A program made the translations under genes and the position numbers. Positions 1 to 64,000 of a stretch of 64,000 bases of DNA are shown piece after piece (positions within the stretch are counted from its first letter, which is position 1; each line of letters begins with the position of its first letter). Under the pieces are notes generated by a model. The model saw only the letters and a list, made by a program, of their open reading frames with translations, was not told the DNA's origin and made no database searches. The stretch is from contig NZ_CP114039.1 of NCBI RefSeq assembly GCF_026965535.1, positions 4,526,001 to 4,590,000 on the forward strand, in the 5' to 3' direction. The DNA is from Corallococcus sp. NCRR. GTDB lineage: Bacteria; Myxococcota; Myxococcia; Myxococcales; Myxococcaceae.

Positions 1-820
1 CATCGACGCGCCGCTGTCGACGGTTACCGCGCAGCGCCGGGGACACGCCCTGGTGGTACCGACCATGGTCACCATCGACCACGGCACGTCCAGCGCGGGG
101 ATGACGTCCGCCGATGCGCCGCTGCCGACCGTGACGACAGAGAACCGCCATGCCGTCGTGGCCCCGACGCTGGTGCAGACGGGGTACGGCGAGCGCCCCG
201 GCCAGCGCGCCCGCTACCTGGACCTGCATCAGCCGCTGGGCACCGTGGTGGCCGACGGCCAGAAGCACGCCCTCGTCAGCGCGTTCCTGTCGAAGCACTA
301 CGGGGGCGTCGTGGGCGTCCCTTTCGACGGGCGTCCCCTCGACACCGTCACCGCCCAGGACCATCACGCTCTGGCGGCGGTGACGCTCGCTCACTTCCGT
401 GGCACGGGCGAGGGACAGCCCGGGGCCCGGTCGGTCACAGAGTCGCTGCCCACCATCACGGCGGGGGGCATCCACGTGGCTGAGGTCCGGGCGTTCCTCA
501 CCAGCTACTACGGCGACGATGCCACCTCGGGCCAGCGCGTGGACCGGCCCCTGCGCACCATCACCGCCAAGGCGCGGATGGGCCTCGTCACGGTCGCGGG
601 CGTCGAGCACCAGATTGTGGACATCGGCATGAGGATGCTCGAACCGGAGGAACTTCTCCGCGCGCAGTTCGGCCGCTTCGCCGCGACGTACGACCTGAGC
701 GCCGCGACGTCGAAGGCCGCGAAGGTGCGCCTCATCGGGAACAGTGTCTGCCCCGAGGCGGCCGAGGCTGTGGTGCGCGCGAACCTGGGCGACAGCTTCC
801 AGGAACTGGAGGCCGCATGA
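1..820 (+). CDS. DNA (cytosine-5) methyltransferase, C-terminal part (cut by left edge)
   Basis: The frame is open to the left edge, so the N-terminal catalytic part lies outside the window. What is visible is a series of about six imperfect repeats of the form PL-x-TVTA-x(4,6)-HALV, then a C-terminal block (MRMLEPEELLRAQF, then KVRLIGNSVCPEAAEAVVRANL) that matches the last conserved motifs of Dcm-type enzymes (the RLIGNSV motif). The family transfers methyl groups from SAM to C5 of cytosine; in phages it protects against host restriction. It overlaps the next methyltransferase by ATGA. The repeats are odd for a target-recognition region, although related phage Dcm proteins often carry TVT-type repeats. 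Confidence 0.85.
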   Translation, partial: IDAPLSTVTAQRRGHALVVPTMVTIDHGTSSAGMTSADAPLPTVTTENRHAVVAPTLVQTGYGERPGQRARYLDLHQPLGTVVADGQKHALVSAFLSKHYGGVVGVPFDGRPLDTVTAQDHHALAAVTLAHFRGTGEGQPGARSVTESLPTITAGGIHVAEVRAFLTSYYGDDATSGQRVDRPLRTITAKARMGLVTVAGVEHQIVDIGMRMLEPEELLRAQFGRFAATYDLSAATSKAAKVRLIGNSVCPEAAEAVVRANLGDSFQELEAA

Positions 821-1632
821 GTTGCCCGCGCCCCGCCATCGACGATGTCCTCTCCGGGCGCGCGGACTGGGCGCTCATCCATGGCCGCGCCGAGGACGTC
901 CTCCCCCGTCTGCCCCGGCGCGCGGTGGCTCACGTCCTGACGGATCCGCCGTACTCGCCTGCGGTTCACAGCCTGCAGCGGCGGATGAAGCTCGGCTCCG
1001 GCAGCAAGAACTCCGCGACGGGCACCCACCGCGTCGCGTTCGCGCCCCTGGGGTTCGACGCCCTCACCCCGGAGCTGCGCCGCCTGTGCGGCGTGCACCT
1101 CTCCCGGGTGGCCCGGCGGTGGCTGCTGGTGAAGTGCGACGCCGAAGGCCAGGCCGCGTGGCAGGCGGAACTGGAGCGCGCGGGCGCCCGCCACGTCCGC
1201 GTCGGCGTCTGGCACAAACTGGGCGCCCAGCCCCAGTTGTCCGGGGACCGGCCCGCCGTCGGTCACGAAGCCTTCGAGGTGGCGCACGTCCGCGGGGAGC
1301 GCCTGCGCTGGAATGGTGGCGGGCTCCATGCCGTCTGGACGCATCCCATCGCGACTGGGCAGCGGATCCACACCACCCAGACGCCCGTGTCCCTGTGGCT
1401 GGAGCTGGTGACCCAGTTCACCGAGCCGGGCGAGCTCATCCTGGACCCCTTCGCCGGCAGCGGCAGCCTGGGCGTTGCCTGCCTCCGCCTGGGCCGCCGC
1501 TACCTGGGCGTCGAGATGCAGGCCCACTACGCCGAAGCGGCCCGGGGCTGGCTGGCGGCAGAGGCGCAGGGCCTCTCGCTGAGCGCAGCCCGCGCTGGGC
1601 AGATGGGGCTCTTCGCCGGAGCGGTGCCATGA
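817..1632 (+). CDS. Site-specific DNA methyltransferase (N4-cytosine/N6-adenine type)
   Basis: 271 aa. The catalytic motif DPPY is near residue 43 (VLTDPPYSPAVHS). The SAM-binding motif LDPFAGSGSLG lies near the C-terminus, giving the beta-class order (catalytic motif before the SAM motif). It starts at the ATGA overlap with the upstream cytosine methyltransferase and is followed by another ATGA overlap, so the three genes look translationally coupled. A pair of different methyltransferases in the early region suggests protection of phage DNA against more than one host restriction system. The exact base modified cannot be read from the sequence. Confidence 0.88.
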   Translation: MSCPRPAIDDVLSGRADWALIHGRAEDVLPRLPRRAVAHVLTDPPYSPAVHSLQRRMKLGSGSKNSATGTHRVAFAPLGFDALTPELRRLCGVHLSRVARRWLLVKCDAEGQAAWQAELERAGARHVRVGVWHKLGAQPQLSGDRPAVGHEAFEVAHVRGERLRWNGGGLHAVWTHPIATGQRIHTTQTPVSLWLELVTQFTEPGELILDPFAGSGSLGVACLRLGRRYLGVEMQAHYAEAARGWLAAEAQGLSLSAARAGQMGLFAGAVP

Positions 1633-1976
1633 CCTGCCTGTACCTTCACCTGACGGCGCATGCCGTCCGTCGCGGCGCGGAGCGGCTCCAACTCAACCAG
1701 GAGCGACTGCTCGCCCGGGCCGCCCACGTCTACCGGCACGGGACGCCGCTGCAGGACTGCCCCGGGCCGCTGCGCACCTGGCTGGAGCAGGAGGCGCGGC
1801 TGCACCCGGGGAGCCTGCCGCTCGTGCGCGGGCGGCAGGTGTTCGTCTTCGCGCCCCTGCCGCGCCTCACTCTCGTCACCGTCGTCCTCATCCCCAAGCC
1901 CTTCATGGCTCACCTGCGTCACCTGACGGGTGTCGGGCGAGCCTGTTTTCCGCAGCAGCACGCCAGCAAGGATTGA
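1629..1976 (+). CDS. Small hypothetical protein
   Basis: 115 aa, starting at an ATG that overlaps the upstream stop as ATGA. It begins TCLYLHLTAHAVRRGAERL and has a hydrophobic strand FAPLPRLTLVTVVLIP in the C-terminal half. The HAVRRGAERL start and late beta-strand faintly recall DUF4258-like or RelE-like small folds, but no signature residue settles this. It sits between DNA modification and replication genes. Confidence 0.6.
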   Translation: MTCLYLHLTAHAVRRGAERLQLNQERLLARAAHVYRHGTPLQDCPGPLRTWLEQEARLHPGSLPLVRGRQVFVFAPLPRLTLVTVVLIPKPFMAHLRHLTGVGRACFPQQHASKD

Positions 1977-1980
1977 CGCC

Positions 1981-2871
1981 ATGGCCAGGATTCGCTGCAT
2001 CAAGCCGGACTTCTTCATGGACGAGGACCTGGCCGCGCTCTCCCCGCTGGCGCGCCTGCTCTTCATCGGGCTCTGGACTCTGGCTGACCGCGACGGGCGC
2101 CTTGAGGACCGGCCGGCGCGGCTCAAGGCCAGCGTCTTCCCCTACCACGAGGCGGATGTTCAAGGGCTGCTGACCGAGTTGGAGCGCGGGCACTTCATCC
2201 AGCGGTACGAGGCAGACGGGAAGCACTGCATCGCCGTCCGGAACTTCAAGAAACACCAGCGCCCCCACCCCAAGGAGACGTCCTTCGGCCTCCCCCCACC
2301 GCCGGAGCCGGGAACAAACACGGCAAGCCGTGAACGGCCACGGCAGGGTGTGGATGCATCCCGTCGAGTACCGGTGGTTGTTGGGAATGGAGATGGAGAT
2401 GGTTGTGGGAATGGAGATGGTTTCCCGGCTCCGCCGGAAGGCCTCCCGCTGACGGTTCGCAGCGAGGACGGCTACACGCCCCCACCGTCCGCCCAGCCGG
2501 AGGAAGGCGGAGAGTCTCAACAGGAACTGCTGCCCCACGAGCCCCCGCCCAGCACGGAGCCGCCGCTGGGGGACCTGCTCGACGCCGACTTCCAGGCGCT
2601 GCGCGGGGCCGAGTACCGGCGGGACCGCGCGGACCCGGCGGCAATGCGCGAGCTCCTCGCCAAGGGCGCCCCCGCGGAGATTCGCCGACGGTGGCGCATC
2701 GGCATCGCCGTCACCGGGTACGGACGCTGCTCGAAGTGGGGCGACCTGGTGCGCTTCTGGAACGACCACGCGACGGCGCCGCCTGAGCGCTCCGGGTCCC
2801 CGCCCGGGAAGCCCCCCGCCCGCTCCCTCAACCGTGACGACTACCGCGAAGGCCCCGTGGAGACCCTGTGA
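1981..2871 (+). CDS. Phage replication initiation protein (DnaD/replisome-organizer-like)
   Basis: 296 aa from the ATG at 1981. The N-terminus (MARIRCIKPDFF, then LSPLARLLFIGLWTLADRDG) matches the winged-helix start of phage replication initiators that organise the origin and recruit a helicase loader. The middle (residues about 110-200) is a proline/glycine-rich linker containing a DNA-level direct repeat at 2382-2420. The C-terminus carries a compact helical domain ending about 40 residues before the stop. It overlaps the ATP-binding loader downstream by 4 bp, the usual initiator-loader pair. As in many phages, the origin may lie inside this gene. Confidence 0.82.
   Translation: MARIRCIKPDFFMDEDLAALSPLARLLFIGLWTLADRDGRLEDRPARLKASVFPYHEADVQGLLTELERGHFIQRYEADGKHCIAVRNFKKHQRPHPKETSFGLPPPPEPGTNTASRERPRQGVDASRRVPVVVGNGDGDGCGNGDGFPAPPEGLPLTVRSEDGYTPPPSAQPEEGGESQQELLPHEPPPSTEPPLGDLLDADFQALRGAEYRRDRADPAAMRELLAKGAPAEIRRRWRIGIAVTGYGRCSKWGDLVRFWNDHATAPPERSGSPPGKPPARSLNRDDYREGPVETL
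2382..2420 (+). repeat. 15-bp direct repeat inside the replication initiator gene
   Basis: TGGGAATGGAGATGG occurs at 2382-2396 and again at 2406-2420, with an extra GGAGAT unit between. It encodes a Gly/Asn/Asp-rich linker. It could be an iteron-like origin element or just linker expansion. Confidence 0.6.
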
Positions 2872-3671
2872 AGACGCCTGGAGAAATCATCGAGACCGCG
2901 CCCTCGCGCTGGGGCGCCCCGCGTCTGGCGGAACTGCTGCGCGGCGCGCTCTCCAACCCACGGAAGCGCACCCCTGAGGAGTTGGCCGCGCTCGAGCGCG
3001 AGTGGAAGGAGCGCGAAGCCGCGGAGCGCGAGGCCCACGAGTCCGCCCAGGCGCAGACGTGGCCCATGCACCTCCGCCTGTGCGGCGCCCCGGTGGAGGC
3101 GGTGGCGGCCCTCACCGGGAAGCCACCGCTGCCGACGCCCGCGCTGGAGACGGCCCGCCAGGCGCTGAAGGAGCAACTGCGCACCGTCGTGCTGTCCGGC
3201 TTCACTGGGGCCGGGAAGACGGTGGGCGCGTGCGAACTCTTCCGCGCGGCGACGCGGGTGGAGACGCGCACCGGCCAGCGCCTGACGGAGTGGGACTACA
3301 GCGCGGGCCTCTTCCTTCGCTGGACGCAGCTCAAGCGCGTCAGCGACTACCTCGCCGAGGACCGGGCGCTGTACCACCGCGCGTGCACGGTGCGCGTCCT
3401 CGTGCTGGACGACCTGGGCGGCATGCCTGGGGAGACGCTCGGCGCTCGCCACCGGGAGTTGCTGGAGGAACTCGCCGACCGCCGCGACCGGCCCGGGCTT
3501 GTGACGGGCTACACCACCAACCTGTCCATCCACGCCGTCGACGGCGCGCCGAGCGCCTTCCGCGCCTGGGCGGGGGAGCGCGTGGTGTCGCGCATGTGCC
3601 GCCGGGGGACGTACGCCCTGCGCGACTGCGGCACCCGGGACCTGCGAACTGGCAAGGACGGTGCGCCGTGA
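2868..3671 (+). CDS. DnaC-like replicative helicase loader ATPase
   Basis: 267 aa. Walker A GFTGAGKT lies at about residues 111-118 and Walker B VLVLDDLGG about 70 residues later. A later segment, GYTTNLSIHAV, then ERVVSRM, resembles sensor and arginine-finger regions of DnaC/IstB-type AAA ATPases. The N-terminal 100 residues are helical and charged, with a gap region instead of the zinc domain seen in some loaders. It overlaps the initiator gene by 4 bp and the next gene by GTGA. Expected role: loading host DnaB helicase at the phage origin. Confidence 0.82.
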   Translation: MKTPGEIIETAPSRWGAPRLAELLRGALSNPRKRTPEELAALEREWKEREAAEREAHESAQAQTWPMHLRLCGAPVEAVAALTGKPPLPTPALETARQALKEQLRTVVLSGFTGAGKTVGACELFRAATRVETRTGQRLTEWDYSAGLFLRWTQLKRVSDYLAEDRALYHRACTVRVLVLDDLGGMPGETLGARHRELLEELADRRDRPGLVTGYTTNLSIHAVDGAPSAFRAWAGERVVSRMCRRGTYALRDCGTRDLRTGKDGAP

Positions 3672-4024
3672 GCTGCAAGCCGAAGCGGCCCGAAGAGCGC
3701 GTGCGCTTCCCCCGGCGTGGCGCCACCACCGCGGAGGAGTTCCGCGAGCTGCGCACGCGGGCGATGGCTCGGGTGGCGCGCGGAGAGTCCGTCCGCGAGG
3801 TTGCCCGGGACATGAGCGTGTCCGAGGACACCATCAGCCAGTGGCTGTCCCGCGCGCGGAAGGGCCGCGGCCCCGGGCCCTACGTGCCGTCGCAGCGCCT
3901 TGCCTTCCACGGGCCCTGCGCGGAGCCCGGGTGCGGGCGCCGGTGCGCCAGCAAGCACGGGTACTGCCAGAAGCACGCGAGCGTCTACGTGTACCGGGAC
4001 ACCGGACAGGGGAGGGCGTCTTGA
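3668..4024 (+). CDS. Small HTH plus zinc-knuckle protein
   Basis: 118 aa, GTG start inside a GTGA overlap with the loader gene. Residues about 25-60 (ARVARGESVREVARDMSVSEDTISQWLSRA) read as a helix-turn-helix. The C-terminus has CAEPGCGRRCASKHGYCQKH, a compact zinc-binding pattern. Likely DNA-binding; the target is unknown. One of several small zinc proteins in this early operon. Confidence 0.72.
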   Translation: MSCKPKRPEERVRFPRRGATTAEEFRELRTRAMARVARGESVREVARDMSVSEDTISQWLSRARKGRGPGPYVPSQRLAFHGPCAEPGCGRRCASKHGYCQKHASVYVYRDTGQGRAS

Positions 4025-4488
4025 ACTCCGTCCTCCTGGCCTGCGGCAGCAGCGGCCTCCACCTGGGCCACCTCCCGGTGTTGCGCGCGTACATGCGGCG
4101 CTTCGCGGGACACCCGGGGATGGGACTCATCCACGGCGCCGGGGACCCGCGCAAGGTGGACGAGCCCGAGGCCTTCGGTGCGGACCGGCTGTGGGAAGTG
4201 GCCGCCGCCGTCGAGTGGCCCTGGTTCGACGTCCTGGCGGTGTCGCGCTACCCCGCGGACTGGAAGTGCCAGGGACACCGAGCGGGCCCGCTGCGCAACG
4301 AGGCGATGCGGGACGCGCTGCGCGCGCTCGCCGCCCAGGGCCACCGCGTGGGCTGGGTGGCCGCGCACACGGATCCGGAGATGGGGCGCGGCACGCGGCA
4401 CATGGTCGAACTCTGCCGGGCTGAGGGGTGGCCGGGCCGGGTGCTGATTCTCGCCGCCGACGGGCGGCTGCTTGAGGAGGTGCGGTGA
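4021..4488 (+). CDS. SLOG-family (DUF2493/YspA-like) protein
   Basis: 155 aa, TTG start overlapping the previous stop. The segment GPLRNEAMRDAL, then GWVAAHTDPEMGRGTRHMVELC matches the SLOG fold of DUF2493 proteins (N-terminal HGAGDP loop, RN-x-M motif, then GT-x-HM). SLOG domains bind nucleotides or related ligands. DUF2493 members are common in phage replication operons and of unknown role there. Confidence 0.7.
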   Translation: MNSVLLACGSSGLHLGHLPVLRAYMRRFAGHPGMGLIHGAGDPRKVDEPEAFGADRLWEVAAAVEWPWFDVLAVSRYPADWKCQGHRAGPLRNEAMRDALRALAAQGHRVGWVAAHTDPEMGRGTRHMVELCRAEGWPGRVLILAADGRLLEEVR

Positions 4489-4856
4489 TGCCGCTGTGCA
4501 AGATGGAGAAGACGCTGACGTGCCACTGCGGCACGGTGTTTCGGAGTCGTCACTCGCGCGCGCGGTGGTGCAGCCGCTCCTGCACCCAGAAGGCGAAGCG
4601 GCAGGGGATAGCGAAGTCCTACGACCCGGAGGACCCGGGCGAGCGGTACAACGTGCCGCTGGACGGGGTCGACGTCGAGGCGAGCGAGCGGCGCCGTGAG
4701 GAGCGCATCGCCCGCGTCATCGCCGAGGGCGTGCCTCTGGCGGCGCTGCGCGAGCGCTTCGACTGCTCGGAGCAGGTCCTCCGCCGTGTGGCCGAACTCC
4801 GCGGGCTCACCATCCACACTGGACTCCCCGGGGGCATCCCGGTGCTGGGGGCGTGA
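4488..4856 (+). CDS. Small zinc-finger/HTH protein
   Basis: About 122 aa from the ATG at 4488 (a GTG three bases upstream is possible). The N-terminus holds CHCGTVF and WCSRSCTQKAKRQ, a zinc-ribbon-like pattern. The C-terminal half (VPLAALRERFDCSEQVLRRVAELRG) reads as an HTH. It shares this zinc-then-HTH layout with the gene at 6092-6490. Confidence 0.7.
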   Translation: MPLCKMEKTLTCHCGTVFRSRHSRARWCSRSCTQKAKRQGIAKSYDPEDPGERYNVPLDGVDVEASERRREERIARVIAEGVPLAALRERFDCSEQVLRRVAELRGLTIHTGLPGGIPVLGA

Positions 4857-4857
4857 C

Positions 4858-5544
4858 ATGTCCTGTAATCGCAAACATCCCCTGCCGAAGGTGGGCGAGC
4901 GCTTCGCGAAGTGGACCGTGACGGAGACGGCGCTGCACGTGGACGAGAAGCCTGCTGTCCGCGTCCGCTGCGACTGCGGGACCGAGCGGGTCTCGCTGGA
5001 GTCGAACCTGCGGCGCTCGGACACGCGCGGCTGTTTCCGGTGCGCTCACCCGGCGCGGTCGGCCGAGTGCCGCCGGTGCGGCGAGCCCTTCCGGCCGCGG
5101 AGCGCGGCCGCCGAGTTCTGCTCGCGGTCCTGCGCGGCCAACTATCGGGTTTCCAGACGCGCGCCCAAGCCCGCGCCGACGCCTCGGGCTCCGCGCCCCT
5201 CAATGGCGGACCGGTTCTGGGCGAAGGTCGATAGGACGAACGCCAGCGGCTGCTGGGAGTGGCAGGGCGCGCGGCTCAAGAGCGGGGGATACGGGGCGTT
5301 CCGCATCGGGGACAAGACGGTTCGCGCGTCACGGCTGGCCTGGGAGCTCACGCACGGGCCGGTGCCAGAGGGGCTCATCGTTCGCCACCTCGCCTGCGAC
5401 AACCCGCCCTGCTGCAACCCGGCCCACCTGGCGCTGGGGACGATGCAGGACAACGTCGACGACAAGGACCGGAAGGGGCGCGGACGGAACCAGGGTGGGC
5501 CCTGGACGCGGAAGAACTGGAAGCCCACGGCGGTGTCCTCGTGA
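4858..5544 (+). CDS. HNH endonuclease with N-terminal zinc domains
   Basis: 228 aa. The N-terminal half has two Cys clusters (RCDCGTERV, GCFRC, ECRRCGEPF, FCSRSCAANY). The C-terminal half is a classic HNH_3 domain: FWAKVDRTNASGCWEWQGAR, then LIVRHLACDNPPCCNPAHLALGT. HNH proteins nick or cut DNA and serve in packaging, homing or recombination. A free-standing HNH gene inside a replication operon suggests a homing or recombination nuclease. It starts 2 bp after the previous stop. Confidence 0.85.
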   Translation: MSCNRKHPLPKVGERFAKWTVTETALHVDEKPAVRVRCDCGTERVSLESNLRRSDTRGCFRCAHPARSAECRRCGEPFRPRSAAAEFCSRSCAANYRVSRRAPKPAPTPRAPRPSMADRFWAKVDRTNASGCWEWQGARLKSGGYGAFRIGDKTVRASRLAWELTHGPVPEGLIVRHLACDNPPCCNPAHLALGTMQDNVDDKDRKGRGRNQGGPWTRKNWKPTAVSS

Positions 5545-6095
5545 GACACGCCTGCCGTCGTGACGCCAATGAGAAGCCCATCGTCCAGGCGCTCCGCCTC
5601 GCCGGGTGGACCGTGGAGCGCGTCAACGCCACCGGCTTCCCCGACCTCGTCTGTGTCCGCCGCGGGCAGGTGCTGCTGCTGGAGGTGAAGGCAGCGAAGC
5701 GGGGCCGGATGATGCCCGCGCAGGTGGAACTCCACGCCCGGCTCCGCGCGGCGGGACTGGCCGTCGCCATCGTCACCTCGCCCGAGGAAGCGCTGGCGGC
5801 GACCCGCGGCGAGGTGGTGCGGACGGCCCTCGACGTCCGCGCAGAGAGGCGCCCAGGCAAGGCTCCCAGGGCAGCGGCGGGGCCCACGTGGCAGGCCCTG
5901 CCCGAGGCCGCTGGCGCCACGCAGGACGCGCCGGGGCTCCCAACCCCTGGCCCTGGCCCGTCCGAACCGATGGCGGGCCCGCCACGGCCGCCACGCGCGA
6001 AGTCTGAAGGGGTGTCCCGGCCCCCGAAGTCCACCCAGAAGGACTGGAAGTCCCTGGCGAAGCCCGCCAGCTACCCAGCGAAGGAGGAGCCATGA
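5541..6095 (+). CDS. VRR-NUC-like PD-(D/E)XK nuclease
   Basis: 184 aa, GTG start in a GTGA overlap with the HNH gene. The N-terminal about 90 residues carry GFPDLVCVRRGQVLLLEVKAA and then QVELHARLRAAGLAVAIV, the D...ExK layout of VRR-NUC phage nucleases. The C-terminal half is a Pro/Ala-rich tail ending in a basic stretch. Expected role: processing branched DNA or nicking during replication or recombination. Confidence 0.78.
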   Translation: MRHACRRDANEKPIVQALRLAGWTVERVNATGFPDLVCVRRGQVLLLEVKAAKRGRMMPAQVELHARLRAAGLAVAIVTSPEEALAATRGEVVRTALDVRAERRPGKAPRAAAGPTWQALPEAAGATQDAPGLPTPGPGPSEPMAGPPRPPRAKSEGVSRPPKSTQKDWKSLAKPASYPAKEEP

Positions 6096-6490
6096 CGTGC
6101 AGGGAGGTCAGGGTGTGTCACTGCGGCAACCCAGTGCCGGACACCCGGGGGAAGCGCGGCGGGCCGCCGAAGTGGTGCAGCCGTAGGTGCGCGGCGGCTG
6201 CGTCCAGGCGAGGCCTCTCGGCGCGGCGCGTGCCGAACGGCCAGGGACGGCAGACGGACGTCACCCTGGCCGAGCGCGAGTACTGCCGGCCGGAGGGAAT
6301 GACCGAGGAGGAGGCACGGGCGCGCAGGTACCGCATCGCCGCGGACATGCTGCGCGCCGGCCATTCCACGGCGGAGGTGATGGAGCGCTTCAGCGAGTCG
6401 GGCATTTCCATCGGGGAGGTATGCCGCGTTCACGGGGTGCGCCTCCCGGCCAAGGGAGGCCACCTTCCTGCCGGCCTCCCTTCCTGGTGA
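6092..6490 (+). CDS. Small zinc-knuckle/HTH protein
   Basis: 132 aa. The N-terminus (VCHCGNPVPDT, KWCSRRCAAAASRR) is a short zinc-binding module. The C-terminus (HSTAEVMERFSESGISIGEVCRVHG) may form an HTH. It overlaps the nuclease gene by 4 bp and lies just before the sigma factor. Function not recognised. Confidence 0.65.
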   Translation: MTCREVRVCHCGNPVPDTRGKRGGPPKWCSRRCAAAASRRGLSARRVPNGQGRQTDVTLAEREYCRPEGMTEEEARARRYRIAADMLRAGHSTAEVMERFSESGISIGEVCRVHGVRLPAKGGHLPAGLPSW

Positions 6491-6494
6491 CGCC

Positions 6495-7175
6495 ATGGCC
6501 TGCTCAGCTCAACAGCGGCCCGACGGGCCCCTCACCGCGGAGCGCCAGGCGCTGGTGCTCCAGTGGATGCCGTACGCGCGGGGCCTCGCGTCCCGCTACC
6601 AGCGGCGGCACGCCGGGCTCGCCGCCCATGGGGAGGATCTGCTGGCGGCGGCGTGGCTCGGGCTCGTGGTGGCCGCCCGCCGGTGGGAGCCCGCCCGCGC
6701 ACCGTTCGTCACCGTGGCCTCGTGGTGGGTGCGCGCGGCGCTGCAGCGGTACTTCGCCCGGAGCGTCTACGCAGTTCCGGTCTCAGGGACGGACGGCTTC
6801 GACCGCCTGCGCGTCGCCTCCATCAACACCACGGTCGTCACCGGGCCGGACGGGGATGCCGTGGACTGGCAGGAACAGTTCCCGGCCGCAGAGGCGGACG
6901 TCCCCCTGGAGGAGCGCCTCGATGCCGCGCTCCACGGGGCGTGGCTGATGCGCGCTGCCCGGCGCGAGGTGGTGAGACGCATGTGCCGCAAGGGCAGCCG
7001 CGAGGAGGCGTCCCGCATCGCCGCGCGCGCCTTCCTGGAGCGGCAGCAGGACAACACTCCTGTAGCACTGCTCGCGGAGCGCTACGGGGTGTCGCGCCAG
7101 GCGATGGATGTGGCGCTGAAGAAGGCCGGGGCCGCCTTCGAGTCCTGGGCCGCCGAAGTCCGCGGGGAGTCGTAG
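6495..7175 (+). CDS. Phage-encoded sigma-70-family factor (early-region copy)
   Basis: 226 aa. Residues about 15-80 (LVLQWMPYARGLASRYQ, then FVTVASWWVRAALQRYFAR) match sigma region 2, including the aromatic -10 recognition helix. The C-terminus (VALLAERYGVSRQAMDVALKKA) is an HTH like region 4. It is the last gene of the early operon and lies just before the lysis and late genes, a fitting place for a late-gene transcription switch. A second sigma gene lies at 29208-30224. Confidence 0.82.
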   Translation: MACSAQQRPDGPLTAERQALVLQWMPYARGLASRYQRRHAGLAAHGEDLLAAAWLGLVVAARRWEPARAPFVTVASWWVRAALQRYFARSVYAVPVSGTDGFDRLRVASINTTVVTGPDGDAVDWQEQFPAAEADVPLEERLDAALHGAWLMRAARREVVRRMCRKGSREEASRIAARAFLERQQDNTPVALLAERYGVSRQAMDVALKKAGAAFESWAAEVRGES

Positions 7176-7177
7176 CC

Positions 7178-7339
7178 GTGGCCCGCAGTTCGCGGGAGCA
7201 GCTTGAGCTCCTCTGGCGGCGCCAGCGGCACGGCAGCGCGGCCCGATGGAGGAGGTCGACTCCATGCACGCGGATATGGGCATCCGCCCCAACACCCTCT
7301 ACCCGATGCTCCCCGCCCGCGCCGGGCATCCCCGCGTGA
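7178..7339 (+). CDS. Small ORF, possibly degenerate
   Basis: A GTG-started 53-aa ORF begins 2 bp after the sigma gene (ARSSREQLELLWRRQRHG). An overlapping ATG ORF in another frame (7246-7380) encodes a more protein-like stretch, MHADMGIRPNTLYPML. One small gene may have been broken by a frameshift here. Weak evidence. Confidence 0.25.
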   Translation: MARSSREQLELLWRRQRHGSAARWRRSTPCTRIWASAPTPSTRCSPPAPGIPA

Positions 7340-7498
7340 ATTCAAGGGCTTGGATGACCCCACGAAAAGGGTGTTGCTGAAGGCCCTTAACGAGGCTTGT
7401 AAATTCACGAAAGAGGCGCCGAGAAACACTGTCCCTGAGTGATCATAGATTGCAAAGATCGATCCTGCCTCTGCACAGGGTTTACGGCGGGGGTGTCG

Positions 7499-7527
7499 TT
7501 GACACATAGGGTGACCACTCGTAGCGT
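7499..7527 (+). promoter_or_regulatory. Possible sigma-70-type promoter
   Basis: Perfect -35 TTGACA at 7499-7504, a 17-bp spacer, then TAGCGT at 7522-7527 as a weak -10. It points toward the small membrane gene at 7838. Confidence 0.35.
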
Positions 7528-7556
7528 GGCTTCAGTCGCGGACGCCGAGGCAAGCC

Positions 7557-7592
7557 CAAAAGAAAAGGCGCCCACCTGGCAGGGTGGACGCC
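7557..7592 (-). terminator. Rho-independent terminator, leftward
   Basis: Read on the minus strand, GGCG and CCACC arms form an interrupted stem at 7567-7592, followed by TTTTCTTTT at 7558-7566. It would end transcripts of the leftward lysis block. Confidence 0.55.
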
Positions 7593-7606
7593 TAATCCCG
7601 CGGAGG

Positions 7607-7629
7607 CGCTTCGGCACCCCACGACTCAC
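7607..7629 (+). repeat. 23-bp direct repeat, copy 1
   Basis: Core CTTCGGCACCCCACGACT. Identical over 23 bp to 7767-7789, 160 bp downstream, in otherwise unrelated noncoding sequence. Confidence 0.75.
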
Positions 7630-7766
7630 GAAGTAATAGTCGCGCGTCTAGTGGTGCAAATCAAGCGCGCGGCAGAACGTGCGGCAAAAGGAGCGAATGG
7701 GAGAGCAAAACAAGGAACGGAATGCAGTGCGATCGCAGGAAAACGAATCATCGTTGCCGGCTGAGA

Positions 7767-7789
7767 CGCTTCGGCACCCCACGACTCAC
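7767..7789 (+). repeat. 23-bp direct repeat, copy 2
   Basis: Second copy of the repeat at 7607-7629. It lies about 50 bp upstream of the small membrane protein gene. Confidence 0.75.
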
Positions 7790-7837
7790 ACCCGTCGTGT
7801 CGAAGCGCTCTCCCAGCAGAAAGGGAAGGGTGCGTCC

Positions 7838-7942
7838 ATGGGCGACCCAATGGTGAAGATGTGGCTCATCAAGGGGGTCGGTACGACCGCTGCGGTGCTC
7901 CACCTCGTCTACAGCCTCCTCAAGATCCACTGGGACAAGTAG
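7838..7942 (+). CDS. 34-aa single-span membrane peptide
   Basis: ATG at 7838, preceded by GAAGGG at a good Shine-Dalgarno distance. The peptide reads MGDPMVKMWLIKGVG, then a hydrophobic stretch AAVLHLVYSLL and a KIHWDK end, so it probably spans the membrane once. It lies beside the lysis block and could be a small holin, antiholin or toxin-like peptide. Too short for family assignment. Confidence 0.5.
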   Translation: MGDPMVKMWLIKGVGTTAAVLHLVYSLLKIHWDK

Positions 7943-7959
7943 TCGAGCCCGGCTGAGCC

Positions 7960-8157
7960 GTGACCGGTATGGCAGTGCTGGTCCGCATTCAGCGCGAGGA
8001 CCGCGAGCGAGGCATGTGCTGGTGGCAGTTGTGCATGGTGCGCCCTGGAGCTGACGGGCGCATTGTGTGTTTGCCGCGCCCACCCTGGGGCGGGCGAATG
8101 ATGTGCCTGACCCCAGCGCGGAGAGAAAGCGGCGAAAGGTCGGCCCGCCCAGGATGA
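7960..8157 (+). CDS. Small ORF of unknown function
   Basis: A GTG (7960) or ATG (7969) start gives about 62-65 aa (MAVLVRIQREDRERGMCWWQLC). It ends at the hairpin at 8141-8172, which lies between it and the convergent gene. No family recognised. Confidence 0.35.
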   Translation: MTGMAVLVRIQREDRERGMCWWQLCMVRPGADGRIVCLPRPPWGGRMMCLTPARRESGERSARPG

Positions 8158-8172
8158 TTCCCGGGCGGGCCG
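8141..8172. terminator. Strong hairpin between convergent genes
   Basis: CGGCCCGCCC at 8141-8150 pairs with GGGCGGGCCG at 8163-8172. There is no U tract, so it could be a bidirectional or factor-dependent terminator. Confidence 0.4.
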
Positions 8173-8174
8173 CT

Positions 8175-8369
8175 CTACTTCAGGCCGAACGTGTACCGGA
8201 TGCCCGCGCCGGCCATCCGCTCGCGCTGGTTGGTTTCGGTGAAGGCGAAGATGCCCAGGTTCTGCCGGAGCCTCGCACCGCCTTCGAGCCGCGCGTACGC
8301 GCCCGTGAGCGACGACATTCCGACCTGGGCCTCCAGGTAGCCGGTCCGCACCGGCACATCGCTCAGCAC
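8175..8369 (-). CDS. Small protein with beta-barrel-like C-terminus
   Basis: 64 aa with a GTG start at 8369, the first possible start in this frame. The sequence alternates polar and apolar residues (ARLEGGARLRQNLGIFAF) and ends AGAGIRYTFGLK, resembling the terminal strands of an outer-membrane barrel. It is the last gene of the leftward lysis block. It may act on the outer membrane; unproven. Confidence 0.55.
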   Translation of the reverse strand: MLSDVPVRTGYLEAQVGMSSLTGAYARLEGGARLRQNLGIFAFTETNQRERMAGAGIRYTFGLK

Positions 8370-8386
8370 TCGCGACAGCCCCGCGG

Positions 8387-8908
8387 CTACTTCACGCCGC
8401 GGGGCATCGAAGGGACCGCCGCCGTCCTGATAGCGTCGAGGGCCGCGCTAGCGCCGACAGAACCCGCGCCCAGGGACGCGAGCTTCTCGGCCGTCTTCTC
8501 CTGCCCGTGCATCGACTTCCACAGGGCCACCGCCTCGCGTTCCGCATCCAGGGTGCTCGTGTAGCCCTTCGCCGCGAGCGCGTCGCGGAAGTACTCCAGC
8601 GCCACCGCAGCCTTGTTATCCAGCGTCGTCGCCGTGCGGCTCTTGAGGTCGTTCACGGCGAAGTAGGCCAGCTCGACGGCACGGGCGAACGTCTTCAGGT
8701 AGTCCTCGGCCTTGTCCTTCTTCCACGCGCGGACCAGCGCGACGATGCCGGTGACGATGCCGGTCGCGAGCAGGCCGAGCACCTCCGGGCTGGACAGCAG
8801 TCCGATGAGGATGCTGGTGCCGACGGAGGTGGTGGTCTCCGCGGCGAGCGCGGACGGCGCGGCGAGGACGACCGCGAGGCACGCGGCCAGGGTGAGACGC
8901 TTCTTCAT
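8387..8908 (-). CDS. Signal-peptide membrane protein, holin-like candidate
   Basis: 173 aa. The N-terminus MKKRLTLAACLAVVLAAPSALA is a clear signal peptide or signal anchor. A second hydrophobic segment (VLGLLATGIVTGIVALVRAW) is followed by KKDK and a helical soluble tail. Its place next to the endopeptidase gene fits a holin, pinholin or spanin partner. Its leader shares a roughly 50-nt pattern with the leader of 8979-9269, including the GCCCCTTCT element. Confidence 0.6.
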   Translation of the reverse strand: MKKRLTLAACLAVVLAAPSALAAETTTSVGTSILIGLLSSPEVLGLLATGIVTGIVALVRAWKKDKAEDYLKTFARAVELAYFAVNDLKSRTATTLDNKAAVALEYFRDALAAKGYTSTLDAEREAVALWKSMHGQEKTAEKLASLGAGSVGASAALDAIRTAAVPSMPRGVK

Positions 8909-8944
8909 GGTGTTGCTCCCGTTGGGGGTTGAGCTGCACCACGA

Positions 8945-8953
8945 AGAAGGGGC
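8945..8953 (-). promoter_or_regulatory. GCCCCTTCT element, distal form
   Basis: On the minus strand, 37 nt upstream of the start of the holin-like gene and without the GGGC partner arm. Confidence 0.6.
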
Positions 8954-8978
8954 GCCCTAGACGCGCGGGGGCGCGGGC

Positions 8979-9269
8979 CTACTTCCTCTTCGGGGGGAGG
9001 CAGGCGCGCACGGCGGCGTCCTTGGCCGACAGCAGGTGGTTCAGGGCCAGGGTGCGCTGCGGACATCGCGGCACCGGGCCGCCCAGCGTGACGTTGCCCG
9101 CCTCCGGCGCGTTGTCGCCCAGGGAGAGCGCGTGCGCCAGATCGGAGAACGCCTTGCTCACCGCGCGGAGCTGCGTGTTGGGCAGGTGGTCGTAGCTGAA
9201 GTACTGGAGCGCGTCATCGCTAGGAGGGGCGGCAGGAGTGGAGGTCGAGGCATCGGACGGCGTGGTCAT
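8979..9269 (-). CDS. Acb2-like (Acb2/Tad1 hairpin-domain) candidate anti-CBASS protein
   Basis: 96 aa from the ATG at 9269, chosen because GGAG lies at a good distance. After a Thr/Pro-rich start, the core reads LQYFSYDHLPNTQLRAVSK, LAHALSL, then LNHLLSAKDAAVRACL. This follows the pattern of small phage proteins annotated as Acb2/Tad1 hairpin-domain proteins: a YxHLP entry, a central LA helix, and a final helix with A-L-x(2)-L-L-x-A-K-D-A-A-V-R. Known Acb2 proteins sequester cyclic-oligonucleotide signals of CBASS-type immunity. The match was judged by eye. Confidence 0.55.
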   Translation of the reverse strand: MTTPSDASTSTPAAPPSDDALQYFSYDHLPNTQLRAVSKAFSDLAHALSLGDNAPEAGNVTLGGPVPRCPQRTLALNHLLSAKDAAVRACLPPKRK

Positions 9270-9302
9270 GGACTGCTCCGTGAACAACGGGGTTGGACTG
9301 CA

Positions 9303-9317
9303 CCAGAAGGAAAGGGC
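9303..9317 (-). promoter_or_regulatory. Degenerate GCCCCTTCT-type leader
   Basis: The minus strand reads GCCCTTTCCTTCT followed by GGTGCAG and CAACCCC. It aligns with the leader of the holin-like gene. Confidence 0.4.
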
Positions 9318-9329
9318 GCACGCGCCGCG

Positions 9330-9854
9330 TCAGGAGACGAAGGGCAGGCGCCGGAAGCCCAGCAGGTCGGGCCGGTACGTCACGTGAGTGAAGGCCTTCA
9401 CCTTCGCGTCCGCGCGTTCCGCGTCCTCCAGCGTGAGCGTCTTGCTGCCGCCGCCGGACGCGCCCACCACCACGCCCGCGCCCACGTGCACCATGACGTG
9501 GTCCGGGTCCCCGGCCTTGCCGTACAGCACCAGGTCGCCGGGCTGCAGGTACGCCACGCTCGCCACCGGCGCGCACTCCGCCCACAGCCGGTCCGTGTTG
9601 TGCGTCGCCCGCCAGTCCTTCCCGCCCACCTGGCTGAAGGCCCACGTCACGAGGCCGGAGCAGTCGAAGAGGCGCGGGCCGTCCGCCGACACGCGTTGAC
9701 CCTTCGCGCCCCAGCGGTAGGGCGCGTGCATCTGCGCGAGGACGAGGGCGAGGAAGGCGGCGCGCTGCGAGGTGATGATGGGCACGAAAGGCTCCGGGGA
9801 TTGCGAGGTGTCCACCGGAGAAGGGGTGTCGCTGGCTTGGTCGGGCGAAGGCAC
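9330..9854 (-). CDS. NlpC/P60 endopeptidase (endolysin candidate)
   Basis: 174 aa with a GTG start at 9854 (an overlapping ATG at 9856 is in another frame). The nucleophile Cys65 lies in RLFDCSGLVTWAF and a His near 119 in GDPDHVMVHVG, the NlpC/P60 order, preceded by the PYRWGAKG substrate loop. The family cleaves peptide stems of peptidoglycan. Its position among small membrane proteins makes it the likely phage lysin. There is no signal peptide, so export would need a holin. Confidence 0.82.
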   Translation of the reverse strand: MPSPDQASDTPSPVDTSQSPEPFVPIITSQRAAFLALVLAQMHAPYRWGAKGQRVSADGPRLFDCSGLVTWAFSQVGGKDWRATHNTDRLWAECAPVASVAYLQPGDLVLYGKAGDPDHVMVHVGAGVVVGASGGGSKTLTLEDAERADAKVKAFTHVTYRPDLLGFRRLPFVS

Positions 9855-9895
9855 ATAAAATACCCAGCCTCACAACGCCTATCCCAACCCCACCA

Positions 9896-10480
9896 ATGAC
9901 CTCAGCGAAAAAGAATAGACCTGCCAAGGCCAGCAAGAACGAAGCAAAGCCCCGGCGCATCGACAGCAGAGAAGCAATATTGGAAATGGCCAACAAGGAC
10001 CTTGACGTAATCGCAAAATCAGTCGCAACAGAGACAGATCGTGGCTGCGTCTTGGTTTTCGCCGCTTACATTGACGAGGAGCTGGGGAAAGTCCTCCGAG
10101 CTTTTTTCATTGATGATCCGAAGCTGGCCGACGCCCTGCTCGAAACCGAGAAGCCGCTTGGGACTTTCTCTGCTCGCACCAAGGCCTGCCTCGCTCTAGG
10201 GCTCATATCCAGGAAAACATTCAGAGCCATAGAGCTAGTCAGGAAAACAAGAAATGAATTCGCACACATCAAAGAGGAGGCATCATTTAACTCCCCCAGC
10301 GTGAGAGAGCGGCTCAAGGAACTACCCTTGCCCCTCGACCCAGAGCACGCCAAGGCAGCCGCCAAAGCCTCGCTTAGAGATAGGTTTATAAGCTGCATGA
10401 TTTCTCTCGCAGCCAATATTCACACATCTTTGCTTCTCGACTCACAACGAAAAGAACGAGTACTCAGAGGGGAAAACTAG
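9896..10480 (+). CDS. MltR-like protein with an R-x4-H motif (accessory gene)
   Basis: 194 aa on the strand opposite to its neighbours, with clearly lower GC and different codon use. The core DRGCVLVFAAYIDEELGKVL, then FSARTKACLALGLIS, then RKTRNEFAHIKE matches the MltR (mannitol-repressor-like) helical family. The RNEFAH motif also fits the R-x4-6-H pattern of HEPN folds. It begins just after the endolysin promoter and ends 12 bp before a convergent gene, the layout of an inserted accessory gene. A regulatory or defence role is possible; neither is proven. Confidence 0.65.
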   Translation: MTSAKKNRPAKASKNEAKPRRIDSREAILEMANKDLDVIAKSVATETDRGCVLVFAAYIDEELGKVLRAFFIDDPKLADALLETEKPLGTFSARTKACLALGLISRKTFRAIELVRKTRNEFAHIKEEASFNSPSVRERLKELPLPLDPEHAKAAAKASLRDRFISCMISLAANIHTSLLLDSQRKERVLRGEN

Positions 10481-10491
10481 ACAGGCATGAC

Positions 10492-10881
10492 CTATGGGCG
10501 ACTGGAGCCAACATCCTTTGGGTTCACCACGTTGGCGGCGTGCTGGAGCTGACAGGAGGTGCGCTCCCCCATCAGCAGCGTGACGTGGTTCACCACCTGG
10601 TGCAGCTGCGGCCGCGCGGCGCCCATCCAGTCCTCCAGGGCCCGGAGGCGCAGTTCGAACACCTTCAGCATGGCGCTGTGCTCATTCACCACGCGCAGCT
10701 CCGTCTTGATGTCGCGCACGTCCTGAGCCACCGCGCCCAGCGACTGCACCAGCAGGGGCACCTGGTCCACGGCGGACTCGTGCTTCGTCTGCCGGCGCGA
10801 CAGCAGGCCGTTGAGGAGCGGAACCAGGAGCTGGCTTACTGCCAGGATGAGGACGGCGGACTCGGTGCTGACGGGGGGCAT
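10492..10881 (-). CDS. Single-span membrane protein with coiled coil, lysis-block candidate
   Basis: 129 aa from the ATG at 10881, chosen because the GCCCCTTCT hairpin sits directly upstream. A hydrophobic segment (AVLILAVSQLLVPLLNGLL) is followed by a charged helix with heptad character. The layout suits a type-III holin or inner-membrane spanin. It is the last gene before the inserted MltR-like gene. Confidence 0.55.
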   Translation of the reverse strand: MPPVSTESAVLILAVSQLLVPLLNGLLSRRQTKHESAVDQVPLLVQSLGAVAQDVRDIKTELRVVNEHSAMLKVFELRLRALEDWMGAARPQLHQVVNHVTLLMGERTSCQLQHAANVVNPKDVGSSRP

Positions 10882-10888
10882 GCCCCAC

Positions 10889-10897
10889 AGAAGGGGC
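10889..10897 (-). promoter_or_regulatory. Start-linked GCCCCTTCT hairpin
   Basis: The minus strand reads GCCCCTTCTGTGGGGC then ATG: a 5-bp GCCCC/GGGGC stem abutting the start codon. Confidence 0.65.
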
Positions 10898-10903
10898 GGC
10901 GCC

Positions 10904-11119
10904 TCACCCTGGGGCACGTGGGCTGCGAGGCCCAGCGGGCGTCCAGCGCGTCCACGCCCACCGAGACACCTCTCCGGCCGGGCCGGGCACGAGCTCGCGG
11001 CGCCATCGTCTGCCGCCCGGGCCTCGGTGGAAGCCGCGAGGGAGCACCACGCCCGCGGAGCACCCAGGCATCGGGCACGGCAGGTCCTTGCGCTTGCGGG
11101 GGCAGGAACAGGGCGTCAC
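10904..11119 (-). CDS. Small zinc-binding protein
   Basis: 71 aa starting in an ATGA overlap with the upstream gene. The N-terminus MTPCSCPRKRKDLPCPMPGC has a Cys pattern typical of small zinc knuckles; the rest is basic and Gly/Pro-rich. Function unknown. Confidence 0.5.
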   Translation of the reverse strand: MTPCSCPRKRKDLPCPMPGCSAGVVLPRGFHRGPGGRRWRRELVPGPAGEVSRWAWTRWTPAGPRSPRAPG

Positions 11120-11385
11120 AGCCCCAGCTCCGCACGCCAGCCGGGCACGAACATGTCCAGTTCGCCGGGCACGAACATGTCCAGTTCGCCGGGCACGAAC
11201 ATGTCCAGTTCGCCGGGCGCGAACCCACCACGCTCCGCGAGCCGCCCCAGGGACTGGTCGGTGGTGCGGTAGCGCCTGGAGTACTCGGCGTATGCGCGCT
11301 CAGCCAGGGCCCACGGGATGGTCCTGGGTATCCCGTTGTCGAGGTCCTTCTGAATCACGAGGAGGGGGAAGCGGCGCTCGTTCAT
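11116..11385 (-). CDS. Hypothetical protein with C-terminal octapeptide tandem repeat
   Basis: 89 aa from the ATG at 11385 (ATGA overlap with the gene above it). The body (RFPLLVIQKDLDNGIPRTIPWALAE) looks like a normal small domain. The C-terminus repeats GELDMFVP three to four times, encoded by the 24-bp DNA repeat at 11141-11212. The repeat number may vary between strains. Confidence 0.6.
   Translation of the reverse strand: MNERRFPLLVIQKDLDNGIPRTIPWALAERAYAEYSRRYRTTDQSLGRLAERGGFAPGELDMFVPGELDMFVPGELDMFVPGWRAELGL
11141..11212 (-). repeat. 24-bp tandem repeat, three full copies
   Basis: Perfect units at 11141-11164, 11165-11188 and 11189-11212, then a partial fourth copy. The 24-bp unit keeps the reading frame (eight codons). 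Confidence 0.9.
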
Positions 11386-11585
11386 CGCGCGGACTCCGCG
11401 TCCCGGCCGTCGGAGTCCCATCCGAACCAGCCGAGGTGCAGGCGGCCCACGGCCTCCTGGACGCGCTCCTGGGGGATGCCGCTGTCGTACAGGAGCCCAT
11501 CGAGCCACGGAGCCACGGGTTCCAGGGCGCCCACCTCGCGCCCCTCATAGTCCGTCACCGTCATGCGGCCTGGGTGGTTGGTCAT
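11382..11585 (-). CDS. Small hypothetical protein
   Basis: 67 aa from the ATG at 11585, which directly follows a GCCCCTTCT hairpin. It reads MTNHPGRMTVTDYEGREVG, then QERVQEAVGRLHLGWFGWD. No family recognised. It overlaps the next gene by ATGA. Confidence 0.55.
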   Translation of the reverse strand: MTNHPGRMTVTDYEGREVGALEPVAPWLDGLLYDSGIPQERVQEAVGRLHLGWFGWDSDGRDAESAR

Positions 11586-11592
11586 GCCCGGG

Positions 11593-11601
11593 AGAAGGGG
11601 C
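11593..11601 (-). promoter_or_regulatory. Start-linked GCCCCTTCT hairpin
   Basis: The minus strand reads GCCCCTTCTCCCGGGC then ATG: a GCCC/GGGC stem with a CTTCT-containing loop abutting the start codon. Confidence 0.65.
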
Positions 11602-11620
11602 GGAGGCCATCCGTGCCACC

Positions 11621-11839
11621 TCACCGAGTCGGGGCGAGGGGCAGGACGCAGACGATGGTCTTGATGCGGCAGCCCCGGCAGTGGACGGAGGCGGCAGGAC
11701 GCAACCGGTTGAGGGCGTACTGCACCTCCACCGGCGATGAGCACTGCGGGCAGAGCAAAGGCTCGGGGAGACGGGCGCGCGCCTCCACCATGCGCTCCAG
11801 CGCATCCCAGTCCTTCGGCTGCTCGGGCGGCGGTGCCAT
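11621..11839 (-). CDS. Small zinc-ribbon protein
   Basis: 72 aa from the ATG at 11839, preceded by AGGGGC. CPQCSSPVEV and CRGCRIKTI give two Cys pairs about 30 residues apart, a zinc ribbon. First gene of the leftward lysis/accessory block. Confidence 0.6.
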   Translation of the reverse strand: MAPPPEQPKDWDALERMVEARARLPEPLLCPQCSSPVEVQYALNRLRPAASVHCRGCRIKTIVCVLPLAPTR

Positions 11840-12112
11840 GCCCCTGACGCTGGCGCAGTCGAGGGCGGCCCGACAAGGAGCGTGACACCCAGCCCACAGA
11901 CAGCCCCCTGGGGTGGGAAACCACACATGTAGGATAAATTTAGGATTGCTCGGCGCGCTGCAATCCTGCGCTGCGGAAATCTCCCGGAAATCCCCGGCGA
12001 ACTCTGAGACGACCCCCTGATTTTTTGGCCCCTACGCGTTCCTGGCGGGCCGCTGGCGCGTCTTCTGCGCTCGCACGTGGACGTAGGCGCTCCTCCGCGC
12101 GCGTGCGCTGGC

Positions 12113-12121
12113 GCCCCTTCT
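12113..12121 (+). promoter_or_regulatory. Start-linked GCCCCTTCT element
   Basis: Seven bases before the small-terminase ATG at 12129. CCTTCTGGAAGG is itself self-complementary. Confidence 0.65.
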
Positions 12122-12128
12122 GGAAGGC

Positions 12129-12695
12129 ATGGCCCGCCACCGCGACTCCGGGGCCGAGCGCGAGCCCGACGAGGCCGTGAGTCTCGACCCGCTCCTCAAC
12201 TACCGGCCCCTGGGAAAGCCCGGGCCGGTGACGACGCTGACGCCCCAGCTCGGCGCGCAGCTGTGCCGGCGCATCGCAGCAGGCGACACCCTGCGCGACG
12301 CCGCTGCCGCCGTCGGCACCACGGACACCGTCGTCCAGGGCTGGCGCACGCGCGGCGCCGAGGCCATCGAGCGCGAGACGGAGGACGTCTACACGGCGTT
12401 CGTCATGGAGTACGAGGCCGCCGCCGCGCACTTCCGCCGCGTCCTCCAGGCCTCCGCGATGGAGAACATCGGCAACCGCGCCTTCAACGACAAGTTCGTC
12501 CGCTGGCGCCTAGCGACGAGTGACCCGAAGAACTTCACCCTCCCTCGCACCGCCGGGCCCAGCAGCAGCGACGGCGGCGCCTTCGAACTCGTCACCCCGG
12601 AGGAGGCGCAGAAGACGCTGGCCGACCGGCTGGCGCGGTTCCTCGACAACGAGGCCAAGAAGGCGATGCCGCCTCCGGCGGAGGCGGAGGAGTAG
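12129..12695 (+). CDS. terS: Terminase small subunit
   Basis: 188 aa. An HTH-like N-terminal segment (LCRRIAAGDTLRDAAAAVGTT, then WRTRG) is followed by a helical region EYEAAAAHFRRVLQASAMENIG, the layout of small terminases that bind the packaging site. It lies directly before the large terminase and opens the rightward late operon. It starts at a GCCCCTTCT-preceded ATG. Confidence 0.8.
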   Translation: MARHRDSGAEREPDEAVSLDPLLNYRPLGKPGPVTTLTPQLGAQLCRRIAAGDTLRDAAAAVGTTDTVVQGWRTRGAEAIERETEDVYTAFVMEYEAAAAHFRRVLQASAMENIGNRAFNDKFVRWRLATSDPKNFTLPRTAGPSSSDGGAFELVTPEEAQKTLADRLARFLDNEAKKAMPPPAEAEE

Positions 12696-12697
12696 CC

Positions 12698-12706
12698 GCC
12701 CCTTCT
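12698..12706 (+). promoter_or_regulatory. Start-linked GCCCCTTCT hairpin
   Basis: GCCCCTTCTCGGAGGGC directly precedes the ATG at 12715. It fixes the terminase start and overlaps a GGAGGG Shine-Dalgarno. Confidence 0.7.
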
Positions 12707-12714
12707 CGGAGGGC

Positions 12715-14229
12715 ATGGCCAAGGCCGCCGCTGTCACCGCCGGGAAGGACCTGCTCAAGGGCCTGCCCGTCATCCGCCCGGAGACGCACGGCCGGCACTC
12801 CGTCCTGGATCGGATGGCGTTCCAGCTCCGAAAGGAGTTCGGCACCACCGAGGGCTTCGCGGACAGGCTGGGCCTCTCCACCCAGGAACTGCTCGTCCTC
12901 TACTACGAGCCTGAGTACTCCCTTCGCCCCGCCCAGCAGCCCCCGGATATGGTGTCCGCGGAGTACGCCCGCTGGCGCACCTGGTTCCTCCTGGGGGGGC
13001 GCGGCGCCGGCAAGACACACGCGGGCGCGGCCTCCGTCATCCGCGAGGCGAAGGTAGACCCCGAGGCGCGCATCCTCATCGTCGGCCCGACGTACACGGA
13101 GATTCAGAAGAACCAGCTGGAGGGCCCCAGCGGCATCCTCACCCTGGCGCCCCCGTGGTTCCGCCCCGAGCACCTGAAGTCGAAGAAGCAGCTCGTCTTC
13201 CCCAACGGCGTGAAGGCCGACTACCTGCCGGCAGCCGACGCCGACAAGTTCCGTGGCTACGGCTACACCTTCGAGTGGCTGGACGAGGTGGTGGCCTGGA
13301 AGAAGGACCCCGTCGCCGTCTTCACTGAGTGCGGTCGCGTCGGCCGCGGCACGTCCGCGCGGATGCGGCGGCTGGGCCTCTCCAGTCGCAAGGTCATCAC
13401 CACCACGCCCGCGCCCACGGAGCTCTTCCGCGAGATTCTCAAGCAGCGCCGGGGCCTCGTCCTCTCGCGCTCCAGCACGTTGGACAACAGCGCCCACCTG
13501 GACGACGACTACGCGCTCCAGGCCCTGGACGCGAAGAAGAGCGCCATCGGCCGCCGTGAGTTCTACGGCGAGCTGGAGTTCGACCTGGACCCGGCGCTCT
13601 TCCGAGGCGTGGACTGGAATGCCTCGCGCGTGAAGCCGAAGGACGCGCCATCCGTCTTCGACTTCATCGTGGTGGGCCTGGACCCCGCCACCGGCGAGAA
13701 GAAGGGCGCGGACATGCACGGCATCGTCGTGGTTGGCGTCCGCCGTGAGGAGGACGGGCGCGACCACGCCTACGTGCTCGCGGACCTTTCGCTGAAGAGC
13801 CCGGAGCCTGCGGCCTGGGCGAAGAAAGCCGTGGCTGCGCTCAAGGCGTGGGCGCCTCACGCGAAGAAGGACAGCTCGGACCGGCCGCGGGCGTGGATAT
13901 TCGCGGAGACGAACACGGGCGGCAGCATGGTGACGTCCACCATCCACACGCTGGAGAAGGTGAAGGTGCTCACCGAGCGCGCGCGCAACTCGAAGGCGGA
14001 GCGTGCCGCGCCCGTCTCCATGCTCGCGGCGGCGGGACTCGTGCACATGGTGGGCAAGCACGAGAAGCTCGAGGAGCAGCTCGGCAAGTTCACCGGGGCG
14101 CCCGGCGGCCACGCGCGGGATGATCGCGTGGACGCCATGGTGTGGCCCATCTACAAGCACGTCGTGAAGATGCGGAGAAACATCGGTGCGGCCTCGGGAT
14201 CCTCTCAGCCCGACGACATCACTGAATGA
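12715..14229 (+). CDS. terL: Terminase large subunit
   Basis: 504 aa from the ATG at 12715; a longer frame is open upstream, but it lies over terS and the leader element. Walker A LLGGRGAGKT is at about residues 92-101 and Walker B FEWLDEVVAW about 95 residues later. The nuclease part shows FIVVGLDPATG, AWIFAETN and HARDDRVDAMVW acidic positions. It drives ATP-dependent DNA packaging and cuts the concatemer. Confidence 0.93.
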   Translation: MAKAAAVTAGKDLLKGLPVIRPETHGRHSVLDRMAFQLRKEFGTTEGFADRLGLSTQELLVLYYEPEYSLRPAQQPPDMVSAEYARWRTWFLLGGRGAGKTHAGAASVIREAKVDPEARILIVGPTYTEIQKNQLEGPSGILTLAPPWFRPEHLKSKKQLVFPNGVKADYLPAADADKFRGYGYTFEWLDEVVAWKKDPVAVFTECGRVGRGTSARMRRLGLSSRKVITTTPAPTELFREILKQRRGLVLSRSSTLDNSAHLDDDYALQALDAKKSAIGRREFYGELEFDLDPALFRGVDWNASRVKPKDAPSVFDFIVVGLDPATGEKKGADMHGIVVVGVRREEDGRDHAYVLADLSLKSPEPAAWAKKAVAALKAWAPHAKKDSSDRPRAWIFAETNTGGSMVTSTIHTLEKVKVLTERARNSKAERAAPVSMLAAAGLVHMVGKHEKLEEQLGKFTGAPGGHARDDRVDAMVWPIYKHVVKMRRNIGAASGSSQPDDITE

Positions 14230-14362
14230 GCAGTCTTGACCACTGCACCTAACCCAGGCCTTGTTTTGCGTGGTCTGCCGGACGCCATTCAATATCCGAA
14301 GGACTCCGTGCATAGCGTGGGCAGGCGCATTCACTGAGTGCCGCCCAGCCGTGGCTACGTAG

Positions 14363-15013
14363 CTACTGGCAGAGGTTCTGTGTGTAAGACGACATACAGC
14401 TGTAATCGAGAGACTTGACGACGCCCACCTTCATCGGGAATCCCGGAATGAAGAAATAGAAATCATCCCTGAAGGAGCTGTTACATGTTTCGCCTGCTGG
14501 AACCATTCCGGTGCATACGCCTTGGAAAATCTTTTGGAGTTCCAGCGCGGCATTCTCTTGGGCTTGAGCCCCGGTAAACCCTATGCCTGCTGCCTGAGCA
14601 GCGTGTCTTGCCGCCTCGCAATAGGGGACCGTGCGGTCCGAGTCCGGTGGACGTGGGTCCGGTCGGAAGTTGGGAGGCATGGTCTCGCACCCCTCTATGC
14701 CGTTGTGAAGCGAGAGGATGCGAGCCTTGCCGGCGGAGTCTCTACCCGTAAAGAAGACGTAATTGCATCCGGTCCACGTCCATGAGGCGGGAACGGCGAG
14801 GTGGAGGTTGGGATACTCGGAGGAGCTTGAACTTGGCGGCTTGATCCACACGTACCCTGGCGGCGTCGACGTGCATGCTGTGGGTTGAAGGATAAAATAT
14901 CCTTGACCGAAGGGATTGTCGGTGCCGTTGGTTAGGTAGCATTCGCATGCCGCCTGAGCACTGCGAGAGACGCCAAGGACTGCGAGGACTGCGAGTAGTG
15001 CTGTGGGACGCAT
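14363..15013 (-). CDS. Secreted cysteine-rich protein (antisense accessory gene)
   Basis: 216 aa. A signal peptide (MRPTALLAVLAVLGVSRSAQA) is followed by a mature part with ten cysteines, enough for five disulfides, and an unusual Ser/Pro patch (KPPSSSSSEYP). It has no phage-virion features. It lies on the opposite strand between terminase and portal, a pair usually adjacent, so it is probably a lysogenic-conversion gene expressed from its own promoter. No family recognised. Confidence 0.7.
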   Translation of the reverse strand: MRPTALLAVLAVLGVSRSAQAACECYLTNGTDNPFGQGYFILQPTACTSTPPGYVWIKPPSSSSSEYPNLHLAVPASWTWTGCNYVFFTGRDSAGKARILSLHNGIEGCETMPPNFRPDPRPPDSDRTVPYCEAARHAAQAAGIGFTGAQAQENAALELQKIFQGVCTGMVPAGETCNSSFRDDFYFFIPGFPMKVGVVKSLDYSCMSSYTQNLCQ

Positions 15014-15094
15014 CGGCTGGGCCTTCCGGAAAAGGGGGCTGCGCGCTCGCTTCTATCACGCAACCCCTGGCGTTCTTCCGAAGGTCCCTCTAGC

Positions 15095-15103
15095 GCCCCT
15101 TCT
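15095..15103 (+). promoter_or_regulatory. Start-linked GCCCCTTCT hairpin
   Basis: GCCCCTTCTCCCAGGGC directly precedes the portal ATG at 15112. Confidence 0.7.
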
Positions 15104-15111
15104 CCCAGGGC

Positions 15112-16476
15112 ATGGCCTCTTTCCTCTACCGCGTTGCCAAAGCGCTCGGCCTCGCGCCGGGCCCAAAGGGCGGCACACAGCAACTCGTGCATGCACTGCC
15201 GCTCATCAGCTTCAGCCCGCGCCGCGGCAGCCGCGCGGTACTGCTGGCCTACGAGGAGGACGACTGGCTGCGCACCGTGGTGGACACGGTGGCCGACGCG
15301 GTGGCCACGCCCCGCTGGCGCGCATTTAAGCGCGTGCGCCCGGGCGAGAAGCGGATGGATCCGCGCTGGAAATCGCTGGACGCAGCGGAGCGTCGCAAGG
15401 CCCTGGCCGATTCCACGAAGCGCGGCGACCTCGTGGAACTGGAGGCGCACGAGGTGCTCACCCTCCTGGAGGCGCCGCACCCGCGCTTCCCCGGGCGAGA
15501 ATACCGGAAGCTCGCGCAGGTCCACGTGGACCTGGTGGGCGAGGCCTTCCTGGTGCTGGTGCGCGGCGCGGACGGCCGACCTGTGGGCTGGGAGGTGGTG
15601 CCGCCCCACTGCGTGACGATGACGCCCGTCCCTGGGCGGCCCAGCTTCTACATCGGCTACCAGCAGTACCAGGGCTGGGTGCCCGAGTCCGACGTCCTCT
15701 GGGTGAAGACGCTCGCGCCGGCGGACCCCGAGGGCCGGGGCGCCGGGCGCGGCATCGCGCTGGGGGACAAGCTCGACACCGTGGAGGCCATCGACAAGGC
15801 GACGAAGGCTACCTTCGAACGCGGCGGCATCCCCGCCGCCATCGTCGGCCTGGGCAGCAAGAACAACGACGACGGCAGCACCACGGGCGAGGCCGCCGAG
15901 GACATCCAGAAGAAGTTCAACGCGGAGTTCCGCGGGCCGCAGAACGCGGGAAAGGTGTGGTTCGCCCCCTCGGACGTGACGCTCGCCCAGGTGCAGGTGA
16001 ACTACCGCGAGTTGCAGGCGAAGGAGCTGGGGGCGAACCTGCGCGCGTACGTCCGCCAGGCCTTCAGCGTCCCGCCGGAGCTGGTGGGCGACCTGACCTC
16101 CAGCAACCGCGCGGCGTCGGAGTCGGCGAAGTACCACCTGGCGGAGTACGCGGTGGCGCCCCGGTTGGAGTTCTGGCGCTCCTGGTATCAGTTGCGCCTC
16201 GTGCCGCTGCTCGACCGGGACGTCATCCTGGACTACGAAGACCCGCGCCCGCAGGAGTGGGAACGCACCTTCCGCGCGATGACGACGCCGCCCACGGAGG
16301 GCGTCACCTGGAACGAGTGGCGCCGCTTCGCAGGCCTGCCGCCGCTGCCGGAGTTGGAAGGCAAGCGCCCCTCGCCCATGCCCGGCGCGGGTGGGGGCAA
16401 TAGCGTGGAGTCCGCTGCGGCGAACGCCACGCCCAACCCGCCGCGCGACCGCAGTGGCGAAGAGGGCCGGGTGTAA
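15112..16476 (+). CDS. Phage portal protein (HK97 family)
   Basis: 454 aa, normal for HK97-type portals. Visible features include the wing/stem pattern around VDLVGEAFLVLVRGADGRPVG, the KATFERGGIPAAIV and FGPQNAG-like region, and the conserved LRAYVRQAFSVPPELVGD, then SAKYHLAEYAVAPRLEF near the C-terminus. It forms the dodecameric ring at one capsid vertex through which DNA passes. It stands between terminase and maturation protease. Confidence 0.9.
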   Translation: MASFLYRVAKALGLAPGPKGGTQQLVHALPLISFSPRRGSRAVLLAYEEDDWLRTVVDTVADAVATPRWRAFKRVRPGEKRMDPRWKSLDAAERRKALADSTKRGDLVELEAHEVLTLLEAPHPRFPGREYRKLAQVHVDLVGEAFLVLVRGADGRPVGWEVVPPHCVTMTPVPGRPSFYIGYQQYQGWVPESDVLWVKTLAPADPEGRGAGRGIALGDKLDTVEAIDKATKATFERGGIPAAIVGLGSKNNDDGSTTGEAAEDIQKKFNAEFRGPQNAGKVWFAPSDVTLAQVQVNYRELQAKELGANLRAYVRQAFSVPPELVGDLTSSNRAASESAKYHLAEYAVAPRLEFWRSWYQLRLVPLLDRDVILDYEDPRPQEWERTFRAMTTPPTEGVTWNEWRRFAGLPPLPELEGKRPSPMPGAGGGNSVESAAANATPNPPRDRSGEEGRV

Positions 16477-16488
16477 CTCGCGAGGGGC

Positions 16489-16497
16489 GCCCCTTCT
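16489..16497 (+). promoter_or_regulatory. Start-linked GCCCCTTCT hairpin
   Basis: GCCCCTTCTTCTTGGGC precedes the ATG at 16506. It argues against the in-frame TTG at 16500 as the start. Confidence 0.65.
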
Positions 16498-16505
16498 TCT
16501 TGGGC

Positions 16506-17621
16506 ATGCGCAAGCCCACCCGCCATCAGAAGCTGCTCAGCGCCGCCACGCCCGCCGAGGGCGCGGCCAGCGCCCCCATCTTCCGCATCACCTCGCCCAA
16601 CCTCGACAGGCACCGGGACCGTGTCCTCGCCGTGAAGTCCGAGGGTGAGGGCGCGGAGGTGCGCGTTCCGCTTCTCTGGGAGCACAACAGTTGGACGCCC
16701 GCCATCGGCTTCGCGCGCTGCTACCGCGAGGGCGACGCGTGGGTGATGGCGCCCGTCTTCGACGAGGTGGACGAGCTGTCCAAGACGGTGGCCGGCAAGG
16801 TGAAGGCGGGCTCCCTCTTCACGTGCTCCATCGGCTTCTCCCCGGTGGAGGAGCCGGTGCCCAACGCCGAGGGCGGCTTCGACTATCCGATGGTGGAATT
16901 GCTCGAAGTCTCCATCGTCAACGTGCCCGCCAACGCGGACGCGGTGCGCCTGCGCTCGGCGGGTACGGGGCGGGGCCGGCCCAACCTGGGCGCCGCCCTC
17001 AAGGCGCTCGTGGCCAGCCAGGCCGCCGTGCTCGCGGTGCTGAAGGCCGAGGGTGACGCGCCAGAGGACGTGGATGAGCCCGACGAGGAGTCGCCTCCGG
17101 AAGGTGAGGACAAGGCCGTCGGCGACGAGAGTGAAGCCCCGGGCAGGCTGACGCCGCAGGGCTTTGCGGAAGGGCTGCTGGCCCACCTCCAGGCCGGCGC
17201 GCAGATGGTGGCGGACTTCCTCGCGGACGCGGATGGCCTCGTCGGCGGCGAGCACGACTTGCTGGTGTGGGTGGCGGAGGGCGCGAAGGCGAGCTTCGAC
17301 CAGAGCATCAGCGACCTGGAAGCGTACCTCTCCGGCGAGGAGGCGGAACTGCCCGCCGACGGTGAGGAGCAGGCGGCGAGCGCCTCTGACGACGAGGGCG
17401 TCGAGGCCTCCGAGGAGGACTTGGAAAACAGCGAGGAACCGGAGGACGGCGAAGCCCTGCCCGACGAGGAGGCCGCCTCCGAGGTGTCCGAAGACGAGCC
17501 CACCGAGGAAGAGGCGAAGGCCCTGCGCCTGCGCGTCCGCAAACACCTCGGCTTCTCCGTCGAAGCGGTCGCTGCCCTCACGGGTGGCGAGCTCCGCCGG
17601 TACGCCGCGCTCACCGCATAG
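16506..17621 (+). CDS. HK97-type prohead protease with acidic scaffold-like extension
   Basis: 371 aa from the ATG at 16506. The first about 150 residues carry the protease signature: NLDRHRDRVLAV, LLWEHNSWTPAIGFA with the catalytic His, LFTCSIGFSPVEE with the Ser, and LLEVSIVNVPANADAV. The remaining about 200 residues are dominated by Glu/Asp runs and predicted helix, like a fused scaffold or delta domain. The protease matures the capsid shell; the acidic part may guide assembly. Confidence 0.88.
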   Translation: MRKPTRHQKLLSAATPAEGAASAPIFRITSPNLDRHRDRVLAVKSEGEGAEVRVPLLWEHNSWTPAIGFARCYREGDAWVMAPVFDEVDELSKTVAGKVKAGSLFTCSIGFSPVEEPVPNAEGGFDYPMVELLEVSIVNVPANADAVRLRSAGTGRGRPNLGAALKALVASQAAVLAVLKAEGDAPEDVDEPDEESPPEGEDKAVGDESEAPGRLTPQGFAEGLLAHLQAGAQMVADFLADADGLVGGEHDLLVWVAEGAKASFDQSISDLEAYLSGEEAELPADGEEQAASASDDEGVEASEEDLENSEEPEDGEALPDEEAASEVSEDEPTEEEAKALRLRVRKHLGFSVEAVAALTGGELRRYAALTA

Positions 17622-17625
17622 GGCC

Positions 17626-17634
17626 GCCCCTTCT
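17626..17634 (+). promoter_or_regulatory. GCCCCTTCT element, distal form
   Basis: Four bases after the protease stop and 34 nt before the capsid ATG. No GGGC partner arm. Confidence 0.6.
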
Positions 17635-17668
17635 TCCTTTCCAACCTCTTGCAGCAACTGGAGCCGTC

Positions 17669-18934
17669 ATGCCGAACCCCGCCACGAAGCCCACGCCGAA
17701 GCCCGCCGCGCCCAACACCCCTGCCGCCCGCACGCGTACCGCGCCGCCGCCTGCGCGTACCGCCGTGGCTCCGGCGACGCCCGCCGCCCTGCCCGATGCA
17801 CTCCAGCGCGCGGTGGATGCCGCCGCGGTGAAGGCCGTCGAAGCCGGCTTCGCCTCGCGTCCCACTCCCGCCCCTGTCCAGGGCCCTGTCACCTCCGGGG
17901 CCAAGGACCTTCAGATGGACCCGCCGACGGGTTGCGAGGCCCAGGCGCGCATGGGGGTGCGCCTCAAGGCGCTGTACGTGCAGAGCGCGGAGCGGCTGAA
18001 CATCGCGCACCGGCCGGGCATCGAGAAGCTCAAGTCCTACGTCGAGCGTTGCAAGTCGGTGGGCATCTTCGCGGGCATCTTCGAGCAGGGTGGCGCGCTC
18101 TACTCGCGCGAGACGCGCTCCGAGGAAGTCATCGAATTGCTGCGTGCGGACGCCATCCTCCTGTCGGCCGGCGCGCGCACCGTTTCGGGCTACGGCGGCA
18201 AGTTCACCGTGGGCCGCATCAACCAGGGGCCGACCGTCTTCTGGGTCGGCGAGGGCCAGCCGCCGGCGAAGTCCGACATGAAGACGGGCGCGGTGGAGCT
18301 CGGTGCGCACAAGGCCATGGCCCTGGTGCCCATCTCCAACGACACGATGCGTCTGGGCAACAGCACCGCCGCCGCCGACGTCGGCCGCGAGGTGTCCCAG
18401 GCCATGGCGCTGGAGGTGGACTTGGCGGGCCTCTACGGCAAGGGCGCGAAGAAGCCCACGGGCATCTTCGAATTGGTGCCCAACGGCAACAAGGCGGCCA
18501 TCACCGGCACGACCATCGAGCAGATTCGCAACGACCTGAAGATGAAGCTCATCAAGCCCGTCACGAAGTCGAAGCTGAAGCTGGCGGGCAACCAGGCCTT
18601 CTACTTCATGGACTCGTCCAATCACCTCTACCTCTCGGAGTTGCGCGACTCCGCCGGCTACATCTTCCCGGGCCTGTCGGACTTCGAGAATCCGCGTCTC
18701 AACGGCTTCCCGGTGAAGGTGACGGAGTCGATTGCGGACCTCGGCCACATCGGCTTCGGGCTGGCTTCGCAGCTCTACTACGGCGAGGCCTCGGAGCTGG
18801 AGGCGACGGTGGGTGAGGCATCGGGCGACTTCGAGTCGGACCAGATGACGCTGCGGATGGTGTGGGAGGGTGACTGGGCCCTGCGCCACCGGCAGTCCTT
18901 CGCCTTCCTCACGGGCGCCACCTACGGCTCGTAG
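17669..18934 (+). CDS. Major capsid protein (HK97 fold)
   Basis: 421 aa. A low-complexity Pro/Ala/Lys N-terminus (about 60 residues) probably forms or precedes the cleaved segment. The fold-typical stretches follow: FGVGRI-like strand KFTVGRINQGPTVFWVGEGQ, then LVPISNDTMRLGN, MALEVDLAGLYG, PTGIF and a C-terminal GYIFPGLSDFENPRLNGFPV. The order protease then capsid is standard. No separate scaffold gene is seen, consistent with the acidic tail on the protease. Confidence 0.88.
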   Translation: MPNPATKPTPKPAAPNTPAARTRTAPPPARTAVAPATPAALPDALQRAVDAAAVKAVEAGFASRPTPAPVQGPVTSGAKDLQMDPPTGCEAQARMGVRLKALYVQSAERLNIAHRPGIEKLKSYVERCKSVGIFAGIFEQGGALYSRETRSEEVIELLRADAILLSAGARTVSGYGGKFTVGRINQGPTVFWVGEGQPPAKSDMKTGAVELGAHKAMALVPISNDTMRLGNSTAAADVGREVSQAMALEVDLAGLYGKGAKKPTGIFELVPNGNKAAITGTTIEQIRNDLKMKLIKPVTKSKLKLAGNQAFYFMDSSNHLYLSELRDSAGYIFPGLSDFENPRLNGFPVKVTESIADLGHIGFGLASQLYYGEASELEATVGEASGDFESDQMTLRMVWEGDWALRHRQSFAFLTGATYGS

Positions 18935-18942
18935 TCCGCGCC

Positions 18943-18950
18943 GCCCCTTC
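18943..18950 (+). promoter_or_regulatory. GCCCCTTC element, distal form
   Basis: Lies 8 nt after the capsid stop and 21 nt before the next ATG. Confidence 0.5.
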
Positions 18951-18971
18951 AACCCTCCTCCTGGAGACACC

Positions 18972-19406
18972 ATGCACCCGACGCGCAACGACATCGGCGC
19001 CTACATTCACGCCGCCAACCTCTCGCACGCTCCGGCGGCCAACGCCGCGGGCACGCGCAACGGCGCCGCCCTCACGTTCGGCACCTACCGCAGCCTCGTC
19101 CTCAGTGTCGCCACCGGCGCGGCGACCGGTACCCCCACGGCGGTCTCCGCCACGTACAAGCTCCAGACGAGCGCGGACGGCACCACCTGGGCGGACGCGA
19201 AGGACCGGGACGGCGATGCGGTGAGCCTCGCCGCCACCACCGCGAGCACCGCCGCGGAGCTGGACGTGGACCTCCAGGAGGTGGTGCCGGACGGACACGA
19301 CCGCATCCGCTTCGTGGAGACGGTGGCCTTCACCGGCGGCTCCACGCCGACGCTGCTGAGCGGCGCCACCGTCATCTTCGGCGGAGGCCAGACGCTTCCC
19401 GTGTAG
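18972..19406 (+). CDS. Putative capsid decoration or head protein
   Basis: 144 aa with a good Shine-Dalgarno (CTCCTGGAGAC) before the ATG. Ala/Thr-rich beta-type sequence (YRSLVLSVATGAATG, YKLQTSADGTTWADA, IRFVETVAFTGG) suggests a beta-sandwich. Its position right after the capsid gene suits a decoration protein. No specific family recognised. Confidence 0.6.
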   Translation: MHPTRNDIGAYIHAANLSHAPAANAAGTRNGAALTFGTYRSLVLSVATGAATGTPTAVSATYKLQTSADGTTWADAKDRDGDAVSLAATTASTAAELDVDLQEVVPDGHDRIRFVETVAFTGGSTPTLLSGATVIFGGGQTLPV

Positions 19407-19492
19407 CGGCGGGCACGCATTCCCCCTCCGTGCCTGCCCGGGCCGGGGTGGCCTCGTGCCGCCCCGGCCTTCTTTCTGCCCCGAGGTGCCCC

Positions 19493-20149
19493 ATGCCCGC
19501 CGTCGAGGACCTGCTCACCGCCGCCCAGTTGCCCGCCAACGTGCGCGACGCGGCCGACCCCGAGCGTCTGCCTGTACTCATCACCGCCGCGTCCCTGGCC
19601 CTGGCCGCGCACGTGGGCTACCCGCTGCACCGCCGAGTGGGTGTGGAGGAGTCTGTCGCCAGCGCGGGCGGGCGTTACCTCTGGCTGCGCTCCGGCGGCG
19701 TGCGCCAGGTGACGCGCGTCGCGGTGCGCGGCGTGGAGCTGCCCGCCACCGCCTACGCGCTGGAGTCCGTCTTCATGGGCCGCGTGGTCGCGCGCGGCGA
19801 GGCGTGGCCCTTCACCGGCACCTGGTCCCCGGGCGTGTCCTCCACGCCGCTGCACGTGGAGGACACGGGCGCCCTCGTCGTCACCTACGACGCGGGCTGG
19901 GTGACGCCCGGCCAGGCGGCCCTGGACGGCACGCTGCAGGTGGACCTGCCGGCGGATCTCCAACTGGCGGCGCAGATGGTGGTGGGCGCGCTGGTGCACG
20001 GGGACGGCGCGGAGGAGGCCGTCTCCGAGTCCATCGGCGGCACGTCCCTGACGCGCGCCACGGACGAGGACGGGCAGCTGCCCGCGGTGCCTGCCCGCGC
20101 ACGGCGCTTGGTGGCCCGGTACCGGCGCCCGCGCCAGGGGGCGGCGTAA
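19493..20149 (+). CDS. Head-tail connector (adaptor) protein
   Basis: 218 aa from the ATG at 19493. The N-terminal segment LITAASLALAAHVGYPLHRRV is typical of HK97 gp6-like adaptors, which start with helices and an aromatic-Pro motif. The C-terminus has LQLAAQMVVGALVHGDG, then a Ser/Thr region and a basic tail. The start overlaps nothing; the stop overlaps the next ATG by TAATG. Confidence 0.7.
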   Translation: MPAVEDLLTAAQLPANVRDAADPERLPVLITAASLALAAHVGYPLHRRVGVEESVASAGGRYLWLRSGGVRQVTRVAVRGVELPATAYALESVFMGRVVARGEAWPFTGTWSPGVSSTPLHVEDTGALVVTYDAGWVTPGQAALDGTLQVDLPADLQLAAQMVVGALVHGDGAEEAVSESIGGTSLTRATDEDGQLPAVPARARRLVARYRRPRQGAA

Positions 20150-20469
20150 TGCTGCTGGGCCACCGCCTCAAGCAGCGCTTCGGCCTCGCGCGCCTCCTGG
20201 GTGTCAACGACCGCGGGCAGGAAGACTTCTCCGCGCCCACCGTGCACGCCTGCCGCTACGAGGGCAGCACGAAGCGCCTCGTCACCTCCGACGGCACCGA
20301 CGCCACCTCGGAGGCCATGCTCTTCACGACGGTGAAGGTGGAGCCCGGGGACGCGCTCTGGCTGCCCGGCGATACCCCAGGCGACCTCAACACGCGGCGC
20401 CGGCCGCTGCGCATCACCCCCTGCACGGACATCCGCGGGGACACGGACCACTACGAGGTGTACGTCTGA
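20149..20469 (+). CDS. Head closure/stopper-like protein
   Basis: 106 aa, start overlapping the upstream stop by 1 base. Beta-rich small protein (HACRYEGSTKRLVTSDGTDATS, FTTVKVEPGDALWLPG), consistent with the small stopper proteins that follow the adaptor in siphoviruses. Assigned by position and size. Confidence 0.6.
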   Translation: MLLGHRLKQRFGLARLLGVNDRGQEDFSAPTVHACRYEGSTKRLVTSDGTDATSEAMLFTTVKVEPGDALWLPGDTPGDLNTRRRPLRITPCTDIRGDTDHYEVYV

Positions 20470-20873
20470 TGGGTGCCGAGCTGCGCGACGTGGAACTCCA
20501 CGTGGCCGAGGTGCTGGACGCGGCCGGCCTGGGCATCTCACGGACGTCGTCCCCGCCCACCCTCTACCGGGGGCCCTGGCCCGGCTCCGCGCCGGCCCGG
20601 ATGGTGGCGGTGCGCGAGGTGTCGGGCGACGGCCCCGAGGACTACATGGGCACCGGCCGCAGCTATCTCCAGCCGGACGTGCAGGTGCTGGCGCGCGCCC
20701 TCACGTACGCGGACGCCCAGGCCCTGGCTCGCCGGTGCTGGAGCGTGCTGCACCTGGCGGCCGTGCCCGGCTACGTCAGCTGCCGATGCGAAGGCGCGCC
20801 CGCGTACATGGGGCCGGACGACAAGCAGTGGCACCGCTTCAGCTTCACCGTCACCCTGGCGTACGCGGGCTGA
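20469..20873 (+). CDS. Tail terminator/completion-like protein
   Basis: 134 aa. ELRDVELHVAEVLDAAGLGIS at the start and YVSCRCEGAPAYMGPDDKQWHRFSFTV-type strands at the end fit the minor capsid or tail-completion proteins found at this map position. It starts 1 base into the previous stop. Confidence 0.6.
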   Translation: MGAELRDVELHVAEVLDAAGLGISRTSSPPTLYRGPWPGSAPARMVAVREVSGDGPEDYMGTGRSYLQPDVQVLARALTYADAQALARRCWSVLHLAAVPGYVSCRCEGAPAYMGPDDKQWHRFSFTVTLAYAG

Positions 20874-20885
20874 CGCGAGCTGGGC

Positions 20886-20894
20886 GCCCCTTCT
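20886..20894 (+). promoter_or_regulatory. Start-linked GCCCCTTCT element
   Basis: Precedes the ATG at 20904 by 9 nt. The partner arm is only GG here (CACCGGAC). Confidence 0.6.
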
Positions 20895-20903
20895 CACCGG
20901 ACA

Positions 20904-21343
20904 TGGCCGTCAAGGTGAAGGTGGAACTCCAGCCGCTGCTCAAGCTGCGCCAGCGTGCGCCTGACGTGCTCGCCGCGCTGGACAAGCCCATGCGCGAATT
21001 CTGCCGCCAGACACTGAGCATCTCGCAGTTGGGCGTGTCGCGCAGCGAGGTGGAGTACGACGAGAGCGGCAACGAGGTGCGCACCGGGACGCCCTTGGTG
21101 AACACGACCTTTATCGACGGTCCGGAACACCACCTCGACCGGCGCCTCTCATCCACCTGGACGGCCGGGTACGACCACCCGGCGGCAGGCGCCATTCACC
21201 AGGGGTTTCACTGGGGCGAGGAGCGCATCAGTCCGCCGCCCCTTTTCCTCAAACGGGCCTTCAAGGTCACGCGCTCCATCGGGCGTGCCGACATCAAGAA
21301 GGCCGTGCAGTCGTACCTCAAGAAGATCCTCCCTCCGAAGTGA
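20904..21343 (+). CDS. HK97 gp10-like head-tail joining protein
   Basis: 146 aa. Opens MAVKVKVELQPLLKLRQRAP and ends LFLKRAFKVTRSIGRADIKKAV with a lysine-rich tail, the usual pattern of gp10-like neck proteins where the C-terminal helix has LxxAF. Its place between the completion-like protein and the tail tube supports this. Confidence 0.6.
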
Positions 21344-21356
21344 AAGGCATTGCCTC

Positions 21357-21785
21357 ATGGCTGAACCCCAGGTCCTCTACGCCCAGAACCTCCACTTCGC
21401 CTCGACGTCCGCCGCCGTGTTGGGCCCGACGACGCTGCTCGACGGCGTCTCCGAGTGCTCCGTCTCCACGGCCATCGACAGCGTCGACGCCAACTACTAC
21501 GGCAGCGACGGCTACAAGAAGAACCTCACCACGCTCCGCGGAATCACCATCAGCGTCAGCGGCCACCGTCACCGGGGCAACGCCGCGCAGGACCTGATGG
21601 AGTCGCTCGTCGCGACGGGGGTGGTGGGCTACCTGACCATCATCCGGGACGCCGCCGCGGAGGAGGGTGAGCAGGGCCTGCGCTACGCCGTGCGCGTCAT
21701 GTCCTTCGACTCCGGCGGCCCGTCCTCCGACGTGGACAAGCTGACCGTCTCGCTCACCGGCCAGGGCGCGCCCGTCCCGGTGTAG
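21357..21785 (+). CDS. Major tail tube protein
   Basis: 142 aa from the ATG at 21357. The beta-type sequence (NLHFASTSAAVLGPTTLL, LRGITISVSGHRHRG, VDKLTVSLTGQGAPVPV) is typical of siphovirus tube subunits. It immediately precedes the chaperone pair and tape measure, the invariant order in siphophages. Confidence 0.72.
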   Translation: MAEPQVLYAQNLHFASTSAAVLGPTTLLDGVSECSVSTAIDSVDANYYGSDGYKKNLTTLRGITISVSGHRHRGNAAQDLMESLVATGVVGYLTIIRDAAAEEGEQGLRYAVRVMSFDSGGPSSDVDKLTVSLTGQGAPVPV

Positions 21786-21787
21786 TC

Positions 21788-21795
21788 GCCCCTTC
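21788..21795 (+). promoter_or_regulatory. GCCCCTTC element, distal form
   Basis: Two bases after the tail tube stop and 34 nt before the next ATG. Confidence 0.45.
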
Positions 21796-21829
21796 CTCCA
21801 TCCACACATCTCCACCGGAGAAGGCAGAC

Positions 21830-22222
21830 ATGAGCGACGTCCCGCAGTATCGCAAGCCCATCGGCACCGCCCGGAAGTTCATCAAGCGCATCGCCATTGA
21901 CGGCGCGGACTACGACCTCTGCGAGCCGTCGGCGGGCGACAAGACCCTCGTGCTGAAGTTGAGCGAGAAGGCTGGGGAGATTGACGCGAGCCGCAACCCC
22001 GTCAACGAGGACGCCGGCATCTACTTCCTGGCCCGCGTCGCCATCGCCTGCCTGTACCACCCGGGCGGCCGGCGCCGTGTCTTCGACCTGGCCAACCAGG
22101 AGGACCTCGAAGCGGTGAAGCTGGAGCCCTGGTTGATGGAACACGCCAAGGACTTCACCTCCGGCTTCGGTGGCAAGACGGTGGAGGAGGAGAAGGGAAA
22201 CTCCGAAGCCACCCCGAGTTGA
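21830..22222 (+). CDS. Tail assembly chaperone, zero-frame product (G-like)
   Basis: 130 aa with GGAGAAGG before the ATG. A small mixed alpha/beta protein (GTARKFIKRIAIDGADYDLCEP, FDLANQEDLEAVKLEPWLM). Near its end the heptamer GGGAAAC (22195-22201) is in the phase that allows a -1 slip into the downstream frame. The order tube, chaperone pair, tape measure is that of lambda G and GT. Confidence 0.8.
   Translation: MSDVPQYRKPIGTARKFIKRIAIDGADYDLCEPSAGDKTLVLKLSEKAGEIDASRNPVNEDAGIYFLARVAIACLYHPGGRRRVFDLANQEDLEAVKLEPWLMEHAKDFTSGFGGKTVEEEKGNSEATPS
22195..22201 (+). promoter_or_regulatory. -1 programmed ribosomal frameshift site GGGAAAC
   Basis: The codons are AAG GGA AAC, so G GGA AAC fits X-XXY-YYZ. 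After a -1 slip the frame runs GGG AAA CTC and stays open through the ATG at 22222 into the next ORF. Confidence 0.82.
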
Positions 22223-22449
22223 TGGCCATCTACGGGGTGGCGACGATGATGCACTGCTCGCCCGATGAGGTGCGCTCTTGGCCCTGGTCCGACGTCGTGC
22301 GCCTGATGGCATACAACGCGCTGGCGCGTGAGGAGTTTGACCGGCGCGTCCAGCGGAACCCCGCTGCGTCCCACCACGCGTCCACGAACGGCCCCAGCAC
22401 CACCACCACCGTCTACCGCTTCGGCTCGTCGGTCGCGCCGAAGAGGTAG
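22222..22449 (+). CDS. Tail assembly chaperone, frameshift extension (T-like)
   Basis: 75 aa if started at the ATG 22222 (TGATG overlap), but its main product is probably the fusion with the preceding gene made by the -1 frameshift at 22195-22201. It reads MAIYGVATMMHCSPDEVRSWPWSDVVRLMAYN. The fusion would be about 215 aa. It precedes the tape measure gene, as the T part does in lambda. Confidence 0.8.
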   Translation: MAIYGVATMMHCSPDEVRSWPWSDVVRLMAYNALAREEFDRRVQRNPAASHHASTNGPSTTTTVYRFGSSVAPKR

Positions 22450-22473
22450 GCCGCAGTCCCTCTTGGAGTCGCC

Positions 22474-25173
22474 GTGGCCCTGAAAGTCGGAGACCTCTAC
22501 GTCGCTGTCACTGCGTCCATTGGCGAGGCCGTGGCCAACCTCGGCAAGCTCGTGAAGCACGCGGAGAAGGTCGCCAAGAACGTGAAGGAGGCGACCGAGC
22601 CCATCGGGAAAATCGGCGCCGTCGTCGCCGCTGGTATCGCTGCCGCGGTGGCTGCCTCTGCCGAGTCCAACGCGGCCATGAAGGAGCAGACCGAGCGCAT
22701 CAAGGCGCTGCTCGTCACCCTCGCAGCCGAACTCGGCGACCTCTTCGCACCGCTGGTGAAGAAGGTCGCACACGTCATCGAGCAGGTGGTGGCGAAGCTC
22801 CAGTCCATGTCGCCCGAATCGAAGCGCGCAGCGGCCTCCATGGCGGCGTGGGTGGCCGGGCTGGGCCTCGGCATCGGCGCCGTGGGCAAGCTGGCGGGCA
22901 CCATGGAAGGCCTCTTCAAGGGGTTCGGCATCTTCCTGGAGATGAGCCGCTCCGTGCTGCCCGTTTTCACCCACCTGGGCGTGGGCGCGGGCAAGGCGCT
23001 TCAGTCCCTCCAGACGCTGGCCCAGGTGGATATCGGCAAGGCGCTGGCCGGCATGAAGTCCGGCGTCGGCGGACTGGGCTCCGCGGTGGCGGACTTCACG
23101 ACGTCAGTCCCATCCCTGCTGGGGAGCGTCGGGCGGATAGCCGTCAGTTTCGCGACTGCCGCCATTCCCATCCTGGCCGTCGTCGCTGCGCTCGCGGGTA
23201 TCGCCCTGCTCGTTGGCAGCGTCTACAAGTCGTGGGGGGACATCAAGTACCTGGCCAAGGACGCATGGGGAGCGATGTCTCAGTCGGTCTCCGAGATGAT
23301 GGCGGGAATCTCCGACGTCGCCATGAAGCTGGCCAACATCTTCGGGCTCGCCTTCAGCGCTCTCTCCGCCACCGTCGAGTCGATGGTGGACCGCTCCCTC
23401 GACTTCGTCGCGTTCTTGGTAGCCAAAAGCGCAAGCGTTCTCCGTCCTATCGCTCGAGCGGTCGGCATGGGCAACGCAGATAAGGCGTTGGCCTCGGCGG
23501 AAACCCTCACCGGCAAGGGGTTGAAGAAGGGGATTATGGAGGCGCTCGCGGCCGGGGGGAATGCGTTCGTCGAGAAGGCGGCCAAGGCGACAGCAGAGCT
23601 GAACAGGGGCGCGGTGCTCATTGCCACGAAGGCGGCTGACGGCGCGAAGGCGGCAGCCAGCGCCGCGAAAGACACGGTGGGCTTCGGCCTGGAGCACTCC
23701 CTCTCCGGCATTCAGGACATCGTCGCGGCGGTCCTCAACTCGAAGACGGTGGAGGAGTGGAAGGGGAAAATGGGGGAACTGAAGGCCCTGCTCGACTCCC
23801 TCTTCAGTGGTGACGCGAAGGCGGCCTTGCGCACCGGCGCCGGGGATGAGAACGGCATCGAGGTGTCCGCGGCAGGCCACAAAGGAATGGAGCGTTTCGC
23901 GGAGCGGCTCCGCGGCGGACTGGCTTCGCCGGCCATGGAGGCCTACGCCAAGGTGATGGAGGACAACGCCAAGGCCCTCGCTGAGTCCATCCGCAAGGCC
24001 GCAGAGGAAGCTGCTGCTGCTGCTGCTGCTGCGAAGGCGGATCTCCTCTACGGCTTCCTTGGAAGGCTGGGCGAGATCAGCGGCATCATTGATTCTGCGA
24101 AGAAGGGATTTGAGGCAGGCGGTTGGTGGGGCGCACTTCTGGCTGCCATCGGCGAGTTGGTCATGGGGTCCGACGAGATGGCGGCGGCCATCGACGTCCT
24201 CAACGGCATCATCAAGATGTTGAAGGACATGTTCGGCGCCGCGGCCACCGGACTCGACACGGTCATGGGGGCTGTGGGCTACCTCGTGTCCGTGGTCGTT
24301 GAGGTCGTGCAGCCGACGATGGAGGCGATGGGTGAGGCCATGGAAGGCATCGCACCCATCATCGTCCTGGTGGGCATGGTGCTGAAAATGCTCGCACCTG
24401 CGTTCCAGGCCATCGGCAAGGCCACGGCGTGGCTGCTCGACAACGTCCTCAAGGGCCTGTTTCAGGTGCTGCGCTACGTGGCCATCGCCATCCTCTACGT
24501 CATCAAGGGGCTGGGCAGCGCGTGGAACGGCATCGTCTCCGCCATCCAATGGGTGTTCAAAAAGCTCGGCGACATCTCCATCTTCGGCGCGCACCCGCTC
24601 GGCTTCCTCAAGGGCTGGGCCAACTCAATGGAGAGCGCGAAGGTGGACACGGAGTCGCTGGCCCGGAGCATCCAGGAACTGGAGGGCCTGACGTGGGACG
24701 CGGCCATGGCCAAGGCCCGGGAGACGGCCGAGGTGTTGAAGAACCGGGACGCGCTGGAGGATGTCAACGAGGCGCTCTCCAACGTGCCTGACCTCTGGAA
24801 GGTGGCCCTCCGCCGCTTTGATTCGCAAGACGAGCAGGACGGACCGAACACCGCCCCCGGCACGCAGCCCTCGCCCTCGCCGAGCACGCCTCCGACGCCT
24901 CCCCCCGAGGTGCTGCCGCCCGTCAGCCGCGACGGCGGTGCTCCGTTCGTTGTGGGCGGTCCGATGCAGCAGGTGCTCGACCGCATCTTCGGCGGCGCCA
25001 ACGCGGCTGGGACCGCCAACGCCGCGGCGATGCCGCCCGTCCAGTACAACATCACCGGCTTCGACCTCTCCGACGCGATGGCGCAAGCCCGGCAGGACTA
25101 CGAGGACCGGCAGCGGAAGGCGGGCCTCCGCCTCTACGGCACGACCGCCGCCGTCGCCGGACGCTACACGTAG
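22474..25173 (+). CDS. Tape measure protein
   Basis: 899 aa with a GTG start. Long Ala/Lys-rich helices alternate with hydrophobic segments (AIPILAVVAALAGIALLVGSVY, then GYLVSVVVEV and AIAILYVIKGL). The C-terminus is a Pro/Ser/Thr-rich linker and a short beta tail (YNITGFDLSDAM). Its length sets tail length; by the usual proportionality this predicts a medium siphovirus tail. A GCT codon run (24010-24030) encodes a poly-Ala helix. Confidence 0.9.
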   Translation: MALKVGDLYVAVTASIGEAVANLGKLVKHAEKVAKNVKEATEPIGKIGAVVAAGIAAAVAASAESNAAMKEQTERIKALLVTLAAELGDLFAPLVKKVAHVIEQVVAKLQSMSPESKRAAASMAAWVAGLGLGIGAVGKLAGTMEGLFKGFGIFLEMSRSVLPVFTHLGVGAGKALQSLQTLAQVDIGKALAGMKSGVGGLGSAVADFTTSVPSLLGSVGRIAVSFATAAIPILAVVAALAGIALLVGSVYKSWGDIKYLAKDAWGAMSQSVSEMMAGISDVAMKLANIFGLAFSALSATVESMVDRSLDFVAFLVAKSASVLRPIARAVGMGNADKALASAETLTGKGLKKGIMEALAAGGNAFVEKAAKATAELNRGAVLIATKAADGAKAAASAAKDTVGFGLEHSLSGIQDIVAAVLNSKTVEEWKGKMGELKALLDSLFSGDAKAALRTGAGDENGIEVSAAGHKGMERFAERLRGGLASPAMEAYAKVMEDNAKALAESIRKAAEEAAAAAAAAKADLLYGFLGRLGEISGIIDSAKKGFEAGGWWGALLAAIGELVMGSDEMAAAIDVLNGIIKMLKDMFGAAATGLDTVMGAVGYLVSVVVEVVQPTMEAMGEAMEGIAPIIVLVGMVLKMLAPAFQAIGKATAWLLDNVLKGLFQVLRYVAIAILYVIKGLGSAWNGIVSAIQWVFKKLGDISIFGAHPLGFLKGWANSMESAKVDTESLARSIQELEGLTWDAAMAKARETAEVLKNRDALEDVNEALSNVPDLWKVALRRFDSQDEQDGPNTAPGTQPSPSPSTPPTPPPEVLPPVSRDGGAPFVVGGPMQQVLDRIFGGANAAGTANAAAMPPVQYNITGFDLSDAMAQARQDYEDRQRKAGLRLYGTTAAVAGRYT
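24010..24030 (+). repeat. (GCT)7 codon repeat in the tape measure gene
   Basis: Seven GCT triplets in frame giving poly-Ala after EEA. Unusual because GCC/GCG dominate elsewhere. A possible slippage site. Confidence 0.8.
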
Positions 25174-25183
25174 CGTCCGGCCC

Positions 25184-25192
25184 GCCCCTTCT
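25184..25192 (+). promoter_or_regulatory. Start-linked GCCCCTTCT hairpin, clearest copy
   Basis: GCCCCTTCTGGAGGGGC directly precedes the ATG at 25201: a 6-bp GCCCCT/AGGGGC stem with a TCTGG loop. Confidence 0.75.
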
Positions 25193-25200
25193 GGAGGGGC

Positions 25201-26052
25201 ATGGCCTATCTCACCCTCAGCGGCATCGAGGTGCGGTGTTCAGCGTCGAAGGGGCTCACCCAGAAGCCCACGTTGCGCGGCCCGCGCGTGCGGACCTTCA
25301 GTGGATGGGCGCAGAGCGGCACCCGCTCGCGCGACTTCATCTGGTCCGGCGGGACGCCGCCGATGCCGATGGCGGATGCCCAGGCCCTGCGGCGACTCAT
25401 CGACGGTGACGGGCACTCCTGGTCCTTCGAAGCCAACGGCGACACCGGGTTGGTGAGCAGCAAGGGCCTCGCCGCGACGGTGGTGGGTACCGTCGGAGTG
25501 GGGCCCGGCAGCTCCACGCCCCACTTCGGCACCGGTGGCCTGGTGCTCGCGGCCGGCGCTTCCGTCACTTGGGCCACGGCCACCACGGGCAACTACGTCG
25601 CGGGCGCCTGGCTCAAGGGCGCCTTCAGCGCGGGCGTCTGGCAGCACGTCGTGGTGGCCCCATGGGCCGACAGGACGTGGCTCAACGGGGAGGAGTGGCT
25701 CGCGTACGGAGACCTCGAGGCGGATACGCTCATCGGCCTGGGCGTGGGGCTCCGCGCCCCAGGCGCATTCACCATCTCCAACCACCCCGGCGCATCAGGT
25801 CCGCTGGACTGCGATGACCTGGTCCTCCTGCCGTACGGCGTGCCGGAGTCGTGGGTGCCGCAGTGGGCCGCCGCCGCGACGCCCTTTGGCCCGCTGCCCT
25901 ACCACCGCGCGGACGGTACTGGCATCCCCGGCCCCTTCCAGGTGCTGGGGCAGGCGGGCGACGCGCAGGCCGTGGAGTACGACGAGGGCGGCGCGAGGGT
26001 GCAGGGCCAGTACATGGACTTCGAGTTGTGGCAGCAGCCGGAGGCCGCCTGA
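25201..26052 (+). CDS. Tail-tip protein with lectin-like character
   Basis: 283 aa. It reads as a beta-sandwich (HSWSFEANGDTGLVSS, VWQHVVVAPWADRTWLNGEEWLAYGD, FTISNHPGASGPLDCDDLVLLPYG), like distal tail or LamG-like carbohydrate-binding modules. It lies between tape measure and the large tail protein, where distal tail proteins sit. The stop overlaps the next start. Confidence 0.65.
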   Translation: MAYLTLSGIEVRCSASKGLTQKPTLRGPRVRTFSGWAQSGTRSRDFIWSGGTPPMPMADAQALRRLIDGDGHSWSFEANGDTGLVSSKGLAATVVGTVGVGPGSSTPHFGTGGLVLAAGASVTWATATTGNYVAGAWLKGAFSAGVWQHVVVAPWADRTWLNGEEWLAYGDLEADTLIGLGVGLRAPGAFTISNHPGASGPLDCDDLVLLPYGVPESWVPQWAAAATPFGPLPYHRADGTGIPGPFQVLGQAGDAQAVEYDEGGARVQGQYMDFELWQQPEAA

Positions 26053-28463
26053 TGCGCACGCTCTCCAGCAGCTCCGCGGCGTTGGCCTCGTGCCGGGCGG
26101 GTTTCGCGTCGCACGTTCGCGTGCTGGTGCAGCGCGACGCCACGTGGGTGGACCTCTCGACGTTGGTGGGTGGGGACTACCTGCTTGGCGCGTCCTGGTC
26201 GGACAGCATCGAGGCGCCGGTTTCGACCGCCAGCGTGTCGGTCGTGCGGAACGGCCCCGGCGGCACCCGGCTGTCCCTGGCGCCGCTAGTGGTGGCGAGC
26301 TTCTTCAACACGAGCGGCGGGGCGTACGCGCCCCTCATCCGCCCGGGCGTGTACTTCCGCATCGAGACCGCCGCGGCTCCGCTCGGAACGCTGCGCTCGA
26401 ACGTGCCGCCGAGCTCGTGGACCGAGGCCTGGCGCGGGCGCATCGACGAGGTGGACCCCGGGCCAGAGGAGATGACCTTCAGCGGCCGGGACCTCGGTGG
26501 CGTCCTGCAGGACACGCACATCGAGGTGGACAGGAACTACGGCAGCACGGCCGGCGTCGCCGTGCAGTCCGTCATCCAGTCCATCCTCAACGACAACGGC
26601 ATGGGCAGCTACGGGCTCTACACGCCCGTGAACCCGAGCAGTGTGCGCGGGCCGTACGCCCAGAAGCAGGAGCCCATCCTGGATGCGGTGCGCTTCCTCG
26701 CCGAGCAGATTGGCTGGGACGTCCGCATGCGCTGGCGCGTGGACGCGGGGGCCTTCGCGCTCACGCTCTGGAGCCCGGACCGCACGACGCTGACGCCGGT
26801 CGCCAGCTACGGGCCGGACTACTACCTGGACGCGTCTCCGGTGCGGCAGAGCCTGGAGCACGTCCGGAATGTCGTGCAGGTGGTGTACTCCGACAAGGCG
26901 GACCTGGACGCCACCGGTGCGCGCAAGCGCAAGACGGTGGAGGTCAGCAATGCCGCCAGCATCGCCCTCTACGGGCGCCGGTGGATGCGGGTGGCGGAGG
27001 CGGCCTCCTCGCTCATCGACACCGCGGCGGAGGCGTTGCGCCTGGCGAACGCCGCGCTCGCGGATCTCTCCGAGTCGGCGGTGAGCATGTCGCTGACGCT
27101 GCCCGGGATTCACTGGTACCTGGAGGCGTCGGACCTCATCGAGGTTCAGCCCGACAGCGTACGGTTCGACTCCGCGCAGGTGCTGGCCGTCCAGTCCGTC
27201 GAGTTCGAATCGGCCTCCAGTGGCGAGGCGCGCACGAAGCTCGAGCTGCGCGGGCGCCCGTCCACGAGTCTCGCCGTCTGGGCTTCGAAGGAGTCTCGCC
27301 CCGGTGTCGCGCCGAGCGTGCCATTCACTGGCCCTTCGGCGCCGGCCGGGTTGAGCGTCACGAACACCGTCAACGGCTTCAGCCTCGCGTGGACGCCCGC
27401 TGCCACCGGGCCCGCCTGGGACTCCTACGAACTCCACATCAGCAGCTCACCCGCCTTCACGCCCTCGCAGGCGACGTTCCGAGCCAACAGCCGCGCGACG
27501 CGCTTCGAGGTGGCTGACCTGGTGGCGGGCCGCGCCTACTACGCGCGCGTCATCCCCCGCGACGAGAAGGGCAACGCCGGGCCCGCCAGCACGGAGGTGA
27601 CGCTGGCGCCCCGGTACGTCGCTCCGTCTATGCTCCTGCCAACCGTCACCTATGCCGCGCTGCCCCTCAACTCGGACTTCGAAGCGCTCAGCAACGCGTC
27701 GTTGCCGCCAGACGGCTGGAGCGTCTCGCCCGGCGTCTGGAACGTGGATGCCTTTGACGAGCCCGCCAGTGTCTTCAGCGGGGCGCGCGCCGTGCGTTTG
27801 GCGCCGACGCTACTGGCGACGAAGCTGGGTAGCACCCCCTTCGTCGTCCGGCCCGATGACCTCGTGTACCCCAGCGTCCTCATGCGCGGGAACACCGAGG
27901 GCACCGACAACAACTACACCTGCGTCCTATGGCTTGCATGGCTCGACGGCAACGGGAACTTGCTCACGTCCGGCGGTATCTCGCCCGTGGATGTGGGTGC
28001 CGCCTCGTCGCTCTGGAAGGACCTCGGCAGGGGGAAGTACGCCGTCGCCCCGACCCTCGCTCGTTACTGCCAGCTCTACATCGGCAAAGGCAACGCCCTG
28101 GCATACACGCTCTTTATCGACTCGGCGCGCGTCGTGGTGCAGTCGAAACTGGAGGGGCTCGTCTCGGCGACGCTCATTCCCGCGTCGGGCTGGGTGTGGA
28201 CGGGAGCGCCGCGCGGCGGCCCGTCGTACTACCGCAACGAGGGAGAGACCGTCTTGGGCGGCAGCATCAAGAACGGCACTCTCGGCTCGGCCTGTTTCCA
28301 GCTGGACTCAGGCTATCGGCCGGGCACGGAGGTTCGGTTCCCCGTCGTGAGCAACGGCGCGTTCGGCTGGGTGAAGGTGACGACCGACGGATACGTCACC
28401 CCCATGGCCGGCAGTACGACGGAGTTCAGCCTCGAAGGCGTGAGGTTTCGCGCGGCAGGGTGA
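26052..28463 (+). CDS. Large tail-tip/minor tail protein with fibronectin type III domain
   Basis: 803 aa. The first about 400 residues look like a tail hub (repeat of VSVVRN, then FYRIETAAAPLG-like strands and YFRIETAAA). A fibronectin type III domain follows (SAPAGLSVTNTVNGFSLAWTP, then SYELHISSSPAFT, ending VIPRDEKGNAGPAS). The last about 250 residues form another beta domain, probably a receptor-binding tip. It overlaps the upstream gene by 1 base and ends the late operon. Confidence 0.78.
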   Translation: MRTLSSSSAALASCRAGFASHVRVLVQRDATWVDLSTLVGGDYLLGASWSDSIEAPVSTASVSVVRNGPGGTRLSLAPLVVASFFNTSGGAYAPLIRPGVYFRIETAAAPLGTLRSNVPPSSWTEAWRGRIDEVDPGPEEMTFSGRDLGGVLQDTHIEVDRNYGSTAGVAVQSVIQSILNDNGMGSYGLYTPVNPSSVRGPYAQKQEPILDAVRFLAEQIGWDVRMRWRVDAGAFALTLWSPDRTTLTPVASYGPDYYLDASPVRQSLEHVRNVVQVVYSDKADLDATGARKRKTVEVSNAASIALYGRRWMRVAEAASSLIDTAAEALRLANAALADLSESAVSMSLTLPGIHWYLEASDLIEVQPDSVRFDSAQVLAVQSVEFESASSGEARTKLELRGRPSTSLAVWASKESRPGVAPSVPFTGPSAPAGLSVTNTVNGFSLAWTPAATGPAWDSYELHISSSPAFTPSQATFRANSRATRFEVADLVAGRAYYARVIPRDEKGNAGPASTEVTLAPRYVAPSMLLPTVTYAALPLNSDFEALSNASLPPDGWSVSPGVWNVDAFDEPASVFSGARAVRLAPTLLATKLGSTPFVVRPDDLVYPSVLMRGNTEGTDNNYTCVLWLAWLDGNGNLLTSGGISPVDVGAASSLWKDLGRGKYAVAPTLARYCQLYIGKGNALAYTLFIDSARVVVQSKLEGLVSATLIPASGWVWTGAPRGGPSYYRNEGETVLGGSIKNGTLGSACFQLDSGYRPGTEVRFPVVSNGAFGWVKVTTDGYVTPMAGSTTEFSLEGVRFRAAG

Positions 28464-28468
28464 TCAGC

Positions 28469-28825
28469 CTACTCAACGAACTTGATGACGCGACCGTTCG
28501 TGAACGTGACCGACTTTTCTCGAGCGCACTTGGCGTCCTCGTAGCGTCCAGTCGCAATGCTGATCGCGGCTGACGTAGACGGACACACCGCGCAGTAGAG
28601 CCACAGGGTTGTCTGGCCTTCTTGCGTGGTTTCCGTCCGCCTCGTGCAAGGCTTGCCCCATGAGGCATGCACTCCCTCCTCAGGCATCCCGAGAACGAGC
28701 TTGCGCCGGCGGACAGCGGCTCGTTCCTCGTCTGAAATGTCAGCGCGCTTCAAATACTGCTTACGAGGAGAGGAGCAGCCAGCGGCACCCGCCAGCACCA
28801 GAGCAGCAGCCATCACACGAAGCAT
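28469..28825 (-). CDS. Small lipoprotein
   Basis: 118 aa with a lipobox (ALVLAGAAGCSS). The mature part has four more Cys (GKPCTRR, YCAVCP, DAKC) and ends FTNGRVIKFVE, recalling DUF/SmpA-like small envelope proteins (repeated YxxWxG-type fold not certain). It converges on the tail gene with 5 bp between. It may be a superinfection-exclusion lipoprotein; unproven. Confidence 0.6.
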   Translation of the reverse strand: MLRVMAAALVLAGAAGCSSPRKQYLKRADISDEERAAVRRRKLVLGMPEEGVHASWGKPCTRRTETTQEGQTTLWLYCAVCPSTSAAISIATGRYEDAKCAREKSVTFTNGRVIKFVE

Positions 28826-28905
28826 GTCACCCCCATCCGTGTCGGACAGGAACTCCGTAGCATGGAGCCGTGTACATCGGCACCTGACAGGCGTTCAGCT
28901 TTCCA

Positions 28906-29205
28906 CTACCCCAAAGGGGGGAGGGGCCGGCTGCACCCGGCGCAGTCCACGCGCCACAACTTGCGGTGTCGTCCGTTTAGCCGCGTTTCCTCCAGCCGGA
29001 CGGAGCCCTCGCGCGGGGCTACATGGGCGCCGCACCGGCAGCGCCCCGCCTTGAGGTTGGGGCGCCGACCCTGCTCGGCGCTCACGCACTCCAGGTGCCG
29101 TGTGCCGGTGGCGGCGGAGTACTCCACGTACTCCCCCTTGAGGATGCGCCCACCGCAGCCGGCGGCCGTGCACGTGCCCGCCCTCTTCGCGACGATGGTG
29201 GGCAC
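28906..29205 (-). CDS. Small zinc-finger protein
   Basis: 99 aa: KRAGTCTAAGCGGRILKGEYVEY, then LECVSAEQG, CRCGAHV and CAGCSRPLPP. Several Cys pairs suggest a zinc-ribbon. It lies 2 bp after the sigma-factor gene on the same strand, so both are probably co-transcribed and it might modulate the sigma factor. Confidence 0.65.
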   Translation of the reverse strand: MPTIVAKRAGTCTAAGCGGRILKGEYVEYSAATGTRHLECVSAEQGRRPNLKAGRCRCGAHVAPREGSVRLEETRLNGRHRKLWRVDCAGCSRPLPPLG

Positions 29206-29207
29206 GG

Positions 29208-30224
29208 CTACGCTCCCAGGAGCGACGGACGCCGGGACTCCACTCGCAGGAGTTCCAGGCCGAGCTGCGCCGTCGGACCCGCGGGGCGCCGACGCACGTC
29301 GCGGGGAGCGGCGTCGCGGTAGCGCCGCAGCTTCCCCTCCATGTCATCGGGCAGCGCAGGCCCGTGCCCCAGGGCGTCGAGTTCCTTGCGGAGCCGCGTC
29401 AGTCCGCGGACGTGTAGGTTGTGCACCTGGGCCACCGGTAGGCGCAGCTCCTGCGCGAGCGTCCGCTCCGTGGCCGGCAGCCCACTGGCACGGCCGAAGC
29501 CGGCCAAGGCCTGCACCACCTGGCGCTGGAGACGCGGCAGTCGGTGCAGCGCGGCGAGGGCGGCATCGCGCTCGGCTACGTGCGCCTGCTGCACAACTGT
29601 CGTGTCCACCAGCCCCAGGCGCGCCTCCGCGTTCGCCGTGGAGTCCCGACCGTCCTCGCCGGCCAGCAGCTGCTCAAGCGAGACGGTGGAGATGGAGCCC
29701 TCGCCCAGCGACAGGATGGAGGCCTCGTCCAGGCCCTGGGCGCGGAGCGCGGTGGATACCGCCACGCCCGTGGACCGCGCCGCGCGCTTCGCCCGCGCCA
29801 CCTTCCGGCGCGCATGTCGCGTCACGTGGACGGCGCTGCGCTCCGCCGCGGCGGCACGCTCCATTGCCTGCCGGGCCAAGCGAAGCACGTAGGCGGGGTA
29901 GAGGCAGCGGCCCGGGGCGCGGCCAGGCGTGAACCGGCGCCACGCATTGTGCGTCGCCAGCTGGCCTTCCTGCTCCAGGTCCTCGGCGCTCACCTTCCAG
30001 GTGCGCGCGATGCTCCCAGCCGCACGCACGATGTGCGGCCGGACCAGTTGCACGAGGCGGCCTTCGGCGCGGCGCTGTTCAGGGCAGCCGTCGGGGAGCT
30101 CTCGCAGCAGGTGTAGCAGCGCCTCCATCTCGTCATCCGGGCTGGGGGCGGGCGGCAACGGGGCCGGGCCGGGCCGGGCAGCAGGGGAGGGCGTGGCGTG
30201 AGGACGACGGGAACAGGCGGGCAT
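29208..30224 (-). CDS. Phage-encoded sigma-70-family factor (second copy)
   Basis: 338 aa with GGAG before the ATG. Residues about 60-140 (LVQLVRPHIVRAAGSIARTW, then SAEDLEQEGQLATHNAWRRF) match sigma region 2. The C-terminal part (LHRLPRLQRQVVQALAGFG, then TERTLAQELRLPVAQVHNLHVRGLTRLRKEL) matches region 4. It is longer than the 6495-7175 copy, mainly from a Pro-rich N-terminus and a linker. It lies beyond the tail genes, pointing back at them. Confidence 0.8.
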   Translation of the reverse strand: MPACSRRPHATPSPAARPGPAPLPPAPSPDDEMEALLHLLRELPDGCPEQRRAEGRLVQLVRPHIVRAAGSIARTWKVSAEDLEQEGQLATHNAWRRFTPGRAPGRCLYPAYVLRLARQAMERAAAAERSAVHVTRHARRKVARAKRAARSTGVAVSTALRAQGLDEASILSLGEGSISTVSLEQLLAGEDGRDSTANAEARLGLVDTTVVQQAHVAERDAALAALHRLPRLQRQVVQALAGFGRASGLPATERTLAQELRLPVAQVHNLHVRGLTRLRKELDALGHGPALPDDMEGKLRRYRDAAPRDVRRRPAGPTAQLGLELLRVESRRPSLLGA

Positions 30225-30307
30225 CAGGGACTCCTGCCCGTGCGCACGCGCGCAGGGGCGCTATACTGGCGTCCCCAGCGGTGCTTTCCCGGCGCTCCTG
30301 GCCTGTG

Positions 30308-30348
30308 CGGGCTCGACCGTCTTCCCCGGTCGGGCCCGTCGTCTTTCT
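30308..30348 (+). terminator. Hairpin with weak U tract
   Basis: CGGGCTCGACCG and CGGTCGGGCCCG form a 12-bp stem with one mismatch and a seven-base loop, followed by TCGTCTTTC. Confidence 0.45.
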
Positions 30349-30632
30349 GCCTACCGCTCTGCTCACCTGCACCCGCCGCCCGGCCCGACATCAACAGCAT
30401 CCGCACAGGGCGTCGTCCAGCGTATGCCCATGATTGGACAGAAGGGCCGGCCATTCGCAGACGCCTTGGGTAGCCATCGCGTCGAACGTCAAAGCCCGGC
30501 GAGACGAGCGCAGGGGATGGCGGGCCTAAATAGCGGCACGAGGAAGATTCCTTCGGTATGGCTGGGGCGTTGGCCCCCGTGCAGGCCGTTCCCCATCAGT
30601 CGCCACACGCCAGCTTCGGGCGGTGCGCGCCG

Positions 30633-30675
30633 CGAGCCACCCGGTGTTGCACGGCACCGGGTGGCTCGTGTTTTT
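30633..30675 (+). terminator. Rho-independent terminator just upstream of an antirepressor gene
   Basis: CGAGCCACCCGGTG pairs perfectly with CACCGGGTGGCTCG (14 bp, eight-base loop) and is followed by TGTTTTT. It ends 14 bp before the ATG at 30690. Confidence 0.75.
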
Positions 30676-30689
30676 CCCGGAGGCAGTCC

Positions 30690-31502
30690 ATGTCGAACTG
30701 CAAGCCCAGCAGCATCCAGACGTTCGAGTTCGAGTCCCACCACGTCCGCACCGTTACTGGCCCGGACGGCGAGCCGTGGTTTGTCGCGAAGGAGGTGTGC
30801 GACGCGCTCGGTTTGTCCAACAGCCGGATGGCGACGAGTCGCCTCGACGATGACGAGCGGGGTACCGTCAGCATTGCTGACGGTATTCCGGGCAACCCGA
30901 CCACCACCATCGTGTCGGAGTCAGGAGTCTACCGGCTCATCTTCACGAGCCGTTCCGAGCGGGCGACGGCGTTCAAACGGTGGCTCGCCCACGACGTGCT
31001 GCCTGCCATCCGCAAGACGGGCTCCTACACCGCGCCTAGTGCTCCACCTGCGGCGCCCATGCCCGCGCTGCTCCCCGCGGCCCCGGGAAGCCTCCAGGAC
31101 ACGGTGGCCAGCATCGTTCTCCTGGGCAACGCGATGGCTGGCGTCCCCGGCCTCCAGGAGGGCATGCGCTGGGCGAAGACGCTTCAGACGGTGACGCTGA
31201 AGACGGGCATCCCGACGGACGCCTTCGCGCAGCTCCTCCCGGCCTCGACGGACCCGGGCCGCCTCACACCCACCGCCTTGGGCAAGCCGCTGGGCATGAG
31301 CGCGAAGCGCATCAACATGCGCTTGCTGGAGCTGGGCTTCCAGCGGCTGGGCGAAAAGGACCGCTGGGTCCTCACCGAGGCCGGTGCCGAGTACGGGGAG
31401 ATGGTGCCCTTCGTCGGGAAGAACGGGCACGCCGACTACCGCCCGATGTGGCGCGCGAAGGTGCGCGAACTGCTCCAGCCCACTGCTGCCGTCTCTGCGT
31501 GA
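30690..31502 (+). CDS. BRO-N antirepressor, copy 1
   Basis: 270 aa from the ATG at 30690 (CGGAGG before it). The N-terminal about 100 residues form a BRO-N domain: FEFESHHVRTVTGPDGEPWFVAKEV, then CDALGLSNS and FTSRSERATAFKRWLAHDVLPAIRKTGSY. The C-terminal domain (LTPTALGKPLGMSAKRINMRLLELGFQ, WVLTEAGAEYGEMVPF) resembles KilAC-type or antirepressor C-domains. A paralogue lies at 36643-37458. The terminator 15 bp upstream suggests expression controlled by read-through. Confidence 0.85.
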   Translation: MSNCKPSSIQTFEFESHHVRTVTGPDGEPWFVAKEVCDALGLSNSRMATSRLDDDERGTVSIADGIPGNPTTTIVSESGVYRLIFTSRSERATAFKRWLAHDVLPAIRKTGSYTAPSAPPAAPMPALLPAAPGSLQDTVASIVLLGNAMAGVPGLQEGMRWAKTLQTVTLKTGIPTDAFAQLLPASTDPGRLTPTALGKPLGMSAKRINMRLLELGFQRLGEKDRWVLTEAGAEYGEMVPFVGKNGHADYRPMWRAKVRELLQPTAAVSA

Positions 31503-31588
31503 GCCGCGTCTAGCGGCGGGGCCCTTTCAGGGCGAAGAGGTTCGCCGCTACGCGCCGCGCTTCCAGGTGCGGCGCTGGACGATGCCGC

Positions 31589-32482
31589 TCAGGGCTGCTG
31601 GTGCGCGGGGCCAGCGGGCGCCATCCCGCGCGAAGGAAGCTCCCAGAGGGACTGGCCCGGGGGCGCGGGCACCGCGACGTAGCACCGCCCTTTGTGCTCC
31701 GCCGTCTTCGGCGGGCAGGGCGCGGTGTCGCTCAGCTCCAGCCAGCAGCCGCCGTTGACCTCGCGCTCCGGCTTCGAGCACGGAGGCACCTTTTGCCCGT
31801 CGAGCGGCCTATTCGGGACGACGATGCGTCGCTCGACCCGCAGCGGCTGCGAGGAGGAGCCCCCGGCGAGGGTGTTCGCCATGACGCCGTCCGCGAGCGT
31901 GGCGGGCACGTACTCCACCACCGGATCCGCCGCCGGGATGGGCGCGGGCGGTGGCGGCGGTGTGCTCGCGTGGAGGGCCACCAGGACACCCGCCGCCGCG
32001 ACGGAGAGGGCGGTCAGGACGCGCAGCCCGCGACCTGAGCGGCTCGGGAGCGGGACGGGCGCCGGGGGAGGCGGGGCGGGAAGCTTGCGCGGGTCCACCG
32101 GCACGCGCCCCATCAGCAGGTGCACCAGCCCCCGCTTCGACCTCTTCGCTTCGCGCAGCGTGTCCATCACGTCCTCGCTCACATCCAGCAACTCCGCCTC
32201 CACCGCGGAGGCGTCGGCACCAGGAGGGACGGAGACGAGTTCGCAGGCGATGAAGGCCGGCTGCGCGGACGTCGTCACGAGGTACTGGAGCGCCACGTCC
32301 GGCGCCAGGTCCACCCTGGCGCCCGTGGGCGTCACCACGTAGGCCGGGTTGCCCGTCTCCTCGTTCCGCGCCTCGTAGACTCGCCCCAGCCCTTCGCCCA
32401 CGCGAAGCCGCCGCCCGAAGCGGTACGGCCCCACACCGCCCTGGTGCTGCTCCATCAACGGCTGCTCGCGGCGAGAATTCAT
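31589..32482 (-). CDS. Degenerate protein-kinase-like membrane protein
   Basis: 297 aa from the ATG at 32482. The N-terminus GPYRFGRRLRVGEGLGRVYEARNEETG mirrors the glycine-rich loop of Ser/Thr kinases, but no HRD or DFG catalytic motifs follow. Instead, about 120 residues later there is a Pro-rich linker and one transmembrane segment (VLTALSVAAAGVLVALHAS), then a Cys-containing C-terminal domain (PCSKPEREVNGGCWLELSD). Pseudokinase-like genes of this kind are common in myxobacteria. It is divergent from the RHH gene. Confidence 0.65.
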   Translation of the reverse strand: MNSRREQPLMEQHQGGVGPYRFGRRLRVGEGLGRVYEARNEETGNPAYVVTPTGARVDLAPDVALQYLVTTSAQPAFIACELVSVPPGADASAVEAELLDVSEDVMDTLREAKRSKRGLVHLLMGRVPVDPRKLPAPPPPAPVPLPSRSGRGLRVLTALSVAAAGVLVALHASTPPPPPAPIPAADPVVEYVPATLADGVMANTLAGGSSSQPLRVERRIVVPNRPLDGQKVPPCSKPEREVNGGCWLELSDTAPCPPKTAEHKGRCYVAVPAPPGQSLWELPSRGMAPAGPAHQQP

Positions 32483-32702
32483 GGCACCTGCCCTTTGGGG
32501 CTTTCGTAGACCACGCGCCCGGACAAGCGGGCAAGAGAGCGGACGGCTACCTGAAGGAGGAGGACAGGCCATCGAACAGGCGCGACTCCACTTCGACATA
32601 ACTTGTAGCCACAAAGTAGCGACACGTCAAGGCGACATTAAGTGGCGTTGCAGCGCGGATATGCTGGGCGTAACCTCTCAGTGATGCCACCCTGGAGTGC
32701 AT
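32483..32702. promoter_or_regulatory. Divergent control region between pseudokinase-like and RHH genes
   Basis: AT-richer than its surroundings, with repeated GCGACA motifs and GCCAC/GTGGC arms around 32608-32646. A possible rightward promoter reads TTGCAG (32648-32653), 17-bp spacer, TAACCT. A candidate operator for the RHH protein. Confidence 0.35.
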
Positions 32703-32951
32703 ATGCCGCTGTTCGATGACGAATCCGCCGAGCAGGTGTCCGCGATCTCCATCCGCCTGCCGGTGAGCTTGTGGGCGCGAATCGACGCCATCGCCCAACG
32801 TGAGACGGCGCAGCGGAAGGCGGCCGGAAAGAAGCCTGCCGTCATCTCTAGGAACGCCCTCGTGGGGCGCTTCCTGGAACTGGCGTGCGACGACTACGAG
32901 AAGCGCGAGGGGCCGCCAGAGGACGCCGCCCGGGAGAAGAAGAAGCGGTAG
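32703..32951 (+). CDS. Ribbon-helix-helix-like DNA-binding protein
   Basis: 82 aa from the ATG at 32703 (GGAG before it). SAISIRLPVSLWARIDAIAQ, then SRNALVGRFLELACDDYE fits an RHH (Arc/CopG) fold: one basic strand, two helices. Its last codons (AREKKKR and stop) lie inside the 25-bp direct repeat at 32928-32952. It may autoregulate the divergent promoter region before it. Confidence 0.65.
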   Translation: MPLFDDESAEQVSAISIRLPVSLWARIDAIAQRETAQRKAAGKKPAVISRNALVGRFLELACDDYEKREGPPEDAAREKKKR

Positions 32952-32952
32952 G
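32928..32952 (+). repeat. 25-bp direct repeat, left copy flanking the TIR gene
   Basis: Contains GAGAAGAAGAAGCGGTAGG and covers the last codons of the RHH gene. Perfectly matched by 34055-34079. Confidence 0.92.
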
Positions 32953-33088
32953 CGAACACCTACACGTAGGCCAGTACCACCTCCGATGTGTCCATCGGGT
33001 CGCCCGCGGCGACCTTCACATGACACCGGGATCCGGCTACTAGTGGCGTCTCGCGCCGACTCCTAGCTGCACCTACAGGACTTCAGAC

Positions 33089-33943
33089 ATGGACCTCTAC
33101 GACACTTTGTTGACTCAATACGCGGACTTGGTCAGTAAAAACCACCAACATCGCGTCCACACATGGCCCGTCTTGTCTGGCTGTAACAGAATGGCAGGTG
33201 GGGCCGGCCAATTTCTAATCGTGGTCTTCCGCCACACTGGCAACACCGCACTAATAACAAGCGACAATATGTCTGAAATGCTTGTCAGGCAGGCAACTCA
33301 GAACACAGCGATAACGGACGGGAATAAGGAAGCAATGCGTCAGGTCATCCGGCGCTCGCTTTTGCTGAATCCAAGCGACCTTGTCCTCTTGATTAAGTCA
33401 CCACGCCCGGTGCCTGCCGACATCAAAGGTCAACCACTCACAATCAATGCCCAGGCCGTAGCCGATGAACTCAAGCAAGCGCTTCGCTACCACGAACAGA
33501 TACTTGGATTGCTGCCAATGAAAATATTCCTTAGTCACAAAGGCGTCGACAAAGAGATGGTTCGGGACTTCAAGTCGACGTTATTGCTCTTAGGTTTCTC
33601 GCCTTGGCTCGACGAAGATGCGATGCCCGCTGGAACTTCACTCGAGCGAGGAATCCTGAAGGGGTTCGAGGATTCGTGCGCGGCAGTGTTTTTCGTTACG
33701 CCAAATTTTGTCGACGAGAAGTTTCTTGCGACAGAAGTCGATTATGCAATCCAACAGAAGCGGGCGAAGGGGGACGCCTTCTCGATCATCACCCTTGTCT
33801 TCAAGGACAGCACGAGCCGGGGCACCGTTCCGCAACTGTTGAGACCCTATGTCTGGAAAGAGCCGTCGACTCAGCTCCAGGGTCTGCGGGAAATACTCGT
33901 GGCCCTGCCAATTCAGGTTGGAGAAGTTCGCCTGAAGGCCTGA
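33089..33943 (+). CDS. TIR-domain protein (candidate phage-defence gene)
   Basis: 284 aa, with lower GC than all neighbours. The C-terminal part, from about residue 144, is a TIR domain: MKIFLSHKGVDKEMVRDFKS (betaA and box 1), LLLGFSPWLDED, ILKGFEDSCAAVFFVTPNF, and FLATEVDYAIQQ, where the Glu corresponds to the catalytic Glu of bacterial TIR NADases. The N-terminal about 140 residues show no known domain and may sense a trigger. It is flanked by 25-bp direct repeats, so it probably arrived as a cassette. TIR proteins in prophages often act in antiviral immunity by NAD+ depletion or signalling. Confidence 0.8.
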   Translation: MDLYDTLLTQYADLVSKNHQHRVHTWPVLSGCNRMAGGAGQFLIVVFRHTGNTALITSDNMSEMLVRQATQNTAITDGNKEAMRQVIRRSLLLNPSDLVLLIKSPRPVPADIKGQPLTINAQAVADELKQALRYHEQILGLLPMKIFLSHKGVDKEMVRDFKSTLLLLGFSPWLDEDAMPAGTSLERGILKGFEDSCAAVFFVTPNFVDEKFLATEVDYAIQQKRAKGDAFSIITLVFKDSTSRGTVPQLLRPYVWKEPSTQLQGLREILVALPIQVGEVRLKA

Positions 33944-34054
33944 CGGCTTGTGGACTGTGCGGCAGCGCCGCCACGCCGCTGCCCACGGTTTCAGCCGGTG
34001 GCTCGGCGCCGCATCTTCCAGTGCCTCACGTGGAGGCACGTGGGGTAGTGGCAC

Positions 34055-34079
34055 GCCCGGGAGAAGAAGAAGCGGTAGG
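34055..34079 (+). repeat. 25-bp direct repeat, right copy flanking the TIR gene
   Basis: Perfect copy of 32928-32952. A hairpin GTGCCTC-ACGTG-GAGGCAC lies just upstream (34021-34039). Confidence 0.92.
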
Positions 34080-34105
34080 ACGCGGCCGAGAGGGGTGGAC
34101 GTCAC

Positions 34106-34555
34106 ATGAGCAAGGAGGCCGAGATCGCCGCGAAGCTTGCGGCGATGATGGAGAGGGTCATCACCGACGCATGGAATGGCCAGAAGTCATGGGTCTCCAT
34201 CGTCGACGAGATGATGAAGGAGCTCGCGCCCCATCTGCGGAGTGAGGCGCGAACACGGGGCGAGCTTGCCATCCTGGAAATTGAAGTGCGCCATGAGGTC
34301 ACGAGGCAACTGGTGACCGAGACGCGGACAAGGCTCGCAACGGCGCCCGGCGACGTACTGCCCAGCGTGAGACAGCGCGTAGAGGCGGAGATCAAGAACC
34401 TGGAGCGCCACGAGGACTACCTCGCGGCGCTGCTCCGGCACACTGAATCGCTGGCGGAGACGAGGAGCAGCCGGTGGGTGCCACGGGCCGCCCTCATCAT
34501 TGCGTGCGCGTCGCTGCTCTGGCAGATCATCGCGGCGCTGTGGAAGCTGAAGTAA
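34106..34555 (+). CDS. C-terminal membrane-anchored protein, unknown function
   Basis: 149 aa. A charged helical body (MERVITDAWNGQKSW, VRHEVTRQLVTETRTRLA, VRQRVEAEIKNLERHEDYL) ends in one transmembrane segment (ALIIACASLLWQIIAALW), like a tail-anchored protein. It follows the TIR cassette and was probably the original neighbour of the RHH gene. No family recognised. Confidence 0.6.
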   Translation: MSKEAEIAAKLAAMMERVITDAWNGQKSWVSIVDEMMKELAPHLRSEARTRGELAILEIEVRHEVTRQLVTETRTRLATAPGDVLPSVRQRVEAEIKNLERHEDYLAALLRHTESLAETRSSRWVPRAALIIACASLLWQIIAALWKLK

Positions 34556-34600
34556 CTGCGCGCGGTCCGCCCGGCGCAGGGGTGGGTCGCGGCGCCGGCA

Positions 34601-34855
34601 TCAGCCCTCGCCAAGTTTCTTCTTGATGAGCCGGCTCAGAGACGGCTTGTCCCACAAGTCGGCCGAAATTCTTTCGCTTTTGGCATCTGCGGCGCCCATC
34701 GTGATGGCGACTGTCTCATGCAGCGTGTAGCCGGGGATGCTCGAACTCCCACCGATTTCTCGCCTCTCCACGAACATCTTGGGGTCGAGGACGTAGCCGG
34801 ACCGCACCAGCGCGAAGTACTGCAAGTAGAGGCCGTACAGATGGTCATCATTCAT
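34601..34855 (-). CDS. Small hypothetical protein
   Basis: 84 aa from the ATG at 34855 (GGGGGAC before it). Contains DDHLYGLYLQYFALVRSGYVLD and a basic C-terminus (LSRLIKKKLGEG). Function unknown. Confidence 0.5.
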   Translation of the reverse strand: MNDDHLYGLYLQYFALVRSGYVLDPKMFVERREIGGSSSIPGYTLHETVAITMGAADAKSERISADLWDKPSLSRLIKKKLGEG

Positions 34856-35083
34856 GGTGTCCCCCATGCCCGGCACGTCGTGGGCGCCGTGGGCAGAGCA
34901 CCACCGTATGGCAGCTGCTGGTGGCCTGTCAGCCTCCCCGTTCGGGGGATGGACGCGGGCGGAGCTGACCGGTCGGAATGAGGTCGTGTCCAGAGAACGT
35001 CAGTCCTGGCTGGTAGCCTCTCGGGTGCACCCCGGCACAACGGGGCGCGGTGGTCGATGCCACCTATGAAAGGACACCCAGCC

Positions 35084-35377
35084 ATGTCGAACGAGTCGCA
35101 GATGAAGGAAAACCGGCAAGAGTGGCTCCGTCGCGCCAGGGATGAGCTACGCGCGGACCTGGAGCTCTGCCGGCGCCTGGAGAGCGACCCGAAGGTTCCG
35201 GGTGGGCCGGACGCCCTCGCTGTTGCTCGCGTTGTAGCGGGCCTGAGCGTGCAGGAATACCTGATGGCGGCCCGGAGCGTCGGCATTGAACTCCCCACGG
35301 CGGAGGAGCGGGTGAAGGAGATTGAACGGGAGACGGCCGCCCAGGTGCACATCTCGCAACTCATGTCTAAGCGCTGA
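35084..35377 (+). CDS. Small helical hypothetical protein
   Basis: 97 aa from the ATG at 35084 (AAAGGA before it). Highly charged and helical (ENRQEWLRRARDELRADLELCRRL, then EERVKEIERETAAQVH). No family recognised. Confidence 0.5.
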   Translation: MSNESQMKENRQEWLRRARDELRADLELCRRLESDPKVPGGPDALAVARVVAGLSVQEYLMAARSVGIELPTAEERVKEIERETAAQVHISQLMSKR

Positions 35378-35438
35378 CGCCCCCGTCTGAACTTTGTCCA
35401 CGGCACGCAGGATTCTCGGGATATGCGCAAGCTCCCCG

Positions 35439-35633
35439 TCACGCGGCCGCGCGAGCCTGCTGGTCCGCGAGCACCAGCAGGGCCTGAGCCTCCGCCGCCT
35501 GGTGCTCCTCCCGGGCAGCCGCCAGCCGCGTCCGGGCCTCCGGACTCCCGTCCAGCCCGCGCATCGCGTCCTGCAGCTCCAGCTCCGCTTCACCCAGGCG
35601 CTGCGCCAGCGCCACCCGCTCCGTCGTCGTCAT
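35439..35633 (-). CDS. Small coiled-coil protein
   Basis: 64 aa from the ATG at 35633 (MTTTERVALAQRLGEAELEL). Almost all helix with Ala/Glu heptads. Unknown role. Confidence 0.45.
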   Translation of the reverse strand: MTTTERVALAQRLGEAELELQDAMRGLDGSPEARTRLAAAREEHQAAEAQALLVLADQQARAAA

Positions 35634-35664
35634 GGCGGGCGCGGAGAGCAGGAGGCGTGCCGAC

Positions 35665-35937
35665 CTACCCCTGTGGCTGTCGGGCTCCGGGGAGCGCCAG
35701 CTCAAGCAACACGTCCCACGACACGCGGCGCAGGTAGAGCTGAGCGTCGGTAATGCCCTCCGGGGTGTGCCGCATCAGCACCACCTCGTAGTCCGCGCTG
35801 GCGCCGTCCGAGTCCCGTCCGAGGTGGACAACCTCTCCAACCACTGGGACGCGCGACATCACCCGGATGTTGGTAAAGGAGTGAAACCCAGGCTGCCCGT
35901 CCAGGGACGGGGTGATGAACATGTCGACGCGTGCCAT
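35665..35937 (-). CDS. Small hypothetical protein
   Basis: 90 aa from the ATG at 35937. A compact beta-type sequence (VDMFITPSLDGQPGFHSF, then RVPVVGEVVHLGRDS, YEVVLMRHTPEG). Not recognised. Confidence 0.5.
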   Translation of the reverse strand: MARVDMFITPSLDGQPGFHSFTNIRVMSRVPVVGEVVHLGRDSDGASADYEVVLMRHTPEGITDAQLYLRRVSWDVLLELALPGARQPQG

Positions 35938-36003
35938 GCCGTCCTCGCTCTCCTGGCGCACCATAGCGGACCACGTCCGCCAGGTGGCGAGCGTCGCGCC
36001 TGG

Positions 36004-36213
36004 CTACAGCGGCGCCGCCCAGTCCTCCGGCGGGAGTCCGCGCACGTCCGTCTGAGCCTCGCGGTCCGCCTCCCGGAGCGCGTCGTCCACCAGGTGGGCC
36101 ACGCGCTCGACGTTGGCCGGAAGCTGGCCGCCAGCCTCCAGCGCCTCTGCGTGCAGGCTCGCCGCGGCGGCGGTGAGGTGCAGCTTTACGACGGGCATCC
36201 GGCTGGTGCGCAT
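36004..36213 (-). CDS. Small hypothetical protein
   Basis: 69 aa from the ATG at 36213 (alternative start six codons in). Helical, Ala-rich (VVKLHLTAAAASLHAEALE). Not recognised. Confidence 0.45.
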   Translation of the reverse strand: MRTSRMPVVKLHLTAAAASLHAEALEAGGQLPANVERVAHLVDDALREADREAQTDVRGLPPEDWAAPL

Positions 36214-36277
36214 GGGCTCCCTCCTCGGCGGAAGGTGACCATGCGCACGCGGTGCCGCAACGGCAAGAGAGGTGATG

Positions 36278-36541
36278 CTAGCCGACACGACGGCGGTGCT
36301 TCTTAGCCTCGGAAGCCATGTACTCGGCGATCTCCAAAGCAGTTGCGACGTAGTCCGCCCGCGAAGGCGGTCCGCGCTGTGAATTGAGGTCGTTGCCAGT
36401 GCGGCGCACCATCTGGCCATTGCTCGCCAGGAGCCCCTGCAACGCGTGCGCAGCGAAGAGGTCGAACGGCGTGATGCCTTCGGGCCGCGAAGGCGAGGGC
36501 GGCGTGGCGGCAGAATCAGTCGGAGCAGCTTCATCGGACAT
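36278..36541 (-). CDS. Small hypothetical protein
   Basis: 87 aa from the ATG at 36541. A Ser/Pro-rich start, then DLFAAHALQGLLAS and YVATALEIAEYMASEAKKHRRR. The motif resembles a DUF-type protein found in phages (AAHALQGLLAS), but the family is not certain. Confidence 0.5.
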   Translation of the reverse strand: MSDEAAPTDSAATPPSPSRPEGITPFDLFAAHALQGLLASNGQMVRRTGNDLNSQRGPPSRADYVATALEIAEYMASEAKKHRRRVG

Positions 36542-36642
36542 TGGCAATCCCCTGTGAACGTGCGCGGCTCAATGCCTTGCACTCGCGCTGGCGTACTACC
36601 AGGGTCCCGACGGCGCCAATTCCTGGCACCAGGGGCTCCCAT

Positions 36643-37458
36643 TCAGGCGGCGATGGTGTCAGTAGGCCGCAAGAGGCCGCGCACCGCAGGCTTCCACAGC
36701 GGCTGAAGGCCGGAGTGGCCGCGCCGGGTAAAGGGCACCATCTCGCCCCACTTCGCGCCCGCCTCGGTGAGGACCCACGCCTTGCGGTCCCCGTGCTCGG
36801 AGCGAACCTGGAAGCCGAGTTCGGCAAGGCGCTTGTTCACCTTCTGGGGCAACATGCCCAGCGGCTCGCCCAACTCCGTCGGGTTGATGAGCGCAGGCCC
36901 AATCTCACCCGCCGGCAGCAGTTGCCGGTAGGGCTCCATGGTCAACCCGGTGTCCGTATGGATGGCGGCGAGGGCCACGGACGTGATGAGCCCCGTCTTG
37001 ACGCCCGGGAGCTTCGCCAGGTGCTCCGCGATGGCGAAATGGGCGACCACCTGCTCCTGGGGCCTCGACAGCCCGGGCCGGGCTACGGACACGGGCTGGG
37101 CGCTCGGCAGCGAGTAGGAGCCCGTCGCCATGATGGAGGGCACCACCTGCTCAGCCACCCACATCTGGAAGGGCAGCGCCTTCGGCTTGTCGCTGCGTCC
37201 GAGGAAGAAGTACAGGCCCTGCTCGGTGAGCGTGGGCATCTCCTTCGTGCCCGAGGTGGTCAGAACGGATCTGACCACCCTCCACTTCTCCGGGACGTGG
37301 GCGATGGCCGCACTGCCATTCCACACGTAGCCGAGCGCCTCGGCCACGTCCTTGGCGACGAAGAGGGGCCTTCCGTCCTCGCCCACCACGGTGCGGACCT
37401 GCTGTTGAGGCTCGAACTCGAACACCTGGACACTGCTTGGTTTGCACGTTGCCGACAC
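36643..37458 (-). CDS. BRO-N antirepressor, copy 2
   Basis: 271 aa from the GTG at 37458 (GCGGAGGT before it). It parallels copy 1: CKPSSVQVFEFE, then LFVAKDVAEALGY, a full BRO-N domain, and a C-terminal domain with LTEAGAKWGEMVPF. The two copies share the start (CKPSS-x-Q-x-FEFE) and the end (LLxPT) but diverge in between. A second antirepressor may act on another repressor or be inherited from another phage. Confidence 0.83.
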   Translation of the reverse strand: MSATCKPSSVQVFEFEPQQQVRTVVGEDGRPLFVAKDVAEALGYVWNGSAAIAHVPEKWRVVRSVLTTSGTKEMPTLTEQGLYFFLGRSDKPKALPFQMWVAEQVVPSIMATGSYSLPSAQPVSVARPGLSRPQEQVVAHFAIAEHLAKLPGVKTGLITSVALAAIHTDTGLTMEPYRQLLPAGEIGPALINPTELGEPLGMLPQKVNKRLAELGFQVRSEHGDRKAWVLTEAGAKWGEMVPFTRRGHSGLQPLWKPAVRGLLRPTDTIAA

Positions 37459-37802
37459 GGGTACCTCCGCGAAGCACTGCTGACTGCACGGCGCCACCCG
37501 CGCCGCTGGGGTGAACCACTCCTGGTGAAGCGTGGGATGTCCTACCCAGCTTCACTGAACACCTGCATCCCTAGGGGCAGATGGGGACCGCGTCCAATTT
37601 TCAGCCGACCCCACATCTTGGGGTCTCGCCAATCAGGGCCTACGACTTGTGCCTCTGCATCAGCCTCGCCCAGCCCTGTCGCAGCGCCAAAAAATCGGCA
37701 CGGGCTTGGACATTCACAGCGGCAGGCAGGCGACCTCAGAGGTTGGAGCTCGAAGCCGGTTCGCCCGCCGCCTTCCTCGGGGGCTGGGGCTTCAACGGGT
37801 CG
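37459..37802. other. 344-bp gap without a supported gene
   Basis: No clear coding frame, promoter or repeat seen on either strand. It contains a run of six A (around 37690) but no terminator-type stem. Confidence 0.4.
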
Positions 37803-38438
37803 TCAGCCAGGAACAGCGCCTCCCTCGGACTCCCACGTCTCAAGCGCCGGGCGCCGGAGCGCAGCAAGCAGTGCGGCGTGGTCGCGCACCTGCACGAGAT
37901 AGTCACCAGCGGGCCACTCGTAGCGGACCGTGCTCTTGCATCCCGGGACACGCATCCACACCGTGGCCGTGCCAGTGGTGACGACCGTGCTCGTCACCTC
38001 GGCGCTCGGCAACGCCTGACGCATGTCCGCGAGGGCCGCCTCCCTGGTGAGGTGCCGCTCGGCACGCTCGCGGACGGCCGCCGCGCGACACCCCTCCGAG
38101 CACCAGACGTCCTGCCCGTGCGTCACCGGCGGTGCCCACTCCTCCTCGTGTCCCGACTCCTCCTCGGCAGCTTCGGCGCAGCGCCAGCAGCCCTCGCCGT
38201 CCACCTCGTGGTTGCAGTAGCTGCACTCGAAGCGCCAGCCGATGTCGAGCAGAGCCTGGGCGGGCACCGGGCCGGGGGCGTGCGCGTCGAGGCGGGGCTC
38301 GCGCCGCGCCTTCGCGTCGCGAGCATCGAGTCCTTCCTTCCGCGCGCCACGCACGCGGGCCCGCGCTTCGGAGCGCTCGAACACCACCTCGTGGTGCTCG
38401 TCGTCCAGTTCCACCACCCATGCCACGAGCTCAGCCAC
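37803..38438 (-). CDS. Hypothetical protein with a zinc-binding segment
   Basis: 211 aa, GTG start overlapping the upstream stop. The middle has FECSYCNHEVDGEGCWRCAEA and later WCSEGC, i.e. two Cys pairs, likely zinc. The C-terminus is beta-type (TSTVVTTGTATVWMRVPGC). Probably co-expressed with the MazG-like gene. Confidence 0.55.
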   Translation of the reverse strand: MAELVAWVVELDDEHHEVVFERSEARARVRGARKEGLDARDAKARREPRLDAHAPGPVPAQALLDIGWRFECSYCNHEVDGEGCWRCAEAAEEESGHEEEWAPPVTHGQDVWCSEGCRAAAVRERAERHLTREAALADMRQALPSAEVTSTVVTTGTATVWMRVPGCKSTVRYEWPAGDYLVQVRDHAALLAALRRPALETWESEGGAVPG

Positions 38439-40164
38439 GGGGCGCCTCCTCCCCGGGCAGCGGGAGGTCTCGAATCAGCTCGTGCGCGAAGCGGGCGTCC
38501 AGGAGTCCGTACTGGTGCGGCACCTGAGCCGCCCGCTCGCGCATGTCCTCCGCCCCGAGGCGCGCAGCGTCGCGCACGGCCTTCACCATCGCGCTCCCGG
38601 CCAGGTGCTGGAGGAAGGTCACGCCCTGCCACACGTCGACGAGGCTGTTGTGCACGAGGGCGATGCGGTCCTTGGCGGGCTCCGGCAGGTCGTGCCGGTC
38701 CATCACGTCCGACAGCGCCGCCTTGCACGCCTGAGCCATCAGCACGACGTCCTGGTAGCTGAGGGCGTCGGGCGGCTTGCGCATGCCCAGCGCGCCCTGG
38801 ATGAGGGCGGCGTGACGGGCGGTGAGGATCTTCACGGCCTCGCTCCCCTCGTCGCCATCGGGGACGGGCAGCTCCTCGAAGACGGCGCGGAGGACGGCCA
38901 CGGCCGCGCCCTGCTCGGGGGTGGTGACGCGGAGCGCGCTCCAGACGCGCACCACCGCACGGCGCACGGACTCCGGGACGCCGCAGGCGTCACACCGCGC
39001 GCGGCACCACTCGCACTGGCCCTCGCCCGCGCAGGTGCACCGCCCGGAGGGGTGCAGCATCGCGTCCACCTCGGAGGCCACGAGGCGGCCCGTGGGCGTC
39101 AGCTCGTGGCCCAGCTTCGCGAGGCTGGCGTCGATGCGCTGGGGCAGGGTGGGGCGGCCCTCCTGCGCGCGGCGGAGCACCCGGGACACGTCCGCCGGCA
39201 CCCAGCCCTCGGGCTTGATGACTTTCCCGTCGGCACGCCGCACCGGGCGCCCGTCGGGCCCCAGCTTGCGCATGTTGGCCGGGTGGATTTCCTCGGTCAC
39301 CGCGGCGAGCAGCGGCAGGCCGAACTGCGCCGCGCGCCCGCTCACCACGTACTGGGCGTCGCCGAGTTCGTGGAGCATCTGGACCAGGTCCGGCCCGGGG
39401 CTGTCCGGGTCCACCTCCACCACGTAGTCGCCCACATCCAGGCGGGCGCGCACGTGCAGCCCCATCGCGCGCAGGAATTCCAGCGTCTCCTCCAGCAGGA
39501 GCTTCCCCGCGAGCACGCGCTCCTCGACGGTGCCGACGTCAGGCACGTGGCGCACCGGCAGGTCCATCGCCTCGTGGAACCCCGTCACCCGGGCCACGTA
39601 GGGGTCGGACTCCGGCAGGCGCACGTCGAGGGCGGAGAGCATCCGGTGCACGGGCAACGTGTAAGCCCCGCTTACAGGTTCAGGAGGCGAACCATCCGGA
39701 ACGGCCGGAGAGTTCGTGGCGGGCCGGGCGGCGAGGGCAGCGCGAGCGCGCTCTTGCACGGCACCCAGGCGCATGGCGGAGAACAGACCCTGGCTGCCGT
39801 CCACCGCCATGTACTCGGTGAGAATGGCGCGCAGCTCCTCCACCTGCGCGCGGTGGGCGTCGCGCTCGGCGACCCGTGCGTTTCCGATGCGGAAAGCCGT
39901 CGCGCGCTGGGCCTCCTTCAGGCCCAGCTGCTTCTCCAGGTCCGCCACCTGGGCTTGCAACTCGCCAATGCGCTGTTCCTTCTCGACATTGCGCGCCACC
40001 AGCCCCGCCACTTTCGCGCCCTCCAGCGCGGCCCCGCGAAGGTGGGTGAGTGCATCCCATGGAGAAGAATTCCCACGCTCTACTTTGAAAGTGGCGGCGA
40101 TGAGGCTTTGCCACCGCTCCACATCCGCTTCCGTGTACTTCGTGGTGTCCGTGCACGTCGTCAT
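38431..40164 (-). CDS. MazG-like nucleotide pyrophosphohydrolase fused to a zinc domain
   Basis: 577 aa. The N-terminus is a coiled coil (EKEQRIGELQAQVADLEKQLG). The middle has KLLLEETLEFLRAMG, then LVQMLHELGDAQYVVSGRAAQFG and PLLAAVTEEIHPANMRKLG, the EE..E and E..D metal-binding pattern of phage MazG/PRA-PH pyrophosphohydrolases. A Cys-rich segment (CTCAGEGQCEWCRARCDACG) follows, then a helical C-terminus. It may hydrolyse nucleotides such as dNTPs or alarmones to shift host physiology. Confidence 0.7.
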   Translation of the reverse strand: MTTCTDTTKYTEADVERWQSLIAATFKVERGNSSPWDALTHLRGAALEGAKVAGLVARNVEKEQRIGELQAQVADLEKQLGLKEAQRATAFRIGNARVAERDAHRAQVEELRAILTEYMAVDGSQGLFSAMRLGAVQERARAALAARPATNSPAVPDGSPPEPVSGAYTLPVHRMLSALDVRLPESDPYVARVTGFHEAMDLPVRHVPDVGTVEERVLAGKLLLEETLEFLRAMGLHVRARLDVGDYVVEVDPDSPGPDLVQMLHELGDAQYVVSGRAAQFGLPLLAAVTEEIHPANMRKLGPDGRPVRRADGKVIKPEGWVPADVSRVLRRAQEGRPTLPQRIDASLAKLGHELTPTGRLVASEVDAMLHPSGRCTCAGEGQCEWCRARCDACGVPESVRRAVVRVWSALRVTTPEQGAAVAVLRAVFEELPVPDGDEGSEAVKILTARHAALIQGALGMRKPPDALSYQDVVLMAQACKAALSDVMDRHDLPEPAKDRIALVHNSLVDVWQGVTFLQHLAGSAMVKAVRDAARLGAEDMRERAAQVPHQYGLLDARFAHELIRDLPLPGEEAPRG

Positions 40165-40217
40165 CTGGCACCTCTGCCGTCGAGGAGCGCGCCGTCGTGA
40201 CGACGCGCGGGAAGAGG

Positions 40218-40244
40218 GCGGGCGGCCCGCGCAGCGCCGCCCGC
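40218..40244. terminator. Intergenic GC hairpin
   Basis: GCGGGCGGC and GCCGCCCGC form a 9-bp stem just after the amidohydrolase stop. There is no U tract. Confidence 0.35.
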
Positions 40245-40268
40245 TTCGAAGTCAGGGGAGGGGAGCGG

Positions 40269-42035
40269 CTACGGCGTGGCCGGGGCCAGCGTGCCGTCCG
40301 AGTACACGACCTTGCCGTCGGAGACAGTCACCAGGGGGCGCGTGGCCGCAATCTGCTCCGGCGCCACCGCGTAGGGGTCCTGGTTGAGGATGAGCAGGTT
40401 GGCCCTGGCACCCACCTTCAGCGCGCCCACGCCCCTCATCGCGCGGAGCTCGGCCGTCATCCTCGTCTGCGAGCGCCAGTAGGTGGCGAAGTCGACGCGC
40501 TCGGCCGGGTTGCGGTGCGTCGCCGCGCGGCCCGCCTGTGCGAATGGCGACTCGGGCGCGAGGAAGCGGTCGCCGCCGTAGCCGATGGTGAGTCCCGCCC
40601 GGTACAGCGAGGCCAGCGGCTGGGACTGCGCGACGATGGCCGCTGGGTAGCGGAGCTGGATGACGGGGTACAGGTCGAAGTGCGGCGTGTTGAGGACCAC
40701 GGCCATGCCGGCGGCACCGAGCGCGGCCACCTGCTCCGGTGAAATCAGGTCCACATGCTCGAAGGTGACGACGTCGCGGAAGGCCTCAAGCGAGCCACCC
40801 ACCGCCACCATGCGGCGCATCACCTGGCCGATGGCGCCGCGTCCCGCCGCGTGCAGCACCAACCGCCGGTGGGCCTTGTCGGCGAGCACCCACGCGAGGT
40901 CGCGGTCCAGCTGCGCGTCCGTCAGGTTGTAGTTGCCCCACCAGGGCAGGGTGTGGACGGGCAGCGTCTCCGGATTGAGGTACGCGAGCGCCGGGTCGCG
41001 GTCGCCGTGCTCGTCGGTGTTGGCGAAGCCGTCAGCGAAGGCGCCGTCGATGAAGCGCTTGAGGATGGTGATGCCGTCCGCGTTCGGCTTGCAGTTGGCC
41101 AGCTCGCCCGGGTCCGTGGGTAGGCAGGCGCTGACGATGGCCTGGGGCTCGGCCGTCGCCGCGCGCACCTGCTCGGCGACGACGACGGAGTCCACGAAGT
41201 TGATGTCCGTCGTGCGGCAGTAGCCCTGGGCAAAGGCCGCGGACGTGAAGGCGTTGAGCTGACCGACCTTCACCTCGAAGGGAATGAAGGCGGCGACGAA
41301 GCGGAAGAAAGGCACCTGCGCGCCCTGTTCGTGAGCGTGCCCATCCAGCCGTCCGGCGGCGTCGCGCCCGAAGCGCCCGCCTTCAGGGTCGGGGGAGTTC
41401 GGGTTGAATCCCACCAGCGTCGCCGCCGTCCAGTTGTGCAGGGCTCCATGCCCGTCCACGTCGAAGAGGTAGACGAAGAAGCCCGGTGCCGCCGCCTCCA
41501 GCGCGTCCGCGACGTTGATGCCCGAAGCGTTTATGCCCGGGTGGATGGTGAAGAGGGTGAGGCCGACGATGGGCAGGCGCGCGGGCACCGGCTGCCCGGC
41601 GTCCTGGGCGGCCTTCTCCGCTGCGAGCACCTCCGCCGCGCGGGTGCGCACCGCCGCGAGCAGCTCGGTGAAGTCCTGCCAGGGCGCCACCTGGCCCGGC
41701 ACCGGGGACACCAGCATCTGGGGCAGAAAGGGCAGGTCCTCGTGCTCGTGTCCGCTCACCGCGCAGTCCTCCGCGGGGCGGCCCTGGGCGTCGATGACGG
41801 CAGTGTCGTGGTTGATGCGGTCGGCGACGCTGCCCGGCGGGCCCATCGCGAGGACCTCGCCGGAGTCCCCGAAGGCGAAGTCAGTGAGGACGCCTGGCGC
41901 GGCCTTGTCCTCGCGGTACAGCGCGTTGAGGACGACGCTCTTGGCGGGGACCGGCGGGGCAGGCTGAGGTTCGGCGCTGCTGCAGGCCGCGAGGCACACG
42001 AGTGCCAGCGCGGCGAGACGCTGAAGGAAAGACAT
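40269..42035 (-). CDS. Lipoprotein amidohydrolase (accessory gene)
   Basis: 588 aa. Lipobox LALVCLAACSS. The amidohydrolase-3 (YtcJ-like) pattern follows: YLFDVDGHGALHNW, LTLFTIHPG, FEHVDLISPEQVAALG and a C-terminal GALKVGARANLLILNQDP. Such enzymes hydrolyse C-N bonds and are normally chromosomal. Here it lies inside the prophage between a MazG-like and a possible annealing gene, probably as a cargo gene for lysogenic fitness. Confidence 0.75.
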   Translation of the reverse strand: MSFLQRLAALALVCLAACSSAEPQPAPPVPAKSVVLNALYREDKAAPGVLTDFAFGDSGEVLAMGPPGSVADRINHDTAVIDAQGRPAEDCAVSGHEHEDLPFLPQMLVSPVPGQVAPWQDFTELLAAVRTRAAEVLAAEKAAQDAGQPVPARLPIVGLTLFTIHPGINASGINVADALEAAAPGFFVYLFDVDGHGALHNWTAATLVGFNPNSPDPEGGRFGRDAAGRLDGHAHEQGAQVPFFRFVAAFIPFEVKVGQLNAFTSAAFAQGYCRTTDINFVDSVVVAEQVRAATAEPQAIVSACLPTDPGELANCKPNADGITILKRFIDGAFADGFANTDEHGDRDPALAYLNPETLPVHTLPWWGNYNLTDAQLDRDLAWVLADKAHRRLVLHAAGRGAIGQVMRRMVAVGGSLEAFRDVVTFEHVDLISPEQVAALGAAGMAVVLNTPHFDLYPVIQLRYPAAIVAQSQPLASLYRAGLTIGYGGDRFLAPESPFAQAGRAATHRNPAERVDFATYWRSQTRMTAELRAMRGVGALKVGARANLLILNQDPYAVAPEQIAATRPLVTVSDGKVVYSDGTLAPATP

Positions 42036-42402
42036 ACGGCTCCTATGGGTGTGAGGGTGCTACGTGCTGCTGCGCTGGCGGGCGACCTCGAGTCGCCACT
42101 GCCGGGCCCACGCCCACGCCGCGGTCCTGCTGGTGCTGCGTGAAAGGCTCGGCGCGGACAGGTGGGGGTGTGCCCGTCCGCCCCGAGCGGGCGCGCGACA
42201 TCCGCGCCTCGAAAGGCCCGGCCCCACAATGGGACCGGGTTGCAACCTCGTGCGCTAAGAGATCGGCCCGGGCCCGTATGCAGCAGTCCGGAACGCACGG
42301 TGTTGCGTAAAGGCCCGGCGGCACGATGCCGCCGGGGTGCTTCGCCTGCGTGGTGTGGACGTGTTCGGCACGCCCGGGATGTCCCGGCACGCAGGCTCAG
42401 CG
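42036..42402. other. 367-bp gap without a supported gene
   Basis: It contains a 9-bp-stem hairpin CCCGGCGGC/GCCGCCGGG (42314-42336) and nothing else clear. No U tract follows. Confidence 0.4.
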
Positions 42403-42939
42403 TCACCACAACTTCCTCCAGTAGATGCCCTCGTCGACGGGCAGCCCCGTCACCTTCGACTGCCGCTCCAGCTCCGCCTTGAGCGCCGCCTCGACCTTCA
42501 CCAGCTCCGCCTCCGACTCGACGCGCAGGTAGCCGCGGTAGAGCGCACGAACCTGTTTCACGCTCAGCCCCAGCACCGTCGCCGCGCCTTCGAACTCCAG
42601 CCGCGAGGCATCCAACGCCGCGCGGAACTCCATCACCGGCTTCGCGATGCTCGACTCCGACACCACCAGGCGCGGCCTCTCTGCCACCACGCAGGCCGGC
42701 GCGCCCGCCTCCAGCTTCGCGAGAAGGTTCGGCCATTCCCGCGCGAGGAAGTTCCTCCGCACCACCACCCGCAGTGGATAGACGTCACCGTGTGGCGACT
42801 TCTCCGGCTCCCGCGACTCCGTGGCGACGGCCGTGGGCAGCCACATGTCCCCCTCCACCGGTAGCGCGTAGAGCGCGGCCTTCGCCGACCGGCGGCGACA
42901 CCTCGCCCACAGCGTGATGGTGGCAGGAGGACAGGGCAC
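42403..42939 (-). CDS. Hypothetical phage protein
   Basis: 178 aa with a GTG start and GGGAGG before it, placed just after the upstream gene. Helical C-terminus (SVKQVRALYRGYLRVESEAELVKVEAALKAELE). It is downstream of a possible annealing protein and may be its partner. Not recognised. Confidence 0.5.
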   Translation of the reverse strand: MPCPPATITLWARCRRRSAKAALYALPVEGDMWLPTAVATESREPEKSPHGDVYPLRVVVRRNFLAREWPNLLAKLEAGAPACVVAERPRLVVSESSIAKPVMEFRAALDASRLEFEGAATVLGLSVKQVRALYRGYLRVESEAELVKVEAALKAELERQSKVTGLPVDEGIYWRKLW

Positions 42940-42940
42940 G

Positions 42941-43960
42941 TCAGCCTCCCGCCCCCGGCTCGGGCGCCGGCTGAGCCTTCTTCGCCGGCTCGATGCCCAG
43001 GCGCTTCACGGCCGCCTGCAGGGCGTCCGCCGCCGCGCGCTTGAGCGGCTCCGTCGGCAGCTTCCGTGCGCGCGCGCTCAGGGCCTTCACCTCGTCCGCC
43101 GTCCGCGCCTGCTCCGCCTCCGCGACGATGGCGGCGGCCACATCCTCCGGGCCGCCCGGCGTGGGCTTCGCGGCGGGAGCTTCGGCCGTCGGCTTCCCCG
43201 TGCGCGACGTCTCGGCTGGCGACGAACGACGTTCGCCCTTCGCCTGCTTCTGCGTCCCGGGCGGTGGCTCAAGGTCTTCCGGCGGCGCGTCGCCCCCGAA
43301 GTCCTCGACGTCCTGGGTGAACATGTCCGAACACCGCGCGAGGGCGATGGAGGCGTCCACCAGGGCGCGCTTCTTCGTCATCTTGAGGACGGTGTTGGCC
43401 ATGTCCGGCAAGTCCGGGTTCTCGACGCGCCCCACCTGCTGCCCGGTGATGGACGTGTCGTCGGCGTTGAACTTCGCGCCGCACCCGTCCTTCTTCTTGA
43501 AGCACAGCCAGCCGCCGCCGTACTCGGCTTTGCCCTGGATGATGGCCTCCTTGCCGCACCCCGGGCACTTCCGCGCCGCGTTGCGCCACCGGTATCGGGA
43601 CTCGTAGCTGTTGGCGCTGCCGAAGCCCTCCGCCACCACCGCGTCCGCGTCGCGGGAGAAGATGCGGCAGCGGAACACGTAGTTGAAGAAGCCGCGCTCG
43701 AAGTCCTGCGTGGACTGCTTCTCCATGAGGGTGAACTTCGGCGTACAGCGGAAGAGGGTGACGAGCTTCTCCGCGCCGGGCTTGAGTAGCGTGGGCTTCG
43801 GCGTGCCCGGGATGACCCCGAAGTCCGTGCCCGCGACCATCTGTCCCTTCACATACTCAGCCAGAAGCTTCCGCTGCTCCGCCTCGTACTTGAGGACGTC
43901 GCGGGTGATGAGGGCGCGCGGCGCCGGAGCGTCAGGGACGACGATGGCAGTGGCTTCCAT
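42941..43960 (-). CDS. Possible single-strand annealing/recombination protein with zinc ribbon
   Basis: 339 aa. The segment GQMVAGTDFGVIPGTPKPTLLKPGAEKL is a signature of a phage family often left unannotated and sometimes linked to Rad52-like annealing proteins. A zinc ribbon (CPGCGKEA, then LCFKKKDGCGAKF) and TKKRALVDASIALARCSDM follow. The C-terminus is a low-complexity Ala/Pro/Lys tail. Recombination role is inferred from signature and position. Confidence 0.55.
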   Translation of the reverse strand: MEATAIVVPDAPAPRALITRDVLKYEAEQRKLLAEYVKGQMVAGTDFGVIPGTPKPTLLKPGAEKLVTLFRCTPKFTLMEKQSTQDFERGFFNYVFRCRIFSRDADAVVAEGFGSANSYESRYRWRNAARKCPGCGKEAIIQGKAEYGGGWLCFKKKDGCGAKFNADDTSITGQQVGRVENPDLPDMANTVLKMTKKRALVDASIALARCSDMFTQDVEDFGGDAPPEDLEPPPGTQKQAKGERRSSPAETSRTGKPTAEAPAAKPTPGGPEDVAAAIVAEAEQARTADEVKALSARARKLPTEPLKRAAADALQAAVKRLGIEPAKKAQPAPEPGAGG

Positions 43961-44016
43961 GGGTGCGACTCCAAAGGTTTGAAGTTTCTGTCCTACGTAT
44001 CAGGCCGGTCTGACTG

Positions 44017-44442
44017 TCAGGCCGCGACCAGCGCGCGCTTCCGCGCCCACCACAGCTCGCACTCGACATCGGAGCGGAGCATCAGCTCTTCCAGGTTCAG
44101 CGCCGCGAGCCGCGTCCGCGCCGCCGTGTACGTCGTCTGCTCCTCGCGCCACCGCCGGTCCATCGCGGGGGTGCCGTCGGGCGCCAGCTGCTCGATGGCG
44201 TCCTCGGCCGCGCGCATCACCTCCGCCTCGACTGCCTGGGCGCGCTCGATGCGCTCCAGTTCGAAACGCAGGTGAGGCACGTCCACTTCCGGGCGGCAGT
44301 AGCCCGCGCCGCGGAGGGTCTCCAACACGAAGAGCACCTCGCGCAGCGGCTTCAAGTCGGCCTCCGGAAGCCCTGGCAGCCACACCAGCAACGCCCGGCG
44401 CCCTTCTCTCCGTGCTGCTTGAGCAGGTGACCACAGCGGCAC
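44017..44442 (-). CDS. Hypothetical protein; start uncertain
   Basis: 141 aa as the longest frame; a GTG at 44385 giving 122 aa would overlap the upstream gene less. Helical (FELERIERAQAVEAEVMRAAEDAIEQL). Function unknown. Confidence 0.45.
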   Translation of the reverse strand: MPLWSPAQAARREGRRALLVWLPGLPEADLKPLREVLFVLETLRGAGYCRPEVDVPHLRFELERIERAQAVEAEVMRAAEDAIEQLAPDGTPAMDRRWREEQTTYTAARTRLAALNLEELMLRSDVECELWWARKRALVAA

Positions 44443-44612
44443 TTCGCGTCGGGGCTCAGCGCGGCCAGGTCCAGCGGCACGGCATCGAGCGCCTCCCGGG
44501 TGGCGTCGGGCCCGCGGCGACGCAGCTCGCGGTCCACCCGCGCCCAGTTGCCCGCGCGGGCCTGCGCCATCAACTCCGCCGGAGTGAGCTTCGTCAGGTC
44601 AATTGCAGGCAT
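44352..44612 (-). CDS. Small zinc-binding protein
   Basis: 86 aa from the ATG at 44612. The C-terminus KCRCGHLLKQHGEKGAGRCWCGCQGF has a compact Cys/His pattern. Unknown role. Confidence 0.5.
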   Translation of the reverse strand: MPAIDLTKLTPAELMAQARAGNWARVDRELRRRGPDATREALDAVPLDLAALSPDAKCRCGHLLKQHGEKGAGRCWCGCQGFRRPT

Positions 44613-44660
44613 GGTCGCCTCGGGAGGCGGGGCCCGTCCTGGCACCCCGCCTCGTCTCGG

Positions 44661-44882
44661 TTAGTGGTCGAAGTGGCGCGGCCTGGAGACGAACTCCATC
44701 CGGACGCTGCCACCAAACTCATCCGCCGCGCTCTTCGCCTGCTTCTCGCTCGGGAAGCGATAGGGATTGGTCGGGTCGTTGCCGAGGAAGAACACGCCGT
44801 TGCGCTCGTCGAACTGCACCACTTGCACCTTCGACGGCCCGGCGCCCTCCACGATGAAGCACGTCAGATTCAGCATGGTCAT
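44661..44882 (-). CDS. Small hypothetical protein
   Basis: 73 aa from the ATG at 44882 (AGGGGGT before it; a second ATG two codons on is possible). LTCFIVEGAGPSKVQVVQFDERNGVFFLG and ends in a His-rich tail. Divergent from the RHH gene across the palindrome. Confidence 0.5.
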   Translation of the reverse strand: MTMLNLTCFIVEGAGPSKVQVVQFDERNGVFFLGNDPTNPYRFPSEKQAKSAADEFGGSVRMEFVSRPRHFDH

Positions 44883-45006
44883 TACCCCCTGTGCTGCGTG
44901 TGTCTGTCCTGCGGTGCTGCACCTGCCGGCGTCCTCGCTGGCCACCCAGCTCGCGCCCGCCCACGACCTCTCCCCGCCAGGGGCCCCGTCCGTCCGCCTT
45001 TGATTT

Positions 45007-45059
45007 ACGAAAGGTAAACCACTTCTTGCGGCAAATGCAAGAGTTGGTTTACCTTTCGT
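45007..45059. promoter_or_regulatory. Large interrupted palindrome, candidate operator
   Basis: ACGAAAGGTAAACCA (45007-45021) and its exact complement (45045-45059), with inner arms TCTTGC/GCAAGA. AT-rich island between divergent genes. Confidence 0.8.
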
Positions 45060-45104
45060 TAACGTTGACCGGATGGACCGGCGACGCCTACATGTGAGGT
45101 GCGG

Positions 45105-45488
45105 ATGAGCGCGGGAGCGGTGGCGATGGCGCAGATGCCGGTGAAGGGTCCCCGGGTGACGGCGGCGTTCAAGGCCGACCCGGAACTACTGAAGCGCGTG
45201 CAAGAGGTTGTGGACGAGGAGCAGCGCCGCCGGAAGGACGGCGACGAGGAGGTGACGCAGAGCAAGGCGACGGAGTTCCTCGTCGCGCTGGGGCTCGACA
45301 TCTACTGGGCTCGCCATGACCTGGGGCAGGACATGCTCGCGCAGCTCCACCTGCACGCCATCGACCTGGCCCGGGCGGCCGGCAGCGCTGAGCCCGACAC
45401 GCGCGCCGCGCTGACCGACGTGCTGCGGCGCGGCCTCGCGTCCATCGCTCCGCCGCCCGCGAAGCCCACCAAGAAGGGTGGCCGGTGA
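45105..45488 (+). CDS. RHH-like small DNA-binding protein, probable autoregulator
   Basis: 127 aa from the ATG at 45105 (GTG at 45099 possible). VTAAFKADPELLKRVQEVVDEEQ, then VTQSKATEFLVALGLDIYWARH fits an RHH-like fold. It lies 45 bp after the palindrome, so it is a good candidate to bind it. Overlaps the next small gene by ATGA. Confidence 0.55.
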   Translation: MSAGAVAMAQMPVKGPRVTAAFKADPELLKRVQEVVDEEQRRRKDGDEEVTQSKATEFLVALGLDIYWARHDLGQDMLAQLHLHAIDLARAAGSAEPDTRAALTDVLRRGLASIAPPPAKPTKKGGR

Positions 45489-45658
45489 TGAGCGCGCCGC
45501 GCTCGCTGAAGGCGGCCCGGCACCGTCTCCGCCCGCGCAGCCTCGTGCGCGGCGACGCGCCGTGCTGCGTCCACGCCGAGCAAGTGGTGTGCAGCTGCCG
45601 CAACGCCTGGGCCTGCGAGCACCACGGCGAGACGCACCCGCCGCACCACGAGGACTGA
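45488..45658 (+). CDS. 56-aa Cys/His-rich peptide
   Basis: ATGA overlap with the RHH-like gene. After a basic start it reads PCCVHAEQVVCSCRNAWACEHH, a compact zinc-binding pattern. Very short; overlap and Cys spacing support it. Confidence 0.55.
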   Translation: MSAPRSLKAARHRLRPRSLVRGDAPCCVHAEQVVCSCRNAWACEHHGETHPPHHED

Positions 45659-45661
45659 CGC

Positions 45662-46234
45662 GTGGCCTGCACTGCCCGGGACCGAGACATCCGCCCCGCC
45701 CTGCGTCAGCGGGTGACGGAGGCGGCCCCGGGCGGGCGTGTGGTTGATGAACTCGGCCTGTGCCACGGGTACGTGCGCGTGGACGTGGCGTCCATCTCCG
45801 CGGACTGCCTCCACGGGTACGAGCTCAAGGCGGACCGGGACACGCTCTCCCGGCTGCCGACGCAGGCGGAGCACTACGGCGCGGTGATGGACCGATGCAC
45901 CCTCGTCACCGGCGGCGCCCACCTCCAGGAGGCGCTGCAGGTGGTGCCGCCCTGGTGGGGTGTCCTCCGCGTCGAGGTGGACCTGTTCGGCCTGCGCTTC
46001 GAGCAGCTGCGCGAGGCGAGGGTGAACCCGGCACCGGATCCGCTGGCCACCTGCCGACTGCTCTGGCGCGACGAAGCGCTCGCGTTCCTCGAGGAGTTGG
46101 GCGCGGCCCGGGGCGTTCGCGGGAAGCCGCGCGACGCGCTGTACGCGCGCCTCGTCGAAGTCGCGCCCGTTGATCAGCTCCGGGCCCACGTGCGCCAGGT
46201 GCTACTGAAGCGCGAGGATTGGCGCGCCTCTTGA
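45662..46234 (+). CDS. sce7726-family protein (nuclease-like)
   Basis: 190 aa with a GTG start. DIRPALRQRVTEAAPGGRVVDELGL, then ARVDVASISADCLHGYELKADRDTL-like text (VRVDVASIS, YELKADRD) and LVTGGAHLQEALQVVPPWWG match the sce7726 family, named from Sorangium. The D...ExK-like arrangement (VDVAS, then ELKAD) suggests a restriction-endonuclease-like fold. Possible defence or recombination role. Confidence 0.7.
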   Translation: MACTARDRDIRPALRQRVTEAAPGGRVVDELGLCHGYVRVDVASISADCLHGYELKADRDTLSRLPTQAEHYGAVMDRCTLVTGGAHLQEALQVVPPWWGVLRVEVDLFGLRFEQLREARVNPAPDPLATCRLLWRDEALAFLEELGAARGVRGKPRDALYARLVEVAPVDQLRAHVRQVLLKREDWRAS

Positions 46235-46404
46235 CAGTTCCGTAGAACCGGCGCACCTTGCTTTTCGAAGTTCGTCGTACTCGCTGGGGCTTCGGCCCAG
46301 GTAAGCAGCGGGACTCCACCACCTCCGGTTCGACCGGAACCCATTAGAGCCACAACCCGCGAGGCATACCCGTGCGACGGGGTGCAGCCCGGGAGGTGGC
46401 TCCG

Positions 46405-46455
46405 GCACCGCGCCCGCCGTCTTACCTCGTCGGGCGAGGGTGCCGTCTTTCGGGG
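46405..46455 (+). terminator. Terminator-like hairpin
   Basis: GGCACC-g-CGCCCG pairs with CGGGCG-a-GGGTGCC over a 14-base loop, then GTCTTTC. Confidence 0.35.
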
Positions 46456-46729
46456 TGGCCCATGCAGCGCACAATGACGAGCCGCGAAGCAGTCCACGCA
46501 GGCACCGCGTGCGCGCATGGGGCCGCCGATGTTTCAGCAATCCCTCGCACCGGCCGCCGAGTGGTACGCGCCAGCGCTCGCGGTGTGGTCGCGCGCCGCG
46601 TCGCGTGTCGCGCAATCCCAGACAGGTTCGATGGTCGCGCGCTCCCGCTGACGTCCGAGCGCGGAAGGCCGAGCAACTCCGGCCGTGGTTGCTCGGAATC
46701 CAACGTGCGCCCGGTGGCGAAGCGAGGAT

Positions 46730-46758
46730 GCAAGCGAAAAGTGCGGGCAATCGCTTGC
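46730..46758. promoter_or_regulatory. 8-bp inverted repeat upstream of the integration genes
   Basis: GCAAGCGA and TCGCTTGC separated by 13 bp, about 160 bp before the excisionase-like start. Possible operator. Confidence 0.4.
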
Positions 46759-46917
46759 AAGCAAAATCGTCGTGAGATACTGATGTTTCAAGCAGCCTCC
46801 GGGGGTGAGTATCCGAGGCTGTGCTCCCCAACGACGTCATCTGCGGTCCGCAGCGAGTCGTGTTTCCTTTTGGCATCGATACTGCACATGCATTCAGACG
46901 CCCGACAGGAGGGAGCG

Positions 46918-47248
46918 GTGAGCGCGAGCAGCGAGCACGGTGGGGAGTTGGAGGCGCTGGTGAGGCGGATGGTGCTCAGCACGCTGCGCGAGCTCGGCAT
47001 CGCCGCGGCACCGGCGAGCGCCGACGAGGACGAGTTGCTCTCGCAAGCTGAAGCCGCCGCGCTCGCGCGGTGCTCGGTGAGCACCATCCGCGAGTGGCAG
47101 CGCCGGGGCATCCTGAAGCGCTACGGCCAGGGCCGCGCGTCGCTGGTGAAGCGCAGCGAGTTGTTCGCGCCGAAGGCCCAGGCCGCCCGCGCGAGCGATA
47201 AGGCGGAGCTGGACGCGAAGGCCGAGGCCATCCTGAAGGGAGGGCGCC

Positions 47249-47256
<8 letters not shown>
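46918..47256 (+). CDS. Excisionase-like HTH protein
   Basis: 112 aa from the GTG at 46918, chosen for AGGAGGG before it (an ATG 30 bp upstream is in frame). LSQAEAAALARCSVSTIREWQRRGILKRYG is a MerR/Xis-type HTH with wing. It overlaps the integrase start by 8 bp, so the two are coupled. Probable recombination-direction factor. Confidence 0.75.
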
Positions 47257-48538
<1,282 letters not shown>

Positions 48539-48550
48539 ACAAAAATCTCA

Positions 48551-48622
48551 TGGGCGGAACAGGGATTGAACCTGTGACCATCGCCTTGTAAGGGCGCCGC
48601 TCTACCGCTGAGCTATCCGCCC
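48551..48622 (-). tRNA. tRNA-Val (TAC)
   Basis: 72 nt without encoded CCA. Acceptor GGGCGGA/TCCGCCC, D-arm TAGCTCAGCGGTAGAGC, anticodon loop CTTACAA giving TAC, T-loop GGTTCAATCC. It lies 12 bp upstream of tRNA-Asp on the same strand, so both are probably co-transcribed. Confidence 0.93.
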
Positions 48623-48760
48623 CTGCGCGGCCCCGCCGTGACTCAGTGAGGCGGCTTGTACCGTCCTCATCCGCCCCCGTCAAGCATCTGTTTTCGGGGG
48701 CCCTGAATCACGCTCCGCTCCCTCGGTGGGGAGCGGATCCGGCGGGCGCGGATCCGCCTG

Positions 48761-48892
48761 CTACCCGGCCCGCACCTTCCACCGCCGCACGCGGCGGCGG
48801 GAGCGGGGAATCATCACCACGGCGCCCACCAGCAGGGCCACCGGCACGAACACCAACATCGTCTGCATCATCGCCTCCATGCCCCGAAACAT
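48761..48892 (-). CDS. Small single-span membrane protein
   Basis: 43 aa from the ATG at 48892 (longer frames start at 48911 or 48946). QTMLVFVPVALLVGAVVMI is one transmembrane segment, followed by a strongly basic tail RSRRRVRRWKVRAG that fixes the cytoplasmic side. The first host gene after the tRNAs. Unknown role. Confidence 0.5.
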   Translation of the reverse strand: MFRGMEAMMQTMLVFVPVALLVGAVVMIPRSRRRVRRWKVRAG

Positions 48893-49006
48893 ACGGAGGC
48901 CGTCTGACATCCTGACGGGGAGTTCGTGACTTTCAGGAAACGACATTTCAAGCCGCCGGGTTTCCGGCCGTCCTGGCGAGCAGGCGGCCGGACTGGCGGT
49001 GAGGGG

Positions 49007-49504
49007 CTATTCGCCTCGGGGAGGACCGCCCCGGCCGCCATGGCCCGGGCCGTGGGCGCGACGCTCCGACTCCAGGAGCGTGCGGGCCTGGGTCTTCTGC
49101 GCGTCCGTCAACACCTGCTCGGCCTCCTGGTACGCCGCCAGGCCGTTGGCGCGGAGCTGCTCGAAGAGGCCGCGGGCCTGCTCGTGGCGGGCCTGGTCCT
49201 GGGCGGACGGCGCGGCCTGGGTGTTCCGGTCGGGCGGCGCGGACGGACGCAGGGCCTCCAGGGACTGCTTCACGGGCGCGTTCTTCGCGTCGAGCGCCGT
49301 TTGAATCCGGGTCAGGCTCGCGGCCTGGGCGTCGGTGAGGGCCAGGTCCTGGCGGTGGTCGATGAGCAGTTGCACGGGCGACTTGCGCTCGAACGGCGGC
49401 GGCCGGCGCGCGCCCTGGGACGCGTCCTGCGTGTCGTGGGTGGTGGAGCCGGCGAAGGTGGGAGCGGCGAACAGCAGGCCCAGCATGAACAGATGGCGCT
49501 TCAT
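49007..49504 (-). CDS. Spy/CpxP-like periplasmic protein
   Basis: 165 aa from the ATG at 49504 (GGAGG upstream). Signal peptide MKRHLFMLGLLFAAPTFAG. The mature part carries LTDAQAASLTRIQTALD and LTDAQKTQARTLLESER, the LTxxQ-type motifs of the Spy/CpxP family, which are periplasmic helical chaperones. The C-terminus is Gly/His/Arg-rich and may bind metal. Confidence 0.75.
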   Translation of the reverse strand: MKRHLFMLGLLFAAPTFAGSTTHDTQDASQGARRPPPFERKSPVQLLIDHRQDLALTDAQAASLTRIQTALDAKNAPVKQSLEALRPSAPPDRNTQAAPSAQDQARHEQARGLFEQLRANGLAAYQEAEQVLTDAQKTQARTLLESERRAHGPGHGGRGGPPRGE

Positions 49505-49719
49505 GGTGTTGGGTGCCTCCAGATGGCGCGTGATGACCGCACCCGGAGAGCCCATGGCCTGCTGGCACGGAGGACACCGTGAGGGACTCATGGGAGGGGT
49601 TTGTCCCCCATGGCGTCCCGTGCCGTTCAGGCCCGGGGCTCCCGGGCTGACACGGTGCAAGGTGCTCCCGCCATGTGCCGCGAAAATGTCCCTCGCGTTA
49701 CCGAATGTGTTCGCAGCCG

Positions 49720-52700
49720 CTATTCGGACGCGGTCTGGATTTCCCCCGCCGAGGCAGGGGCGGTGCCATCGAGCGCCAGGTAGATGTTGAACCACGCCAG
49801 ATAGGCGCGCCACGCCGGGTCGCGCTGCTCGATGAGCGTCCGCCGCGCCTGCTCCATCCGCTGGGGCACGTCGAAAGGCATCCGCGTCTTGTCCTCGGAT
49901 TGCAGCTGCGCCGCGAACCAGAGCACGTCCAACTGGCCCGCATCGATGGGCGCGTGCGTGCGCGCCATCAGCGAGTCCGCGTGCTCCAGCGCCTTGCCCA
50001 GCCACTGCGCCGCCTGCGCGGGGGCGCGGCGGTCCACGGCGTTCTCCGCCAGCCGCAGCTCCGCCAGCGTCACCGCGCGGATGTCCTCGTCGCGATCCAG
50101 TTCGTCGAACTGCTCCAGGAACAGCGCGCGCCGCTGCTCCAGCGCGCGGGCCGCGGCGTCCATGCGCCCGAGCCGCGTCTCCGCGTTGGCGCGCAGCCCC
50201 GCGGCGATGATGCGGTACGCGCGCTGGACGAACTTCGGGGTGGCGTGTGCCTGCTTCAGCGTGGCCCTCACGGCGGGCGTCGCCAGGTCCCGGTCCACCT
50301 GGTCCAGGTCCTCCAGCGCCCGCTGGGGCTGGTCCGCGCCCAGCGCCGCGCCACCGCGGGCCAGCCGCAGCACCAGCCGGTTGCGCAGGCCCTCGTCGTC
50401 GCGGGGGCCGGCTTCGACGCCGGGCAGCGCGCGGTCGTAGAGCGTGAGCGCCCGCTCGAACCGGCCCGCGGCCAGGTTGTAGAGCGCCGCGCGGTCCGTC
50501 ACCAACGGGAGGAACCGCTCCATCTTCGGCGTGGTCTCCACCGTGGCCAGGGCCTTGTCCGCCGCCTGCGCGGCCTCCGCTTCACGGTTGACGTGCAGCA
50601 GCGCCCGGGCCCTGGCCAGGGCGACCGACAAGCCCGCGCCGTTGTCCGTGTAGGGCAGCTTGTCGCGCTCGTCCAGGTAGCCCAGGGCGATGTGGTAGTT
50701 GCCCACCTGCGTGTGCAGCAGCCCCAGCGCGCCGAGGATCATCGCCTTGTAGCGCGCGTTGTTGCGCACCAGGTCCAGGGCCACGAGGTAGTGACGGTTG
50801 GCGCGCTCGGCGGCGGCGGGGTTTCTGCCGCGCAGGAAGTCCTCGTGGTGGATGGCCCCCATCAGCGCCTGCACCTCGCGCTGGTTCTTGAGCTCCTGCC
50901 ATGCCGCGCGCAGCTCCGCGAGGCCGGTCTTCACCGCCTGGGCGTGGGCGTCGTCATCCAGCTTGGACAGCCGGCGCGTCGTCACGTAGGCCTTCACGAA
51001 GTGCGAGAGCGACACGGCCTTGCCCGGCGCCTCCGTGGTGACCTCCTGGATGATCACCTCCGGGGCGACGCCCGCGCGCAGGCGCAGGCTCATGGACTCG
51101 ACCGCGCTCTCCAGCGAGCCCGTCCGCCGCGTCACGAGGTCGAAGTCCGCGCGCGCCTCGTCCTTCCGGTCGCGGGCCAGGCGGCGGTAGGCGCGGCCCA
51201 TCAGCGCGCGGCGGAACAGCCGCTCCGCCCGGCGCCGCTCCTCGGTGCCGGCCGGGGCGTCGTCGACGTAGAGCGTCGCCAGGGACTCCATCACGCCGTC
51301 AGCGCCCAGGCTCGCCGCGCGCTCGGCGGCGTCCTGCACCACCATCCGGCGGCGGAGCGGATCCGTCTGCTGTTTGTAGAACGCGACCAGGGCGTCCCGG
51401 ACGGGACGGGGAGGGCGCTCCACGTTCAACGCGTTGACGTGGCGGCCCAGCTCCAGGGCGAACGCATACGGCGTCCCGGGGGGCTCCGCCGCGAGCGCCT
51501 GGGCCATGGCCGCGTCCGCTTCCGCGTAGGGGCGTCCCCGGTACAGGGCGCGGACGGCGCCGCGCGCGAAGTCGAGCTGGTCGTCCTGCTTGAAGACCTT
51601 GTTCTGGGAGAGCTCGCGGCCGGCGGCGACCAGCGCGTCCCGGTCATCCAGCTCGCGGTAGAGCGCGTCCGCCTGTTCGTACCAACCCTCCAGCACCGCG
51701 CGTGGCGTGGTGTCCGTCAGCTCGGCGGCCTCCAACTCCTGGCGGGCGAGCGTGAAGTCGCCGGACGCCTGCGCCAGCTCGCTGCGCACCACGTGCCGGT
51801 AGACGGCGGAGGGCGGGCTGGGCGCGGTGGCGGGGTCCAGGGCGGACATGCGTTGGCGTTCGGCCTCCTGCAACTCGTCCACCATGCGGCCCCGGTCGCG
51901 CTCCTTCAGGGCCTTGCGGTGGGCGATGAGGATGCGCAACGGCTCCGACAGCCCGGCGGTGACGGGGTCGTCCACCTTCGTCATCTGGCGCGCGTAGAAG
52001 TCCGCGGCGTCGAAGTCGCCGTAGGCCAGGTGCAGCTGGCTCAGGCGCATCATCAACAGCCTGCGGAGTTTGGGCCGGGTCTCGAGCAGCAGGCGCTGGC
52101 GGTAGAGGAGGAGCTGATCCGCGCGCCGGCCCACCATGCCCAGCTCCTCGTTGAGGCGCTTCACGTCCCATGCGCCGGGCACCTGGCCATCCAGCGGCAG
52201 TCGATACACGTCCAGCGATTGGCCCCGGGAACACGTGGTGATGAGCGACGCGGCGGTGGGGGCCGGGTACTCGCAGCTCCACGCCTCGCTGGTGAGCTGG
52301 TCCGGACTGGTGGTGGAGGCCTGGGCGGGCGCGTCGTCGCGGTCGGAAGGGAAGGGCACGCGGAACAGCACCCCGCTGTCGCTCGCGTCAATCACCCCGT
52401 CCCCGTTGGAGTCGGTGAAGAACTGCACCACGTACAGCGAGCGCCCGTCGCGCGCGAACACCGGCTGGCCCGTCTGCCCCGGGATGTCCAGCGTCAGCGG
52501 GAGGGGGGGCGCGCCGGGGACATCCAGCCGAACGGCCTCCATGTGCGGCGCGGCCCGCGCGGCGAAGCCCGGTCCCACCTGTTGCACGGAGCGCTGGACC
52601 GGGACGTACACCAGCCAGCGCCCATCGGGGGAGAAGGTCGGGCTGGTCAGGTTGCGGTCAAGCAGCGGCGTCACCTGCCACCCGGCCCCGAGCGCCACCT

Positions 52701-53178
52701 TCGACAGCCGCAGGTCGCCCTGGATGGTCGCGCGGCTCACCAGCGCGATGTGCGTGTCGTCGATCCACTCCGCCTGCAGCGCGCTGGTCTCCTCCTCCAG
52801 ACAGCGGCGCTCTTTGGCCTCGGGCAGGTCTCTCACGCAGAGCTGGCCGCCGGCCTGGGTGCGGAAGGAGATGTAGAGCAGCTGCTTGCCATTGGGGCTG
52901 ATGCGCGGCCACGTCACGTCCGCGCCTTCGTCGAAGAGGCGGCGCTCGCGGCCCTTCTCCAGGTCCTGGACGAAGATCTCCGTCGCGATGTCCCGGTTGG
53001 ACACGAACAGCAGCGAGTTCTCGTCGGGCCCCAGCTGCCCCAGGAACTGGTCGCCCATGCCCACGGTGAGCCGCTCGGGCAGGACCATGCCTCCGTCGTT
53101 CTCGTCGTCCTGGGCCCAGGCGCCGCCCGCGACGAGCACGGCCAGGGCCAGGACCCAGGGGCCTGGGCGCGTCAGCAC
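49720..53178 (-). CDS. PD40 beta-propeller plus TPR-rich envelope protein
   Basis: 1152 aa from the GTG at 53178, overlapping the upstream lipoprotein gene (GTGCTGA). Signal peptide with cleavage near GGAWAQ. The first about 330 residues have TolB-like PD40 repeats (WPRISPNGKQLLYISF, SPTFSPDGRWLVYVPV, GQPVFARDGRSLYVVQF). The rest is a long run of helical TPR-like repeats (LRILIAHRKALKE, YHIALGYLDERDKLPY). Likely a periplasmic scaffold of the adjacent envelope operon. Confidence 0.78.
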   Translation of the reverse strand: MLTRPGPWVLALAVLVAGGAWAQDDENDGGMVLPERLTVGMGDQFLGQLGPDENSLLFVSNRDIATEIFVQDLEKGRERRLFDEGADVTWPRISPNGKQLLYISFRTQAGGQLCVRDLPEAKERRCLEEETSALQAEWIDDTHIALVSRATIQGDLRLSKVALGAGWQVTPLLDRNLTSPTFSPDGRWLVYVPVQRSVQQVGPGFAARAAPHMEAVRLDVPGAPPLPLTLDIPGQTGQPVFARDGRSLYVVQFFTDSNGDGVIDASDSGVLFRVPFPSDRDDAPAQASTTSPDQLTSEAWSCEYPAPTAASLITTCSRGQSLDVYRLPLDGQVPGAWDVKRLNEELGMVGRRADQLLLYRQRLLLETRPKLRRLLMMRLSQLHLAYGDFDAADFYARQMTKVDDPVTAGLSEPLRILIAHRKALKERDRGRMVDELQEAERQRMSALDPATAPSPPSAVYRHVVRSELAQASGDFTLARQELEAAELTDTTPRAVLEGWYEQADALYRELDDRDALVAAGRELSQNKVFKQDDQLDFARGAVRALYRGRPYAEADAAMAQALAAEPPGTPYAFALELGRHVNALNVERPPRPVRDALVAFYKQQTDPLRRRMVVQDAAERAASLGADGVMESLATLYVDDAPAGTEERRRAERLFRRALMGRAYRRLARDRKDEARADFDLVTRRTGSLESAVESMSLRLRAGVAPEVIIQEVTTEAPGKAVSLSHFVKAYVTTRRLSKLDDDAHAQAVKTGLAELRAAWQELKNQREVQALMGAIHHEDFLRGRNPAAAERANRHYLVALDLVRNNARYKAMILGALGLLHTQVGNYHIALGYLDERDKLPYTDNGAGLSVALARARALLHVNREAEAAQAADKALATVETTPKMERFLPLVTDRAALYNLAAGRFERALTLYDRALPGVEAGPRDDEGLRNRLVLRLARGGAALGADQPQRALEDLDQVDRDLATPAVRATLKQAHATPKFVQRAYRIIAAGLRANAETRLGRMDAAARALEQRRALFLEQFDELDRDEDIRAVTLAELRLAENAVDRRAPAQAAQWLGKALEHADSLMARTHAPIDAGQLDVLWFAAQLQSEDKTRMPFDVPQRMEQARRTLIEQRDPAWRAYLAWFNIYLALDGTAPASAGEIQTASE

Positions 53179-53711
53179 TTCTTCTCTCCCCAGGTGCCGT
53201 CCTCGGCCTCCACCCATCCGCCGCAGACGACGCCTTCCGCGTGCGCCTGTCGCCAGTTCTGACGCAGCGTTGTCTCCGGCACGCCGGGGCGCACGGTCTT
53301 CATCCACTGCCACAGCTGGCGCCGGGCCCGGTTCACCCGCTCCACCAGCGCGCTGTCATCCGCGGACACGCGCCCGGCCGTGCACTGCTTCCGGGTGACC
53401 ACCAGCAGCCCGTCCTTGCCCTCGCCCACGCAGTGGCGCCGCACCAGGTCGTCCACGCGGTCCGCTTGCGTCTTGCCCAGGTTCTCCACCAGCGGCGGCG
53501 GCTGGATGCCCAGGTCCTCCAGTTGGTTCGGTGTCAGCGGCACCGGCGTGGGGTTCATGCCCGCGCGCGCCAGCCGCTGCTCCACGTCCTTGTACGAACC
53601 CGCGGCCTGCTCCTCGAGCGCCGTCGCCCGGTCCACCATGACGATCTCCGGGGCGCTGATGCACCCGGACGCGGTGAGGGCGGCCACGAGCAACAACCCA
53701 CGGTGTCTCAT
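53172..53711 (-). CDS. Lipoprotein (DUF1318-like)
   Basis: 179 aa. Lipobox VAALTASGCIS. VMVDRATALEEQAAGSY, then LARAGMNPTP recalls DUF1318-type lipoproteins, followed by VRRHCVGEGKDGLLV and KQCTAGRV. Overlaps AsmA-like and PD40/TPR genes on both sides, so the three form an operon. Confidence 0.72.
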   Translation of the reverse strand: MRHRGLLLVAALTASGCISAPEIVMVDRATALEEQAAGSYKDVEQRLARAGMNPTPVPLTPNQLEDLGIQPPPLVENLGKTQADRVDDLVRRHCVGEGKDGLLVVTRKQCTAGRVSADDSALVERVNRARRQLWQWMKTVRPGVPETTLRQNWRQAHAEGVVCGGWVEAEDGTWGEKKC

Positions 53712-56700
53712 TGCAGGGCCTCTGGAGGGGTCATGGAGGTGATGAGGCGGTCGACGATGGGGCCCAGGGGGATGCCCCGGATTTCATCGATGCTGACCAG
53801 CCGGGCCAGTCCGCCCATGGTGATGAGCAGGCTGCCGAAGCCCTGCTTGAAGCTCACGCGCACGTGCTCCGGATACCCCAGGCTCAGCGCGTAGCGGACG
53901 CGGTTGGTGGCGGGGTCGGTGTGGTGCGGGTCCTCCACGTCCAGCAGGTCCAAGAGGTGCCGGTTACCGATGCGCAGAATCTCCGCGCGCCCGTTGATGC
54001 TGCGGTCCCTGGCGGAGATGACCATGGCGGCGTTGCCGTCGAAGGGCTCTCCCCGGGAGGACTTCACGCCCGTGGCGCGCACGTGGGCCTCCAGCGTGGA
54101 GTGCTTGCCCTGATAGTCGAGCATGCACTGGCCGGTGATGCGCCCGCCGCGGACGCCCATCTCCAGCTGGCTCATGGAGAACACGTTCTGGTTGATGGCC
54201 AGGTTGCCCGCCAGCGGCGCGATGGTCATCCACGGCGTGGTGATGCGGTCCGCGGACATGAAGCCACTGCGCGTGAGCAGCGGGTGCTGATCCGCGAAGC
54301 GCAGCATCGAGTAGGGATTCACGCTCAGGTCGTTCAACAGCCGCACGCCGTCCTGGGAGACCTCCACGTTCTCCGTCAGCGGGACGTCGCCGTTGAGCGC
54401 CTCCACCACGATGCCGGACCCGGGCATCCGCACGTTCACGTCCTGGAGCTTGAGGTTGGAGGACGTGCGGAAGACCACCAGGTCCGGCGACGCCACGCGG
54501 AAGTCCACCGTGACCTTGCCGCTGCCTTCGACCTGGCCGGGCCGCGCGAGGCGCGCCAGGTCCTGCTCCAGCGAGCCCCGGAGCCCCATGCGCTGCTGCT
54601 CGTTGCTCAGGTCGAGCCGCCCTCGGACCTTCAGCAGCGTCTGGGTGCCGCCATTGGACAGCTTCAGGTCCGGGATGCGGATGACGCCGGTGGGCTTGCG
54701 CACCACGGAGAACGACGCCTCCACGTCCTGGACGGGGTAGGGCAGCGCCGGCTTCTGCTCCAGCGAGCGGAGCTTCACGAGCTGCTTCAGCTCGATGTCC
54801 CCCTTCTCCCATTGGTCGGTGAAGGTGGCGGTGCTGTCGCTGGACAGGTCCGCGAAGGTGAACCGGCGGTCGTTCATGCTGACGGTGAGCTTCTCCACCG
54901 CCAGGGTCGTGCGGACGGTGCGCTGCGAGCCTTCGGCGTGTGACTCGCCCTGCCAGCGCAGGGTGGGGACGTTGATGGTCTGGTCCGCCTGCTTCCAGCG
55001 CACGCCGCGCAGGTCCATGTGGGCCTTGCCCTCGAAGCTGGCGGCGCGCGGAGGCATGGGGGCCAGGCGGAAGCTTCCGTCGGAGCCCAGGTGCGTGATG
55101 AGGCCCGTCAGCGTGCCGTGCAGCTCGCCGGTCATCGCGAGCCTGGAGGGATCCACCTCCGGGGGCACCCGCGCCTTCGCCAGGAGCGGCGACAGGGGAC
55201 CCAGCGGCGGGAAGTCACCCTTCACGTCCATGCGGAGCGCGCGAGCCTTCGGGTTGAACGCCAGCGCCGCGTCAGCGGCGACCTTCAGGCCCTCATGGCC
55301 GGTGAGCCCCAGCTTGAGGGAGAGCTTGCGCCGGTCCACGTCGAACGTCAGCGTCTGGTGCTGGGTGCCCGCGTCGGTCTCTCCGATGCGCAGCCCTTCG
55401 ACCTTCAGGGCCAGGTCTCCCTTGTGCATCCACGCGTCTCCCTGCGAGCGCAGCGCGACGGTGGTGCTGGCCGCCGAGATGTCGTCCCAGCCCGCGCGTT
55501 GCAGCCGCAGCTCCGTCTGATGATCCACGCGCGGCGAGGGAGCGAAGAGGGCCGTCAGCCTGCCCTTGGAGGCCAGCGTCACGGCCAGCTGCTTCCAGGG
55601 GAAGTGCGCGGCGACGTCCTCCGGGATGAAGGGCCGCGCCATGACGAGGTCCGGCAGCTGCGCGTCCAGCGTGTACGCCACGTCGTCGGTGCCCTTCGTG
55701 GCGTCCAGCGACGCGTGCAGCGTGCCCACGTCCAGCTCCAGCCGTGCGCGGGCCCTGCTCAGCCGTGGCTCCTCCATCGTGGGAAAGGCGTCCGTCACGT
55801 GGAGCTGCACGCGCGCGGGACCCTTCAGCACCTCTTTGCCCTCGGCGGTGATCCGCAGCGCCTCCACGGGCAGGTCCGCCTTCAGCGCGAAGGGGGGCTT
55901 CGCCGTCAGGGGCACCTGGAGGTTGACGCCCAGGCGCTCCGCCAGCGCCCGGTAGCCGGAGGCGCGGACGTCCAAGGCCTCCACCTTGGCGGAGAGGGCC
56001 GCGTCCCCCGCGACCCGGAAGGGCGAGGCGAGGTCGGGCCGCAGCTGATGTCCGGTCAGCTCGCCGGAGGCCTTCGGAACGCGGACCGGCGTGGCACCCC
56101 CGACGTCGAGCCCCTGGAGCGCGAACGTGAGCCGGGCCGCCAGTCCCTGGGGCGCATCCGGGGTCGCCGTCAGCGAGATGCGTCCATCGCCAAGCTCCAC
56201 CTTGAGCGCCTCCTGCACGAGGAGGAGCTTCGCCACGTCGACGTCCAGCCCGAGCCGGCCCTGGGCTCCCAGTTGGGGCATGTCGCTGAGCGTGACCTCC
56301 CGGGCCTCCAGGTACACCTTGCCGCGCTCCAGGGCGAACGGGCGCAGGTCCTCGGGGATCCACTTCAGCAGCCGTCCCAGGTCCACGTCCGCCAGGGCCT
56401 GCGTCAGCACGGGGGGAACTTCCGTCGCATCCGGAAGCACCAGTCGGGCCTGCACCTCGGCGCTGTCGGTCAATCGCGTGCGGTCCAGCTCGAGGGTGGT
56501 GTATTGCTTCTCCGTGTCGAACTTCGCGGTCACCGCGCCGTGCAGCAGCGCGCGGAGCGTAATGCGCGGATCGAAGGTCTGCTTCGCGACGTCCAGGTCC
56601 ACCTTCACGTGCGCGGCGTCCGTGCTCGCGTCCACCGACAGGGCCAGCTCCAGCAGGGCCTCTGCGGCGGGGGCTTCACGGTTCAGCGTCAGGGCCAGCG

Positions 56701-57379
56701 GCTTGCCGGGCTTGCCCAGGTCCACGAGGAGCTTCCAGCTCCTGTCCTGGGGCTTCGCTTCGATGCCGGCTTCGAGCCCGCGCAGCGACCAGCGGTCCAC
56801 CACCGCGCCGTTCTGGACGCGGACGTATGTCAGCGACACGTTCGACAGCTCGATGCTGGAGACGGGGAACGGGGAGGCGAAGAGGTCCGCGACCTGCCGG
56901 GTGGTTCCGGGGGATGTTTCATCCAGCGGCTCCGGCTCCGGCGGCCCGGTCAGGTTCGTGAGCGACGTGGTCCCTTTTTCATCCGCGACCAGGACGACGG
57001 CCGCGTCGCGCACCACGACCCGCTCCACCCGGACCGGTCCCTTCAGCAGCGCGCCAAATGACCACGCCGCCTCCAGCGTGCCGACGCGCAGGAACTCGGG
57101 CGCGATGTCCTGGAACGGCGGCGGGGTTCGCACCACCAGGCCTTCCAGCCGCAGCCCGGAGAGCACGTCGATCCGCGCCGTCTGGTAGTCCAGCCGCACG
57201 CCCGAGGCCGCCTCCACCTCCGAGACGACGCGCGGCTTCAGCCAGGGATGGTCGAGGTTGTGGAGCGCGGTCACGACCGCGATGAGCAGGAGGGCGAACG
57301 TCGCGAGGAGGATCAGGCACGCGCCCGCGATGATTCGCGTCAACCGCCGACGAGGCCGCTCAGCACCGGGGGAGTCCAT
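53708..57379 (-). CDS. AsmA/TamB-like envelope protein
   Basis: 1223 aa from the ATG at 57379. One N-terminal transmembrane anchor (ACLILLATFALLLIAVVTAL), then VSEVEAASGVRLDYQTARIDVLSGLRLEGL, the AsmA/DUF748-type start. The long beta-rich body repeats short strands (LRLEGLVVRTPPPF, LTATPDAPQGLAARLTFALQG, NVRMPGSGIVVEALNG). The family works in outer-membrane lipid or protein traffic across the periplasm. First gene of the three-gene operon. Confidence 0.82.
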   Translation of the reverse strand: MDSPGAERPRRRLTRIIAGACLILLATFALLLIAVVTALHNLDHPWLKPRVVSEVEAASGVRLDYQTARIDVLSGLRLEGLVVRTPPPFQDIAPEFLRVGTLEAAWSFGALLKGPVRVERVVVRDAAVVLVADEKGTTSLTNLTGPPEPEPLDETSPGTTRQVADLFASPFPVSSIELSNVSLTYVRVQNGAVVDRWSLRGLEAGIEAKPQDRSWKLLVDLGKPGKPLALTLNREAPAAEALLELALSVDASTDAAHVKVDLDVAKQTFDPRITLRALLHGAVTAKFDTEKQYTTLELDRTRLTDSAEVQARLVLPDATEVPPVLTQALADVDLGRLLKWIPEDLRPFALERGKVYLEAREVTLSDMPQLGAQGRLGLDVDVAKLLLVQEALKVELGDGRISLTATPDAPQGLAARLTFALQGLDVGGATPVRVPKASGELTGHQLRPDLASPFRVAGDAALSAKVEALDVRASGYRALAERLGVNLQVPLTAKPPFALKADLPVEALRITAEGKEVLKGPARVQLHVTDAFPTMEEPRLSRARARLELDVGTLHASLDATKGTDDVAYTLDAQLPDLVMARPFIPEDVAAHFPWKQLAVTLASKGRLTALFAPSPRVDHQTELRLQRAGWDDISAASTTVALRSQGDAWMHKGDLALKVEGLRIGETDAGTQHQTLTFDVDRRKLSLKLGLTGHEGLKVAADAALAFNPKARALRMDVKGDFPPLGPLSPLLAKARVPPEVDPSRLAMTGELHGTLTGLITHLGSDGSFRLAPMPPRAASFEGKAHMDLRGVRWKQADQTINVPTLRWQGESHAEGSQRTVRTTLAVEKLTVSMNDRRFTFADLSSDSTATFTDQWEKGDIELKQLVKLRSLEQKPALPYPVQDVEASFSVVRKPTGVIRIPDLKLSNGGTQTLLKVRGRLDLSNEQQRMGLRGSLEQDLARLARPGQVEGSGKVTVDFRVASPDLVVFRTSSNLKLQDVNVRMPGSGIVVEALNGDVPLTENVEVSQDGVRLLNDLSVNPYSMLRFADQHPLLTRSGFMSADRITTPWMTIAPLAGNLAINQNVFSMSQLEMGVRGGRITGQCMLDYQGKHSTLEAHVRATGVKSSRGEPFDGNAAMVISARDRSINGRAEILRIGNRHLLDLLDVEDPHHTDPATNRVRYALSLGYPEHVRVSFKQGFGSLLITMGGLARLVSIDEIRGIPLGPIVDRLITSMTPPEALQ

Positions 57380-57489
57380 GATGTTCCGTCGAGGCGACCG
57401 GCCCGCCACCTCCTACCATGCGGCGGAATCGGGCTTCAATCCGCGCATGTCTCGCGAGCCGGGCGGCGTCGTGCACCCGGGTAGACGCT

Positions 57490-58266
57490 TCAACCGAAGC
57501 TGGACGGAGTCATTCCCGCCGTGCCGCCCGCGAGCGGTTTGTAGGGGAAATAGAGGTTTCGCACGAAGCGGGTGAACAGGTGCTCCTCGTTCCACCGCTG
57601 GCGGGCCATGCCGTACACGCCGGGGGCGCGCAGGTCGTGCGCGGAGACGCCGGTGACGAACTCGCGCTCGCTGTAGATGGCGAAGACCTCGTCCACCGCC
57701 GCGCGGCTGCGGTACGTGCGGAGCATCGTGCGGTAGATGAGCTCGCTCTCCTTCTGGGTGAAGGCGAGCCCCTGGATGGCGTGCGCCATCTCGTGGAAGA
57801 CCAGGTACTGCTCCGACTCCATCCGGTCCTGCCGCAGCGCGATCCGTGCGCGGGGCCAGTCCGGGTGGTCCCAGAACAGGCCCGCGGCCTGGGGAGACAC
57901 GGCCCGGGGGTAGCCGTACTTCGCCAGCGTATGGCCCGGAGGAATCAGCTCCAGCGTCAGGGGCCGTGCGGCCTCCAGGCGGGCGATGAGCTGGAGGTTC
58001 CCGGCGAGCTGCCGGACGATCTCGTCCTGCACCCGCTTCACCTGCGCCGCCGGGGCGCCGTACGGCTTGAGCTCCAGCTTCGCGCTCACGTAGGCGCGGG
58101 CCCGCGCGGGGCCTTCGGCGGGGGGACGGCCTCCGCGTGACTCGAAGACGTCGCCTCCCTCCAGCAGGGTGAAGGCGCTCAACGGTTGCTTGAGCCCGAC
58201 CTCCGCCGCCAGCGGGGTGACGTCCGGCGTGGAGCCGTCCAGTGTCTCGTAGCGCTCAGGGGCCAT
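57490..58266 (-). CDS. HExxH-motif protein (putative metallopeptidase)
   Basis: 258 aa from the ATG at 58266. ESEQYLVFHEMAHAIQGLAF contains the HEMAH zinc motif. No signal peptide is visible, but a lipoprotein gene ends 4 bp upstream, suggesting coupling. No specific peptidase family recognised. Confidence 0.65.
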   Translation of the reverse strand: MAPERYETLDGSTPDVTPLAAEVGLKQPLSAFTLLEGGDVFESRGGRPPAEGPARARAYVSAKLELKPYGAPAAQVKRVQDEIVRQLAGNLQLIARLEAARPLTLELIPPGHTLAKYGYPRAVSPQAAGLFWDHPDWPRARIALRQDRMESEQYLVFHEMAHAIQGLAFTQKESELIYRTMLRTYRSRAAVDEVFAIYSEREFVTGVSAHDLRAPGVYGMARQRWNEEHLFTRFVRNLYFPYKPLAGGTAGMTPSSFG

Positions 58267-58270
58267 AGGC

Positions 58271-58531
58271 TCAGGAGCAGGTCTTCGCCTGCTGCTTGCA
58301 GGACTCGGTGCAGGCCGGCGTCTGCGTATCGGGGGTGAGCCGCTCCGCGTGGCCCTGCACGGAGTCCGGCGGCTGACGCGATGCGGGCCGGCCACGTGGC
58401 TGACAACTGTCGAGGCAGGCGTCGTACTGGTCGCGGCAGGCCGGCGACATGTTCGACGTGTCGAGCGTCGCGCAGCCGGACACCAGGGACAGGGCGGCCG
58501 CGAAGAGGGGAATGCCACGGACGAGGTTCAT
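58271..58531 (-). CDS. Small Cys-rich lipoprotein
   Basis: 86 aa. Lipobox ALSLVSGCAT. The mature part has six more Cys in pairs (ACRDQYDACLDSCQP, ACTESCKQQAKTC). Co-directional with and just upstream of the HExxH gene. Confidence 0.7.
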   Translation of the reverse strand: MNLVRGIPLFAAALSLVSGCATLDTSNMSPACRDQYDACLDSCQPRGRPASRQPPDSVQGHAERLTPDTQTPACTESCKQQAKTCS

Positions 58532-58719
58532 GCCTGGAGTCTAGCCGGAGCCGCGTCCCGCCATCGCTGTTCGCGGCGCTCCTTCCGGTGCGGTGAATAC
58601 CCCGAGCAGTCCCCACGATGATGACCTCGAGGTGGCCACGGAGGGCTGTAGCGCGCAGGGGGGCCCGCCCAGGCCCGGAGGCCCTGGCCCATCCGCGCGG
58701 AGTGGGGGAAGGCGGGGCT

Positions 58720-60612
58720 TCAGGTGTCCGAGACGCCTTGCGCGGCCCGCCGCCTTCGCGCCCTGCGAAGCCGGCCCAGCGCCCAGGCCGCCGAGAGCAA
58801 TGCTCCCGTCATGGAGACGCCTGGGGCCGCGCCGCAGCCTCCGTTGCCCTGCCCGCCCGGCTCTCCCGGACCGCCTGGGACCTGCGGCTCCAGGGGCCTG
58901 GTCGCCGGCTGCTCACCCATGCGCGGGGCGTACGGGTTGGCTCCGATCAGTTCCCCGTAGCGCTGGATGAGCCGCAGCCGCGCCGCATCGAACGCGGCGC
59001 CGTCATCCGGCACCTGCGACGCGGTGGGAAGCAGCTCCCTTGCCACCTGGCGCGCGAAAGCCGGGTCTCCCGCGTCACTCACCGCCTTGAGCCATTCATA
59101 GTCCTGCATGCCCTGGCGGATGAGCTTCAGGCGCAGGGACGCCACCGGCACGTCTGTCTTTCCGCCAATGGCCGCGGGCGTGCCTGGGTAGAACAGCGTC
59201 CCGTCCCCGTTGCCACCGTAGTGGTTCTGGTTCGTCCACGCGGTGGGGAGCATGGCCCCTGTCTCGTAGTACAGCTCGCCCTTGCAGCCGAGGAGGAAGG
59301 ACAACCACTCCATCGCGCGGGCCTTCGTCGAGGGAGCGTCCACCATGTATGACGGCCAGCCTGCCCCCGGCCGGGTCTCCGGCATGGGGACATCCGCCCC
59401 GCAGCCGTGGCTCAGGCAACTCTGATACATCCACAACTCCGTTCCGGGACGCGAGAGGAAGGCCGCGTACGTCTGGCTCTGGTCTCCCGCGAACTCCGGT
59501 TGCGTGCCCTCCAGGTGGTTCACGATGGGCACCACGATGTCCACCAGGGACTCCAGGCCGTTGAGCCTCAGCTGGAGGGAGTTCACCGTCAGCAGGGTGC
59601 GAAGTCCGGGCGCTACCTGCCGCACCAGCGTCCCGGCGGCTCGCGTCTGCTGGAAGGTGGCCACGTCGAACGGCTCATCGCCAATCTTCGCGTGGGCCCG
59701 GTCCATCCAGCCGCGCTCGCTCATGTGCCCCGCGAAGTCCGCCAGGCCCCCGGCCGTGAGCAGGCCCGTGTATTCCACGCTCGTCATCCGCGCGCCGGGC
59801 AGCCGCGTCGGCGCGGTGCCATCCAGGTACGGTCCCCACGTCGCGTCGAACCCGCTCCATGCCTGGGGCCCGGCCCCGCTCAGGAAGAGCCGGGGCTGCG
59901 TGATGCGGTGCTCCAGCGACAGCTGCTGGTAGCGCGCGAGCAGCGGCTGCAGCTCGGCGGGCGAGCAGTCATCCCGGCCCAGGTGCGCGCGGCACACCTG
60001 CGTCGGCAACATGGAGAACGATGAGGCCAGCGAGGACGTGCTCGGCATCACCGCGTCCACCACCGTCAGCCTCGCGGTCACCTGCCGCTGGAAGCCGCCT
60101 TCCGCCTCCACCGTCACCGTGCCCGTGTATTCACCCGGCGGCGCGTCCTTGGGCACGTGCACGTCCACCCAGAGGGCTCGCGCCTCGCGCGCGGGCACGT
60201 CGAAGGGGAAGGCGTTGCGCTGCTCCCTGGCGATTTCATCCGTGTCCGGCACCAGCCCGTCCGGCCACCGCCCCACCGGCTGCCCGGGTTCGGAAGGCTG
60301 CAAGACGGTGAGGTAGGCCTGCCGGTAAAGCGTCACGTCCGGCCCCGTCAGCGTCGTGGGCCCCTCCAATGAGGGCAGGCGGGCGCGCACGCCCCGCAGG
60401 CCCAGGTCACCGCCGTGCAACGCCACCTGGAAGGAGGCGAACTCATTGCGCGCGGCGGTGAATCGTACCTCGGTGCTGCTCCCCGGGGCGGTGTCGTCGG
60501 GACGGACCTTCACCATCATCCCTTCGCCCCACACCACTGGGTCCGCCGCGTACACCGGCCAGGCGGCGGATAACGCCAGCCATCCGAGTCCACAGTGTCG
60601 AAGTGCCAGCAT
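58720..60612 (-). CDS. DUF4091-type secreted protein with MYXO-CTERM-like tail
   Basis: 630 aa from the ATG at 60612. Signal peptide (LGWLALSAAWPVYA). The body (YRQAYLTVLQPSEPGQPVGRW, LWVDVHVPKDAPPGEYTGTV) and the C-terminal part (LRLKLIRQGMQDYEWLKAVSDAG) match DUF4091, a family near glycoside hydrolase 123. The end (GNGGCGAAPG, one hydrophobic helix, then RLRRARRRR) resembles a MYXO-CTERM sorting signal with its Gly-Cys-rich motif. Confidence 0.72.
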   Translation of the reverse strand: MLALRHCGLGWLALSAAWPVYAADPVVWGEGMMVKVRPDDTAPGSSTEVRFTAARNEFASFQVALHGGDLGLRGVRARLPSLEGPTTLTGPDVTLYRQAYLTVLQPSEPGQPVGRWPDGLVPDTDEIAREQRNAFPFDVPAREARALWVDVHVPKDAPPGEYTGTVTVEAEGGFQRQVTARLTVVDAVMPSTSSLASSFSMLPTQVCRAHLGRDDCSPAELQPLLARYQQLSLEHRITQPRLFLSGAGPQAWSGFDATWGPYLDGTAPTRLPGARMTSVEYTGLLTAGGLADFAGHMSERGWMDRAHAKIGDEPFDVATFQQTRAAGTLVRQVAPGLRTLLTVNSLQLRLNGLESLVDIVVPIVNHLEGTQPEFAGDQSQTYAAFLSRPGTELWMYQSCLSHGCGADVPMPETRPGAGWPSYMVDAPSTKARAMEWLSFLLGCKGELYYETGAMLPTAWTNQNHYGGNGDGTLFYPGTPAAIGGKTDVPVASLRLKLIRQGMQDYEWLKAVSDAGDPAFARQVARELLPTASQVPDDGAAFDAARLRLIQRYGELIGANPYAPRMGEQPATRPLEPQVPGGPGEPGGQGNGGCGAAPGVSMTGALLSAAWALGRLRRARRRRAAQGVSDT

Positions 60613-60812
60613 GGGGAATGAATGCGCACGGGCCGTGTGTGGCTCCAAGCCTCCCGGCTGTCCCGTCATCCGTGCCCGCCAGCGCTCCCTGGCCCGGATG
60701 CCGGCGGACGGCCTCATGGGCAGACACGCCAGGTCGCTGATGGCCTGCTTCCACGTCTGGTCGGGTAAGGTGCGCGCTTCGACTGACGGCGTGAAGCCTG
60801 GGGAGATTGCCG

Positions 60813-62954
60813 GTGGATGTCAGGGAATGGCGGGTGCGGGTCCTGGGGCTGGCGCAGCTGTGCGGCCCCGATGGTCAACGGGTGCGGCTGGAGCGGCGCA
60901 GCGCGGCGCTGCTGGCGTGGCTGGCATTGCAGGGGCCCTCGCCCAAGTTCGCGCTCGCGTCCCTCCTGTGGCCGGACTCGCCGCCCACGACCGTGCGCGG
61001 CAACCTGCGGCAGTTGCTGCGCCGCCTGCGGGTCGCCACGGGGGAGGCGTCCCTGGTGGAGGGCGACACCGACCGGTTGGCTTTGGTCTCGCCGTCATCC
61101 GTGGACGCCGCGTGCCTCAAGGCCGCCGCGGAGGCCCGTGCCCACGTGGAGGCCCTGGCGTGTGTCGACGCCGAAGGCGGCACGTTGCTGGCCGGCTTCG
61201 ACTTCGATGATTGTCCGGAGCTCGCGCGCTGGCTGGACGGCGCCCGCGCGGGCATCGAGGGATGGGTGCGCGAGGCGCGCGAGGCCCACATCGCCCAGCT
61301 CACCGCCGCGGGGGACTGGACCGCCGCCCTGGGACTCGCGCAGGCGTGGGCGCGGCAGGAGCCCGAATCCGAGCAGGCCGGCCGCCACCTCATCCGGCTG
61401 CACTACCTGCAGGGGGACCGGGGCGCCGCGCTCGCGGCCTTCGAGCACCTGCGCGACGTGCTGGACCGGGAGCTGGGCGTCACCCCCATGCCGGAGACGT
61501 TCGCGCTGGTGCGGGAGGTGGAGCAGGCCCCGCCGCGTTCGCGCGCCGCTCCCGGTTCCCGGCCCTCGCTGCCCCTGTCCGTGCTGCGCCCTCCGGTGCT
61601 GGTGGGCCGGGACGCGGCGTGGCGGCAGTTGGAGGCTGGCTGGGAGGCGGGCCAGATGCTGTTCATCTCCGGGGAGCCCGGCAGCGGCAAGACGCGGCTG
61701 GCGGAGGAGTTCGCGGCCACGCAGGGCCGCTGGGGGCGTATCGAGGCCCGAGCGGGAGACCGGGACGTGCCGTTCGCCTCCCAGGCGCGCGCCTTCCGCA
61801 CGCAGCTGCGGCGCTGGCCGGACGTGAAGCTGCCGGACTGGGTGCGCACCGAGCTGTCTCGCATCCTCCCCGAATTGGGGGATGCCCGGCTGTTGCCTCC
61901 GCTGGCCTCCGAGGCCGGCACGCTGCGCTTCTATGACGCCATCGTGGCGGCGCTCCAACTGCTCCACGAGCACGAGGACATCAGCGTCGCGGACGACGTG
62001 CAGTACTGGGACGCGGCCAGCGCCCGGGCCTTCATCTTCGCGCTCTCCCGGCTGGCCGACACCGTCCCGCCGGGCGCACGCAGCCTGCGCTTCATCGACT
62101 GCTATCGACGGGGGGAGCTGTCCCCCGAGACGCGGACGCTCGTGGCGGGGCTCGTCGAAGCGGGCCTGGCGCGCATCGTGGAGGTGGACGCCCTGACGGA
62201 CGAGGACGTGAAGCGCATGGTGGCGGGCATGGGGCTGCCGGGCGCGGAGGCGCACGTGGAGGCCCTGGCCCGCTACACGGGCGGCAATCCCCTGTACGTG
62301 GTGGAGACGCTCAAGCACCTGCTGGAGACGGACTCGCTCCAGCGTGAGTGGCCCCAGCGGCTGCCACCTCCGGGGCGCGTGGGGCCGCTCATCCAGCGGC
62401 GTCTGGAGGGGCTGTCCCCGCTGGCGCTCCAGTGCGCGCGGCTCGCGGCGCTGGCGGGGGCCTTCTTCCGGACCCCGCTCGTGGCCGGGGGGCTCCAGGT
62501 GAAGCCAGCAGAGGCGCACGAGGCGCTCACGGAGCTGGAGGCGGCCCAGGTGCTGATGGGCGAGCGCTTCAGCCACGACCTGGTGATGGAGGCGGTCCTG
62601 GCCGGTATGGGGCCCGGCGAGGAGCGCGTGCTGCACGCCCGGCTCGCCACGGTGTTCGAGGAGGACGGCGCGCCCTCCATCCTGTTGGCGCACCACTGGC
62701 TCGGGGCCGGACGGACGGAGCGGGCACTGCCCCACCTGCTGGCGTCCGCGCGCTCCGACGAACAGGTCCTGCCGCCCGAACTGGCGGCGGAGCACTACGC
62801 GCGGGCCGCGTCCCTCATGCTGTCGCTGGGACAGCACGAGGACGCCGTGCAGGCGCGGGCCGCCGAGGCGCGCTGCCGGCTCCAGGCCACCCCGGCGGGC
62901 GTCCTCACCCCCGGGCCCGCGGCGGGCCCGGGTGCTCGAGGCCGCCGCGGCTGA
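60813..62954 (+). CDS. SARP/AfsR-like regulator with AAA ATPase domain
   Basis: 713 aa from the GTG at 60813 (a TTG at 60807 is also in frame). The N-terminus is an OmpR-like winged helix (RSAALLAWLALQG, LWPDSPPTTVRGNLRQLLRRLR), then a BTAD domain (residues about 95-230, ending HLIRLHYLQGDRGAALAAFEHLRDVLDREL). An AAA/NTPase domain follows with Walker A GEPGSGKT near residue 287 and DDVQYWD as Walker B. The C-terminus is helical. Divergent from the DUF4091 gene. Confidence 0.82.
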   Translation: MDVREWRVRVLGLAQLCGPDGQRVRLERRSAALLAWLALQGPSPKFALASLLWPDSPPTTVRGNLRQLLRRLRVATGEASLVEGDTDRLALVSPSSVDAACLKAAAEARAHVEALACVDAEGGTLLAGFDFDDCPELARWLDGARAGIEGWVREAREAHIAQLTAAGDWTAALGLAQAWARQEPESEQAGRHLIRLHYLQGDRGAALAAFEHLRDVLDRELGVTPMPETFALVREVEQAPPRSRAAPGSRPSLPLSVLRPPVLVGRDAAWRQLEAGWEAGQMLFISGEPGSGKTRLAEEFAATQGRWGRIEARAGDRDVPFASQARAFRTQLRRWPDVKLPDWVRTELSRILPELGDARLLPPLASEAGTLRFYDAIVAALQLLHEHEDISVADDVQYWDAASARAFIFALSRLADTVPPGARSLRFIDCYRRGELSPETRTLVAGLVEAGLARIVEVDALTDEDVKRMVAGMGLPGAEAHVEALARYTGGNPLYVVETLKHLLETDSLQREWPQRLPPPGRVGPLIQRRLEGLSPLALQCARLAALAGAFFRTPLVAGGLQVKPAEAHEALTELEAAQVLMGERFSHDLVMEAVLAGMGPGEERVLHARLATVFEEDGAPSILLAHHWLGAGRTERALPHLLASARSDEQVLPPELAAEHYARAASLMLSLGQHEDAVQARAAEARCRLQATPAGVLTPGPAAGPGARGRRG

Positions 62955-62960
62955 GCTTCA
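62944..62960 (+). repeat. 17-bp direct repeat, left of the diiron gene
   Basis: GCCGCGGCTGAGCTTCA, overlapping the stop of the SARP gene. Identical to 63980-63996. Confidence 0.7.
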
Positions 62961-62967
62961 AACCGGC

Positions 62968-63891
62968 TCAGGCGCAGTAGTACGTCGGGGCCAGCTCCAG
63001 CACGCGCTGCTCCGCGACGGGTGAGAGCGCGCGCAGGCGGGAGAGGAAGAGGGGGGCCTTCATTCCCATCCCGATGAAACCCCAGACATACGAACGCTCC
63101 TGGGACTCGGACAATTGCTGGCGTTCGGCGGGCGTGAACGTGCGCCCCACCGCCTTCTCCAGCGTCTGGAGATCCAGCGCGAGCTGCGCGTTCAGGGTGC
63201 CGCGCAACGCCTGGAGCAGCTCCGCGTACTCGGTCAGGGCCGCGTCCAGGGCTTCGGGCGCCTGCGCGAGGATCTTCTGGGCCTCCAGGAAGTCCAGACG
63301 GGTGTGCTGCGCCTCTTCCAGCCAGTGGTGCTTGAGCAGGTTGCAGAACAGCGGATCCAACGTCTCGTCTTTGTTTCCGCGAACCGTTTCCTGGTAGTGC
63401 TGCTGCGTCATCAGCTCCATGTGCAGGTTGAAGATCAGCACGCCCAGGTTCGACTTCGCCATGATGGCCCGGGCCACCTCGACCTGGTTGTCGAGCAGGG
63501 CGGGGGCGACCTTGAAGCCCTTCGCGAACGCGCCGGTGAAGCGCGCGAAGAGCTGCTGGTGCTTCAGCTCCTCCTCGGTGAAGCGCAGCAGCGCCCGCAT
63601 GTGCGTCCCGTTCCCGTGAAGCTCCAGGCTGGCGCGCTGGGCGGCCAGGGCGACGGCGTACTCCTCCAGGAACAGGAACAGGTGCGCGTAGCTGTTGGAG
63701 CGGATGTGATTCAACATCAGCCGCTCCTCCGCGCTCAGGAAGGAAATGGCTTCCGTTCCGGTCAGCGCGTCCGAAAGGAACCGGTGGCTGAAGTCGAGCA
63801 CGGTGTCCCTGGGCAACAGCTCATCCAGACGCCAGGACACCCGTTCGGAACTCTGGATACAGGACTGGTACTCATGGGTTTGATTGAGCAT
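62968..63891 (-). CDS. Diiron oxygenase-like (ferritin-like/AurF-type) protein
   Basis: 307 aa from the ATG at 63891 (a TTG 36 bp upstream is possible). E-x(2)-H motifs in FTEEELKHQQLFARF and HWLEEAQHTRLDF, plus Glu and His in NLHMELMTQQHY, fit a four-helix diiron carboxylate site like that of AurF-type N-oxygenases. It has aromatic and His-rich helices. The flanking 17-bp repeats suggest it moved as a unit. Confidence 0.65.
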   Translation of the reverse strand: MLNQTHEYQSCIQSSERVSWRLDELLPRDTVLDFSHRFLSDALTGTEAISFLSAEERLMLNHIRSNSYAHLFLFLEEYAVALAAQRASLELHGNGTHMRALLRFTEEELKHQQLFARFTGAFAKGFKVAPALLDNQVEVARAIMAKSNLGVLIFNLHMELMTQQHYQETVRGNKDETLDPLFCNLLKHHWLEEAQHTRLDFLEAQKILAQAPEALDAALTEYAELLQALRGTLNAQLALDLQTLEKAVGRTFTPAERQQLSESQERSYVWGFIGMGMKAPLFLSRLRALSPVAEQRVLELAPTYYCA

Positions 63892-63940
63892 TGATGAATC
63901 AAACGGGTTTTCCCTGCCTTGGGTCAATGGGTGGAAGTCT

Positions 63941-64000
63941 TCACCCCTGGGCCAACAGCAGACCCAGCCGCTCGCGGTAGCCGCGGCTGAGCTTCAGCGT
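63941..64000 (-). CDS. LytTR-type regulator, C-terminal fragment (cut by right edge)
   Basis: Only the last 19 residues (TLKLSRGYRERLGLLLAQG) are inside the window. The LSRGYRERL motif matches the end of LytTR DNA-binding domains of response regulators. The rest lies beyond the window. Confidence 0.5.
   Translation of the reverse strand, partial: TLKLSRGYRERLGLLLAQG
63980..63996 (+). repeat. 17-bp direct repeat, right of the diiron gene
   Basis: Second copy of GCCGCGGCTGAGCTTCA, inside the LytTR-type fragment. Confidence 0.7.

Follow-up and report, generated by a model that had tools for sequence, protein, structure and literature searches.

Late promoters of phage T4 consist of one element, the box TATAAATA. 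The promoter proposed here likewise has apparently a single element, but a GC-rich one. Phage-encoded sigma factors such as T4 gp55 and SPO1 gp28 and gp34 serve middle and late genes (PMC9429907). In leaderless bacterial genes, the −10 box (TANNNT) lies about 12 bp ahead of the start in a Zheng et al. type survey (PMC3160421). The position of our element is where a −10 sits for a leaderless mRNA. The start-associated sequences (SAS) of Cluster K mycobacteriophages contain AGGAG, lie in the non-structural half of the genome and are thought to act in translation (PMC3203893).

We analysed a 64,000-nt stretch of the Corallococcus sp. NCRR genome (the window) that carries a repeated start-linked element. 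As in the T4 and SPO1 systems, copies precede many late genes, and the proposal is that host RNA polymerase is redirected to middle/late genes by a phage sigma-70-family protein. Unlike in those phages, the setting is temperate Myxococcaceae prophages and the element is placed at the start codon. Its geometry and lack of an SD resemble leaderless bacterial genes, whereas its sequence is CRCCCCTTCT rather than TANNNT and is tied to a phage sigma. It shares with SAS the layout of a short asymmetric repeat a few nucleotides before many ATGs, with outer GGG/CCC-like symmetry, but lacks an SD core and is found ahead of genes for the virion and for lysis. Sister prophages (types T2a and T2b) are also similar, with related portals, their own sigma-70-family gene and a promoter-like element just before start codons.

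A start-linked element in the late region of the window

The element has the consensus C[G/A]CCCCTTCT-N-GGGC-ATG, longer than the 9-mer GCCCCTTCT from which the sequence-only reading began. That reading had missed the conserved preceding C, the G/A alternation at the first base and an additional exact copy, with A, at 9828-9819. We identified 11 exact 10-mers in the window, all within 8945-25192, and eight of them end 7–8 nt ahead of an ATG; 60 Markov sequences gave a mean of 0.35 exact 10-mers and no start-linked ones. The relevant features are as follows.

12112..12131, forward: 10-mer CGCCCCTTCT, 7 nt, ATG of the small-terminase gene (12129-12695)
12697..12717, forward: 10-mer, 8 nt, ATG of the large-terminase gene (12715-14229)
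15094..15114, forward: 10-mer, 8 nt, ATG of the portal gene (15112-16476)
16488..16508, forward: 10-mer, 8 nt, ATG of a head-maturation-protease-like gene (16506-17621)
17625..17671, forward: 10-mer, 34-nt leader with GGAG, ATG of the major head gene (17669-18934); distant class
18942..18974, forward: one-mismatch 10-mer CGCCCCTTCA, leader with GGAG, gene 18972; distant class, lacking the pyrimidine-purine (YR) step
20885..20905, forward: 10-mer, 8 nt (GGAC arm), ATG of gene 20903-21343
21787..21832, forward: one-mismatch 10-mer CGCCCCTTCC, leader with GGAG, ATG 21830; distant class
25183..25203, forward: 10-mer, 8 nt, ATG of gene 25201-26052; strongest possible stem (−12.5 kcal/mol)
11583..11602, reverse: 10-mer (11602-11593), 7 nt, ATG of leftward gene 11585-11382
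10879..10898, reverse: 10-mer (10898-10889), 7 nt, ATG of leftward gene 10881-10492
9819..9828, reverse: 10-mer CACCCCTTCT ahead of an NlpC/P60 gene with called start 9815
8906..8954, reverse: 10-mer (8954-8945), 36-nt leader with GGAG, ATG 8908; distant class
29208..30128, reverse: sigB, sigma-70-family protein, the proposed promoter reader
30440..30449, reverse: one-mismatch 10-mer CGGCCCTTCT, followed after 8 nt by an ATG; lies 321 nt upstream of sigB and may be a feedback site
6495..7175, forward: sigA, second sigma-like gene, last before the late region

For the NlpC/P60 gene, relatives suggest a true start further down than 9815, which would place it in the distant class.

The repeat is real. 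We count 10 copies of the 9-mer in the window, all within 8945-25192, where 0.72 would be expected; 0 of 100 shuffles reach this number. Equal abundance elsewhere in the genome would have counted against it; the whole 9.79 Mb genome holds 156 copies, and the window has about ten times its proportional share. The pattern GCCCCTTCTN{2,5}GGCATG has eight genome-wide matches, seven of them inside the window, and the reversed-pattern control has none genome-wide. A codon-usage gene caller blind to the motif chose the same eight close-range starts. The starts listed in the sequence-only reading agree with ours except for one, which is 20903 rather than 20904, and its distance of 7–9 bases narrows to exactly 7 or 8 nt, never 9. 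The more distant copies that it described are present at 17626 and 8945, and have a changed last base at 18943 and 21788. Its stem at seven of eight starts is roughly right: GGGC follows at six of the eight, 12129 has GGC, and 20903 has GGAC and forms only a 2-bp stem (−0.7 kcal/mol).

With late and early assigned by gene content, the element is repeated ahead of late genes and absent from early ones. Positions 1-7200 contain no exact copy, as had been claimed, and the one-mismatch copies there (4388, 5480 and 6014) are on the minus strand, opposed to the local genes.

Spacing, SD sequences and the YR step in related prophages

We identified 122 distinct start-linked copies in related Myxococcaceae prophages, with the spacing seen in the window. 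A C directly precedes the 9-mer in 122/122. Loci L158-L197 were picked for holding GCCCCTTCTN{2,5}GGCATG, a pattern that allows an ATG at 5–8 nt and makes GGC invariant wherever it served for selection; the one-mismatch copies, the invariant preceding C and the distant class are independent of this choice. Among 682 motif-blind starts, exact and one-mismatch 9-mers fall at 7 nt (48 cases) or 8 nt (76 cases) and never at 6 or 9; host flanks and homologous genes are among these starts, so that sites are not independent. One-mismatch copies alone behave in the same way (37 at 7/8 nt, none at 6 or 9).

SD-like 4-mers are found at 13 of the 122 close-range starts, at 46/64 distant-class starts (a set that includes some miscalled close-range sites) and at 250/494 other starts. 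Of the 46 distant-class sites, 40 have a YR step at offset 6/7 or 7/8, counting those that remain after removal of duplicates and of sites with an ATG 7/8 nt on (p = 3e-7, presuming independent sites and a null of 0.5); other offset pairs give 7–29. The exceptions are three of the four NlpC-type leaders (L164 10172, L159 538 and L161 3873), together with L170 11575, L189 and window 18972. The GGGC block is a close-range feature, largely absent from the distant class, where the 10-mer stays. The block is therefore not simply part of a promoter.

Proposed promoter type and sigma gene change together

SigB is, judging by its sequence, a sigma-70-family protein with regions 2 (the part for core binding and −10 recognition) and 4. 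Sigma70_r2 is found in 14/14 family members (best 1.5e-6) and the helix-turn-helix Sigma70_r4 in five of the 14 (best 1.7e-4); window sigB on its own falls under the Pfam cut-offs (20 vs 24 bits and 17.9 vs 24.1). A PDB profile search with the family returns RpoS (6e-12) and also SigA, FliA and RpoH, with alignments to RpoS and FliA extending through region 4. The predicted model is of moderate quality (pLDDT 69.6, pTM 0.42), and its top Foldseek matches are sigma factors (TM about 0.3).

The element is present in 21/21 genomes with a strong sigB match and in 14/172 others, where strong means E ≤ 1e-60, a threshold chosen after seeing the gap between 6e-62 and 7e-24. At 1e-6, 32 genomes have a sigB match, and the element occurs in three of the 11 weaker ones (G011, G154 and G182). 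Outside the head-tail block, no family other than sigB reaches 17 of 20 prophages. Searches with sigB against 50,697 phage records gave no match at E 0.01, and Mx8 contains neither the 9-mer nor a sigB match. Exceptions are G076 (67% portal, one one-mismatch site), which is without a sigB match, and G011 and G086 (three element matches each), which are without a strong one.

SigA had initially been favoured as the promoter reader for its position ahead of the late region. It was dropped because a genome-wide search gave a clear match (E below 1e-9) in no more than six further relatives, and none in element-bearing genomes such as G004 and G009.

Sister prophages have portals 38–42% identical and their own sigma-70-family gene. 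Their start-linked elements are GTCCCCATAAA or CACxCATTTA, with a conserved upstream GAGCCA that is −35-like. The two sister-type patterns occur 42 and 53 times in 454 kb of sister loci vs one and eight times in 724 kb of window-type loci. The set contains three types of start-linked element and three sigma groups, and the types of the sister prophages, whose sigmas have diverged, partition as the sigma tree does. This tree leaves aside L133 and L177 (partial), L045 (distant), tier-2 fragments, split ORFs (G001, G059 and G007) and duplicates, and tier-2 promoter labels were fixed by majority beforehand. Six T2b loci (L265, L289, L292, L296, L303 and L308) have one stray T2a match each. By eye, no promoter was recognised in sister locus L302/L321, L321 being the exception among sister sigmas. 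Presence of the element thus tracks the sigma gene and its type changes with the sigma, apart from G076, G011, G086 and L321.

A probable late promoter read by a phage sigma

We consider it likely, at a probability of about 0.8, that the element acts as a late promoter and that sigB reads it. Of the functions proposed in the sequence-only reading this is the well-supported one: its basis is the motif, spacing, SD pattern, YR step, sigB linkage and sigma-specific promoters of the sister prophages. From these patterns we infer sigB binding, transcription start at the sites, leaderless mRNAs and late expression. For host RNA polymerase carrying sigB, C[G/A]CCCCTTCT would serve as a −10-like element, a −35 not being visible, and transcription would begin 7–8 nt downstream of the 10-mer at a YR step. 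Where the start codon lies at that position, the mRNA 5′ end would be at or next to the AUG; where the gene start lies further down, the mRNA would have a leader carrying an SD. Messages from close-range sites probably start at or adjoining the start codon, which we propose as the cause of both the fixed spacing and the missing SD at these genes. Against the promoter, linkage to sigB may reflect common descent of the phage lineages, the −35 is missing despite a sigB region 4, and it is unusual for a −10 to have C or G in most positions.

An alternative is that GCCC/GGGC arms pair in the mRNA to hide or present the AUG, with a protein or the ribosome acting on the stem. A fold with at least three pairs is predicted at 111/122 sites, its energy is below that obtained with shuffled 3′-arm letters or with 3′ arms from T2b sites (0/300 reach it in either case), and the GGGC block accompanies close-range starts. 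T2b sites themselves have at least three predicted pairs in 21/30 cases and a mean of −2.5 kcal/mol vs −5.5 for window-type sites. The GCCC-arm changes, however, are uncompensated within the class: 15 sites carry A as the first base, 13 of them with the facing C retained, and no base pair rises above shuffles in a covariation test. Arms swapped among sites within the class fold equally well. Exchange between classes gives a mixed picture. The folding of T2a arms is less favourable when they are combined with their own partners than with arms from T1 or T2b sites (300 and 299 of 300). The conserved C ahead of the 9-mer and the TTCT are unpaired in a simple stem, and the distant class retains the 10-mer without the arm. 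An Rfam search of positions 1-36000 of the window gave no match. A hairpin as the main function, the RNA switch of the sequence-only reading, is thus improbable, although the element may have an additional RNA role besides that of promoter.

A site for another phage activator or repressor, overlapping host promoters, would also fit a conserved and partly inverted sequence in gene orientation. We regard this as quite unlikely: a constant separation of 7/8 nt from the start codon, like the YR step, indicates a core promoter, the aligned sites have no accompanying host-type −10 or −35, and other non-virion families occur in at most 11 of 20 prophages.

A start-associated translation signal is very unlikely. 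The many copies at the RBS position reproduce the SAS layout (PMC3203893), and to that extent the likeness drawn in the sequence-only reading stands. But SAS (GGGATAGGAGCCC with an SD core) carry AGGAG in a non-structural location, and we found no AGGAG and few SD-like 4-mers of any kind at close-range starts. Distant copies are upstream of a separate SD, the YR step at fixed distance has no obvious translation role, and promoter type varies with sigma clade. The least credible proposal, a gene-boundary sequence kept for recombination of phage modules, fits copies placed between genes but not their gene-following orientation or a start-codon distance exact to one base, and gives no such reason for change with sigma clade.

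Implications for myxobacterial prophages

A fuller version of the promoter model, which we advance tentatively and at slightly less than even odds, is that a phage sigma reads a promoter without an AT-rich −10 or a −35, placed on successive start codons, so that much of the late programme would be individual leaderless mRNAs. Sister phages would have switched sigma and promoter jointly. When transcribed by read-through, the element may also cover the AUG by folding, which would restrict translation to messages begun by sigB.

If true, the late promoter would represent a phage case in which transcription start equals translation start, gene by gene, and would raise the issue of how a promoter consisting largely of C and G is opened by polymerase. 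It would allow TSSs and start codons of late genes to be predicted for a group of myxobacterial prophages, which would also provide a compact natural set of sigma-promoter pairs for dissecting promoter recognition.

A start-linked element in the late genes

The 9-mer GCCCCTTCT occurs 10 times in the 64-kb window (0.72 expected). Eight of these copies, oriented like their genes on either strand, have their 3' end 7 or 8 nt ahead of an ATG, and gene calling from codon usage, with no input from the motif, chose the same eight starts. The repeated start-linked element claimed in the sequence-only reading, with its dependence on gene orientation, is thus real. Allowing G or A at the first base and adding the C ahead of it gives the 10-mer C[G/A]CCCCTTCT, of which the window holds 11 exact copies, all within 8945-25192 and 8 with an ATG at 7/8 nt; in 60 first-order Markov sequences the mean was 0.35 copies (maximum 2), and none had an ATG at that distance. 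The same reading had found the replication genes free of the element, and no exact 10-mer lies at positions 1-7200, which carry methylase, replication-initiation, helicase-loader and nuclease genes.

Window genes preceded by the element
Small terminase gene, rightward: close-range copy
Large terminase gene, rightward: close-range copy
Portal gene, rightward: close-range copy
Protease-like gene, rightward: close-range copy
Gene at 20903, rightward: close-range copy
Gene at 25201, rightward: close-range copy
Two genes, leftward: close-range copies
Major head gene: distant copy
Genes at 18972, 21830 and 8908: distant copies
NlpC/P60 gene: distant copy

Across the 9.79-Mb genome the 9-mer occurs 156 times. 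The pattern GCCCCTTCTN{2,5}GGCATG is found eight times, seven of them here in the prophage and the eighth at 9387112, and its reversed control nowhere in the genome. Around 9387112 (locus L196, 7131 and 7771), one exact and one one-mismatch element precede small phage genes and adjoin a transposase-like ORF; this site is probably a prophage remnant.

Two other repeats were seen by eye in the window. Tandem copies of CGGGCACGAACATGTCCAGTTCGC lie at about 11140-11220, inside the called gene 11116-11385. A direct repeat, GCTTCGGCACCCCACGACTCAC, has two copies about 160 bp apart (about 7608-7635 and 7768-7795), between the early and lysis genes.

Conservation in related genomes

We identified the full element in 35 of 193 genomes (own included), 31 of them from the same family; 19 of the 193 carry 3 to 14 copies each. 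Calling genes without the motif in 40 fetched loci gave 682 starts with upstream sequence. Among these, the 9-mer (≤1 mismatch) stands at 7 nt in 48 cases, at 8 nt in 76 and at 6 or 9 nt in none. The 122 distinct close-range sites have the consensus C[G/A]CCCCTTCT-N-GGGC-ATG. The C before the 9-mer is kept in 122/122, and at the 8-nt spacing the block ahead of the ATG reads G 0.89, G 0.86, G 0.91, C 0.97. A distant class of sites has the 10-mer 15-60 nt 5' of the start.

Promoter-like features

The element is most likely a late promoter, one of the options in the sequence-only reading; we put the probability at about 0.8, based on the SD pattern, a pyrimidine-purine step, linkage to a sigma gene and the promoters of sister prophages. 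SD-like 4-mers occur at 13/122 close-range, 46/64 distant and 250/494 other starts. Of 46 distant-class sites, 40 have a pyrimidine-purine step at offset 6/7 or 7/8 (other offset pairs, 7-29), the same place as the C|ATG of close-range sites. Hence the distance from the 10-mer to a start-site-like step is the same, start codon or not.

The distance to the ATG matches leaderless genes, whose -10 box lies about 12 bp ahead of the start according to passages of one study (PMC3160421); part of another describes phage transcripts as often leaderless (PMC5312081). Neither sub-group of sites shows a visible -35 element. The GGGC block is mostly absent from the distant class and may be kept at close-range sites as a discriminator, as start-codon context or as a stem.

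Predicted hairpins

An RNA translation switch, also proposed earlier with compensatory arm changes as its test, is improbable as the main function. At least 3 pairs are predicted at 111/122 close-range sites, and none of 300 within-arm shuffles of the 3' arm reaches the native energy, although this letter-order effect fits a conserved GGGC block as well as a stem. However, the 122 sites have no arm covariation within the class, each pair's observed count lying within shuffles, and where the first base is A the opposite C is still kept in 13/15 sites. Nor do native pairings have a lower mean energy than arms swapped between sites: of 300 exchanges of the 3' arms, 58 and 108 reach the native value at the two spacings. 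Comparisons across classes point both ways: paired with their own 3' arms, first-type 5' arms fold better than when given those of T2b, a sister promoter type (0/300), and T2b arms do slightly better with theirs than with first-type arms (8/300), whereas arms of the other sister type, T2a, fold far worse with their own than with first-type arms (300/300). These results leave the stem unsupported as main function; it may be an extra beside the promoter.

By eye, the distant-class leader at L161 5491-5540 shows a hairpin, GCGTGGTGC...GCACCACGC, which lies after the 10-mer and ahead of the SD.

A candidate late sigma factor

The late-promoter reading has a candidate reader, sigB.

29208-30128 (-): sigB, phage sigma-70-family gene

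Its Sigma70_r2 and r4 matches are both under Pfam cut-offs; among 14 family members, r2 matches in 14 and r4 in 5. The family profile matches RpoS (6e-12), SigA, FliA and RpoH in the PDB. The predicted model is moderate (pLDDT 69.6, pTM 0.42), and its top structural matches are sigma factors at a TM of about 0.3. Among named genomes with sigB, that of Corallococcus sp. AS-1-6 is the nearest (92% identity), and 50,697 phage records gave no sigB match.

Strong sigB matches (E≤1e-60) occur in 21 of 193 genomes, all 21 with the element, versus 14/172 others. Exceptions are G011 and G086, which have three element matches each and lack a strong sigB, and G076, where a 67% portal and a single one-mismatch site occur without a sigB match. 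Families in at least 17 of 20 prophages comprise 15 from window block 12129-28463, plus sigB; in the three prophages where blastp missed sigB (G061, G075 and G083a) the profile recovered it. Of 13 sigB loci examined, four, among them the window, have a 10-mer (≤1 mismatch) 189-813 nt 5' of sigB on the same strand, followed by an ATG at 8 nt, so feedback on its own expression is possible.

Near sigB, 31589-32455 (-) encodes a protein present in 11/20 prophages and without Pfam match. The last gene of the early operon, sigA (6495-7175, +), is a second sigma-70-like gene, with a Sigma70_r2 match of 27 bits (cut-off 24) and clear homologues in six other relatives.

Sister prophages with other putative promoters

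Portal matches form a first tier of 48-100% identity, found almost entirely in element-bearing genomes, and a second of 38-42%. The 44 loci from or beside second-tier portals, several flanking one prophage, contain no close-range exact copy of the element. Sister loci (L265, L266, L271, L285-L323) have their own sigma-70-family gene and start-linked GTCCCCATAAA or CACxCATTTA with GAGCCA upstream. The putative T2b promoter, GAGCCA...GAA...CACxCATTTA, has 41 distinct sites, 30 with ATG/GTG 5-12 nt downstream; T2a, GAGCCA-like...GGAAAG..GTCCCCATAA, has 14 distinct strict sites, all 14 with such a start. The 454 kb of sister loci contain 42 T2b and 53 T2a pattern matches, versus 1 and 8 in 724 kb of first-type loci.

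The sister sigma genes give 34 ORF matches, a count that includes fragments, duplicates and split ORFs; G166 (L324) yielded none. A tree built from 36 sigmas places 16 first-type sequences in one clade (support 1.0) and nine T2a in another (0.92), and ten T2b group with one sigma lacking a recognised promoter. L302 and L321 (G061:C1:5312000-5343000) have a sister sigma gene and no recognised promoter type. That promoter type changes with the sigma is the strongest support for putative recognition by the sigma, with common descent of the phage lineages as a confounder.

Comparison with known systems

Passages on T4 and SPO1 describe phage sigmas for middle and late genes (PMC9429907). The element shares its layout with the start-associated sequences of Cluster K mycobacteriophages, but those sequences contain an SD core (PMC3203893; PMC12699233). 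The terms 'sigma', 'promoter' and 'late genes' occur nowhere in a Myxococcus phage review (PMC6070905), and of the titles listed by searches of open-licence PMC papers, none deals with a start-linked promoter under sigma control in prophages of myxobacteria. Read as a late promoter, the element and sigB would make up a late phage sigma and its promoter class. Such a promoter would be unusual in being a GC-rich single element placed on the start codon.
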